Shown piece by piece: positions 1-47,713 of a stretch of 47,713 bases of DNA. The notes beneath the pieces are model-generated. The model saw only the letters and a list, made by a program, of their open reading frames with translations. It was not told where the DNA came from and did no database searches. Position 1 is the first letter of the stretch. Every line of letters starts with the position of its first letter. Origin of the DNA: Methanobrevibacter millerae. GTDB taxonomy: Archaea > Methanobacteriota > Methanobacteria > Methanobacteriales > Methanobacteriaceae. A program made the translations under genes and the position numbers. Location of the stretch: NCBI RefSeq assembly GCF_900103415.1, contig NZ_FMXB01000003.1, forward strand, positions 479 to 48,191, read 5' to 3'.

Positions 1-96
1 ATAATCAGCTTCAGCAGGAATTAAATGAAAGAATTAGTGTTAATGAGCAGATTGTTGATCAGAATAATCAGCTTCAGCAGGAATTAAATGAAAGAG
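1..96 (+). repeat. 63-nt-period direct repeat in coiled coil (three heptads)
   Basis: Two nearly identical copies of a segment encoding NQLQQELNER lie 63 nt apart. The period is a multiple of the heptad, so register is kept. More copies may lie to the left of the window. Confidence 0.8.
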
Positions 97-260
97 ATAA
101 TAAAAATAAAGCATTAAATGAAGAGATCAATAATTTAAAAATGACTATTGATAAAAATAATTCAAATTTAAAATCCATATTCAAAGAAATCGAACTTCTA
201 AAATCAATTATTAATGAGAAAGATGAAACTATTAAATCTTTAAAAGGTAGTGAATATTAA
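1..260 (+). CDS. C-terminal end of a coiled-coil protein (5' end outside window)
   Basis: An open frame enters from the left edge and stops at TAA 258-260. The visible 85 residues are charged and rich in Gln, Asn, Glu, Lys and Leu with heptad spacing, which reads as a long coiled coil. A 33-nt stretch beginning at position 1 recurs at position 64, an offset of 63 nt (21 codons, exactly three heptads), so the coil grew by in-frame duplication. The stop overlaps the ATG of the next gene (TAATG), implying translational coupling. The enzymatic part, if any, lies outside the window. By position next to glycosyltransferases, and by resemblance to the coil in the next gene, it may be another surface-glycan protein with a coiled-coil tail; that is inference. 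Confidence 0.75.
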   Translation, partial: NQLQQELNERISVNEQIVDQNNQLQQELNERDNKNKALNEEINNLKMTIDKNNSNLKSIFKEIELLKSIINEKDETIKSLKGSEY

Positions 261-1915
261 TGTTAGATTTTTATAAATTAAACTCAATTCCAATTTTATT
301 AAAAAATTTCAAAGTGAAAAAAGCAATTATATCTGGATTACTAGATGAAAATTTAGCAAATGAAATTTTTAAGTATGATGCACAGTTTATTGCAATAACT
401 TCTAATTTTACTCATCCACAAATTAAAACAATTAATGGAAATCCTTTAGATGTTCTTAATCATCAAAAAAATTATGAAGCGATTTTCATAAATGATGATC
501 CTAATTGGTATACAGTTTACAATGAATTGAACATTATTAAAAAAACAAATGATGAATTTCCAATAGTTTTCATATGTAACAATACTTTCCCTCACAAACG
601 CAGAGACACATACAAAAATCCAAAAAATATTCCTCAAAATTACAAACAAGAATCAATAAAAGGATTACCGATTATTTATGATGGTGCCGAAATTATCATT
701 GAAGATAATTATTTTCATGCGTGTGACGAAAATACTCCGAAAAATGGAGTATCAACAGCAATTGAAGATTTTTTAGATGAAAATAGTGATATTGATTTAG
801 TAGAATTCAAATTTATTGAAGATATCACGATTTTATGTCCTAAAACAACAATTTCAAAAATCAGAATAGATAAAACAAAGCATGAATGTTTTGATAAAAA
901 ATTAAATATAGAAAATTTTTCTGATATACTAATAGAAAATCAGTTACTCCTGTCATATCTTGAAAAATACAATATTAAAGAACTTAATTCTAGTGTAAAT
1001 ACAAATAAAAAAATAATTAAGGATTATGAAAATAAAATTCATGTTCAAGATAGTGAAATTAAACTTAAAGAAAGTCAGTTAATTGGTGTGACTAGTGAAT
1101 TAAATGTAAAAGATTTGCAAATTAAAGATTTCGAGTCTAAATTAACCAATAAGAATAATGATTTAAATTCTTTGGAAAGTAAACTTCAATCTGCAAACAC
1201 AGAAATTAAATATTTAAAAAATGAAATTAATAATATTAAATCATTATCAAAAAATAACGAAGCAGATTATATATTTAAAATTAAAGCGAGTAATGAAAAA
1301 ATTAATTCATTGGAAAAAGATTTGTCTGAAATTGAATCAAAAATGTCAAAAGATAACAATGATTTAAAAGTTGCAAACCGTAATTTGAGCAAAGAGTTAA
1401 AAGTTGCAAATCAAGATTTGAGCAATCAAATTAAAAAAGTTAATAATCTTTATTCTGAAATCAAGAGTACAAAAAAGTTATTAAATGCTGTAAAACAGGA
1501 AAATTTACATCAAATCACTGAATTAAATTCAAAAGATTATTGTCTCCTTTGTTTTAAAGAAGAAATATCTAATAATGAATTGGAAATAAATTATTTTAAA
1601 AATCAATCTTTAATTAAAAAATTCATTTCTCCTTCTTCTTATTTATATTTACTTTTAAAGTCAAAACCTAATGAATTTTTGGTTAATTTTAAATTATATA
1701 ACTCTTTAAAAAATAGCAAATGTTTTGATATAGGATATTATCTTAATAATAATTCAGATATTGAAAGAAGTAGGTGGATTAAATATTTTTCACCAGAATT
1801 ACATTATGTTTGCAAAGGATTTGAAGAAAAACGCAAATTCAATAAAAAATATTTTAATACTAACTCAAAAGAAGAACTTTTAGAGTATATATCTACTTGT
1901 GAACATGAAAAATAA
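260..1915 (+). CDS. Methyltransferase-like protein with coiled coil and glycosyltransferase-associated C-terminal module
   Basis: This 551-residue protein has three parts. Residues 1-240 look like a Rossmann-type class I methyltransferase-like domain: an alternating beta/alpha pattern, YEAIFINDDPNWY where TylF-like enzymes carry an acidic strand end, and a following FICNN. A clear glycine-rich SAM loop is missing, so activity is doubtful. Residues about 240-420 are a coiled coil of ELKVANRDLS-like repeats. Residues 460-545 contain FDIGYYLNNNSDIERS and HYVCKGFEEKRKF, which resemble the short module (YLxxYPDV...HYxxxGxxEGR) often attached to large polysaccharide glycosyltransferases. No signal peptide or TM segment is seen. 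It overlaps the upstream stop and is followed after 14 nt by the large glycosyltransferase, so it is in one operon. The methyltransferase call is by fold impression only. Confidence 0.5.
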   Translation: MLDFYKLNSIPILLKNFKVKKAIISGLLDENLANEIFKYDAQFIAITSNFTHPQIKTINGNPLDVLNHQKNYEAIFINDDPNWYTVYNELNIIKKTNDEFPIVFICNNTFPHKRRDTYKNPKNIPQNYKQESIKGLPIIYDGAEIIIEDNYFHACDENTPKNGVSTAIEDFLDENSDIDLVEFKFIEDITILCPKTTISKIRIDKTKHECFDKKLNIENFSDILIENQLLLSYLEKYNIKELNSSVNTNKKIIKDYENKIHVQDSEIKLKESQLIGVTSELNVKDLQIKDFESKLTNKNNDLNSLESKLQSANTEIKYLKNEINNIKSLSKNNEADYIFKIKASNEKINSLEKDLSEIESKMSKDNNDLKVANRNLSKELKVANQDLSNQIKKVNNLYSEIKSTKKLLNAVKQENLHQITELNSKDYCLLCFKEEISNNELEINYFKNQSLIKKFISPSSYLYLLLKSKPNEFLVNFKLYNSLKNSKCFDIGYYLNNNSDIERSRWIKYFSPELHYVCKGFEEKRKFNKKYFNTNSKEELLEYISTCEHEK

Positions 1916-1929
1916 CTTAAGGTGTTCTT

Positions 1930-4900
1930 GTGTTTAAAATAACAATTATTATCCCATTATCTATTCATCATGAATTAAATGATGAAACTTTTGAATCTAT
2001 ATTAAATCAAAGCATAGGTTTTGAAAATTTACAAATTATATTTGTATATCAAAAATTAGATGAATATTTGATTGATTTATCTGAAAATTATGAAAATATT
2101 ATTTCAATAAAAATAAAAGATTATGATATTTTTAACGGCCATTTATATAATATTGGAATGAAACATGCATCTAGTAACTTTCTGATGTTTTTAAAACCTG
2201 AAGAAATACTTATGGATGATGCATGTGAATTATTATATAATGGAATAATAAATAAAGACATTGATTTTATTAGCGGTATCTCAAAAATTGATGAAAACAA
2301 ATCTTTAGATAATGAACTTAGTTTATTTAAGAATTTTAATATGGGTGATAAACTTTTTAAAAAATCGTTTATTACCAATAATAATATCATGTTTTCAAAT
2401 GATTCATTTGATTCGGAATTATCATTTTTTATTAATGTTTATTCAAGTTCTAAAAATTTTAAAATATTAAATAAAATTTTAGTAAAATCTAATAGTAAAA
2501 ATCCGGTTTTTTCTAAAAAAATGATTAAAGGATTGTTAGATACCTATTATGAAATGTTTTATATAACTCAAAATCGGGATAACTCCCATATTTTTAATAA
2601 TATATTGCTTTTTGATAATTTAAATTATTTTTTAACCCTTTGTTCTACAAATAAGTTATCTGCGGATGATTTATTAGAACTTTTTATATATTCAAAACCA
2701 TTATTTGATTTATATTATCAAAATAATGATTTTGAATCAAATAATAAATCTCCATTATTTGACTTTATTTTTCAAGGAAAATATGAGGATGCGATTTATC
2801 ATATTTTTGGTGAAAATACTCCTATGCAAAAAGATATCTTGGTAGCAACATTATGTGATCAGTATACATATAATTCATTTAAATTTGAATGTCATTTATT
2901 TAAATTAAACCCAAATAATTGGTTAAATCAACTAAAAATTAAAAAACCAGATTTATTTTTATTTACAACATCAAATAATGAAAATGCTGATTTATATGAA
3001 ATCATTAAATATTGTAATGACTTTAATATTCCCACAATAGTTTGGGAAAATAAAAAAACGGATTTATCTAAAGAGATATTTTTAAGTTTTGATTATATTT
3101 TTTCATGTTATAAAGAAAGTGTACAATATTATCAAAATAAAAATCATGAGAATGTTAATTATTTAATGTTTGCAACACAACCAATGTTATTTAATCCTTT
3201 AAATAAAAATCATAAATTAATAAATAAAAATTCTAAAGATGAAAAAATATCAAGAACTATTAAGACAATTAAAAGGGAATTTGATGTATATAGAACAAAT
3301 AGTTTAAAAACGAACAGAACCACTATTCATTATAATCAAAAATCAAATTTAGAAAAAAAAGAGGATATTATTGGGGAATTGGAGGATTGTCCTTTATTAA
3401 CAAATGAGAATTTATGTAATCATGAAATTTTTGAATTAATGTCCTTGAATAAGTTAATTTTTGCGGATTATTCTGATTTATTAGAGGATTTATTTGGAAA
3501 TAATATATATTATTTTAATAAAGACAACATTGATTTTACAAAAATAGAAATGGATGAAATCAAAAATAAAAATTTGCATAATGTTTTAAAAAATCATACT
3601 TATACTAATAGATTTAGACAAATTCTCGATACAATTAATTTTAAATACATTCCATATATTAAGCATGTTACTTTATTTTACAATTTGAATAATCTAATTG
3701 AATTGGAGTCAATTTATAATCATTTCCATTCTATTGAATATCCATTCAAACAAATGATAATTATTACAACTGAAGATAAATTATATCTGCCGAATACTAT
3801 TCTAAAATCACAACTAAATGATTTAGAGTTATTTGAAAATGACTATTTTGTTTTTGCTGATGTTAATTTAGATTCGGATTTTGTGTGGGAAGCAATATTA
3901 CATTCAAGTTATATCTCCCATGATGTTGGTTTTAAAGAAGATATTGAAAAAAAATTTATATTTGATAAAACTGAAGACAAGTCCAATATAATTTTTAATG
4001 GTACGCAATATAATCATATTATTTCAGAAAATATTAATGATTATGACATTTATTGTTTTAATAACTTCCAAGTTAAAGTTTCAGTGATAATTCCAGTTTA
4101 TAATGTTGAAAATTATCTTGAAGAATGTTTAGAAAGCGTAATTAATCAAACCTTAAAAGATATAGAAATTATTTGTGTAAATGATGGATCTACTGATTCT
4201 TCATTAGATATACTTAAAAGATACATGGAAATAGATTCTCGAATTAAAATTATTACTCAACTAAATAAAGGTTTGGGGGATGCTAGAAATACTGGTTTAG
4301 CTATAGCGAAAGGCAAATATATTTATTTCATAGATTCTGATGATGTAGTTGAAATAATCGGTCTTAAAGAAATGTATCAACAGTGTGAATTTAAAGAATT
4401 AGATATGCTCAAATTTAATTTAATGACATTCGATGATGAAACTGGTGAAAAGAAAGCCTTATATCAAAGAGTTAAACCCGCATTTTTACAAGAATTGGGT
4501 GATGTTGTTTTTGATTATAAAACTATTGGGTCTGATGTATATACGCTTTCACCAAATATGCAATCAAGTTTCTTCAATAGGGAAGCAGTAAAAAATATTA
4601 GATTTCCTGAAAAACTCATATTTGAAGATAATTTATATTTAATTGAAGCATTATTCAATTCTAAAAGGGTTTATTATTATGATAAATTTTTGGCAAATAA
4701 ACGAGAAAGATTTAATTCAATTACTACTTCAACGGGTAAAAATTTCCCTGATGTTATAGAAATAAGAAATCTAATTGTTGATTTAGCTAAAAAATATGAT
4801 TTTTATGAAGAATATAAATTTACAATTTATTCTAGAAAATATATGTTTATAAAACTTTTATTTTTACAAACTTCAGATTATTATAAAAAGAACTTTTTTG

Positions 4901-5055
4901 AAAAAATCAAAGAAGATTGTATAAATAAAAAAGAAGAGTATGAAAATGAAGGAATTTTTGATATTTTAGATGAAAAATCGATTAAAATATTTAATGCGGG
5001 ATTAAATTCTAAAAATTATGAAGAATTCGAAGAACTTATTAGAAATGCAAGGTGA
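1930..5055 (+). CDS. Multidomain glycosyltransferase: pseudo-GT2 + CgeB-like + active GT2
   Basis: The GTG start is chosen because AAGGTG lies 6-11 nt upstream and the GT2 fold begins at once (KITIIIPL). Residues 1-220 match the GT2 domain of the next gene in detail but have lost both nucleotide-sugar motifs: DDGSTD reads YQKLDE and FFDPDD reads FLKPEE. Residues about 300-560 (VATLCDQYTYNSFKFE, then NHEIFELMSLNK) resemble the CgeB/DUF3880 type of glycosyltransferase. Residues 716-1030 are a canonical GT2 with VSVIIPVYN, NDGS at 751-754 and DSDD at 802-805, so this is the likely catalytic part. The protein is probably cytoplasmic and transfers a sugar from a nucleotide donor onto a growing surface glycan; the acceptor is unknown. 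The stop overlaps the ribosome binding site of the next gene. Confidence 0.82.
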   Translation: MFKITIIIPLSIHHELNDETFESILNQSIGFENLQIIFVYQKLDEYLIDLSENYENIISIKIKDYDIFNGHLYNIGMKHASSNFLMFLKPEEILMDDACELLYNGIINKDIDFISGISKIDENKSLDNELSLFKNFNMGDKLFKKSFITNNNIMFSNDSFDSELSFFINVYSSSKNFKILNKILVKSNSKNPVFSKKMIKGLLDTYYEMFYITQNRDNSHIFNNILLFDNLNYFLTLCSTNKLSADDLLELFIYSKPLFDLYYQNNDFESNNKSPLFDFIFQGKYEDAIYHIFGENTPMQKDILVATLCDQYTYNSFKFECHLFKLNPNNWLNQLKIKKPDLFLFTTSNNENADLYEIIKYCNDFNIPTIVWENKKTDLSKEIFLSFDYIFSCYKESVQYYQNKNHENVNYLMFATQPMLFNPLNKNHKLINKNSKDEKISRTIKTIKREFDVYRTNSLKTNRTTIHYNQKSNLEKKEDIIGELEDCPLLTNENLCNHEIFELMSLNKLIFADYSDLLEDLFGNNIYYFNKDNIDFTKIEMDEIKNKNLHNVLKNHTYTNRFRQILDTINFKYIPYIKHVTLFYNLNNLIELESIYNHFHSIEYPFKQMIIITTEDKLYLPNTILKSQLNDLELFENDYFVFADVNLDSDFVWEAILHSSYISHDVGFKEDIEKKFIFDKTEDKSNIIFNGTQYNHIISENINDYDIYCFNNFQVKVSVIIPVYNVENYLEECLESVINQTLKDIEIICVNDGSTDSSLDILKRYMEIDSRIKIITQLNKGLGDARNTGLAIAKGKYIYFIDSDDVVEIIGLKEMYQQCEFKELDMLKFNLMTFDDETGEKKALYQRVKPAFLQELGDVVFDYKTIGSDVYTLSPNMQSSFFNREAVKNIRFPEKLIFEDNLYLIEALFNSKRVYYYDKFLANKRERFNSITTSTGKNFPDVIEIRNLIVDLAKKYDFYEEYKFTIYSRKYMFIKLLFLQTSDYYKKNFFEKIKEDCINKKEEYENEGIFDILDEKSIKIFNAGLNSKNYEEFEELIRNAR

Positions 5056-5059
5056 AAAA

Positions 5060-6211
5060 ATGTATAAAATTTCTATAATAATACCAGTATTTAACGCTGA
5101 AAAATATATCAAACGATGTTTTGATAATCTTCTTTCGCAAACAATTGGGTTTTCAAATATTCAAGTTATATTCGTTGATGATGGTTCTACGGATAATAGT
5201 TCTCAACTTATTGATAAATATGCTGAAGATTATGATAATGTAATATCAATTCATTTTCATGAAAATTCAGGTACTGCAGGAAAACCTAGAAATGAAGGAA
5301 TGAAATTCACATTTTCAGATTATATTTTATTTTTCGATCCAGACGATATTTTAATGGAAAATGCATGTGAGGTTTTATATACTAAAATGATAGAATCTGA
5401 TGTGGATATTGTTTCTGGAGGATATAAAAAACAAAACTGGATTGCTACCTGGAAACCATTTATTGACGCGGATGAAACATTTATTACAAATCCAAAAGAA
5501 AATTTTTCGATTTATTTCAACCCCCCAGGATTGCCTGCAAAACTATTTAAAAGAGATTTATTAATTAAAAATGATATTAAATTTCCAGAAATACGCATGG
5601 CAGAAGATATAGTTTTTTTGATTAAATCATATTTTTATGCAAACTCAATATTATCTTTGAATAATTTTATAGTTTTTGAATATTATGTTAGAACTGATAT
5701 TAATAATAAGTCAGTAACTCAAAATATCACGAAAAAATATTTATATGATCTTTTAGAGGGTTATGTGGGTGTATTGGATTTATTTGAGGAATTTAATATA
5801 AATCCGTTACTTAGAAAGATTTATTTCACTAAAAATCATTTTAATTTTCTTCGAGTGCAACTAAACGAATTAAAAATTAATCCGGAGGAACTTTCAGAAT
5901 TATTTAAATCACAACTTTTTTTAAAGATTAGAAATCAAAAATTTGTTCTGGAAGATGATGAATTAAATGATTTTTTCAATCAATTCATTAAAAATCATGA
6001 AGATGTCACAGGTAAAATGCTCCAATCAATTTGTAGGCGGACACAAAAAGAGTTTATTGAGTCTAACACTTATATAACTGAAGAGAAATATGAATGTAAA
6101 GAAAATAATATGAAAAAAGATTATGAAATTCAAAATATAGAAAAAGAACTATATTTTTTCATTAAAAAAAATGCTAAGTTATATAATTCAATTGAGGATT
6201 CTAAAAAATGA
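5060..6211 (+). CDS. GT2 family glycosyltransferase
   Basis: This 383-residue protein begins with YKISIIIPVFN and carries DDGS at 40-43 and DPDD at 93-96, the donor- and metal-binding motifs of inverting GT2 enzymes. I chose ATG 5060 because AGGTGA at 5050-5055 sits at ideal spacing and the fold starts immediately; an in-frame ATG at 5018 would add 14 residues with no known counterpart and overlap the upstream gene. The same AGGTGA contains the stop codon of the upstream gene, so translation is coupled. The C-terminal 150 residues are helical and charged. The gene ends in a strong terminator, so it closes the operon. The sugar and acceptor cannot be told from sequence. Confidence 0.88.
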   Translation: MYKISIIIPVFNAEKYIKRCFDNLLSQTIGFSNIQVIFVDDGSTDNSSQLIDKYAEDYDNVISIHFHENSGTAGKPRNEGMKFTFSDYILFFDPDDILMENACEVLYTKMIESDVDIVSGGYKKQNWIATWKPFIDADETFITNPKENFSIYFNPPGLPAKLFKRDLLIKNDIKFPEIRMAEDIVFLIKSYFYANSILSLNNFIVFEYYVRTDINNKSVTQNITKKYLYDLLEGYVGVLDLFEEFNINPLLRKIYFTKNHFNFLRVQLNELKINPEELSELFKSQLFLKIRNQKFVLEDDELNDFFNQFIKNHEDVTGKMLQSICRRTQKEFIESNTYITEEKYECKENNMKKDYEIQNIEKELYFFIKKNAKLYNSIEDSKK

Positions 6212-6239
6212 ATTGTATTCATAATTTAGAATCATTTTT
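6197..6239. terminator. Hairpin terminator between convergent genes
   Basis: Arms 6197-6213 and 6217-6233 pair over 17 positions with two mismatches around a TGT loop, followed by TTTTT at 6235-6239. The 5' arm includes the stop codon of the GT2 gene. It lies between convergent genes and may act on both; the T-run favours the + strand. Confidence 0.75.
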
Positions 6240-6265
6240 GATTTTACTGAATATCATGAATAAAT

Positions 6266-6958
6266 TTAACTAAAAATTTCATGTATAGTGTCCTTTTTTC
6301 CAATTTGATTGTTAACATTGGATTCATGGATAGTTGCAGTCCACATTGGATGTTCGGTTTCAAAAAAAACCACATTATTATTTTCTAAAATTTTTGCATG
6401 ATTATACCTTAGAATGGAAGTTCCTTTTTGACTAATCAGTGAACAGAAAGGATTGTCTTTTCGTATATAATGATATTTTTTATTTGTTTTCAAATCTAAT
6501 TTTTCACCATGGGGAAATGAAATAATGCAATTATGCAGATTGTTGTCTGCATAATCTTGAATTTGTTTTATAAAACTTTTTTCAATCATATCATCGTTGT
6601 CAACTCTACTAGTAATATAAAAATCATAATTATCATTTTTGGTACAGAAATTTAGTGAAGTAAATTCTTCTTCATCATCAAAATAATAATCATCAAATTC
6701 ATAAATTTTTTTTAATTCATTTATTCTCTTTAAAAATTCATCTGGTGTATTCTTATGAAATAAAACAACCCAAGTAAAATTTTGATTAATCTGATTTTTT
6801 ATAGATGGCAATGTATATTTTTCAAATATATTAAATCGTTCTTCTAAATAATCGTCATCAAATATTCTAAGCATTGGATTATTGTCCGGATCTCTTAATT
6901 CACACCCATAATGGACTCTAAGATTAAATCTTGTTATTAAATAATGTTTGTATTTCAA
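6266..6958 (-). CDS. Putative rhamnosyltransferase-like glycosyltransferase
   Basis: The 230-residue product has HYLITRFNLR near the N-terminus, RFNIFEKYTLPSIKNQ, WVVLFHKNTPDEF and an acidic SRVDNDD at about residue 115, the set of features of the 'putative rhamnosyl transferase' family (PF11316 type), a GT2-like fold with DxD as the metal site. The start is a TTG at 6956-6958, supported by GGCGAT about 7 nt upstream; a nearby upstream ATG is out of frame. It is transcribed against the glycosyltransferase operon and divergently from the nucleotide-sugar dehydrogenase. Role by context: adding a deoxyhexose or similar sugar to the surface glycan. The family match is good; the actual sugar is an inference. 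Confidence 0.72.
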   Translation of the reverse strand: MKYKHYLITRFNLRVHYGCELRDPDNNPMLRIFDDDYLEERFNIFEKYTLPSIKNQINQNFTWVVLFHKNTPDEFLKRINELKKIYEFDDYYFDDEEEFTSLNFCTKNDNYDFYITSRVDNDDMIEKSFIKQIQDYADNNLHNCIISFPHGEKLDLKTNKKYHYIRKDNPFCSLISQKGTSILRYNHAKILENNNVVFFETEHPMWTATIHESNVNNQIGKKDTIHEIFS

Positions 6959-7050
6959 AATATCGCCTTTTCATATTAATCTTTGATAATTTTTAAATAG
7001 TAATATTTATCAAAAAATATCAAAAGTATTTTATTGATATTTTATTTCAA

Positions 7051-7062
7051 TAGTTATTTATA
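7051..7062 (+). promoter_or_regulatory. TATA-like element for the nucleotide-sugar dehydrogenase
   Basis: TTATTTATAATT lies about 25-30 nt upstream of ATG 7086. There is no ribosome binding site between them, which fits a leaderless or nearly leaderless transcript. The other direction serves the rhamnosyltransferase-like gene. Confidence 0.45.
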
Positions 7063-7085
7063 ATTATACACATAAATGTTATCTT

Positions 7086-8384
7086 ATGAATTTGACTATT
7101 ATTGGAGTAGGTTATGTTGGGCTAGTTACTGGAACTTGCTTTGCCGAAATGGGTAATAAGGTATATTGTGTCGATATAGATGAAAAAAGAATCAATAATT
7201 TAAAAAAAGGTATTATTCCAATTTATGAGCCTCATTTAGAAACTATGGTGATTGATAATCAAAGCAAAAATAATCTAATTTTTACAACTAATTTAAAAGA
7301 GGCATTGGATGATTCTAATATTATTTTCATTGCAATTGGCACTCCTGAATCTGAAGGGGGAGGAGTTAATTTAGATTTTATTTTCACTGTTGCAAAACAA
7401 ATTGCAGATAATATCACAAAAGAATCATTAATTGTTACTAAATCAACTGTTCCGGTTGGAACTAATTTTAAAATAAAAGAAATCATCAATGAAAATTCGG
7501 ATGTTGAAATTCATATTGCATCAAATCCCGAATTCCTAAAAGAAGGTGCGGCAATTGACGATTGTTTGCATCCAGATAGAATAATTATTGGTTCTGAGGA
7601 TATAAAATCAATAGAAATTTTAAAAGAATTATATGGTCCTTTCGTTTCTAATCATGATAGATTTATTATAATGGATGTTAAAAGTGCTGAAATGACTAAA
7701 TATGTTGCTAATGCCATGCTTGCAACTAAAATTTCATTTATGAATGAAATGGCCAATATTTGTGAAAAGACTGGTGCAAATATTCAAAATGTTCGATTAG
7801 GTATTGGTTCGGATAAACGTATTGGTTATAAATATATATATGCTGGTTGTGGATATGGAGGGTCATGTTTTCCAAAAGATGTAAAAGGTTTAATTAATAC
7901 ATCACTTGAAAATGGTTATATCCCATCAATATTGTCGATGGTTGATGAAGTAAATGAAGCTCAAAAAATGGTTTTAATAGATAAAATTACTAATAGGTTT
8001 GGTCATGATTTAAGTAATTTAACTTTTGGTATTTGGGGTCTTTCATTTAAACCTCAAACTGATGATGTTAGGTCAGCCCCATCAATCACCATTGTTTCCG
8101 AGCTAATTAAACGGGGAGCAAGAGTAAAAGCATATGACCCAAAAGCAATTGAAAATTTTAAATGTGAAATTAAATCAGATAATATAACTTACGTTGATTC
8201 AAAATATGATGTTTTAGATAATGCTGATGCTTTAATTTTAATCACAGAATGGAAAGAATTTAGAAGTTTAGATTTAAATGAGCTTTCAAAAAGATTAAAT
8301 CAAAAAATAATCTTTGATGGTAGAAATATTTATCCTAAAAGAATTGAAGATGAAGGTTTTGAACTTCATCAAATTGGTTGTTAA
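7086..8384 (+). CDS. UDP-glucose/UDP-sugar 6-dehydrogenase
   Basis: This 432-residue protein is a full-length UDP-sugar dehydrogenase: NAD-binding GVGYVGLVTGTCFAEMGN at the N-terminus, KSTVPVGT, EFLKEG, a central K-(x)n-N helix (AEMTKYVANAMLATKISFMNEMA), the catalytic Cys261 in GYGGSCFPKD, and a C-terminal domain with GLSFKPQTDDVRSAPS. It oxidises the C6 of a UDP-hexose twice with NAD+, giving a UDP-uronate. UDP-glucose 6-dehydrogenase is the best reading, though UDP-GlcNAc/ManNAc dehydrogenases share the motifs. It supplies uronic acid for the neighbouring glycosyltransferases. A second, unrelated-subtype UDP-glucose dehydrogenase gene 5 kb away is dead, so this may be the only local source. 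Confidence 0.9.
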   Translation: MNLTIIGVGYVGLVTGTCFAEMGNKVYCVDIDEKRINNLKKGIIPIYEPHLETMVIDNQSKNNLIFTTNLKEALDDSNIIFIAIGTPESEGGGVNLDFIFTVAKQIADNITKESLIVTKSTVPVGTNFKIKEIINENSDVEIHIASNPEFLKEGAAIDDCLHPDRIIIGSEDIKSIEILKELYGPFVSNHDRFIIMDVKSAEMTKYVANAMLATKISFMNEMANICEKTGANIQNVRLGIGSDKRIGYKYIYAGCGYGGSCFPKDVKGLINTSLENGYIPSILSMVDEVNEAQKMVLIDKITNRFGHDLSNLTFGIWGLSFKPQTDDVRSAPSITIVSELIKRGARVKAYDPKAIENFKCEIKSDNITYVDSKYDVLDNADALILITEWKEFRSLDLNELSKRLNQKIIFDGRNIYPKRIEDEGFELHQIGC

Positions 8385-8429
8385 AAAGAATGAATATTTT
8401 CCATAATTTGAAAATTTTAAAGTATTTAT

Positions 8430-10271
8430 TTATTTCAATGGGAAACAATCGATTAACTGTTCTTGTTTTTCATGTACTTGGTTAATTGATTTAAAGTTAC
8501 ATTTAAAATCTTTATCAATTTGGGGGTAATTTCCACTTCTTAAATCAAAAAATTCTCTATCATTACCAAAAGATGAAAAATAATCGTGAAATTTAAACCG
8601 TTTTCCTAAAATTTTATCTGAAACTTCACACCAACAATTCGGAATGCCGTACGAATCAGCAATTATTATGCCATGAAGACTGGTGGAGATAATATATTCG
8701 CACATGGATATTTCATTCAAAACATCTTTAGTTTCATTTTGAACATCAATAATTTTTGAATTTGGGTAATATTCTAGCATTTTTTTAAAAATTTCTTCTT
8801 CTTTATCTACATAATGGGGAATAATGCCCATGTGCCATTTTTTTTCAGAAGATTTAACAATTAATGGAGATAAAAGTCCTGGATCAGCTAAAACACATGA
8901 AACATCCTTTTCAAGTATTTTTGATAAATGTTGTCTGGTTTTTTCGCCCCGTAAAGCATGAATGATTAAAGGTCGAACATTACTTTGATTAATGTTCTCA
9001 TAATGATGCATTAAACCTGTTCCCCAAATATGAATTGGCTTATTCCCATCACAATCTTCTTGCATTTTCTTGTTCTGATTATTAATATTTGTGTTTGTAA
9101 AAAGCATGTCTAGAATGCTGCCAATAGCACATAAATCTGCACTTTGAAATGAATCTAATTCAAAATTCAACTTAAAAATCGATGATAAAATTTCTTCATT
9201 TAACATATCGCCCACATTTGGGTATTTATAATAATATAATTTAACATTAAATGATTCTTTTATTTTTTTGAGATATTTTAAATATTCTTCATAAGACACA
9301 TTTCTCCAAACCCAATTCAATACATTATCCATACCTTTTTCATCATCCGTATTTTTCAAATAATGATTAACAGTTATGGAAATTTGTTTAGCATACCAAT
9401 CTTCAACATTAGGAATTGTATGGTTTTCTTTCAAATAATAATAAATTTTCTTTTTTTCTTCAAGATTCTTTATTATAAAATCTGATTCATGATTAAACGT
9501 ATCATTTTCCCCATGTACTCGATATATTCCTATAATTTTTTTATTAATGAAAGTTTTTCCACCCATCATTAAAGCTCTTAAATATACCGAAGTATCATTC
9601 ATCATTGTCATTTCTTTAAATTGACTTTCAATTAGTGTTTTTCTTCTGAATACTGCAGGGAATAATGATGTTGGTTTTCTATATTTAATCATAAAATTTT
9701 TTAAGTATTCAATTGAATCGATTTGTCCATCATTAAAATTCACACTCGAATACACATATTTATTTTCTTTTTCATAATGAGTATATGATTCGGAACAGAT
9801 TATATTGATATTTTCATCTTTAAATATGTTTATTAAATCAAAAAAATAATCTTCATCAATAAAATAGCAATCATCATCACAAAAAATCACATAATCTCCA
9901 GTTGATAGATTATAACCTTTTTGTCTGTTTAATCCCATTCCTAAATTTTCATAATTTAAAAAATATTTTAATCGTTTGTCTGGATAATTACTATAAATTT
10001 CATTCGTTTTGTCACTGGATATGTCATCAATTAGAATAATCTCAAAATTTTGGTATGTTTGGTTAAAAATACTGTTAATTAGTTGTGTTAATTGTTCAAA
10101 TCTGTTGTGTGTGGGTATTATAATGCTAATTTTTTGATTTTCATTGATATCTTTATTTTTGGGGGTTATGTTCATATAAGTTTTTATTAAATTATTATAA
10201 GCTGAATTACTGAGTTTGTTTTCTTCATTTTTTAGCTTAAAATCATTTAAATAATCTTTCATAATATCCAT
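8430..10271 (-). CDS. GT2 glycosyltransferase fused to polysaccharide pyruvyl transferase
   Basis: The 613-residue product is a fusion. Residues 46-270 form a GT2 domain (ISIIIPTHNR, IDD at 81-83, CDDD at 131-134). Residues about 343-605 form a polysaccharide pyruvyl transferase domain (PF04230 type): KLYYYKYPNVGDMLNEEIL, IWGTGLMH, HALRGEKTRQHL, DPGLL, STSLHGIIIADSYG and the C-terminal WCEVSD. The first domain would add a sugar and the second would place a ketal pyruvate from phosphoenolpyruvate on a sugar, giving the glycan negative charge. ATG 10271 is used; a second in-frame ATG three codons later is possible. It faces the dehydrogenase gene tail to tail. Having both activities in one chain is less usual than separate genes. 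Confidence 0.88.
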   Translation of the reverse strand: MDIMKDYLNDFKLKNEENKLSNSAYNNLIKTYMNITPKNKDINENQKISIIIPTHNRFEQLTQLINSIFNQTYQNFEIILIDDISSDKTNEIYSNYPDKRLKYFLNYENLGMGLNRQKGYNLSTGDYVIFCDDDCYFIDEDYFFDLINIFKDENINIICSESYTHYEKENKYVYSSVNFNDGQIDSIEYLKNFMIKYRKPTSLFPAVFRRKTLIESQFKEMTMMNDTSVYLRALMMGGKTFINKKIIGIYRVHGENDTFNHESDFIIKNLEEKKKIYYYLKENHTIPNVEDWYAKQISITVNHYLKNTDDEKGMDNVLNWVWRNVSYEEYLKYLKKIKESFNVKLYYYKYPNVGDMLNEEILSSIFKLNFELDSFQSADLCAIGSILDMLFTNTNINNQNKKMQEDCDGNKPIHIWGTGLMHHYENINQSNVRPLIIHALRGEKTRQHLSKILEKDVSCVLADPGLLSPLIVKSSEKKWHMGIIPHYVDKEEEIFKKMLEYYPNSKIIDVQNETKDVLNEISMCEYIISTSLHGIIIADSYGIPNCWCEVSDKILGKRFKFHDYFSSFGNDREFFDLRSGNYPQIDKDFKCNFKSINQVHEKQEQLIDCFPLK

Positions 10272-10594
10272 ATGTATAATTATTTACTAACTAGTAAATA
10301 ATTTCTTCTATCATTTCTTTACATGTTTGAGTTTTTAATCCATATTTTTTTATATTACGTCATGTAGCTATTATTAATCTTTACAAAACTTTTTATTAAA
10401 GTAATTTTATATTATTGTTTATGGGAGAATCTTTTTTTTCATCATACATTTTAAGATTCTCCTATGATGAATAATATTATTAGATTGATGGATTTTGTAA
10501 TTCTCTATTTTACAATCAATAAGTAAATATTCATTTTTCAATATGTTTCAAATGTATAAATTTAATCAAAAAGTTTAATAATTTAGGTGATTGA
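10272..10594. other. Intergenic region between divergent genes with interleaved inverted repeats
   Basis: This 323-nt AT-rich stretch lies between the GT2-pyruvyl transferase start (minus) and the start of the decayed pyruvyl transferase (plus). I see no ORF. It holds the paired inverted repeats described separately at 10424-10471 and a ribosome binding site (AGGTGA 10585-10590) for the dead gene. Confidence 0.6.
10424..10471. repeat. Two interleaved perfect inverted repeats (A-B-A'-B')
   Basis: A is GGAGAATCTT (10424-10433) with A' AAGATTCTCC (10453-10462). B is TTCATCATA (10438-10446) with B' TATGATGAA (10463-10471). The arms alternate, so the 10-bp and 9-bp hairpins exclude each other. 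A T8 run lies at 10432-10439. Function is unknown; a leader switch or protein-binding site is possible. Confidence 0.7.
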
Positions 10595-11637
10595 ATGAAG
10601 TTTGGATTGATGAAATATTCCTATACGACAAATTTGGGCAATGAAGTTCAAAGTATTGCTGCAAGGCAATTTTTACCTGATTGATGTTTATATTGATCAT
10701 GAAGAATTAAATCTTTTTAAAAGTCCTGAGAAAACCAAAATGATTATGAACGATGGTATTTTGATTGTTTGAAATCATGGCCTCCTTCAGATGATATTGA
10801 ACCGTTGCTTATTTCAATGCACTTCAACACATCATTCAATGATGCGAAAGGTGTGATTTCCACCGCTGAAAGCAGGGACTTTTTTTCAAGTTACGGTCCT
10901 GTTGGTTGTAGAGATATTTCAACGTTAACCTTATTGAAGGAGTTGGATATTGATTCATATTATTCTGGGGATTTAACACTTACATTAAATGGAAAAAATA
11001 GCAAAAATGACAAAAAATACATTGTTGTAAACTTCAATGAGTCAAAAGAGATAATTGATTTTTTAAAACAAAAACTGATTTGCCAATATATGATATTCAA
11101 CATGGATCAATCTGGTCTTTTGAACAGAAATACTTGGATAAACGTCCAATTTCTTATAGATTAACTTCCTTTTATGATTATAAAGAGAAATTTTTCATCG
11201 CGGAAAACTTTTTAAGGATTTACGAAAATGCATATTGTGTTATAACTGATAAAGTCCACTGTGCATTGCCATGTTTAGCTTTAAAAACTCCTGTTTTATT
11301 TTTCAATACTGCATCATATCAACCTGAAAGATTAGTTGGATTAGATAAATTGCTTATCCAGTCTAATTTTCAAAGCTATAAAGAGAATTATGAAATATTT
11401 GATGTTGAAAATCCTCCCAATAATCCTAAAAATTATTTAAAAATTAGAAAAGATTTAATCAATAAAACAAAAAATTTCACTGGCTTTAGAAATGAGTTCT
11501 ATTATTCAAACTATTCTTATGATGAAATAATCCTCAAACAAGCCGAACTTTTAGCAAAAACGGCAAGGGAATCTAAAAATTATATGGGGCGAGTAATAAA
11601 ACTATCCAATGAGTATGAATCAAAACTTAAAAAATAA
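10595..11637 (+). pseudogene. Polysaccharide pyruvyl transferase, inactivated by three frameshifts
   Basis: From ATG 10595 (AGGTGA at 10585-10590) the frame reads MKFGLMKYSYTTNLGNEVQS, the typical N-terminus of a polysaccharide pyruvyl transferase, and stops at about 10684. The coding sense resumes in another frame (DVYIDHEELNLFKSPEK), shifts again near 10750 (YFDCLKSWPPS, then GPVGCRDISTLTLLKEL) and a third time near 11075 (PIYDIQHGS to DKVHCALPCLALKTPVLFF). Joined, these give about 345 residues, the normal family length, ending at 11637. The C-terminal 180 residues are undamaged, which suggests recent decay or base-calling errors at short runs. If intact it would be a stand-alone enzyme partly redundant with the neighbouring fusion. 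Confidence 0.85.
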
Positions 11638-11736
11638 ATTTCAAAGCGGATTTAATGTTTAATTTCTAAATCATGTTTAATTAACGAAAAAATCATTTAA
11701 TTTAATTGTTTAATTGCTTAAAATGTATTTTTTTAG

Positions 11737-11745
11737 TTTATATAA
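11737..11745 (+). promoter_or_regulatory. Strong TATA box upstream of the winged-helix-like gene
   Basis: TTTATATAA is a near-perfect archaeal TATA box. Initiation about 25 nt downstream would fall at an 8-bp repeat, TGTTAGAT (11767-11774), whose inverse ATCTAACA lies at 11817-11824 just before the gene. A second weaker TATA (TTTATAAAT) lies near 11804-11812. The inverted pair may be an operator, but the 42-nt spacing makes that uncertain. Confidence 0.4.
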
Positions 11746-11851
11746 GAAAGTTCTTTTTTAGTGTATTGTTAGATGTGATTGTTTGTCAAAGTTTCACCGA
11801 TTTATTTATAAATGAAATCTAACATATTATTCATTAATTATGGAGAAAATT

Positions 11852-12319
11852 ATGATAAAAAATCGAATTAAAATATTCATTGATTTAATAGCTGAAAGAA
11901 ATACATCTCAAATATATGCTAGTGAATTAAAAACTCCTGAAGATGAATATGATGATGAATTTATGGGCGAAATTAAAGATATGGAAGCATGTGGTTTTAT
12001 CAATGCATATAATCTCACTAATTCAAGCAATTCAAGAATCTCGTTAACTTCTAAAGGAGCTTTTTATGGAAAAGAATTCATTGAAAATTATGAAAAGTTA
12101 TTTAATGAGGTCGTTGCTTTAATCCGTCTTGAAAACTTTTCTTCAAATAGGGATGTTATAATTTCTCAGAAATTAGAAGTTCCTACCGTTTTTGTCGGTG
12201 CTGTTTTTGAGGATTTATGCAATCAAAATCTAGTAAAAATAAAGCAAGGGGCCAGCGGGTTATATATCTATAAATTTACAGACAGAGGCACTGATTATTT
12301 TTCTAATTTGGAGAAATAA
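11852..12319 (+). CDS. Small protein with winged-helix-like features
   Basis: I chose ATG 11852 (155 residues) because GGAG at 11842-11845 is correctly spaced for it; an in-frame ATG at 11840 overlaps that GGAG. The sequence suggests two winged-helix-like halves: IKIFIDLIAERNTSQIYASEL...MEACGFINAY with ISLTSKG, and IISQKLEVPTVFVGAVFEDLCNQNLVKIKQ with YKFTDRG. The ...LTSKG and ...FTDRG pattern after a helix-turn-helix is what DNA-binding wing strands look like. It has no signal or TM segment. It is flanked on both sides by pseudogenes and has its own promoter. Transcriptional regulator is an inference from shape; I recognise no specific family. Confidence 0.6.
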   Translation: MIKNRIKIFIDLIAERNTSQIYASELKTPEDEYDDEFMGEIKDMEACGFINAYNLTNSSNSRISLTSKGAFYGKEFIENYEKLFNEVVALIRLENFSSNRDVIISQKLEVPTVFVGAVFEDLCNQNLVKIKQGASGLYIYKFTDRGTDYFSNLEK

Positions 12320-12473
12320 TTCTGGATTATTGCTTTTTATTAGAATTTTTTCAGAAGATTTTTATTTATTTACTTTAATTATTGATTTATATTGATGTCC
12401 GTTATTTAATTCTTATTTTTCAAAATTCATGTATTGATTTATTAACATTGTCTTTATATGCTTTTTAACACAC

Positions 12474-13052
12474 TTAACAGAAGCAGAAGCAATTAAAATC
12501 TTTGCAAAGACATGCATTGCGGTAAGGGTAAGCTACTTCAACGAGCTTGACTCCCGGATGATTATATATGGTGTGTGCATAATCCTCTCATCGGCGGACA
12601 CTATAACAACCCGTCATTCGGTTATGGGAGGTAATGCCTTCCTAAAGACACCAAACAGCTATTGGTAAACTACAAGGATGTCCCTCAGACCATGATTGGG
12701 GCTGTTGTCAACTCCAATAATGTATGCAAGCATTTCACTGCCGATGAAATCATTTCAAGAAACCTGGAAATTGTCGGCGTTTACAGATTAACCATGAAAA
12801 GCAACAGTGACAATTTCCGTGCATCTGTCATACAGGACGTCATGAAGCACATTATGACTGAAGGCATTTCAATAATCATCTACGAACCTACTTTAGAGGA
12901 CGGAAGCGAATTTTCAAGATCTGTTGTGGTAAACGACATCGACAGATTCAAATCAGAAAGTGATGTAATTCTAGCAAACAGTTTTGATTCATACACTCGG
13001 TGACGTTGAGGATAATGTATATACAAGAGATCTTTTCAGAGAGATTGATTGA
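12474..13052 (+). pseudogene. Remnant of a UDP-glucose 6-dehydrogenase (second subtype)
   Basis: Only the C-terminal part survives. [12 protein letters not shown]...[10 protein letters not shown] opens it, then about a dozen codons are missing before IIYGVC. A frameshift leads to [10 protein letters not shown], an in-frame TAA sits just before the catalytic Cys ([10 protein letters not shown]), then NYKDVPQ, VVGVYRLTMKSNSDNFRAS, VIYEPTLEDGSEF and DVILANSFD follow. A last frameshift leads to DVEDNVYTRDLFREID and the stop at 13052. This is the E. coli Ugd-like subtype, distinct from the intact enzyme at 7086. The N-terminal NAD domain is gone. Codon use is more GC-rich than the neighbours (GACAACAAC-like choices), which suggests a different origin from the AT-rich genes around it. 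Confidence 0.88.
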
Positions 13053-13390
13053 TTTGTAAAATATTGCTTTAAGAGTATACATTAACTTAAAGCAATCTTT
13101 ATTTCTATTTTATTAATTTACTTAAATTGATTTTACACGCCATAATTTTCATAGTATTCTTCTGAAAGTATTGTTTAAAAACATCTATCTTTCAGCATAT
13201 CGGATTTCAACTGGAACTAAAAAATTAATTACACTTTGATTATTACATATTTGATATATGATTTTGGCTAATGTCCTTCTAGCAAAATTTAAAACGTTAA
13301 AATATTCAATATCAAATAATTTCTCAAAAATTCAATTAACAATATTAAACAAGGTTAATGAATTTCATTTAAGAAAAAAGGTGCGAAGTC
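13053..13390. other. Gene-free stretch with a possible coding remnant on the minus strand
   Basis: No complete gene is visible. On the minus strand 13185-13331 is open for 48 codons without a start (it contains FARRTLAKIIYQICNN and ends EIRYAER), which looks more protein-like than random for this base composition. It could be a scrap of another lost gene. I do not recognise it. Confidence 0.3.
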
Positions 13391-13605
13391 ATGTTAAAAG
13401 ATGGAATAAATGAAATAAGAATTGAAAGCAAGATGATTTTGTAAACATGACCTGTGGGAAACATAAGAAAAATAAAATTTTTCTTCGTGAAAGTTTTGTA
13501 TTCAGAGGATTATCTGATGTTAAATATGAATTTATTCCATCATCAGTGACTGTAAAACATTGTATCTGGAATCATCGTAATTTTTACATCCGATTGAATA
13601 TTTAA
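13391..13605 (+). pseudogene. N-terminal fragment of an FRG-domain gene
   Basis: ATG 13391 reads MLKDGINEIRIESK and then meets a one-base frameshift near 13430; in the next frame the text continues DDFVNMTCGKHKK and RESFVFRGLSDVKYEFIPSS. The FVFRG...Y.FIPS core is the signature of the FRG domain, named for its Phe-Arg-Gly. The frame stops at 13605, and the remaining two thirds or more of a normal FRG protein are absent, so it is both frameshifted and truncated. It abuts the 3' end of the helical-protein gene, which may mark the join where the defence genes were inserted. FRG proteins are of unclear biochemical function. Confidence 0.7.
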
Positions 13606-13614
13606 ATATTTATT

Positions 13615-15084
13615 TTATTTATATTTAAGTTTAAAACTATTATTTCCCAACAAATTCTCTTCAATCCTATCTAAAAAGTTTTCTTTTTTATTATCTAAAA
13701 ATTTTTTAAACAAAACATAACTCTCATAAAATTCGTTATAATACACTTTAATTTCATCATCATTCATCTTATTAAATTCATAAAGGGCGCTGAAAATAAA
13801 TAATTTAGAGTAGTATACAAAAAATTTATTCCTATGATGTATAATATTATATGACCATTCACTATCCAAGTTTTTAAGCTTATCAAATAACTCTTTCATT
13901 GAATCTAATAACTTATCATTATCATATTTATGGAAATAATAAGCAATGATAAAATTACAAAAATCTGTACAAAGAATATTCAAAGCCTTATTTTTCTCAT
14001 TAAAAGAATTTAAAAGATAATTTTCCCATTTTTTATAAATTAACTCAAAAATATATTCAGAATTCTCACATTCATAGCATTCATTTAACATTTTTATCCT
14101 AACATCAATTAACTTAACATTATCATTCAATGGAATTGGTTCAATTAAAATGTTAAGATCTTCTTTAGATAGTTTACAAAACATCGCCCCCATCACTCCA
14201 TTGAAAAATTCATTATACATAAAAATATCCATTAATTCAATAAAGAGAGTTTTATTCAATTGATATAATCGGATACACATTTCGACAACCATATTGTAGT
14301 AGTTCTCAATATCATCCGAAGATGCTCTTAAAAATTTCATTAAAAAACAAAGTAATGTTTTTTCTTTAATTTCATCATGATTTACGAAAAATGAAGTTAT
14401 TTGATTAAAAGACATGCATTTTACAATTAAAACCAAAGAAAATACATTATTTGAAGTTAATAACTTTTTAAATAACTCAAAATTATATTTTTGCAATACT
14501 TCAATCATTTGATAAAAATGATTCGGCAATAAAAATTTATTATTTCTAATTAATGGATTATATTTTTCAAAATCTATTTCTATTATTGAAGTAATTAAAG
14601 TTTCTTCCTCATTAAGAGCATTGAATTTATCAAAATACATAGATAAAGCTTCATCAGTAACATGAATTTTAACATTATTTAAAATTTCAGATATTTTTAT
14701 AAGAATTTCATTAAATCCTTCATTTAAATTATATTTATTAACTAATTCCCCAATAGGTAAATTTATTCGACTATTGGCATACAAAAATACGAAAAAATAA
14801 CTTAAATTAATTTCATTAAGCCCTTTTTGAAATATTGAAATAATTGATTTAATAATAGCTACTTTTTTCTCGATTGAGTCTTCCTTAAATGTATCCTCTA
14901 TTTTATTTATTAATTTTCTTAATAACTCACGCACATCTAAATTTTCACTATTTCCAACATATTCGATATAAATATAATCTTTATAAGAAAATTTAGATAA
15001 ATCTTCAATAATCAAATCTAACTCATTATCTGATGAAACTTGATTGAAATCTTCTAAATTATTTATTATTCTGGATATTTCCAT
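13615..15084 (-). CDS. Unknown helical protein, coupled to the VPA1262-like gene
   Basis: The 489-residue product is almost entirely alpha-helical by composition, rich in Leu, Ile, Asn, Glu and Lys, with repeated helix-pair texture resembling HEAT/TPR-like solenoids but no clear consensus. No catalytic motif, signal peptide or TM segment is seen. I use ATG 15084 because AAAGGAGA lies 9-16 nt upstream; a longer reading starts from TTG at 15111. This start lies inside the upstream gene's last codons (19-nt overlap), so the two are translated together and probably work together. In the context of a PLD-like partner and a divergent nuclease-NTPase, a sensor or adaptor subunit of an antiviral module is a reasonable guess, not a demonstrated role. 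Confidence 0.75.
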   Translation of the reverse strand: MEISRIINNLEDFNQVSSDNELDLIIEDLSKFSYKDYIYIEYVGNSENLDVRELLRKLINKIEDTFKEDSIEKKVAIIKSIISIFQKGLNEINLSYFFVFLYANSRINLPIGELVNKYNLNEGFNEILIKISEILNNVKIHVTDEALSMYFDKFNALNEEETLITSIIEIDFEKYNPLIRNNKFLLPNHFYQMIEVLQKYNFELFKKLLTSNNVFSLVLIVKCMSFNQITSFFVNHDEIKEKTLLCFLMKFLRASSDDIENYYNMVVEMCIRLYQLNKTLFIELMDIFMYNEFFNGVMGAMFCKLSKEDLNILIEPIPLNDNVKLIDVRIKMLNECYECENSEYIFELIYKKWENYLLNSFNEKNKALNILCTDFCNFIIAYYFHKYDNDKLLDSMKELFDKLKNLDSEWSYNIIHHRNKFFVYYSKLFIFSALYEFNKMNDDEIKVYYNEFYESYVLFKKFLDNKKENFLDRIEENLLGNNSFKLKYK

Positions 15085-16592
15085 ATTGAATTCTCCTTTG
15101 ATTCTTCCCAAATTTTATCAAATACAATAACAACTGCTTGAGGATGCAAAACTTCTTGTAATATATGATAATTTCGTCCAAATGAATTTAGAGATGTTCC
15201 AAGTGAATAAACTTTTGGCTGTTCATATTTTTTAGAATTACCTGGGAATATTAAAAAACGATCATGTGCCTTTTTACTTTCTTGAATCCTAAATTCTAAA
15301 TTTAAACCTTTAAAATTACTATTCAAATTTGAAAATAAATTTTTTTGATTATTCAATTCATCTTTATTTAATTTTTTGGATCCTAAAGCTTTCAAAGCAA
15401 CACTCTCATAAGGGCAGTAAAATAACGTGTTAACAATATCTTTGAAGCTTAAAAATGGATCCCATAAATATACTCCATTGTTACCATTTTCCCGAATCAA
15501 TCTTCTTAAATCGCCAATCCCTTCCAGTTTATCCTTAAATGGAGTATATTGTTTAAATGATAATGTTTTTTCAAGCAATTCTTTTTCCTTAATACCCATT
15601 GAATTTTCAATATATTGATAATATTTTTGATTTTCAACTGATGACTCGAAATCTTTTGAATATAAATTAATAAACACTTTTTCATCATCATTCATGAAAT
15701 ATCTTACATTTAAACCACCAATTGAGATGGAAACTCCAATTGATTTTGTATAATAACTAGAATCATAATATAATATTAATTTTGGATTTTTTCTCCAAAT
15801 TTTTACATTTACCAAGGAATCAACATTTCCTGTTAAAACAACTTGTGAATCATTTTTACTATATTCTTCAAAAGCATTTCCGATATGGTTATTATCTAAT
15901 AATGAATCAACTTCTAAAATGCAGTCAGGATATTTATCCTTAATTAAAGGATGCCAGTGTAAATTAAAATTTAGAGAATCCCATGAATCTGATGCGACTT
16001 TTGTTTTAATATTTACAATATTAACTGGGAACTGAAAAATAAAGTTCCCTAATCTATCCCTTACTTTAAATAAATTTATAGGAAGATGTTTGTTAATTTT
16101 TTTAGATATTTTTTCAAATTGTTCTTCATCTTTCGTGAGAAACTCAAAATGCTTTTTTTCATCGAAAAATTCTAAAATGTATGAGCCAGAATAAAAGTTA
16201 TTTTTCAAAATATGATTCAACCTATTTTCCTCAATAGTTGGGATGAATTGTTTATTAAGTCTTCTTAAATCTTTATCCTTAATGGAATACTCTCCTTCAC
16301 GATTAGAAATCCATTTATATTCCTTAATAAGTTTTTTAAAATTCTCTTTAATTTCTGTTAATTTTAATTCATATTGAAAAATGCCAATGTAATGTTTATC
16401 ATCAATTTTTATCTTATTGCAGAAGCCTCTGTTATACTTATGTTTTTCAGGATTCACATTTTTTTCTTGAAAAACACAAATAGTATATAAATTATAAATT
16501 TTATCTGATTCCATAATAACTAATTCAGTTACTTCACAACTATTATAAATTCCAATGTTTCCTTTTTTAACTAATAAATCATATTCATCCAT
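15066..16592 (-). CDS. VPA1262-like protein with PLD-like C-terminal domain
   Basis: This 508-residue protein ends in a region that matches what I know of VPA1262-type proteins: YLWDPFLSFKDIVNTLFYC, then ESKKAHDRFLIFPG with His443, then YSLGTSLNSFGRNYHILQEV with GTSLN at 465-469. H-x-R followed by G(T)S-x-N is a variant of the phospholipase D HKD signature, with Arg in place of Lys; one such half-site is visible, so activity would need a second site or a dimer. The N-terminal 330 residues are of mixed alpha/beta composition and unrecognised. There is no signal peptide. It is the first gene of a two-gene unit, divergent by 83 nt from the nuclease-STAND gene. Nuclease or effector in defence is inferred from context. 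Confidence 0.65.
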   Translation of the reverse strand: MDEYDLLVKKGNIGIYNSCEVTELVIMESDKIYNLYTICVFQEKNVNPEKHKYNRGFCNKIKIDDKHYIGIFQYELKLTEIKENFKKLIKEYKWISNREGEYSIKDKDLRRLNKQFIPTIEENRLNHILKNNFYSGSYILEFFDEKKHFEFLTKDEEQFEKISKKINKHLPINLFKVRDRLGNFIFQFPVNIVNIKTKVASDSWDSLNFNLHWHPLIKDKYPDCILEVDSLLDNNHIGNAFEEYSKNDSQVVLTGNVDSLVNVKIWRKNPKLILYYDSSYYTKSIGVSISIGGLNVRYFMNDDEKVFINLYSKDFESSVENQKYYQYIENSMGIKEKELLEKTLSFKQYTPFKDKLEGIGDLRRLIRENGNNGVYLWDPFLSFKDIVNTLFYCPYESVALKALGSKKLNKDELNNQKNLFSNLNSNFKGLNLEFRIQESKKAHDRFLIFPGNSKKYEQPKVYSLGTSLNSFGRNYHILQEVLHPQAVVIVFDKIWEESKENSIWKYPE

Positions 16593-16675
16593 AATATAAC
16601 TCTAATAAATTTTATTTAAATAATTATGTTGAAATCTAACACAATCTATTTAACCTTATAAATTAATTTTTATTT
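16593..16675. promoter_or_regulatory. Divergent promoter region between the VPA1262-like and nuclease-STAND genes
   Basis: Only 83 nt separate two divergent starts, and neither start has a clear ribosome binding site, which suggests leaderless transcripts. Towards the + gene a TATA-like TTATAAATT sits at about 16656-16664, a little close to the ATG. Shared control of both arms is likely from the geometry. Confidence 0.45.
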
Positions 16676-19600
16676 ATGGGAACTGCCGCTACAAGAAATG
16701 CTTTTAAAGGTTATGGTTATCAAAAATGGGTTTACCTTAACTTTGTATACAAAATGGATTTGGCTAATAAAATTACTTATATTGATGCTGAAATTAGTAG
16801 AAAAGATTCAAAAACTACTAAATTTGATGATATAATTTTAAAAGATGTGGACAATAATGAGTATTATATTCACGTAAAAGATTATGAAAATTTTAATATA
16901 GATAACGTTTCTATTCAAGACAATAAAGTAAAAATTAAGGGCTATAAAGATATACCTTTCAATGCCGAAGATATTAATATTGTTGTTTTCCAATCAAATT
17001 TTGAATGTGATAACGAAATTTTAGGAATAAAAGCTAAACTTATTGATTCTGTGTATTTTGTACCATTAACAATAGAAAATTCAGAAAATCAAATTGGGTC
17101 TTATTCTGATATTCATCGAAAAGAATCAGTTCAGAATCTAGTTTATGATAAACTACACAATGGCAAATTTGAATTTCATGAAAAAAATTTACCTCCGTAT
17201 AATATTTATCCCGTAAAACTAAATCAAAAAACTATTCTTTTAAGAAAAATTCCAGATGAAAAAAATATAAAAAAAGGAGTTCATTGGTGTATTGGACCTC
17301 CGGGAATTGGAAAAAGTCATTTAGTATGTGAGTTTGAGGACAAATATGAAAATTTACTTATTTATAGATTCCATATAGGAAATGAAGATATTTACAAAGA
17401 CGTTAGATTAGTTTTTAATAATTTTTTGCAAAATATATCTTATGAACTATTTGAAAATTCTTCTTTGCATTCGAAATATGAAATCATCAAAAAATTGGAA
17501 GAAACAGATAAAATATTAATTATTGATGGATTAGATCATGTTGAAAATTATAGAGAAGACCAGTTTGGATTCTTTATAAATTTCATTGAATCTTTGCATA
17601 ATACACGAACTATAATTTTTTCAAGACCTCTAAGAAATTATGACGAAATTAAAAATATGCATTTAATAAGGAATTGGTTTAAAGATGAAACAGATTACTA
17701 TTTAAATGAAGAATATCCTTTATTAAAAGATTATTATGAGAAAATATATGATGTTTCAGATGGTTATCCCATTATCATATATTATCTTGCTGAACATATA
17801 AAAAATGGAGGGAATTTATCCGAATACTCAGTGAAAATAGAATCAATTAATGATTATTATGAAAAGATTACAGAGAATATTAGATATAGAAATTTATTAA
17901 AGATATTTTTAACCATTCCAGCTTATGTTTTAAAAGAGGAGATTTCAAGTTTGTTGAATGAAGATAATGCTGAGAATCTTTTAGAATTTATAAATGAGCA
18001 TCCTTATTTATTTAACTTAGAAATGAATCGGTTAAATTTATTCCATGATAGTTTTAATAATTATTTAAGAATCAATTTAAATGTGAATGATGAAATATTG
18101 GAGTGTATTAAGGAAAATATTTTGTCAATAAATATTGAATATCTATCTAGATTTCATGCAATTGATTTTAAAGATGAAGAATTCATTAAAGAAGTTTTAA
18201 GGAGATATTCAAACTTTGAAACTTTTAAAGAATTAAGCAGTAATTTTGATTTTGAATCTGTGAAAATTTTTTATTTAAATCTAAGAAAAATATTGAAAGA
18301 TTATCCAAATACTTTAAATATTTATCAATATTATTCTTTTATCCTAATTTATATGATTGTTGATAGGGAGGATTATTTTGGTGATTTCAGTTTATTTTAT
18401 CAAATTTTTAGATATGCTGATTGGAAAGGATATGGGGAGTGTGATATTTATAGTAATGGTGTGATGTGGAGTTTATATCAATATTATAAAGAGGATAAGT
18501 TATATTCTTTTGAAAAATTATTGGAAACCAAATATTATGATAAAGAACGATTAATTGGTGAATTAAATAGAGAATGGGGTATTGAAGATATATTTTATGG
18601 GGATTATTGTGAATTTGCAGATGAAAATGTTATTGAAGAGATTATTCGTTGTGAATTTAATTATAGCTTACTTGAAGATTATTTAGCATATATATGGATT
18701 AATAAGTGCGAACACTCCAAATATTATCCGTTCATTGATAATTTTGTTAAAAAATCTTGGAATTGGTCTGATGAGATGAAATTTGATAAAATTTTAGATG
18801 AATTAAAAATTCGCACAATACCCGCACAGAATATAATGAATGGTGCTAAATTGAGAATATATCAGTGCGGACATTTAGGAGATGAGAATATTTATTCAAA
18901 ATCCACACTTTCCGAATACATTGTGAATAATTTAAATAAGATGAGTTGTGATTTATATGTTGGATTATTGGGCTATTTAAGATTTAATAACACTTTAAAA
19001 ATAGATTTTGATTACTCTGAAATCTTTAAATATTTTAATATGTATTCATTTCATAAAGATTATAGTGTTGAAACAATGGATACTGCATTATTGATTTTTG
19101 AAAAACATGGATGTATTCCTGAAGAAGATTCTATAAATTTAATTTTAAATACTATGAACAAATCAGGAAAAGGAATTAGTCATTTAAGTTTGGATTATTT
19201 ATCAGAAAAGACATCAGATAGAATTGAAAGTTTATTAAATGCCTATGATTTAGATTTTGACTCACAAATTGGTTATCTGGATGAAGATAAAATTAATAAA
19301 TTTCCAGAAAAAATTGTTTTTAAGAATTTCTTTAAATTTAATTCAGGACGAGAAATAGATTTCAATAATGTTAAAAATATCTTAAAGTCAAATTATAAAA
19401 ATAAGTTATTACGATATCTTAAGTTCCTTAAATTAAATGTTTATAATGTTCCTAATGAATGTCTAGAATTTTTTGAAGAAAATGACATATTGTATGAAGA
19501 GTATAATGATGACGATATAATATACGATGATTCCGATAAAACAATTCTAGAAAGAGGATATTTGAAAAGAGATGATTTTGATGTGATTAAATCTGAAGGA

Positions 19601-19891
19601 ATAACACATTTAGATTTAGCTAAATTACAAAATGGGAATCATGATTGCTTGACCTATCCAGATTTATTTAAGATATATGATGATGAGGTTATTAAAGAAG
19701 ATCTGCTTTTAATAATACACAATTCAATTACCACTAATGTTTATTTTTCAGATAGGTTCTTTGCAAAAATGTATTATTGTTTAGGCAATATTCCTTATCT
19801 TATTGACTATTATAATGTTGAAATTGCTTGGAATAACTTATTTGATATTTTTAAAACATTTATTGAAGAATCTAGAATTTATTCTGATTAG
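16676..19891 (+). CDS. Cap4/DUF4297-like nuclease fused to STAND-type NTPase (Avs-like)
   Basis: Residues 1-150 resemble the Cap4/DUF4297 group of PD-(D/E)xK nucleases: TRNAFKGYGYQKWVY, then DAE at 37-39, FDD at 50-52 and HVK at 66-68, a D-(x)15-hVK catalytic layout. Residues 200-480 are a P-loop NTPase: Walker A GPPGIGKS at 207-214, Walker B ILIIDGLDH with Asp284, SRP as sensor, and a winged-helix-like end near HDSFNNYLR. The remaining 590 residues are helical and repeat-like, as expected of a STAND sensor. Such nuclease-NTPase-sensor chains are the architecture of antiviral Avs proteins, which detect a phage protein, oligomerise and cut DNA. The start is fixed by the domain beginning at residue 5. 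The VPA1262-like pair is divergent. Confidence 0.78.
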   Translation: MGTAATRNAFKGYGYQKWVYLNFVYKMDLANKITYIDAEISRKDSKTTKFDDIILKDVDNNEYYIHVKDYENFNIDNVSIQDNKVKIKGYKDIPFNAEDINIVVFQSNFECDNEILGIKAKLIDSVYFVPLTIENSENQIGSYSDIHRKESVQNLVYDKLHNGKFEFHEKNLPPYNIYPVKLNQKTILLRKIPDEKNIKKGVHWCIGPPGIGKSHLVCEFEDKYENLLIYRFHIGNEDIYKDVRLVFNNFLQNISYELFENSSLHSKYEIIKKLEETDKILIIDGLDHVENYREDQFGFFINFIESLHNTRTIIFSRPLRNYDEIKNMHLIRNWFKDETDYYLNEEYPLLKDYYEKIYDVSDGYPIIIYYLAEHIKNGGNLSEYSVKIESINDYYEKITENIRYRNLLKIFLTIPAYVLKEEISSLLNEDNAENLLEFINEHPYLFNLEMNRLNLFHDSFNNYLRINLNVNDEILECIKENILSINIEYLSRFHAIDFKDEEFIKEVLRRYSNFETFKELSSNFDFESVKIFYLNLRKILKDYPNTLNIYQYYSFILIYMIVDREDYFGDFSLFYQIFRYADWKGYGECDIYSNGVMWSLYQYYKEDKLYSFEKLLETKYYDKERLIGELNREWGIEDIFYGDYCEFADENVIEEIIRCEFNYSLLEDYLAYIWINKCEHSKYYPFIDNFVKKSWNWSDEMKFDKILDELKIRTIPAQNIMNGAKLRIYQCGHLGDENIYSKSTLSEYIVNNLNKMSCDLYVGLLGYLRFNNTLKIDFDYSEIFKYFNMYSFHKDYSVETMDTALLIFEKHGCIPEEDSINLILNTMNKSGKGISHLSLDYLSEKTSDRIESLLNAYDLDFDSQIGYLDEDKINKFPEKIVFKNFFKFNSGREIDFNNVKNILKSNYKNKLLRYLKFLKLNVYNVPNECLEFFEENDILYEEYNDDDIIYDDSDKTILERGYLKRDDFDVIKSEGITHLDLAKLQNGNHDCLTYPDLFKIYDDEVIKEDLLLIIHNSITTNVYFSDRFFAKMYYCLGNIPYLIDYYNVEIAWNNLFDIFKTFIEESRIYSD

Positions 19892-20151
19892 AGATAGGAT
19901 TATGGTCTATTGGAAGATTAATTATGTAAAATAGTTTTTAAAATTGTTAAATTTCTTAAAATTAATCGTTAGTTTAATAAAAATGAATATAAGAATGGCC
20001 TAATTAAATCAATAACGGGTTTTCTTAATTTATTACTTTACCAATATTAACCGCGTAAAGTAGTAAAAAAAATGAAATTATCGATATTACTTTTAAAAAT
20101 AATGAAATAAAACTTCAATAATCATTAACAAACATATATTCAATAAAAAAA
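19892..20151. other. Intergenic region between convergent genes
   Basis: This 260-nt, very AT-rich stretch has no ORF. It contains the hairpin at 20029-20067 and otherwise nothing I can name. Confidence 0.6.
20029..20067. terminator. Probable bidirectional hairpin terminator
   Basis: Arms 20029-20041 and 20055-20067 pair over 13 positions with one G-T wobble, with a 13-nt loop. The minus-strand product is preceded by, and the plus product followed by, runs of A/T. It lies between the convergent nuclease-STAND and two-TM genes. Confidence 0.55.
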
Positions 20152-20781
20152 CTATAACTTTATATTAAACTCCTTTTTCACATGTTTTTTAATCACTTTC
20201 AATATAGTATTAATATCATTTTGATTAAGCTCATTTTTAGAACGTAAAATATATCTCAATTCTAACAATAATTTTTCAGGCAGATAATATAACTCATAAT
20301 CTCTTTTAAATATTATTAAATTATCAAGAAATCCTATATCCTCTTCAACAACTCCATTTATTTTCATAGGTACAGTCTTCCATTTAACTAAAAATTCTTC
20401 AAATTCTTTATCATGAAATGTATCATCTAAAATATAATTTAATAATTTTAGTTTGGTTTCTGGAGAAAAAATAGGAGAAATATAACGAACAATATTAAAT
20501 AGGCGGATAGAACTATTTTTACTCTTTTCATATTTCATAGCATATGCTGTCATTTCAGATGAATGAAATAATGCTGCAATAGCTATTAAAACTGAAAAAT
20601 ATGCTAAAGAAATTGATGAAATATTAAAGACATATTTTTTAGGATTAATAAAAATTTCCAAGTTTGGATTAATATTATAAACAATAGAAACAAAGGTTAA
20701 TAAAGACAAAACTCCAACCACCAAAACTAATCTACTTCCTTTTATATGCATAACATTATTAACATATGAAAATAAACCCAA
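20152..20781 (-). CDS. Two-TM membrane protein of unknown function
   Basis: The 209-residue product has two hydrophobic spans, LVLVVGVLSLLTFVSIVY at about 18-36 and SLAYFSVLIAIAALF at about 57-72, then a 130-residue soluble, charged, helical domain. I recognise no family. The start is uncertain: TTG 20781 is used and has no good ribosome binding site, an internal ATG (Met11, MHIKG) would still keep both TM spans, and the frame is open about 20 codons further upstream with no start, so the N-terminus may be damaged. It follows the metallo-hydrolase operon on the same strand after 248 nt, so it could belong to that module. A membrane-anchored partner or effector is only a guess. Confidence 0.6.
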   Translation of the reverse strand: MGLFSYVNNVMHIKGSRLVLVVGVLSLLTFVSIVYNINPNLEIFINPKKYVFNISSISLAYFSVLIAIAALFHSSEMTAYAMKYEKSKNSSIRLFNIVRYISPIFSPETKLKLLNYILDDTFHDKEFEEFLVKWKTVPMKINGVVEEDIGFLDNLIIFKRDYELYYLPEKLLLELRYILRSKNELNQNDINTILKVIKKHVKKEFNIKL

Positions 20782-21029
20782 CTCTATCTTTTTCTTAAAA
20801 TCATCTGAATCACATCTTTCATCATGTTCTAAATGTTGTTTAAATCAATATTTTCTATTACTTTATTATTATCTATTATATTTATCACTTCTTAATCTTT
20901 TTATGCGTTTATATCTAATCAATTGAATTAATACTTTCATTCTTTTTCAATTATTCAGTTTTATATTTAAACTTGAGGGTTTGATTCAACAGTATTATTT
21001 AACTTTTTATTTGACAAAATAAAACTTTA
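20782..21029. other. AT-rich spacer downstream of the metallo-hydrolase operon
   Basis: No complete gene. The minus strand is open upstream of the two-TM gene for about 20 codons, and a short out-of-frame ATG reading (MMKDVIQMILRKR) lies there too, which hints at an N-terminal frameshift of that gene. Confidence 0.4.
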
Positions 21030-21037
21030 TCAAAGTT
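21015..21037 (-). terminator. Short hairpin at the end of the metallo-hydrolase operon
   Basis: On the minus strand AACTTT-gat-AAAGTT (21023-21037) includes the stop codon and is followed by TTATTTTG. It is a small stem, so a weak terminator at best. Confidence 0.4.
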
Positions 21038-21896
21038 CATTAATTTTAATTCCAACTTTATCTTCTGAGATTTCCTCATCAAGATGAACATGGATAAATG
21101 TTCCTTCATCATCATGATAATAATCCACAAAAATATCTCCATCATTGCGAGTAGTTAAACACCGTCTCTGTTCGCCACCAACAATTAATCCTCTTGTTTT
21201 ATTATAATATTTTTCTCTTGCACTACTTTCATCAGATTTATCTGAAATTATTGTTAATAATGGGTTTAGATGGGATACAAATTCCAAATCGAAATAAGAA
21301 TCGAGCCCATGGTGTGGTGCGAGTAAAATATCAACATGTTTTAATTCCATATAGTCTTCATCATCCTTTATTTCAGATATGTTATTTAAGTCATTGTCTC
21401 CCATTAACAATATTTTAGCATCGTAAAACTTGATTAATAATGCTAAACTATAATAATTTACTTCTGAGTTATTTTTTTCCTTAGGACAGTATGTGAGGAA
21501 TTCTAAACCTCCCCAATTATTTGGATTTTCGAATTTTAATTCTTTAGAAATGGGCGCATTATAAAAATTAACCATGGCCATATATTTTTCATATATTTTT
21601 TTGTCATCATCAGATGCATTAGATAATAAATTTTCATATAACTCATCAGGGAAATATTTATTTCCCACAAATATCCTAGGGCACATATTATATTCATCCA
21701 ACTTTAATAGGCCTTTAATATGATCTTTGTGGGGATGAGATATAATCAAACAATCTAAATCAATGTTATTTTCATAAAGATAATCAACGGGAATGTCTCC
21801 ACCAATATCAAAAAGAATTGTTCTATCATTTGAAGTTTTTATAAATACTGAATTGCCACGATTTAAATCAAAAATTTTAATATTCAATGTTTCCAT
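21030..21896 (-). CDS. ComEC-type metallo-beta-lactamase-fold protein, copy 2
   Basis: The 288-residue soluble protein is a metallo-beta-lactamase fold of the ComEC/Rec2 C-terminal type without the competence membrane domains. Metal ligands are visible in SHPHKDH (His54, His56, Asp58, His59), LLMGDND and LAPHHG, and it ends in LTTRNDGDIFV shared with its neighbour copy. Such folds hydrolyse phosphoesters, nucleotides or nucleic acids. The start has a strong AAAGGAGG and overlaps the end of the membrane gene by 20 nt, so it is the third gene of an operon. It is about as similar to the first gene as expected of an old tandem duplicate separated by the membrane gene. Biological substrate unknown. 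Confidence 0.82.
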   Translation of the reverse strand: METLNIKIFDLNRGNSVFIKTSNDRTILFDIGGDIPVDYLYENNIDLDCLIISHPHKDHIKGLLKLDEYNMCPRIFVGNKYFPDELYENLLSNASDDDKKIYEKYMAMVNFYNAPISKELKFENPNNWGGLEFLTYCPKEKNNSEVNYYSLALLIKFYDAKILLMGDNDLNNISEIKDDEDYMELKHVDILLAPHHGLDSYFDLEFVSHLNPLLTIISDKSDESSAREKYYNKTRGLIVGGEQRRCLTTRNDGDIFVDYYHDDEGTFIHVHLDEEISEDKVGIKINEL

Positions 21897-22539
21897 TTTT
21901 TTCCTCCTTTAAAGAATATGTTTCTTCTTGCAAAACGGATAATGCAAACTTTTCATTTTGTTTAATTGCAATATATCTAAATATAACTATTTCAATTAAA
22001 GATATTCCCAGAAAAATAAAAATATTGTCTAAAGATATGCCTAGATAGTATACAACAATGGAAAATAGCATTGTCAATGGCAGTATGATGGCTGTAAAAT
22101 CCCTGCTCAGCAAAAATAGTTTATGTTGTTGATATACTTTAGGATCATATCTATTTTTTTGATAAATTTCATACCAAAGCGAATCCTCCTCAAAAGAATC
22201 ATTGGGGGTTCGATAATTCTTAAAAATCAAATTTAAATCAATATCTTTTTTATTATACTTTATTTTTCCCTGCCTTAATCTAGTAAAAATATCCGAAGCA
22301 AATCTATGGGGGTTTTTATTATAATACAATATCCAAAATTTCCAATCTGCAGGAATAATATTATTAAGTAGATACACAGGTAAATAAAGCACAGGGACTG
22401 AGAGGAATAATGAAATTATTCCATAACAATCTACAATTGTTTTAAAATTATAATTTATTAAAAGGAATAATGATATATTGAATATTATAAAATAAATCAA
22501 TTTATCATCATAATCTTTTAAATCATCTATGTTTCCCAT
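21877..22539 (-). CDS. Four-TM membrane protein between the two metallo-hydrolases
   Basis: The 220-residue product has hydrophobic spans near 15-30, 35-60, 145-170 and 172-190 and a cytosolic-looking central loop (DIFTRLRQGKIKYNKKDIDLN, RYDPKVYQQHK). I prefer ATG 22539 because GGCGAT lies just upstream, the same element used by the TTG-started gene at 6958; the frame also opens at TTG 22551 directly after the upstream stop. It overlaps the next gene by 20 nt. No family is recognised. Lying between two paralogous hydrolases, it may anchor them at the membrane or be the effector they control. Confidence 0.7.
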   Translation of the reverse strand: MGNIDDLKDYDDKLIYFIIFNISLFLLINYNFKTIVDCYGIISLFLSVPVLYLPVYLLNNIIPADWKFWILYYNKNPHRFASDIFTRLRQGKIKYNKKDIDLNLIFKNYRTPNDSFEEDSLWYEIYQKNRYDPKVYQQHKLFLLSRDFTAIILPLTMLFSIVVYYLGISLDNIFIFLGISLIEIVIFRYIAIKQNEKFALSVLQEETYSLKEEKNGNIEY

Positions 22540-22551
22540 AAATATCGCCAA

Positions 22552-23367
22552 TTAACATTTAATTACGGAATCTCCGTCTTTAATTTCAACAAAGATGTCT
22601 CCATCATTTCGTGTTGTTAAGCATTTTCTAAGTTTGGGTTTACCTTTTTCAATTATTGTTCTGCCTTTTGATTTTGAATTATATCTATCAACTGCACTAT
22701 TATCACTATCATCACTTCCATCAGAAATTATTGTAATCTTAGGTTTAAGATGATTCATTAGTTCCACACTATAACAGGATTCACGACCGTGATGGGGTGC
22801 TAAAAAGATATCAATGTCTTCAGTATGTTTCTTAAATTCGTCATTAGCTAACAATTCTTCAATATTTGATAAAGTATTGTCTCCCATTAATAATACTTTA
22901 ACTCCTTCATGCTCCATAAAAACTGTAAGGCTATAATAATTCAAATCATTCGCTTCATGTTCGGGTTTGAAACTAGTAAAAGTCACTCCGCCATTATAGT
23001 CTGTATTCGTTATGCTTATTTCGTGGGGTGTGGGCTTGTTATAGTCTTTATCAAGTTTTAAATATTGGTTAAATGCTTTAATTGCATTAGGATTATCCGA
23101 TGAATCTCTTGATTCTTCAATTAATTTTTTTGGGATAGATTTATTCCGTAAAATGGTTTTTGGTTTTCTATCGTCCATTTCTGCAAGTCCACTAATGTGG
23201 TCTAAATGTGGATGGCTAATAATTAAACAGTATAAATTACCATTTACATAATCTAAGGGATTCTTATTTTCACACATTCCCAAATCAAATAAAATTTTCA
23301 CGGTTTCTGTTTCAATTAAAACTGAACATCCATGACCTATATCAAAAAATCTTAATTTTAGAGTCAT
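22552..23367 (-). CDS. ComEC-type metallo-beta-lactamase-fold protein, copy 1
   Basis: The 271-residue protein is the first gene of the operon, with a very strong GGAGGAAGG ribosome binding site before ATG 23367. It has RFFDIGHGCSVLIE, the metal motif SHPHLDH (His52, His54, Asp56, His57), LLMGDNT and LAPHHGRES, then CLTTRNDGDIFVEI near the end. These are the blocks of ComEC-type metallo-beta-lactamase folds. It differs from copy 2 in DIGHG versus DLNRG at the first loop and in an extra SDDSDNSA stretch. No signal peptide, so it acts in the cytoplasm. It is co-transcribed with the membrane gene. AVAST type I defence systems also include a stand-alone metallo-beta-lactamase protein, but no protease-STAND partner is seen here, so that parallel is loose. 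Confidence 0.84.
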   Translation of the reverse strand: MTLKLRFFDIGHGCSVLIETETVKILFDLGMCENKNPLDYVNGNLYCLIISHPHLDHISGLAEMDDRKPKTILRNKSIPKKLIEESRDSSDNPNAIKAFNQYLKLDKDYNKPTPHEISITNTDYNGGVTFTSFKPEHEANDLNYYSLTVFMEHEGVKVLLMGDNTLSNIEELLANDEFKKHTEDIDIFLAPHHGRESCYSVELMNHLKPKITIISDGSDDSDNSAVDRYNSKSKGRTIIEKGKPKLRKCLTTRNDGDIFVEIKDGDSVIKC

Positions 23368-23947
23368 TTTCCTTCCTCCTTTTTTTAATTTTTAAAATTA
23401 TTCTTACAATAAGTTATTATTATTGGACTATTTAAAATTATCTATTTTATCACTAAAAAATATAAAATAATTAATCGTTAAAGTAATATTATTAATTTAA
23501 TGTTATAAGTATTATAAAATTGATGAAAAAGTATTATTATCTAAATATTATTTATGGTAATAAATAATATTAATATAAAATAATAAAATAATCGATTGAT
23601 TAAAATTAATTTTAATTATGTTAACTAGGGAAATATTGAAGTAATATTAACTTTAATTAATAATAATATTTAAATTAAAATTACAAATTGTAATCAATAT
23701 TAAAAATATTTTATTTAAAATTTGTTTACGCTCCGTTAATCATCATGGTGTTACTTTAATCATCATAACTCCAAATTCGGTTCTGATTGGTTAAAAAGAG
23801 TATATGGTATTATTATTTAAATTATCCTTTTTTCATATTCATTATGTATTGTTACATAAAAAAGCATAATTATTGTTTTCAAAGCAAATGTGTGCGTCTA
23901 AAGCTTTATTTAAAAAATACATTAATTTATATGTAATAAATAAACTG
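23368..23947. other. Extremely AT-rich, gene-free stretch
   Basis: About 580 nt with almost no G or C between 23400 and 23700 and no ORF of note on either strand. It holds the promoter of the metallo-hydrolase operon and may be part of the island edge. A short direct repeat (TTAATCATCAT) lies at about 23737 and 23757. Confidence 0.55.
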
Positions 23948-24151
23948 TTAATGGTGTAGCATTACATTACAATTTAGATTTATTAAAAACTTTCTATTTG
24001 GATGCATTGGCTCTATCTGCTCTAGTGGAGGTATTGGACATTGGCATACATCTAATGGGTTTTTATATTCTTTTTTTCTCTTTTCCTGAAATTTTTTAAT
24101 TTCTAATAAACTTCTCTGAAAACCCGTTTCACGTACAATAGCGACATCCAA
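23948..24151 (-). CDS. Possible small protein or gene fragment
   Basis: A 67-codon frame reads TTG-DVAIVRETGFQRS, a very basic helix (EIKKFQEKRKKEYKNP), then a Pro/Cys segment CQCPIPPLEQIEPMHPNRK. The text looks protein-like, and the frame extends about ten codons upstream (DVLPTKK) without ATG or ribosome binding site, so it may be the tail of a lost gene rather than a working small protein. I do not recognise it. It lies at the right edge of the accessory island, where fragments are expected. Confidence 0.3.
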   Translation of the reverse strand: MDVAIVRETGFQRSLLEIKKFQEKRKKEYKNPLDVCQCPIPPLEQIEPMHPNRKFLINLNCNVMLHH

Positions 24152-24310
24152 TTTCTTTGTTGGTAAAACATCATGATTTTTAAATTTGACTCATTGGAGT
24201 TATTTTCGATTATAAATTTATAAAAATAGATTTTTGCTATTGAATCTTATTTTTATTATGATATTAATAAATTCTTCCATTTTAATATCTAAAAAGAGTT
24301 GCCATTACAA

Positions 24311-25516
24311 TTATTCCTCAAAAACTTCACTAAGCAAATCCGCAGCTTTTTTGCCGTTTTCCGAATCCACATACAATATTATTGTCGTTTGGGAAGATGA
24401 AATCTCAATTATCCTGATGCCGTTTTTCTGCAGCTCTTCTGTAATATCTGAAATGATTCCCTGCGTTTCGCCGGCGAAATTTGAGCCTGCAATAATAATC
24501 ATGGAGGCGTCATCACCCAATGATAATGAACTAAAGCTATTATTTTCAATCACTACATTGTGCAATATGTGATATGCCTTATCGGACTGTGCTTTTTCAA
24601 CAAATACGGTCAATGAATCGTGTCCGGCGGAAATGCCCAATATGTTGATGTCGTTTTCAGCCAAACTGGAAGTCACTTTTGCCAAACGCACGGACTTTTC
24701 AGGAATTCCGGCACCGACAACAGCTATAAGCGAAACGGGATTTTCATATAGGGTCACGGATTTAAAGGAATTATCGTCAGAAGGTCCTGTAATGCGCGTG
24801 CCGTTCACGCTTAAATCATTGTATTTGGAATTAATGATTTTGGCTGATATTGACGGATCTTTATATGCCAATGCGCGGGGATGGATAACTTGAACGCTTA
24901 AAGCTGTCAAATCAACCAATTCCTCGGCGCTGATTTCACTTAAAAGTTCTGCATCTTCGATTTTTTCAGGATCGGTTGACATCACTCCATCCACATCTGT
25001 GACGAAGATTACTTCACTGGCTTTCAGGTAACGTCCCATTAAAAATGTTGTAATGTCGCTTCCACCCATTTCGAGAGTGGTGATTTCTCCGTCCGGGTCT
25101 TTGCCTAAAAATCCGCAGATGACTGGGACTATGCCCTGATTCAGGAGTTCCTTAATTCCTCCGGCTTTTTTATTGGTGGTTTTTAAATCAATTTTGGCGT
25201 TCAATAAATTTGAATCGGTCATTATTGGCCATAATTCATTATATGGATCTATAAATTCGGATTTCACTCCCAGTGATTCAATGGCTGATGAAAACAACCT
25301 TGCGCTGGTCAGCTCGCCCATGGCCATGATTTCCGCCTTTTGCCTGTCGCTTAAATCGGCTTCAATCAATTCCTCGACAGTCTTGTTGGCTGCTGATGCC
25401 ACTACTGCGATTTGATTGCCTTTCATATACTCATTCACCACTGACTTTGCAGCATTTTTTATTCTTAATCCGTCTCCCAGAGACATGCCTCCGAATTTAA
25501 CTACTATCAAATCCAT
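24311..25516 (-). CDS. lysC: Aspartate kinase
   Basis: The 401-residue protein starts MDLIVVKFGGMSLGDG, the KFGG phosphate-binding motif of aspartokinases (with MS where most have TS), continues with ASAANKTVEELIEA, MGELTSARLFSSAIE, GFLGKDPDGEITTLEMGGSDIT and VIFVTDVDGVMSTDP, and ends with two ACT domains (about 255-401) for amino-acid feedback. It phosphorylates aspartate to aspartyl-phosphate, the first step to lysine, threonine and methionine. The length is at the short end of the family but complete. Codon use is more GC-rich than the island to its left, so this marks a return to chromosomal DNA. It stands alone, with no lysine genes alongside. A short oligo-T stretch (24292-24299, minus) may end the transcript. 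Confidence 0.88.
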   Translation of the reverse strand: MDLIVVKFGGMSLGDGLRIKNAAKSVVNEYMKGNQIAVVASAANKTVEELIEADLSDRQKAEIMAMGELTSARLFSSAIESLGVKSEFIDPYNELWPIMTDSNLLNAKIDLKTTNKKAGGIKELLNQGIVPVICGFLGKDPDGEITTLEMGGSDITTFLMGRYLKASEVIFVTDVDGVMSTDPEKIEDAELLSEISAEELVDLTALSVQVIHPRALAYKDPSISAKIINSKYNDLSVNGTRITGPSDDNSFKSVTLYENPVSLIAVVGAGIPEKSVRLAKVTSSLAENDINILGISAGHDSLTVFVEKAQSDKAYHILHNVVIENNSFSSLSLGDDASMIIIAGSNFAGETQGIISDITEELQKNGIRIIEISSSQTTIILYVDSENGKKAADLLSEVFEE

Positions 25517-25691
25517 TAAAATTCACGTCTGCTTTTTAAATAACAAATATATTTAGATTTTTATTTTATCATGTTAATAAACTTTCAAGCTTAGGATTTT
25601 TTGCTTGATTTTTTGAATAATTTTTCGGCGGTTAATTATTTATTATAAAAATGCCTCATATATAATCATAGAAACTTTAACAGGTGAAAAA

Positions 25692-26201
25692 ATGAAAAGA
25701 AAATATTTATTGATTGGAGTAATCTTGCTTGCTGTCTGCATATCTCTCAGCGCAGTAAGTGCAGATGAAAGCTGGAGCTGGAGCTTTGGTTCAAGTTCAA
25801 GTTCCGAAAGCAATACAAATGGCGGAGACGTCAGTATAGACAACAACAAGGTTAAAATACAGGGCTTTGAATTTACAATCCCTGATGGATACAAGGAAAA
25901 CGAAAGTGCCAGATTAGTCGGAAACGACACTGACCAAAACGCATTTCCGGGCTTTAAAATATCTCAGGTCCGTTTCGACAAAGGCGATGACAGCGTAATC
26001 GTAAAAGTCGTTTACGGCGACAAGGAGATGAAAGCAGATTCATACACTCCTCAAAACGGCAGTGCATCTGAAAAAATCAACGATGTTGACGGATTCCTTG
26101 CACAATACAACGATGGAGTAACATTTGACTACATTAAGGACGGCAAACTGGTTGAATTGTTTGCTCCGAATAAGGAAATCCTTGTTTCATTAGTTAAATA
26201 G
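25692..26201 (+). CDS. Small secreted protein of unknown function
   Basis: The 169-residue protein has a clear signal peptide (KRKYLLIGVILLAVCISLSAVSA, cleavage likely after AVSA), then an aromatic/Ser-rich linker WSWSFGSSSSSES and a compact domain with IQGFEFTIPDGYKENE and VVYGDKEMK. AGGTGA at 25682-25687 fixes the start. The mature domain's FTIPDGY pattern is common in small secreted proteins of Methanobrevibacter-type methanogens, in my recollection; the function is unknown. It has its own promoter (CATATATAATC near 25657) and a good terminator at its stop. It shares the leader style of the adhesins downstream (AVSA-D) but has no Ig-like or beta-helix repeats. Confidence 0.8.
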   Translation: MKRKYLLIGVILLAVCISLSAVSADESWSWSFGSSSSSESNTNGGDVSIDNNKVKIQGFEFTIPDGYKENESARLVGNDTDQNAFPGFKISQVRFDKGDDSVIVKVVYGDKEMKADSYTPQNGSASEKINDVDGFLAQYNDGVTFDYIKDGKLVELFAPNKEILVSLVK

Positions 26202-26233
26202 ATTTTTTTCAATTCTATTTAATCTCTTTTTTT
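26194..26233 (+). terminator. Hairpin/T-run terminator of the small secreted protein gene
   Basis: TTAAATAGA (26194-26202, containing the stop TAG) pairs perfectly with TCTATTTAA (26214-26222); T7 follows at 26227-26233. Confidence 0.75.
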
Positions 26234-26356
26234 AGACAATATTCATCACCCAAAAATCAAATCATCAACATATAAATAATTAAAGCAATATAAAGTAAAT
26301 AGGTTTGGAAATAATTTTCCGACTATAAACTTATGATTAACTAGGAGTAATTTAAA

Positions 26357-27541
26357 ATGAGATGTGTGGGTACTGTCATACGTGGAATAAGAACGCCTAT
26401 CGTTAAGGAAAACGATGATTTGCCAACAATTGTTGTTGATTCAGTTATGGCTGCAAAGGAAAGTGAAGGATTTGAATTTAGAGACAAGGATATCGTTGCA
26501 ATCACCGAAGCGGTTGTAGGAATTTCAGAAGGAAACTATGTAACCGTCGATGATATCGCTCAAGATGTAGCAAGCAAGTTCCCGTCCAAAAACATTGGTG
26601 TTGTAAACCCGATTTTAAGCAGGAACAGGTTTTCAATCGTTTTAAAGGGTATTGCAAGAGGAATGGATAAGATTACATTGCAGACTTCCTTCCCGGCAGA
26701 TGAGGTCGGAAACGGAATATTGGATGAAGAGCTCTTAAACGAAAGCGAATACAACTTGGGAAGCGTTATCACAGAAAAACAGTACACTGAAACCTTCGGC
26801 TCATGGATTCACCCGTTCACCGGAATCAACATGATTGACTTTTACCGTGAACTCATAGAAGAGGAAGACTGTGAAGTCGAATTCGTATTCTCAAACGACA
26901 TAAAGACAATCCTTGACTACAACACGGACATTTTAACCTGTGACATTCACACAAGGGAGAAAACAGTTAAAACCCTCAAGGATGAGGGAGCAAACGTCTT
27001 TGGACTGCACCAGATTTTAACCGAACCTGTCGGTGACTCAGGATGCAACCCTGACTATGGTTTACTAGGTTCTAATAAAGCTACAGAAGAAAAATTAAAG
27101 CTCTTCCCTAAAACGGGCGATGCAGTAGTCAATGAAGTTCAAAAAAGACTGATTGACTTAACCGGAAAGCAAATCGAGGTTATGGTTTACGGTGACGGAG
27201 CATTCAAGGATCCTGTTGGAAAAATCTGGGAGCTAGCTGACCCTGTAGTTTCACCTGCACACACAAGCGGACTTATAGGAACTCCAAACGAAATCAAGCT
27301 CAAATACGTTTCTGACAACAAATTTGCTGATTTAAAAGGTGACGAATTGAAAGAAGCAATCAAAGAAGAAATCAGAAACAAGGACAAGGACTTAACCGGC
27401 CAGATGATTACCGAAGGAACCACTCCAAGGGTATTGACTGACTTAATCGGTTCATTATGTGACCTCACAAGCGGTTCCGGAGACAAGGGAACTCCTGTCG
27501 TATTTATTCAGGGATATTTCGACAACCTGTCCAACGACTAA
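26357..27541 (+). CDS. CofE-like (F420-0:L-glutamate ligase family) protein
   Basis: The 394-residue protein begins GTVIRGIRTPIVKENDD and has DKDIVAITEAVVGISEGN, NIGVVNPILSRNRFSIVLKGIARG, GDGAFKDPVGKIWELADPVVSP and a C-terminal GTPVVFIQGY, which match the longer branch of the F420-0:gamma-glutamyl ligase family (CofE, PF01996 type). CofE itself adds glutamates to the deazaflavin cofactor F420 using GTP; the longer paralogs are often of unproven function, so I do not assign cofE. AGGAG about 11 nt upstream of ATG 26357 supports the start. It stands in a single-gene unit with TATA near 26270 and a hairpin terminator. Codon use is chromosomal in type. Confidence 0.78.
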   Translation: MRCVGTVIRGIRTPIVKENDDLPTIVVDSVMAAKESEGFEFRDKDIVAITEAVVGISEGNYVTVDDIAQDVASKFPSKNIGVVNPILSRNRFSIVLKGIARGMDKITLQTSFPADEVGNGILDEELLNESEYNLGSVITEKQYTETFGSWIHPFTGINMIDFYRELIEEEDCEVEFVFSNDIKTILDYNTDILTCDIHTREKTVKTLKDEGANVFGLHQILTEPVGDSGCNPDYGLLGSNKATEEKLKLFPKTGDAVVNEVQKRLIDLTGKQIEVMVYGDGAFKDPVGKIWELADPVVSPAHTSGLIGTPNEIKLKYVSDNKFADLKGDELKEAIKEEIRNKDKDLTGQMITEGTTPRVLTDLIGSLCDLTSGSGDKGTPVVFIQGYFDNLSND

Positions 27542-27551
27542 ATCTAAAAAC

Positions 27552-27597
27552 AAGTGTCTTTCTAAAGATAGACAGACACTTAATTTACTCTTTTTTT
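27552..27597 (+). terminator. Hairpin/T-run terminator of the CofE-like gene
   Basis: AAGTGTCT (27552-27559) pairs with AGACACTT (27574-27581), followed by T7 at 27591-27597. Confidence 0.7.
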
Positions 27598-27623
27598 ACA
27601 TTACAAATCGCCTTATCAATTAG

Positions 27624-27633
27624 TTTATTATAT
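27624..27633 (+). promoter_or_regulatory. TATA box of the first adhesin-like gene (leaderless)
   Basis: TTTATTATAT centred near 27629 places initiation about 27654, at ATG 27656. No ribosome binding site precedes the ATG. Confidence 0.5.
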
Positions 27634-27655
27634 CACCAAAAACATATAATTAGGC

Positions 27656-29233
27656 ATGTCAATCAAAAAACTGCTATTAATTACTATTCTTATCCTATTC
27701 TTATCGCTTAGCGCAGTCAGTGCGGATGATTCATTCGCTCACCTGCAGGATTCGGCCGATAATAATGGGGATACGCTGGAGTTAAGTGATGATTTCACTT
27801 TCCAGGATTCAGAAAAAGGAGAAATAAACGAAGATAATCTTTTAAAAGACTCTGATAAAAAGGATGTTAACTTTACAATGTCTGTCGATGATGTTTTCGT
27901 CGCAGATGATGTTGTGGTCTATTTCAACATCTCCACTGATATTGAAGACTACGATGAGGCTGTAGGCGAAGCGGAAATCTGGGAATATGAAAACGATACG
28001 TCACTTAAAAGCTATCCTGCATATGATTTAGGATTTCATTTCAAGGACGGCATAATCATTATTCCTCCGGATGCTTCAATTTTCAATTACCCGTTAAATG
28101 CGGGCAGATACTTATTCACTTTAGAGTTTTACGGAGATGAAACCTATAATCCCAAAATCATCAACCAGACTTTCAATGTCTATCCTGCGGATTATAACAT
28201 GACCGGAAACAGGACAGTCATTAACGTTGAGGCTTTTGATTCATTTGCTTCAAATAAAAGACTGTACTTTAACTTAACGGATATTAACACCAATCCATTG
28301 AAGAATAAGACGATTTCCATTAAAATCAACGGTGTCACGTACAACAGGACAACTGATGAAAATGGCTCTTCCTCAATTGCAATCAACCTGCCTAGCGGCG
28401 ATTATTCGGCTGTCCTCTCATTTGAAGCCGATGATGAATATCTGCCGGCAAAGGTAATCGCATTTCTTTGGATTCCTTCAACCATTGAATGCGATGATGC
28501 CATGGTGAAGTATTGCAGGGATTCACATGCCTTTTATGCCAGGTTTTTGGCCTATGACGGCAATCCTCTGGAGGACGGCGAGGCAAGCTTCAACATCAAC
28601 GGCGTCTTCTACACAAGAGACATCGATGGTAGTGGTCTTGCAAAGCTGAACATCAATCTCGATCAGGGAAAATACATTTTAACGGCAACCAATCCGGTAA
28701 CCGGCGATATGAGATCCTGTCTAATCACGGTCTTACCTACAATCACGGACAATCATGACCTGGTAAAATACTACAGAAACGATTCCCAGTATGCTGTAAG
28801 GCTTCAGGGCGAGGATATTTCCAACCAGAAAGTCACCTTCAACATCAACGGAGTATTATATGAAAGAATCTCCGATGAATATGGTAATGTTAAACTGAAT
28901 ATTAATTTAGAACCGGGTAAATACATCATAACTGCCGAATTCAATGGCTGCAGGGTTTCAAACAATATCACAGTATTGCCTGTTTTGAATGCAAGTGATT
29001 TGAAAATGTCCTACAAGGATGGAAGCACATTCAATGTCAGCCTGGTGGACGGTCAGGACAGGCCTTATGCAGGACAGGCTGTCACCTTCAATATCAACGG
29101 GGTTTTCTATGATAGGATTACAGATGCTGAGGGCATCGCTAGGCTTAACATCAACCTGATGGCTGGCGAATACATTATTACTTCCAGCTATAATGGAGCA
29201 AACATTGCAAACAAGGTTACTATTTCAAGTTAA
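27656..29233 (+). CDS. Secreted adhesin-like protein with Ig-like repeats only
   Basis: This 525-residue protein has a signal peptide (KKLLLITILILFLSLSAVSA), an acidic N-terminal segment, an unassigned beta domain (about 70-180) and then four or five Ig-like repeats of about 80 residues. Each repeat shows a core FNINGVFYTR.TDE.G.A.LNINL..G.YI(I)T, the Big-type module common to methanogen adhesin-like proteins. It ends in NKVTISS like the other members. It has no beta-helix region, unlike the four genes after it, and no C-terminal anchor or TM span; attachment may be by the Ig-like repeats to the cell wall. A surface role in adhesion to other cells is inferred from the family. It is the first of a five-gene array in one direction. 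Confidence 0.82.
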   Translation: MSIKKLLLITILILFLSLSAVSADDSFAHLQDSADNNGDTLELSDDFTFQDSEKGEINEDNLLKDSDKKDVNFTMSVDDVFVADDVVVYFNISTDIEDYDEAVGEAEIWEYENDTSLKSYPAYDLGFHFKDGIIIIPPDASIFNYPLNAGRYLFTLEFYGDETYNPKIINQTFNVYPADYNMTGNRTVINVEAFDSFASNKRLYFNLTDINTNPLKNKTISIKINGVTYNRTTDENGSSSIAINLPSGDYSAVLSFEADDEYLPAKVIAFLWIPSTIECDDAMVKYCRDSHAFYARFLAYDGNPLEDGEASFNINGVFYTRDIDGSGLAKLNINLDQGKYILTATNPVTGDMRSCLITVLPTITDNHDLVKYYRNDSQYAVRLQGEDISNQKVTFNINGVLYERISDEYGNVKLNINLEPGKYIITAEFNGCRVSNNITVLPVLNASDLKMSYKDGSTFNVSLVDGQDRPYAGQAVTFNINGVFYDRITDAEGIARLNINLMAGEYIITSSYNGANIANKVTISS

Positions 29234-29261
29234 AGATTAAAACTCTTTAACTTCCTTTTTT
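29227..29261 (+). terminator. Terminator overlapping the stop codon of the first adhesin gene
   Basis: AAGTTAAAG (29227-29235) pairs perfectly with CTTTAACTT (29245-29253), followed by T6. The stem includes the stop TAA. Confidence 0.75.
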
Positions 29262-29276
29262 ATTAAAATCAAATTA

Positions 29277-29283
29277 TTTATAT
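29277..29283 (+). promoter_or_regulatory. TATA box of the second adhesin-like gene (with leader)
   Basis: TTTATAT; initiation near 29305 would leave a leader of about 25 nt carrying GGGGGA at 29319-29324, 5 nt before ATG 29330. Confidence 0.5.
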
Positions 29284-29329
29284 CATTTTTAACAGACTTT
29301 TATTCATAATTAAGTATTGGGGGAAAATC

Positions 29330-32300
29330 ATGAAAAAGTTTTTAATTCTAATAAGTTTTGTTTTTATCATCTCGATAGCTGCCGTTTCGGCCTCGGATGA
29401 TTTAAATCAAAGTGAAATTTTGGAAAGTGCTGATACTTTCAGTAATTTGCAGATAATGATTGATGAAGCTCCTGATGGATCAGAAATCAATCTGGAAAAC
29501 GATTATGTGTCCGGTGAATCTTGGGGAATGTCAATTACCAAATCCCTTACAATCAACGGTAACGGACACACATTAGATGCTCAAAATAATGGACGTATAT
29601 TTGAAATTGAATGTGATAATATCGTATTGAAAAACATCACTTTCATCAATGGGTATTTGACCTATCAAGTTCCTCCTCATAGTTACGGTGCTGCTATTGA
29701 TATCTGTGCAGAAAATGCAATTATTCAGGATTGCATTTTCACAAATAACTCAATTTCCTCAGCTGTTGGTAAAGCTTATGGTGGTGCAATTTCCGGTAAT
29801 GGAAACATAACGATTATCAATTCATTTTTTGAAAGCAATGATGTTTATGGTGGTAGTAGTGCTGGTGGAGCAATAAATTGTTATGGTAATTTGAATCTTG
29901 TAGGTTCCAGATTCATTTCCAATGGTGCCGGTGGTACTGAGGGATATGGTGGTGCTGTATATTCTCGAGGTCATTTGACTGTTAATGATTGCAGTTTCGA
30001 AGATAATAGTCCCTCTTGTTGGGATAGTCATCTTGGCGGTGCCATTTACTGTGACGGCGATATGGAGGTTGCTAATTCCAATTTTATTTCCAATGGGGGT
30101 CGTAGTAATGGGATTCAGGGGGGTGCCATATACTCAACAGGCACTGTTAATGTTTCAGATTCCAATTTTACAGGTAATTTCCTATCAGGTTATCTTGTTG
30201 CTGGTGGAGCAATCTATGCAAGGTCTGTTAATGCCAATAATTCCGTATTTGCGGACAATTATGTTAAAGCCGATTCATATGTCCCGCCATATGCTGAAGG
30301 AGGCGCTATTTTTACTGAAAAGGTTGATATCCATGGATGTGACTTTATAAACAATTCCGCTTCAAATGGTGATCAAAATCTCTTAGGTATCGGCGGCGCT
30401 ATCGGTGCACATGACATTACTTGTATCGAAAACTCTAACTTCATAAATAACTCTGCCGATGACGGTGAAGCTCTGTGGGCGTATGAAGCTGCCGCAAGCA
30501 TCGAGAACTCAACTTTCATCAACAATAACTATACTCTTGTAAACGCCTCTTTTGAAATTGATGCGCCGGATTTGGTCAAATATTATCATGGTTCTGAACG
30601 CTTCACTGTTAAAGTGACCAGTAATGGTACTGCTATTCCTTATGCTAGAGTCACGTTTTCAATCAATGGTGTGGATTACTATAGGGTTGCTGATAAAGAT
30701 GGTGTTGCTTCAATGGCCATTAACTTAAACAGCGGGAAATATGATGTCATTATAAAATATGAATATTATAGGGTCAATTCAACGATTACGGTAAAGCCTA
30801 CTGTTTCAGGTGAAAACATAACCAAAATATTCAGAAACGGCACTCAGTACTACGCTACTTTCTATGATAATGAAGGCAAGACTTTGGCTTTAAACACTGA
30901 AGTCGAGTTCAACATAAACGGTGTTTTCTACAAGAGATACACCAATGAAAACGGCATTGCTCGGATAAACATCAATTTAAACCCTGGGGAGTACATAATT
31001 ACGGCCAAAAATCCTTCTACAGGTGAACAATACACAAATGTCATTACGGTGCTGCCTTCAATCGTTGAAAACCATGATTTGGTCAAGTATTACGGGGACG
31101 GTTCACAGTATTCAGTTAAAATACTTGGCGGCGATGGAAATCCTGTAGGCGCCAATGTTGGTGTCGAGTTCAACATCAACGGGGTCTTCTACACTCGTTA
31201 TACCAATGAATCAGGCTATGCCCGACTGAACATTAATCTCGAACCGGGCAATTATGTAATTACTGCCGGATACAACGGTTTAAGAGCATCCAACAACATT
31301 ACTGTATTGCCGGTTATTGAAAACAAGGATCTTTTCTCCACTCTTCAAAGGAAAATCGATGCTGCGGCTGAAGGTGACACAATATACTTGGACAATGATG
31401 TAATAAGGGGCATTTTTTATGTTGATGGCGAACCTGCCCATGTAGATGATATTTACATAAACAAATCAATTACAATAGACGGACAGGGCCATACAATCGA
31501 TGCATGCTCTTACGGTAGAGTATTCCAGATAACCTCCGATAATGTCACATTAAAGAATATCACTTTCATCAACGGCTATGTGAATGATGTCGGCTCAGCA
31601 ATATACAATACGGGTGACAATCTCATTATTTCCGGCTGTAATTTCAGGGATAATGTCCTCCATTATTTTGACGCCCTGGCTGATGAAGGAAGGGGCGGTG
31701 CAATCTGCACTTATGCAAACATGACAGTTACAGATTCCGTTTTCAATAACAATACTATGCTGGTTGTCAACTATGGCTTAAGCAAAGGCGGTGCGATTTA
31801 TTCAAACGCCAGTTTAACTGTTCGCTCATCCGAATTTAAGGATAACGCTGCCGAAGAGGGCTCTGCAATATGGGCTTATGCGTTTAATGCAGATATCTCA
31901 GGCTGCAGTTTCACAAACAATGATGTCGCTTTGGTAAAATTCGACCCTGAAATGAGATTAAACATCAATCCGACTCTTTTAAAGACTAATGAAAGCGTTA
32001 AAATTGCTGTAAGCTTTTGCGATAACATATTCGGTAACGTGACCGTGCGCATTAACGATGATGAAAGAGTTCTTGATATTGTAAACGGTTCAGCCACTTT
32101 AACGTTATCAGATTTAGCTGTCGGATTATATGATGTAACAGCAACATATCCTGAAAACGAATACTTCAAACCGGCTATTGCCACGGGAAGTTTCAGAGTT
32201 TTAGATGCTGAATCAGGATCATTTGCTGATTTACAAAAGATTATTGACAATGCAACTTCCGGAGATGTCATTTGTTTAACAAAAGATTATGTTAGAGGTA

Positions 32301-33760
32301 ATGATGATAATTATCGGGTTGAGATTAATAAAAGCATCACCATAATCGGTGACGGCCATATGATTTTTGGAAACGGCAGCAAGATATTTGATGTCCGCTC
32401 AGATAATGTCACATTGCAAAACATTACATTCACCGGAGCTTATTACTCAGAAGATGCTGGCGGAGCCGTTGCCGTTTACGGAAACAATGCAGTCATTTCC
32501 TCATGTCAGTTCATAGGTAATATGCTGCCTGACTGGTCTGATTTAAGAGGCGGGGCACTCTTCATTAACGGTACTAACGCGCTTATATCTGACTCTTATT
32601 TCAACAATAATAAGTTATATTCTTACTTTGGCATGTCAGGCGGTGCAGTTTACTGCTGTGGAGATTTAAAAGTCATTAATTCAACCTTTAAAGATAATTA
32701 TATCTCTTCTACGAACTATGACGGTTGCGAAGGCGGTGCCATTTGCTGTGATGGCAATTTGACTGTCATTAATTCAAGCTTTATTTCCAATCTCGTTTCA
32801 GCTTATGGGGCTTACGGCGGAGCAATATATGCAACAGGCACCGTTAACATTACAGATTCCGAATTTAGGGACAATGAGATGTACGGAGTATATGTTCATG
32901 GCGGAGCTGTCCGTGCAGGCAAGGTATTCATCAGCGACTCTATTTTTGAAGATAATTACATTTTAGGTTCAAAAAGCTGGGATAATCCGATTACATATTC
33001 TTTAGGCGGTGCAGTCTCAGCTGAAGAGGTAGACATTCAAAATTCAAATTTCACGAACAATTCCGCTTCAAGCATGGATAAAATGCAGCCTTCAAGAGGA
33101 GGCGCAGTCTACTCATCCGGAATCTGCAATATCGATCACGCAATCTTCGAAAACAACTCTGCAGATAAGGGCGATTCTGTATGGGCATATCTGGCATTAT
33201 CAAATGTCACCAACTCAAGCTTTGTAAATAACAATATCGCTCTTGTAAAGGCATTTATTGAAGCTCCTGCTTTGGCTAAAATGTATCACGGTTCTGAAAG
33301 CTTTAAGGTTTATCTCACCGAAGACGGCAAAGTCCGCGCCAATGCCGATGTAAACATCAACCTCAATGGTAAGGATTACGTCAGAACCACCGATGAAGAC
33401 GGAATCGCTTCAATGGCTATAAATTTAAACAGCGGCGAGTACAATGTAACGGTTACATACGGGGATGCAAGTGCCGATTCAACGATTACAGTAATGTCTA
33501 CTGTTTCCGGTGCAGACCTTATCAAAACGTTCGGCGATGCAACACCGTATCATGCAATATTTTACGGTACCGACGGCTATATACTGGCTGAAAATACTGA
33601 AGTTGAGTTCAACATAAACGGTGTTTTATATAAAAGATACACTAATGGTGAAGGCGTTGCCTTTTTAAACATCAACTTAAACCCAGGCGAGTATGAAATC
33701 ACAGCCAAAAACCCTGTTTCAGAAGAAATGCATACGAATACCGTTACAGTACAACCTTAG
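29330..33760 (+). CDS. Adhesin-like protein: three beta-helix arrays with Ig-like blocks, 3'-truncated
   Basis: The 1476-residue protein has a signal peptide (residues 1-22, AVSA) and three right-handed beta-helix arrays of Pmp/adhesin type (GGAIY..., FINNSA, TINGNGHTLDA): about 41-407, 666-871 and 964-1305. Ig-like repeats fill the gaps at about 413-660, 875-955 and 1311-1476. Relatives end in four consecutive Ig-like repeats and NKVTISS; here it stops after ITAKNPVSEEMHTNTVTVQP, about two repeats short. Just after the TAG, the DNA still holds the GTTAATTTCAAGTTAAAG remnant of a normal 3' end, so internal sequence was deleted. The protein may still be exported. The mosaic order suggests recombination between adhesin genes inside the repeats. 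Confidence 0.85.
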   Translation: MKKFLILISFVFIISIAAVSASDDLNQSEILESADTFSNLQIMIDEAPDGSEINLENDYVSGESWGMSITKSLTINGNGHTLDAQNNGRIFEIECDNIVLKNITFINGYLTYQVPPHSYGAAIDICAENAIIQDCIFTNNSISSAVGKAYGGAISGNGNITIINSFFESNDVYGGSSAGGAINCYGNLNLVGSRFISNGAGGTEGYGGAVYSRGHLTVNDCSFEDNSPSCWDSHLGGAIYCDGDMEVANSNFISNGGRSNGIQGGAIYSTGTVNVSDSNFTGNFLSGYLVAGGAIYARSVNANNSVFADNYVKADSYVPPYAEGGAIFTEKVDIHGCDFINNSASNGDQNLLGIGGAIGAHDITCIENSNFINNSADDGEALWAYEAAASIENSTFINNNYTLVNASFEIDAPDLVKYYHGSERFTVKVTSNGTAIPYARVTFSINGVDYYRVADKDGVASMAINLNSGKYDVIIKYEYYRVNSTITVKPTVSGENITKIFRNGTQYYATFYDNEGKTLALNTEVEFNINGVFYKRYTNENGIARININLNPGEYIITAKNPSTGEQYTNVITVLPSIVENHDLVKYYGDGSQYSVKILGGDGNPVGANVGVEFNINGVFYTRYTNESGYARLNINLEPGNYVITAGYNGLRASNNITVLPVIENKDLFSTLQRKIDAAAEGDTIYLDNDVIRGIFYVDGEPAHVDDIYINKSITIDGQGHTIDACSYGRVFQITSDNVTLKNITFINGYVNDVGSAIYNTGDNLIISGCNFRDNVLHYFDALADEGRGGAICTYANMTVTDSVFNNNTMLVVNYGLSKGGAIYSNASLTVRSSEFKDNAAEEGSAIWAYAFNADISGCSFTNNDVALVKFDPEMRLNINPTLLKTNESVKIAVSFCDNIFGNVTVRINDDERVLDIVNGSATLTLSDLAVGLYDVTATYPENEYFKPAIATGSFRVLDAESGSFADLQKIIDNATSGDVICLTKDYVRGNDDNYRVEINKSITIIGDGHMIFGNGSKIFDVRSDNVTLQNITFTGAYYSEDAGGAVAVYGNNAVISSCQFIGNMLPDWSDLRGGALFINGTNALISDSYFNNNKLYSYFGMSGGAVYCCGDLKVINSTFKDNYISSTNYDGCEGGAICCDGNLTVINSSFISNLVSAYGAYGGAIYATGTVNITDSEFRDNEMYGVYVHGGAVRAGKVFISDSIFEDNYILGSKSWDNPITYSLGGAVSAEEVDIQNSNFTNNSASSMDKMQPSRGGAVYSSGICNIDHAIFENNSADKGDSVWAYLALSNVTNSSFVNNNIALVKAFIEAPALAKMYHGSESFKVYLTEDGKVRANADVNINLNGKDYVRTTDEDGIASMAINLNSGEYNVTVTYGDASADSTITVMSTVSGADLIKTFGDATPYHAIFYGTDGYILAENTEVEFNINGVLYKRYTNGEGVAFLNINLNPGEYEITAKNPVSEEMHTNTVTVQP

Positions 33761-33774
33761 AAAATGTTAATTTC

Positions 33775-33810
33775 AAGTTAAAGATTAAAACTCTTTAACT
33801 TCTTTTTTTT
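33775..33810 (+). terminator. Terminator after the truncated adhesin gene
   Basis: AAGTTAAAG (33775-33783) pairs with CTTTAACTT (33793-33801), followed by T8 at 33803-33810. It is a copy of the hairpin at 29227. Confidence 0.75.
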
Positions 33811-33824
33811 ATTAAATCAAATTA

Positions 33825-33831
33825 TTTATAT
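33825..33831 (+). promoter_or_regulatory. TATA box of the third adhesin-like gene (leaderless)
   Basis: TTTATAT centred about 26 nt before ATG 33854, so transcription should begin at the start codon itself; no ribosome binding site is present. Confidence 0.55.
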
Positions 33832-33853
33832 CATTTTTAACAGACTTTTATTC

Positions 33854-36160
33854 ATGAAAGTCAAATTTTTAATTCTAATAGTTTTTGTTTTTATCGTCTC
33901 AATGGCTGCCGTTTCGGCTGCAGACGATTCAAACCAGACATTAGCAATATCTCAGGAAGACGTTAATTTAGGTGACAATCAAGGAACTTTCGGCGAACTG
34001 CAGGAAATAATCGATGCAGCACCGGAAGGCTCTGAAATTACTTTGGAAAAGAACTACTCAATTGAAGACAAGTCCCTTTTCGTAAACAAGTCACTTACGA
34101 TTAACGGAAACGGATTCACCTTAGACGGAAACTCAACGAAAACGATTCTATACGTCAGCGGAGGCGGAGATGTCGAGCTCATTAATATAAAGTTCATCAA
34201 CGGAAAGGATTCACGCCTTATGGACGCATTTGCCGGCGCTATTTACTCATCATACACAAACCTCACAATCGACGGCTGCGTTTTTGAGTCAAACTCAGCG
34301 GTCGGTGCCGGAACCGGAGGAGCTATAGCTTCATTTTATGACAACTTAACAATCAAAAATTCACTTTTCATTTCAAATGAGGCTTCAAACGGCCGTGTCA
34401 TCTCAGGAAAAGCCGCAAAGGGCGGAGCCATTTATGCCGCCACATATTCCTTCGGCAAGGGATTAATAGAAAACTGCACATTCATTAACAACGTGGCAAG
34501 GGCTGGAGGAGCCATATACTGCGACAACCTCACAATTAAAGACTGCAAATTTATCGAAAACTCAGCGGGCATGGGAGGCGCATTATCCGGAAACGCAATT
34601 ATAGATTCAAGCGTTTTCATAAACAATCTTGCAGATGACGACAGGGGAAGCGCAATTTCAGTCATGGAAGGATACTATTCCGACTTTTGGCTTGAGGTTA
34701 AAAATTCCGTATTCATCTCAAGCAAAAACGTCATACTAATCGAATGCGCAAAAAATACAATCGAGTCATGCTGGTTCGGAAACACTTTAAATGACTATTC
34801 AAGAAAGCCTGCGGTTATCGTTGCCACATATTACGGAAGCGAAGTGGACAACTGGCTTGTCTTAAAAGTTGCTGCCAATCCTTTAAAGCTCGATGAAAGG
34901 AAAAACTCAACGGTGGTCTTTTTCTTTGACTCATATGATGACGCCTCAGGCCAGTTCACACCGTTTTACGATGAGGACTTTGCAGATATCCGCTTTAAGT
35001 TGACCTCACAAAACGGAGTTTTAAATAAAAGCACGGCTTCAAATGATGAGGAAATTCTTTTCACTTCAACGAATATTAATGACGGAGTTGTAAGCGCTGA
35101 TTATTACGGTTTCGGATGCTCAATAACTCTTGAAAACACGGTGACGACAGTTCTTGACGTTCCCGATGTCACAAAGTATTACGGCGGCGATGAAAGGCTT
35201 GTTGTAACATTAACCGATAAGGGAAATCCGATATCAAACGCCAACGTCACGATTTCAATCAACGGAGTCAACTATACCCGCACAACCGATTCAAAGGGCG
35301 TTGCCTCAATGGCTTTAAACCTTCCAAGCATGATTTATGACGTGACAACTACCTATGGGAACTTGACCGTCAAATCAAAGGTCACTGTATTGAAAACGAT
35401 TTCAGGCGAAAACGTAACGAAGATGTTTAGAAACGGAACGCAGTACTATGCGGCTTTTGCTGACACTCACGGATATGCTTTGGCTTTAGGCACTGTTGTT
35501 GAGTTCAACATAAACGGCGTTTTCTACACCAGATATACTGACAGTTATGGCGTGGCCAAAATGAACATCAATTTAAACCCCGGCGAGTACATCATAACGG
35601 CCAAAAACCCGAATTCAACTGAAATGTACACGAATATCATTACTGTGCTTCCTACAATCGTTGAAAACTACGATTTAACTAAGTACTACAGGAACGCTTC
35701 CCAGTATTCTATAAGACTGCTTGACGATAAGGGAAATCCTGTTAATGCCGGCGTTAATGTTAAATTCAATATCAACGGAGTGTTTTACACAAGAAGCTCC
35801 AACGCCACGGGATACGTTAACATGAACATTAATCTGGAGCCTGGAGAATACGTTATCACAGCAGAATACAATGGCCTTATGGCTTCAAATAAGATTAAGG
35901 TTCTCTCAGTTATCGAAACCGATGATTTGACCATGAAATACAGGGACGGATCCAAGTTCAACGCAACGATTCTCGACGGTCAGGGCAAGCCTTGCGCCAA
36001 CCAAAAGGTAACCTTCAACATCAATGGTGTTTTCTATGAAAAGGTAACTGACGAAACCGGCGTTGCCCATTTAAACATCAATCTGATGGCCGGCGAGTAC
36101 ATTATCACCACAACATACAACGGATTGAACGCCGCAAACAAGATTACCATTTCAAGTTAG
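33854..36160 (+). CDS. Adhesin-like protein with one beta-helix array and Ig-like repeats
   Basis: The 768-residue protein has a signal peptide (VKFLILIVFVFIVSMAAVSA), a beta-helix region at about 45-300 (TINGNGFTLDGN, GGAIYC, KGGAIYA), a non-repeat beta domain at about 310-430, and four Ig-like repeats at about 435-768 ending NKITISS. Its codon choice (GGCGGAGCC, AACGGA) is markedly more GC-rich than the beta-helix coding parts of its two downstream neighbours. It sits in the copy-B cassette, and its start codon is created at the cassette edge. No anchor is seen, so cell-wall binding through the Ig-like part is assumed. A surface or secreted role is inferred from the family. Confidence 0.86.
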   Translation: MKVKFLILIVFVFIVSMAAVSAADDSNQTLAISQEDVNLGDNQGTFGELQEIIDAAPEGSEITLEKNYSIEDKSLFVNKSLTINGNGFTLDGNSTKTILYVSGGGDVELINIKFINGKDSRLMDAFAGAIYSSYTNLTIDGCVFESNSAVGAGTGGAIASFYDNLTIKNSLFISNEASNGRVISGKAAKGGAIYAATYSFGKGLIENCTFINNVARAGGAIYCDNLTIKDCKFIENSAGMGGALSGNAIIDSSVFINNLADDDRGSAISVMEGYYSDFWLEVKNSVFISSKNVILIECAKNTIESCWFGNTLNDYSRKPAVIVATYYGSEVDNWLVLKVAANPLKLDERKNSTVVFFFDSYDDASGQFTPFYDEDFADIRFKLTSQNGVLNKSTASNDEEILFTSTNINDGVVSADYYGFGCSITLENTVTTVLDVPDVTKYYGGDERLVVTLTDKGNPISNANVTISINGVNYTRTTDSKGVASMALNLPSMIYDVTTTYGNLTVKSKVTVLKTISGENVTKMFRNGTQYYAAFADTHGYALALGTVVEFNINGVFYTRYTDSYGVAKMNINLNPGEYIITAKNPNSTEMYTNIITVLPTIVENYDLTKYYRNASQYSIRLLDDKGNPVNAGVNVKFNINGVFYTRSSNATGYVNMNINLEPGEYVITAEYNGLMASNKIKVLSVIETDDLTMKYRDGSKFNATILDGQGKPCANQKVTFNINGVFYEKVTDETGVAHLNINLMAGEYIITTTYNGLNAANKITISS

Positions 36161-36190
36161 GGAATTGATTTTCCTTAACTTTTCAATTTT
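36154..36190 (+). terminator. Terminator overlapping the stop codon of the third adhesin gene
   Basis: AAGTTAGGGAA (36154-36164) pairs with TTCCTTAACTT (36171-36181) with one G-U pair; the stem includes the stop TAG. A T-rich tail follows. Confidence 0.65.
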
Positions 36191-36262
36191 CAAATCACCA
36201 TAATATAAATAACTCTTTTAATAGAATTTTTACTATATTTAAATGAAAAGTAGGTAAAAATT

Positions 36263-39200
36263 ATGAAAAGGAAATTTTTAATTCTGATTTGTTTTGTATT
36301 CATGGTCTCAATGGCTGCTGTTTCAGCGACAGATGATTTGAATCAAACGGATGATGATGCATTAAGCATATCTTTAAGTGATGATGTTGTTGTTGGAAGT
36401 CCAGATAAAGGTACTTTCACGGATTTGCAAAAAAAGATTGATGATGCCAATGAGAACTCGACAATTGTACTGGAAAATGATTATAAGTATGATTCCGGTT
36501 TTTCAGATGACGGCATAATTATTGATAAGGCATTAACTATTAATGGTAATGGGCATGTAATTGACGCTTTAGGCCAATCAAGAATTTTCAATATTGGTTC
36601 GCAAACAGTAACTTTGAATAATATTGCGTTTAAGAATGGTCTTTCAAGTGATGATGGTGGTGCTATTAAGTCTAATTCAGATAGGTTAACTGTTAGCAAT
36701 TGTAATTTTACCAATAATAAAGTGACTCGTGAGTATAGTTATGGTGGCGCAATCTACATGTCTGCGGGTAGTATTGAAAATTGTAATTTCATTAATAATT
36801 CTGCTTCTTATCGCAGTGGTGCGGTTTTCTTCTCGGATGATGGTGAAGTAACAAATTGTAATTTCATTAATAATTCCGCTGATGAAAGGGGTGGTGCCAT
36901 TTCTATGCAACGGGGCAACATTATTGGTTGTAGTTTTGTAGGCTGTGTAGCTTCTCAAGGCGGTGCCATTAGGTCACTTGCTAATTTGAATGTTTATAAT
37001 TCTAGTTTTGTAGGCTGTGTGGCTTCTGAAGGCGGCGCTATTTATTCGGGGAATAGTTTAAGTGTTAAAAAATGTAATTTTGTAAATAATTCAGCTAATA
37101 GTGGCGGTGCAGTATATGTTTTCAACTCATATTATTTGTTTAATTATCAGGAGGTTGCAGATTCTTATTTTGTGAATAATTCCGCTAATTGTGGCGGAGC
37201 TATTTTGGTTGATAGATATAAAACATTCGATCCCATCAATTCTATTTTTATAAACAATACTCCTGAGGATATTGGCAATATCAATGTTCCCTTTTCAATC
37301 AAGTTAAATCGAAGTGCGAATTATAATAATAACGTTTGCATGATTTTTTACAATGATTTTGGTGTTATAACTGATGCTACGGGAAATGTCACAGTCAAAT
37401 TCAATAATACTGAAGAAATTTTTGATTTGAATGATTATTATATTAATCTGAATTTAGGAAATCTTCCTGCAGGTAGCTATGCTATCAATGTATCTTATGA
37501 TGGGGATGCACATTATACCTCCTGTAATACTTTGTTAACTCTTTCTATTGTTGATTCCACATATCATTCATTCACTGAGTTACAGAAGTTAATTGATAAT
37601 GTTGAAGATGGAGGCACTGTTGAATTAGCATATAATTATATTTATGGTTTAAATAGTACTGATGAAAGCATTATCATCGATAAATCTTTAAAAATTGATG
37701 GTAATGGATATACAATTAACGGAAATGGTTATGGTGGAATTACTTGTGAAAGCGGCAGTGTGGATATTGGCAATTGTAGTTTTGTGAATTGTGGTGGTGT
37801 TTCCGGTTCTGATATTGGCAATTGTAGTTTTGTGAATTGTGGTGGTGTTTCCGGCTCAAGAATTCTTGATTGCAGTTTCAAAAATGCTTCTGCTTATGCC
37901 GTTTCTATTTACCAATATTCTTCTGGTGAAATTGCCGTTGTGGGTGATTGCAGTTTTGAGGATTGTCCTTATGGTGCTGTCAGCTGTAAATGCTATTTTT
38001 CCAATGTCCTCATCAGGGGCTGCAGCTTTGTGAATTGTGACGGCGATGATTACGGTGCCATTTTTACAGACGGCTACTGTTCTAATTTGACTGTTTCCAA
38101 TTGCAGTTTCAATGGCTGTTCTGCCAGTAGGGGAGGAGCTATTTTCATTTCCAATTTTGTAGATTATTATGATGTCACTGTTGATGGCTGCAGTTTTGAG
38201 GATTGTTCCGCTGGTTTAGGGGGTGCTATTTCATATGATGTTCGCAGTTGCAGTGGCATTGTTGCAGGATGCAGTTTTGTGAACTGTTCTGCAGGTAGTG
38301 GCGGCGCTATCTTTAATGCTGCCTGTGACGTTGTGGGATGCAGTTTTGTAAACTGTTCAGCCAATGATTATAGTGGTGCTGTTTATGGTGCTCAAGCTAC
38401 AGTCAGTGACTCTAGTTTTTTGAATTGCTATTCAAAAATGAGATATGGTGCTGTTTTTGCTTTAAATACTGTTAATTGCAGTTTTGTGAATTGTTCTGCC
38501 AGAGATGGTGGTGCAGGTTCAGGCAATTTCACTGATTGTAGTTTTGTAAACTGTTCTGCTGTCGGCATTGATGGGCTTGGAGGAGCAATCTTTAACCAGG
38601 CTGAAGATTATCCTGCCTATGCATATGTCATGAGATGCAGCTTTGAGGATTGCTCTGCAGTTTATGGCGGCGCAATCTTAATGGATCCTAACAGTTTTTC
38701 CTATTCTATTGATTTAAGCGGCTGTAGTTTTGTGAATTGCCGAGCTGATATGGTGGCGGGCGCCATATTTTCCGATGATGCTAATATTGATGATTGCAGT
38801 TTTATGAACTGTTCTTCTTATGCTGGTGGTGCAGTTTTTATATTCGGAGATAATCTGGTCTGCATCAATTCGAATTTTTCGAATAATTCTGCCGGCATGG
38901 GCAATGCAATTGTGTGGTTTGGAGCTAATGGCAGGGCTGCCTATCTGCTTGTTGACAGCTGCAGTTTTTTAAATAACTATAATCCTGATTCAGTTGGTGG
39001 GTCAGTCATATATACTGACTGTGACACGCCATACCCTGGATGGTTTGAAATTAATGGAATTTCATTATTTTCTCCGGATTCCAGCGCAGGAAATTTCACG
39101 ATTAGGGATTCTTCCTTCAGCGATGATTATCCTTTATATGGCCCATTCATTTCCATAAAAAATAAGGTTTTGGAATTCAACGTTAAGGATGAAGTACTCA

Positions 39201-40408
39201 CAGGTGATGTAAAGTTAAAAATCAATGGCGAAAGCTTTGAGGAAAGTTTGACTTCTGGTAAGGCTTATTTTGACTTGAATGGATTTTCACCGGATGTCTA
39301 TGACATTAATCTTGTCTATTCCGGGGATGAGAAACATTCCGGTTTGGAAATTAGCACTCCCATACTGCTTAAGGAAGCTGTCCAGCCAAGAGTTTCAATT
39401 AGGGCGGATGATGTCACCAAGTATTTCAAAGGTCCTGAACGCTTTGTAGTTTATTTATCCGATTCTGACGATAATCCTGTTGCAGATGCTAGTGTTAATA
39501 TTACCATTAATGGAAATACCTACACCAGAATCACTGATGAAAATGGTATGGCTTCAATGGCTCTCAATTTAAACAGTGGAACCTATCCTGTCCTAACCCA
39601 GTGCAATGACACTAGGGTCAATTCAAAAGTGACAATCAAATCAACCATCAGCGGTGAAAACGTCACCAAGATGTTCAGAAACGGCACGCAGTACTATGCC
39701 GCTTTCGTTGATACTTCCGGTAAGACGTTGGCCGAAAACACTGCGGTTGAGTTCAACATCAACGGTGTCTTCTACACCCGATACACAAATGAAAACGGTG
39801 TGGCACGCATGAACATCAACCTGAACCCTGGAGAGTACATAATCACAGCAAAGAACCCTGAAAACGGCGAGATGTACACAAACATCATTACTGTTTTGCC
39901 TACAATCGTTGAAAACTACGACTTGACCAAGTATTACAAGAACGCTTCCCAATACACTCTCAGATTACTTGACGACCAGAGTAATCCTGTAAAAGCGGGC
40001 GTGGACGTTAAATTGAACATTAACGGTGTATTCTACACTAGAACATCCAATGATGACGGTTACGTTAAAATGAACATCAACCTTGAGCCTGGTGAATATA
40101 CGATTACTGCCGAGTACAATGGTTTAATGGCATCAAACAAAATCAAGGTCTTATCCGTTATTGAAACCCATGACCTGGTAATGAAATACAAGGACGGATC
40201 CAAGTTCGAAGCCAAGATTTTAGACGGTCAGGGTAAAGCATATCCTGCTCAGAAAGTAACCTTCAACATCAACGGTGTATTCTATGAAAGATTCACTGGT
40301 GATGACGGTATTGCTAGGTTGAACATTAACCTGATGGCTGGCGAATACATTATCACCACAAGCTATAACGGCATGAACGCCGCAAACAAAGTTACCATTT
40401 CAAGTTAG
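36263..40408 (+). CDS. Adhesin-like protein with Cys-rich beta-helix and Ig-like repeats
   Basis: The 1381-residue protein has a signal peptide (KRKFLILICFVFMVSMAAVSA), a first beta-helix array (about 52-330; NCNFINNSA...GGAIY), an Ig-like spacer (about 335-430), a long second beta-helix (about 433-965) and Ig-like repeats (about 970-1035 and four at 1045-1381) ending NKVTISS. The second array replaces the usual FINNSA by SFVNCSA and NCSF, giving dozens of Cys at fixed spacing, while keeping N-X-S sequons. Its coding DNA is T-rich in the beta-helix but C-rich in the last four repeats, which are close to those of the other members, so the C-terminal block has been exchanged. AGGT before ATG 36263 supports the start. 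Adhesion or cell-cell contact is the likely role. Confidence 0.86.
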   Translation: MKRKFLILICFVFMVSMAAVSATDDLNQTDDDALSISLSDDVVVGSPDKGTFTDLQKKIDDANENSTIVLENDYKYDSGFSDDGIIIDKALTINGNGHVIDALGQSRIFNIGSQTVTLNNIAFKNGLSSDDGGAIKSNSDRLTVSNCNFTNNKVTREYSYGGAIYMSAGSIENCNFINNSASYRSGAVFFSDDGEVTNCNFINNSADERGGAISMQRGNIIGCSFVGCVASQGGAIRSLANLNVYNSSFVGCVASEGGAIYSGNSLSVKKCNFVNNSANSGGAVYVFNSYYLFNYQEVADSYFVNNSANCGGAILVDRYKTFDPINSIFINNTPEDIGNINVPFSIKLNRSANYNNNVCMIFYNDFGVITDATGNVTVKFNNTEEIFDLNDYYINLNLGNLPAGSYAINVSYDGDAHYTSCNTLLTLSIVDSTYHSFTELQKLIDNVEDGGTVELAYNYIYGLNSTDESIIIDKSLKIDGNGYTINGNGYGGITCESGSVDIGNCSFVNCGGVSGSDIGNCSFVNCGGVSGSRILDCSFKNASAYAVSIYQYSSGEIAVVGDCSFEDCPYGAVSCKCYFSNVLIRGCSFVNCDGDDYGAIFTDGYCSNLTVSNCSFNGCSASRGGAIFISNFVDYYDVTVDGCSFEDCSAGLGGAISYDVRSCSGIVAGCSFVNCSAGSGGAIFNAACDVVGCSFVNCSANDYSGAVYGAQATVSDSSFLNCYSKMRYGAVFALNTVNCSFVNCSARDGGAGSGNFTDCSFVNCSAVGIDGLGGAIFNQAEDYPAYAYVMRCSFEDCSAVYGGAILMDPNSFSYSIDLSGCSFVNCRADMVAGAIFSDDANIDDCSFMNCSSYAGGAVFIFGDNLVCINSNFSNNSAGMGNAIVWFGANGRAAYLLVDSCSFLNNYNPDSVGGSVIYTDCDTPYPGWFEINGISLFSPDSSAGNFTIRDSSFSDDYPLYGPFISIKNKVLEFNVKDEVLTGDVKLKINGESFEESLTSGKAYFDLNGFSPDVYDINLVYSGDEKHSGLEISTPILLKEAVQPRVSIRADDVTKYFKGPERFVVYLSDSDDNPVADASVNITINGNTYTRITDENGMASMALNLNSGTYPVLTQCNDTRVNSKVTIKSTISGENVTKMFRNGTQYYAAFVDTSGKTLAENTAVEFNINGVFYTRYTNENGVARMNINLNPGEYIITAKNPENGEMYTNIITVLPTIVENYDLTKYYKNASQYTLRLLDDQSNPVKAGVDVKLNINGVFYTRTSNDDGYVKMNINLEPGEYTITAEYNGLMASNKIKVLSVIETHDLVMKYKDGSKFEAKILDGQGKAYPAQKVTFNINGVFYERFTGDDGIARLNINLMAGEYIITTSYNGMNAANKVTISS
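37763..37858 (+). repeat. 48-nt in-frame tandem duplication in the Cys-rich beta-helix
   Basis: Units 37763-37810 and 37811-37858 differ only at their last few bases. Each encodes DIGNCSFVNCGGVSGS, so the copy number can change without breaking the frame. Confidence 0.9.
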
Positions 40409-40440
40409 GGAAATTTAATTTCCTTAACTTCTTTTATTTT
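40402..40440 (+). terminator. Terminator overlapping the stop codon of the fourth adhesin gene
   Basis: AAGTTAGGGAAAT (40402-40414) pairs with ATTTCCTTAACTT (40418-40430) with one G-U pair and a 3-nt loop, followed by CTTTTATTTT. Confidence 0.75.
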
Positions 40441-40631
40441 GAATAATATTCACTCTTTTCACATTTTTTGAAAGTTCCATTCTTTTTTTTCGCAATTTCC
40501 TATTAAAAATAATCTCTTTTTATCATATCACCATATTTTTATACAACATTAAATAAAAGTATAATTATCATTTGGCATTTTTAATGCTTCTAAATGTGAA
40601 CAATTAATTAATTGAAAAATGGGTAAGAATT

Positions 40632-43600
40632 ATGAAGCGAAAAATACTGCTTTTAATTTGTTTGATTTTATTCATCGTCTCAATAGCTGGCGTATCTGCC
40701 GTAGACGATTTAAATCAGACAGTTGACGAGGATACTTTAAGCGTATCTTTCAATGAGGATAGTATTGTCTCATTGGATGATAAGGATACTATTGATTTGC
40801 AAAAAATGATTGATGATGCTGAAAACGGTTCATCAATAACTTTAGAAAAGGATTATAAACTTAATTTTATAGCTTCATCTGGAGGATTACATGTTAATAA
40901 AGTATTGACTATTGAAGGTAACGGGCATGTTATTGATGCTTTAGGATTATCCAGGATTTTTTACGTTGGTTCAGATTCAATAACTTTGAAGAATATTGCT
41001 TTTAAACATGGTTCTGCTGAAGAGGAGGGTGGTGCAATTTATTCTATTGGTGATATTAATCTTTTTGGATGTAGCTTAATAGATTGTCATGCAGAGTATG
41101 GTGGTGCTGTTTATTCTTTAGGCAATGTTAATCTTGTTGATTGTACTATTACTAATTGTCATGGCTCTGGTAGCGGTGCTGTTTATGCGGATAGTGTCAA
41201 TGCTGTTCGCACCAGTTTTCTAAATTGTATTTCTCACGATATGGGTGCTGGCATCTTTTCTGGTGGTGATGTCACTCTCGTTGATTGTAAATTTGAAAAT
41301 TGTAAAAATGAAGAGTCTGTTGGCGGTGCCGTTTATTCTGTGAAAGGTAATGTCTCTGCTATCGGTTCTACTTTTTTAAATTGTTTTTCTGAATTTTGGG
41401 GTGCTGCAATCTTCGGTGAAAAAAATATTGATGTTGTTAATTGTACTTTCCTAGCCAATACTGGAGAGGGCTTTGGTCACTATATTGGTGGCGGTGCCAT
41501 TTATTCTTCAGGTAATCTGACTGTTTTAACCTCCAATTTTACAGATAACTATGCTCAGGGAGGAGGTGCCATCTATGCGGGAGGTTATTTCTCTATTGAT
41601 GGTTGTAATTTCATAGGCAATTCTGCTGATACCAGTATCGGAGGTGCCATTTTTATTGAGGGTGAAGGAAGTGTTGTTGATTGCAGTTTTTCACAAAATG
41701 GTGGATGTGCCATTCATTCTTCAGGTAATCTGACTGTTTTAACTTCCAATTTCACAGATAACTATGGTCCATATGGTGGTGCTATTCATTCCACTGGAAA
41801 TATCACTGTTTTGAATTCTAATTTTATAGGCTCTTCTGCCGATGAAAACGGGGGTGCTGTTTACTCTTCCGGTGAAGGTAGTTTCACTCAATGTAATTTT
41901 ATGGGTTCTTCTTCCTACGAGGGTGGTGGTGCTATTTATTCCACAGGTAATCTTTCTGTTTTAGATTCCAATTTCACAGGCAATTCTATCAGTTACGAGG
42001 GTGGTGGCGCTATTTATTCGACCAGCAATCTTTACGTTTCTAATTCCAGATTTGTTGGAAATTCTGCAAATATATATAGAGGTCGTGGTGGCGCAATATA
42101 TGCCGACGGTAAGGGCAGTTTAGTTGATTGTACTTTCCAGGATTGTTCTGCCAAGGATGGTGGAGGCGCAATTTACTTTGGAGAACATGCTAATATAAGT
42201 ATTGTAAACGGTCTTTTTGATAATAATTCTCCAAATGACTTTAATTCAGGTAATGTGACTACGAATAATGTTACGGTTTCATCACATATGGATGTAAATC
42301 TTAATAAAACCATAATCTACAAGTTTGATGGAATTCAAATTGACATAAAATTTAATGAAGAAGTTACGGGTAACATCAGCATCATTATTAATGGCGTAGA
42401 AGAATTGTTTTCTCCGGCTTATGGTTCAATATCTTTCTCTAAATATAATTTAGAACCTGGAAAATATGACTTAATCGTAAAATATAGTGGGAATGATGTG
42501 TTTTCACCCTGCATAAAAACCGCTGCTTTTGAAGTTGCAGCAGCATCATTTAAGGATTTGCAGAAATCCATAAATAATGTCCATCGCAGTGAATTTGATT
42601 TGGATAAAAATTATACTTATGTCGATTATGTTGACGATAATTCTCCAATATTCATTAGAAAAAACTTCAAGATTTATGGAAATGGCTATACAATAGATGC
42701 GGCTAATGCCAACGCCCTATTTTACATTGAAAATGCCAATGTCGAATTCCATGATATTAATTTTAAAAACGGAATAAATTATAAGGAATTTGGCGCAATA
42801 TCTTTAAACAATAGTAATTTAATAATTTCCAATTCCAATTTCGTTAATTTTGAAGGGCAAAACGGCGGTGCCATATATGCTCTTAGCGGACTTTTATACG
42901 CAACGGATTCTAATTTCACAGATTGTACTGTCAGTGGAAGCGGCGGTGCTATCTATGGTGCAGATATTGTTGTTAGGGATTGTAATTTCATTGATTGTTC
43001 TGCAAAGGATAAGGGTGGTGCCATTTATTCCACTGCATGTTCAAATGTCTTCGATTCCAATTTCACAAATACATTTTCTTATGGGGGAGGTGCTGTTTAT
43101 TCCTCTCAATTTTTAAATGTCATAAATTCCAATTTTGAAAATATTCGCACCCTGGAAAAGTGGTGGGATGGATATGACGGTGGTGCTGTTTATGCCGCCA
43201 CCAATGGTACTGTTAAAGGTTCTACTTTCAGGGAATGTTCTGCCACCGGTAGAGGTGGTGCCGTTTATGCTGAAGGCTGTTTGGATGTTAGTGATTCAAT
43301 TTTCATTGATAATTCTGCTAACGGTGGTGGCGCTATCTATTCATATCAATCATTGAATGTTGCAAACTCTGATTTTGTGCATGATCGGACTTGTGGTGAT
43401 TGGTTTGCCCATAATTTTTGTGGTGGCGCTATTAATTGTGAAGGCAATGTCACTGTTGTTAGCTCAAGATTTATGGACTGTTTTGCTAATGATGGGTCAG
43501 GAGGTGCTGTCTTTGCTGCAGGCAATTTAAATGTCAGTGATTCTAATTTCACCCATAACTCTGCTTATGAGGGAGGCTCCCTTTATTCAGATGCTAATGT

Positions 43601-46600
43601 CAGTGCTTCAGGCTCCAGCTTCATAAACTGTTCTGGTGCGGCCATGTGTGCTTATGGCAATATTGGAATTGTTGATTGCAGTTTTGCAAATAACGCATTC
43701 ATTAAAAATTATTGGAGTGGTGACGAAGGCACTATCCGTGGCACTGGAATAAGCATTATCAATTCTACTTTTTCAAGTTCCAGCATTTCCTTTAATTCCA
43801 TTAATTTCACGGTTGTTAATTCAACTTTTGTGGACTCTCCAATTTCTTGCGATTCCAGTAATTTCACTGTTGATTCATGTGTTTTCACTGATGCTTCTGG
43901 AAATGCACCTATCTCTTCTTCATCAAGCACTTTAAAAATAAGCAATTCCATTTTTGAAGATAATTATGGTCGGGATGCTGGTGCAATTTATTCTAAGGGT
44001 AATTTAACAGTCGTAAATTCAAATTTTACTCATAATTCAGCTCATGATGGAGGTTATTGGGACGATTATCCAGGTATAATTTATTCCAATGGTAATTTAA
44101 CTGTCGTAAATTCAAGCTTTGTGAATAATTTTGTTAATGTGGAATATGGTTATATTGCTGCAGTTTTTGCAGTATCTAACCTTAGCATAATCAATTCAAG
44201 CTTTATTAATAATACGAATTGCAATCAGGATAATCTTATTTATATCAATCCTTATGCGCGTATGCCTTATGTCGATTGTCGCTTCATACCGGTAATTTTC
44301 ATTCCCGATAAAAGTTTTGGTGATTTAACAGTTAAAAATTCTACTTTTGGTGGAGAATATCCAACATATTCTGGTTTAATCCATATGTATAGAAATTATC
44401 TGATATTTGAATCAAATCAGTATTCAGATGAAAGCTATGCAACATTGGAAATTAATGATAAACTATTTAATCAAACCTTAAGTTCCGGTTCCACTTCTTT
44501 TAATTTAAGCGGATACGCACCTGATTTATATGATGTTATAATTATGTATTCTGGCGATGATTCCTATGATGGTTTGGAAATGAATATTTCCCTTTTAATA
44601 GGCTTTGTTAAAATTAAAATTACAGTTCCTGATGTCACAATGGATTATGGTGATTATAAAAGTTTAAAAATTACTTTAACTGAAGATGGAGTTCCTATTG
44701 AGGATGCAAAGGTTAATATTAATATTGGTGGTAAAAATTACATCAGATATACTGATTATATGGGAAGGGCTTATTTGTCTCTTAATTTAGATGCGGGAGT
44801 TTATAATGCAGTTGTCAGTTATGAAGGGGTTTTTGCCAATGCTACAGTCACTGTCAATCCATTAGCTACTGAAACTAAATTATCATACAGTAAAGATGGC
44901 TATGATTCAGTGACTTTAAATGCTGAAATTGATTCTTATCAAGCATCAGGGGAAGTCGTATTCATTGTAAATGGCAATAACTATACTTCGAAAGTTGAAT
45001 ACGGCCAAGCCACTTACACTTTAAATGATATGGATGTCGGCAATTATACCGTCCAGGCATTCTATAAAGGCAATAAAAATTACATTAATTCAACTTCCAA
45101 TTCAGTAAGCTTTGAAATCGAGCAATCTTCCTACGCTTTGGATGTTGATGACGTTACAATGGATTATGGGGATTACGAATATTTAACAGTTACCTTGACT
45201 GATGACGGAAGCCCTGTTGCTTATGAAGACATTGATATTGAAATTGATGGGGAAACTTACACAAGAACTACGGACGAAGACGGAGTTGCTTCAATGTTCA
45301 TTTATCTTGATGCCGGCGTTTATACGGCTTTTGTCAGTTATCAGGACGTTTCCGCTAATGCTACAGTTACTGTAAATCCGTCAGCTACTGAGATTACATT
45401 GTCCTACACTAAAGAGAGTAGTGATTCAGTTATATTGAGCGTTATGATTTCACCGTCACTAGATGATGGAGATTTGATTTTCACGGTTAACGGTGAAGAT
45501 TATTATTCAGAGATTTGTGACGGTGAAGCCACCTACGATTTATGGGGTTTGGATGTTGGCAATTATACCGTTCAGGCATTCTATGGAGGCGATAATAATC
45601 ATCTTAATTCAACTTCCAATAAAATAATCTTTGAAATTGGTGAATCTTCAATTGTTTTGGATGTTGAGGATGTTGAAATGGATTATGGCGATTATGGCTA
45701 TTTAACGGTCACATTAACTGAAGATGGATATCCTATTGCTGATGCTGATATTTATATTGAAATTGATGGCGTTATATACACAAGAACTACCGATGATGAT
45801 GGTGAATCTTCAATTCTTCTTGACTTGGATGCTGGCGTTTATGACGCTTATGTCACTTACGAAGATTATTCTACTACTGCAATAGTCACTGTTAATCCGC
45901 TAAGCACAAACACGACTTTAGCATTTGTTGAAAATCGCAATAACGTTACTTTAACGGCAGCTGTTACTCCATCTGATGCATATGGTGAGATAATATTTAC
46001 AGTAAACGGTGAAAAATATTATATTGATTTCATTGGCGGAAAAGCAATCTTGAATTTAACCGATTTGGCTGTGGGTGATTATACTGTTGTTGCCGAATAT
46101 TGTTGTGAGGACGATAACTATGAATCTTCCATGTCAAATGAGGTTTCATTTAATGTTGAAAAAGCTAAAAATAATTTAACTTTAAAAGCTTCTACAACTC
46201 CTATTGCTGTTGGTCAGGTGGCTATTATTGTTGTTGAAGGTTTTGAGAATGCTACTGGTAATGCTTCTGCTCGTGTTGGCAATGGCATTTATTTCGCTTC
46301 AATTGATGGGGGTATTGCTGTATTTAGAATTTCCGGTTTAATTGCTAACGATACTGCATTAATTAGTTATCCTGGTGATGATAAGTATAATAACGCTTCA
46401 ACTAGTGTTGACATTATCGTTAATCCGGCTCCGGTAATTCCTAAGGACAATTTGACTTTAGTAGCTTCCACAGCTCCGATTACTGTTGGTCAGGTTGCTA
46501 TTGTTGTTGTTGAAGGATTTGAAAATGCTACTGGTAATGCTTCTGCTCGTGTTGGTAATGGTGTTTATTTTGCTCCAATTAATGGTGGCAGTGCTGTATT

Positions 46601-47713
46601 TAGAATTCAGGATTTAGTTGAAAACACAACTGCGTTAATTAGTTATCCTGGTGATGATAAGTATAATAATGCTTTTACTACTGTTGATATTGTTGTTATT
46701 CCTAAGGAGAATTTGACTTTAGTGGCTTCTACTACTCCGATTACTGTTGGTCAGGTTGCTATTGTTGTTGTTGAAGGTTTTGAGAATGCTACTGGTAATG
46801 CTTCTGCTCGTGTTGGCAATGGTATTTACTTTGCTTCAATTGATGACGGTATTGCTGTATTCAGAATTTCTGATTTAATTGCTAATGATACTGCATTAAT
46901 TAGTTATCCTGGTGATGATAACTACAATGAAGCATCAACAAGCATTGATATTATCGTTAATCCGGTTGATACAAATATTACTTTATCATTTGCCGTTAAT
47001 GGTAATAATGTTACATTAACTGCTGATGTCCGTCCGTCTGATTTAACTGGTGAAGTCATATTCAATGTTAACGGTGAAAATTACACTGCTCAAATAGCTA
47101 ATTCTAAAGCGATTTACACGTTGGCTAATCTGGAAGCAGAATCATATGTCGCTAATGCATTTTATGCAGGCAATGCTACGTATAAATCTTGCCAGTCCAA
47201 TGAGGTTTCATTCAATATCAGTGACGATTACTTTGTAATTACTGCTCCGGACTTAGAAAAGTATTATCATGGTCCTGAACGCTTTGCAGTTACTTTAACT
47301 GACAGCAAAGGAAATCCTGTCACTAATGCAAGCGTTTCCATTAACATTAACGGAAACGACTACACAAGAGTAACTGATGATAAAGGTGTTGCTTCAATGG
47401 CAATTAACTTAAACAGTGGCGTTTACGATGTTACAACCAAATACAATGCTTCTGAAGTAAAATCAACCGTAACAATCAAAGCTACTGTCAGTGGAGAAAA
47501 CATAACCAAGATGTTTAGAAACGGAACGCAGTACTATGCTACCTTCTATGATACAAAAGGTAACACTTTAGCCAATAACACGGCAGTCGAGTTCAACATC
47601 AACGGTGTTTTCTATACCCGTTACACCAACGAGAAAGGTGTTGCACGTATGAACATCAACCTGAACCCTGGCGAGTACGTAATTACGGCTAAAAACCCTA
47701 ATTCAACCGAACA
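40632..47713 (+). CDS. Very large adhesin-like protein (3' end outside window)
   Basis: From ATG 40632 the frame appears open to the window edge at 47713, giving at least 2360 residues; there is no stop in the parts I read. The signal peptide is KRKILLLICLILFIVSIAGVSA. Two beta-helix arrays (about 50-540 and 640-1270) show GGAIYS, NSNFTDNYA and VDCTFQDCSA rungs. Three double Ig-like units with the marker MDYGDY follow (about 1335-1845), then three near-identical units with GFENATGNASARVGNG (46170-46970), then the family Ig-like repeats (from about 2195), still incomplete at the edge. GGGTAAG about 5 nt before the ATG is a weak ribosome binding site. The layout matches a long stalk with a beta-helix tip. 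It is probably on the cell surface. Confidence 0.85.
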   Translation, partial: MKRKILLLICLILFIVSIAGVSAVDDLNQTVDEDTLSVSFNEDSIVSLDDKDTIDLQKMIDDAENGSSITLEKDYKLNFIASSGGLHVNKVLTIEGNGHVIDALGLSRIFYVGSDSITLKNIAFKHGSAEEEGGAIYSIGDINLFGCSLIDCHAEYGGAVYSLGNVNLVDCTITNCHGSGSGAVYADSVNAVRTSFLNCISHDMGAGIFSGGDVTLVDCKFENCKNEESVGGAVYSVKGNVSAIGSTFLNCFSEFWGAAIFGEKNIDVVNCTFLANTGEGFGHYIGGGAIYSSGNLTVLTSNFTDNYAQGGGAIYAGGYFSIDGCNFIGNSADTSIGGAIFIEGEGSVVDCSFSQNGGCAIHSSGNLTVLTSNFTDNYGPYGGAIHSTGNITVLNSNFIGSSADENGGAVYSSGEGSFTQCNFMGSSSYEGGGAIYSTGNLSVLDSNFTGNSISYEGGGAIYSTSNLYVSNSRFVGNSANIYRGRGGAIYADGKGSLVDCTFQDCSAKDGGGAIYFGEHANISIVNGLFDNNSPNDFNSGNVTTNNVTVSSHMDVNLNKTIIYKFDGIQIDIKFNEEVTGNISIIINGVEELFSPAYGSISFSKYNLEPGKYDLIVKYSGNDVFSPCIKTAAFEVAAASFKDLQKSINNVHRSEFDLDKNYTYVDYVDDNSPIFIRKNFKIYGNGYTIDAANANALFYIENANVEFHDINFKNGINYKEFGAISLNNSNLIISNSNFVNFEGQNGGAIYALSGLLYATDSNFTDCTVSGSGGAIYGADIVVRDCNFIDCSAKDKGGAIYSTACSNVFDSNFTNTFSYGGGAVYSSQFLNVINSNFENIRTLEKWWDGYDGGAVYAATNGTVKGSTFRECSATGRGGAVYAEGCLDVSDSIFIDNSANGGGAIYSYQSLNVANSDFVHDRTCGDWFAHNFCGGAINCEGNVTVVSSRFMDCFANDGSGGAVFAAGNLNVSDSNFTHNSAYEGGSLYSDANVSASGSSFINCSGAAMCAYGNIGIVDCSFANNAFIKNYWSGDEGTIRGTGISIINSTFSSSSISFNSINFTVVNSTFVDSPISCDSSNFTVDSCVFTDASGNAPISSSSSTLKISNSIFEDNYGRDAGAIYSKGNLTVVNSNFTHNSAHDGGYWDDYPGIIYSNGNLTVVNSSFVNNFVNVEYGYIAAVFAVSNLSIINSSFINNTNCNQDNLIYINPYARMPYVDCRFIPVIFIPDKSFGDLTVKNSTFGGEYPTYSGLIHMYRNYLIFESNQYSDESYATLEINDKLFNQTLSSGSTSFNLSGYAPDLYDVIIMYSGDDSYDGLEMNISLLIGFVKIKITVPDVTMDYGDYKSLKITLTEDGVPIEDAKVNINIGGKNYIRYTDYMGRAYLSLNLDAGVYNAVVSYEGVFANATVTVNPLATETKLSYSKDGYDSVTLNAEIDSYQASGEVVFIVNGNNYTSKVEYGQATYTLNDMDVGNYTVQAFYKGNKNYINSTSNSVSFEIEQSSYALDVDDVTMDYGDYEYLTVTLTDDGSPVAYEDIDIEIDGETYTRTTDEDGVASMFIYLDAGVYTAFVSYQDVSANATVTVNPSATEITLSYTKESSDSVILSVMISPSLDDGDLIFTVNGEDYYSEICDGEATYDLWGLDVGNYTVQAFYGGDNNHLNSTSNKIIFEIGESSIVLDVEDVEMDYGDYGYLTVTLTEDGYPIADADIYIEIDGVIYTRTTDDDGESSILLDLDAGVYDAYVTYEDYSTTAIVTVNPLSTNTTLAFVENRNNVTLTAAVTPSDAYGEIIFTVNGEKYYIDFIGGKAILNLTDLAVGDYTVVAEYCCEDDNYESSMSNEVSFNVEKAKNNLTLKASTTPIAVGQVAIIVVEGFENATGNASARVGNGIYFASIDGGIAVFRISGLIANDTALISYPGDDKYNNASTSVDIIVNPAPVIPKDNLTLVASTAPITVGQVAIVVVEGFENATGNASARVGNGVYFAPINGGSAVFRIQDLVENTTALISYPGDDKYNNAFTTVDIVVIPKENLTLVASTTPITVGQVAIVVVEGFENATGNASARVGNGIYFASIDDGIAVFRISDLIANDTALISYPGDDNYNEASTSIDIIVNPVDTNITLSFAVNGNNVTLTADVRPSDLTGEVIFNVNGENYTAQIANSKAIYTLANLEAESYVANAFYAGNATYKSCQSNEVSFNISDDYFVITAPDLEKYYHGPERFAVTLTDSKGNPVTNASVSININGNDYTRVTDDKGVASMAINLNSGVYDVTTKYNASEVKSTVTIKATVSGENITKMFRNGTQYYATFYDTKGNTLANNTAVEFNINGVFYTRYTNEKGVARMNINLNPGEYVITAKNPNSTE
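44610..46169 (+). repeat. Three double Ig-like units (MDYGDY marker)
   Basis: Each unit of about 180 codons begins V(P/D/E)DV.MDYGDY, continues with a TVTLTEDG...TRTTD repeat and then a second domain ending VGNYTVQAFY or VGDYTVVAEY. DNA similarity is clear but weaker than in the following block, so these are older. Confidence 0.7.
46170..46970 (+). repeat. Three near-identical tandem units (GFENATGNASARVGNG)
   Basis: Units begin at about 46170, 46446 and 46707 (87-92 codons each). Long stretches are identical at DNA level, including silent positions, so the expansion or homogenisation is recent. Each unit carries several N-X-T/S sequons (NATGNAS). Confidence 0.85.

Follow-up and report, generated by a model that had tools for sequence, protein, structure and literature searches.

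The window considered here, which is the whole stretch of DNA analysed (47.7 kb, from a Methanobacteriaceae genome of 2.72 Mb), carries a tandem array of five or more adhesin-like genes, all on one strand (27656-47713), whose C-terminal Ig-like repeats are alike; this array sits directly downstream of a gene for F420-0:gamma-glutamyl ligase (26357-27541). One of these genes encodes a protein with two beta-helices, the second of which is the subject of this analysis; its features are collected in Table 1, together with the gene that follows it.

Table 1. Features of the adhesin-like gene and its downstream neighbour, in window coordinates
Feature	Position	Strand	Remarks
Adhesin-like protein gene	36263..40408	+	One ORF, 1381 aa, 49 Cys (48 past the predicted signal peptide)
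Predicted signal peptide, residues 1-22 (MKRKFLILICFVFMVSMAAVSA)	36263..36328	+	Called by eye from the sequence
Beta-helix 1	36479..37390	+	Chlam_PMP repeats, E 3.7e-9; mainly FxxN (Asn-ladder) rungs, two FxxC (Cys 228, 252)
Ig-like domain (Big_3_5) separating the two helices	37376..37522	+	Pfam
Beta-helix 2 (Cys-ladder helix), residues ~433-960	37559..39142	+	14 FxxC rungs; second Cys column at Phe-2
FxxC Cys of beta-helix 2			Residues 510, 526, 568, 592, 619, 648, 675, 698, 722, 744, 764, 797, 826, 850
Exact tandem duplication, 48 bp (DIGNCSFVNCGGVSGS twice)	37763..37854	+	Two short rungs in helix 2
C-terminal Ig-like repeats (Big_1, Big_3_5, MG4-like)	39143..40408	+	Pfam
Next adhesin-like gene, continuing past the window end	40632..47713	+	Mixed ladder: 10 FxxC and 11 FxxN rungs

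The encoded protein combines a hydrophobic N-terminus, a right-handed beta-helix and Big repeats, the features by which adhesin-like proteins of the Methanobacteriaceae are defined, as judged by Pfam and, for helix 2, by a structural model, and it would be expected to function as an adhesin. It has no close orthologue among the sequences searched, the best relative reaching 41% over part of its length. Pfam detected no anchor domain in the 1381 residues other than the Ig-like repeats, and neither the middle domain nor the C-terminal autotransporter barrel of chlamydial Pmps, the C-terminus being Ig-like instead. Helix 1 is a Pmp-type FxxN/GGA helix recognised by PF02415, whereas helix 2 has no Pfam match even at an E-value of 5, no match in a sequence search of the PDB and no relative in a first search of genome contigs.

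What sets helix 2 apart is the residue three positions after the conserved Phe of each rung (Phe+3). This residue is Cys in 14 of its 20 rungs and Asn in two, both of the FxxN form and near the C-terminal end of the helix; with the pair in helix 1, the protein has 16 FxxC rungs. The characteristic rung reads [GND]-C-S-F-x-[ND]-C-S-A...GGA, so that Phe+3 is the FxxN position itself and Cys replaces the ladder Asn in the same register over successive rungs. Cys makes up 4.5% of helix 2 elsewhere, giving a binomial P of about 5e-15 for the column, a value that is too small since the rungs are kin by duplication, and the pattern is nonetheless real beyond doubt. DNA encoding F-x-[N/D/G/S]-C-S-A is found nine times across the whole window, against 0.12 expected by shuffling. 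The first-pass annotation had described FINNSA giving way to a SFVNCSA-like Cys column over many rungs of the second helix and had considered this unusual, and on both points the counts bear it out; the interval it assigned (36263-39150) contains the ladder, although it begins at the start of the gene and the ladder proper occupies 37.76-38.81 kb. A second Cys column lies at Phe-2. Linkage between the two columns was considered and rejected, Phe-2 being Cys in 58% of FxxN rungs and 62% of FxxC rungs.

The ladder is not the product of one recent burst of copying. Both TGT and TGC are used as Cys codons among the rungs, and when codons for the same residue are compared between rung cores, 223 of the 630 comparisons show a difference, so that one rung pair, the 48-bp repeat at 37763-37854, is the only fresh copy, and recent array copying is ruled out as the sole origin of the ladder.

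A single-sequence AlphaFold2 model of helix 2 (pTM 0.70) is a beta-helix with 12 rungs for which the ten-residue pLDDT means range from about 79 to 96; the construct is of low confidence past its residue ~330, and a separate construct of residues 690-1016 gave a pLDDT of 42. Foldseek searches with the model retrieved right-handed parallel beta-helices, including the P22 tailspike and PL6 lyases, as weak matches (best E 6e-4, low TM). In all 12 confident rungs the strand comprises Phe-1, Phe and Phe+1 and the turn Phe+2 and Phe+3, and in 9 of the 12 the Phe-2 column falls in the turn preceding the strand. In the AlphaFold models of Debrine et al. 2023 (PMC10715098), which cover chlamydial Pmps and a Methanobrevibacter protein, the FxxN and GGA motifs lie packed within the helix, and in the Pmps the Asn of FxxN line the T2 turn as a buried asparagine ladder. 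With the side-chain direction taken from these published models (PMC10715098), the Phe+3 Cys would be buried and point inward. Whether the column lies inside or outside the helix was a question that the first-pass annotation had left to structure prediction, and the model returns the same turn position for this Cys in 12 of 12 confident rungs; the accompanying suggestion that the column might cross-link cells at the surface or bind metals in the open is unlikely, Phe+3 being the inward ladder position (PMC10715098).

The same substitution is found well beyond this protein. Among 1597 distinct rungs gathered from archaeal loci, 328 are FxxC and 1269 are FxxN, which bears on the earlier suggestion that other methanogen adhesins be searched for the pattern. 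FxxC rungs cluster between proteins and also within them (133 C-C neighbours vs 116 after shuffling, P 0.0005, a value that, like others from this rung set, assumes independent rungs and is optimistic). Odd-length FxxC runs and single FxxC rungs between FxxN rungs are common. Ser occupies Phe+5 in 28% of FxxC rungs and in 1.6% of FxxN rungs, which points to a turn that has been re-adapted to Cys and is built differently around it. At the extreme, a Methanobrevibacter MAG protein (L095, RUG13973) has 34 FxxC and 0 FxxN..GG repeats and would form an all-Cys helix. A search of 84,980 species genomes for DNA encoding C-[ST]-F-x-[ND]-C-[ST]-A-x-x-G-G-A found 30 stretches, mostly titled Methanobrevibacter. 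A looser pattern lacking the GGA part matched 54 of 139 family genomes (three matches in total for the reversed control), an upper bound since it includes some recurring identical sites that may belong to other gene families. Beyond Methanobrevibacter, the search of species genomes led to proteins with at least three FxxC rungs in rumen members of the Clostridiales and Kiritimatiellae, in one more Clostridiales bacterium, in a Phycisphaerae, in a marine proteobacterium and in one further bacterium. Because it is found across family genomes and proteins, the Cys ladder is, on the strength of these sequence patterns, a recurring variant and not a private oddity. The own-genome census of FxxC and FxxN rungs drew on stretches chosen mainly around Pfam beta-helix matches and may miss Cys-ladder helices. 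That genome also encodes a giant adhesin-like protein with a long super-repeat in which FxxN and FxxC nearly alternate (NCCNCCNCNCNCNCNC; L074:1-2664, C7 from 40001).

Conservation was assessed in a stand-alone form of the helix, a secreted-looking Cys-ladder beta-helix protein of 300 aa encoded elsewhere in the same genome (C5:95945-96847, minus strand; L069:5945-6847), which contains no Ig repeats and has no convincing Pfam match. Its homologues, at 59-74% identity, span three genera, with two copies in one genome. In an alignment of five of these proteins, Phe+3 is Cys in 30 of 30 cells (six FxxC rungs), against a background in which 42% of mature columns are invariant and 58% change, and the adjacent Phe+2 varies among D, H, N, G, K, E, S and A. 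Each homologue has 7 to 11 sequons, one of which is common to all five. It is the Phe+3 Cys, and not the sequon, that looks to be the residue under selection.

The first-pass annotation had proposed that the swap adds cysteines without loss of N-X-S glycan sites, and this part of its account did not survive the counts. Scored by eye, N-C-S is present in 5 of the 16 FxxC rungs (cores from residues 670, 693, 739, 759 and 845), the others reading G-C-V, N-C-G, D-C-P, N-C-D, G-C-S, D-C-S, N-C-Y or N-C-R, and N-N-S/T, also scored by eye, is present in six of the eight FxxN rungs of the same protein. Family-wide, sequons occur in 31% of the 328 FxxC rungs vs 25% of FxxN rungs. These shares, the count of 5 in 16 and the single sequon shared by five homologues in which the Cys is invariant rule out sequon retention as the purpose of the swap. 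The host genome does encode an STT3/AglB-type oligosaccharyltransferase, and some N-C-S sites may for that reason be glycosylated, though it is not these sites that the swap keeps intact. In FxxN rungs across the family, Phe+4 is Ser or Thr in 57% of cases after a Phe+2 Asn vs 29% after Asp, which hints at some selection for sequons in ordinary Asn-ladder rungs.

The explanation we favour, with a probability of roughly two in three, is that helix 2 is a right-handed beta-helix of the Pmp and adhesin-like protein type in which an internal, structural and probably reduced Cys ladder replaces the Asn ladder. The Cys of each rung would lie in the turn of two residues that follows the S-F-x strand and would stack against its counterparts in the rungs on either side at about one strand spacing, and the Cys ladder, Phe spine, Gly-Gly-Ala turn and Phe-2 Cys column would together hold the turn and the rod, with packing and weak S-H...O contacts taking the place of the amide hydrogen-bond network. 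Selection would then act on the Cys itself, and the N-x-S/T sequons and adjoining Asn would be a by-product of the turn's liking for Asn or Asp and for Ser. The habitat is strictly anaerobic and reducing, and thiols could remain free there. No VKOR was found in the host genome, which is 99.99% complete, and no exported DsbA, its two DsbA-family proteins both starting without a signal peptide; judged from VKOR and DsbA, an oxidising export machinery is not in evidence. The habitat and the absence of these two components favour free thiols, which would probably have a stabilising role.

A different use of the same stacking would be disulfide bonding, either from one rung to the next, which would staple the rod, or from one molecule to another, which would polymerise the adhesin. 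Beta-helix geometry does put the alpha carbons of adjacent-rung Cys within one strand spacing, and the 48 Cys past the signal peptide are an even number. In-register parallel neighbours do not have the usual disulfide geometry, however, and pairwise bonding would not favour the odd-length runs and lone FxxC rungs that are so common. A precedent is recombinant PmpD, a chlamydial FxxN/GGA relative in which all 18 Cys are bonded in the dominant forms and disulfide-linked oligomers occur (PMC6005502), although this evidence comes from a recombinant protein, and the present one belongs to a strict anaerobe in which neither VKOR nor exported DsbA was found. Disulfides seem an unlikely explanation of the ladder, although the PmpD result keeps them a live alternative. 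We consider it slightly less likely still that Cys replaced Asn neutrally and spread through rung duplication and gene conversion, leaving a ladder of no particular role. The exact 48-bp duplication, the likeness of rung cores inside one protein and the tolerance of other solenoids for Cys at ladder positions would all fit such a history, but it has to contend with codon differences in 223 of 630 comparisons, with a Cys retained in 30 of 30 cells across genera where 58% of columns change, with the recurrence of the ladder in many proteins and genomes, and with the distinct Phe+5 grammar of FxxC rungs.

The notion that the Cys columns face outward, binding metals, reacting with partners or cross-linking cells with N-glycans kept alongside, is very improbable. 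A Phe+2 Asn does adjoin the Cys in the turn, and with the oligosaccharyltransferase present some N-C-S could be glycosylated; Ser or Thr at Phe+4 is also more frequent when Asn precedes it than when another residue does, strongly so in FxxN rungs and weakly in FxxC rungs (P 0.03 to 0.06). Against this, sequons are a minority among FxxC rungs and are not conserved among orthologues, glycans on each rung, one strand spacing apart, would be expected to clash, and the published FxxN models bury the Phe+3 ladder site (PMC10715098). The internal thiol ladder can also be put in a bolder form, in which FxxC helices make up a distinct class in the Methanobacteriaceae with turn rules of its own and a secreted stand-alone form that has been conserved. 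Only habitats that are permanently reducing would permit such an adaptation, in which rods held by rows of free buried thiols, open to damage by oxygen, would perhaps be responsive to redox state or soft metals; this extension is speculative, and we hold it about as doubtful as disulfide bonding.

Cysteine ladders have precedents in other solenoids. InlJ is a surface protein that Bublitz is said to have described in 2008 with a novel cysteine ladder, and it differs from helix 2 in having a leucine-rich repeat (LRR) fold. LRR proteins take N or C at the ladder position (LxxLxLxxNxL or LxxLxLxxCxxL; PMC9525666), so that there too the Asn-ladder position of a solenoid can be Cys, albeit in a different fold, with another turn and no FxxN or GGA. 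Closer in fold is FdlA-NTD, a fucoidan lyase domain that forms a right-handed parallel beta-helix, in which five Cys stack where turn meets strand, as an internal column that has been read as stabilising (PMC9410043); it differs in being an enzyme, in the shortness of the column and in keeping a separate short Asn ladder as well. Closest are the passengers of chlamydial Pmps and the adhesin-like proteins of Methanobrevibacter (PMC10715098, PMC11532034), which share the order of Phe, two residues, turn ladder residue and GGA and, in Methanobrevibacter, the build of long rods with Ig-like repeats and the FxxN/GGA type seen here in helix 1. Unlike these, helix 2 has Cys as its ladder residue in 14 of 20 rungs on the same architecture. 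Non-canonical Pmp motifs have been listed (IxxN, LxxN, VxxN, GGGI and GGVI), and the xxN variants among them all retain Asn (PMC10715098). The passages searched on methanogen adhesin-like proteins in PMC11532034, and those on Pmp-type helices, do not describe an FxxC ladder. What is new is a Cys variant of a known Asn-ladder beta-helix, one that Pfam misses. Since the Pfam beta-helix and Chlam_PMP models fail to find Cys-ladder helices, surveys that use them will undercount the class.

Adhesin-like proteins are thought to let gut and rumen methanogens hold their partners, and the majority are uncharacterised. The exchange of Cys for Asn along a ladder amounts to a clean natural swap experiment on the forces that hold beta-helix rods together, and if the thiols are free it provides an example, open to testing, of surface-protein design for life without oxygen.

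Elsewhere in the window, positions 5018-10271 carry genes of the surface-polysaccharide type, namely a glycosyltransferase 2, a UDP-glucose/GDP-mannose dehydrogenase and a glycosyltransferase 2 fused with a polysaccharide pyruvyl transferase. On the minus strand, two neighbouring genes of the metallo-beta-lactamase fold (21030-21896 and 22552-23367) flank an ORF of 224 aa.
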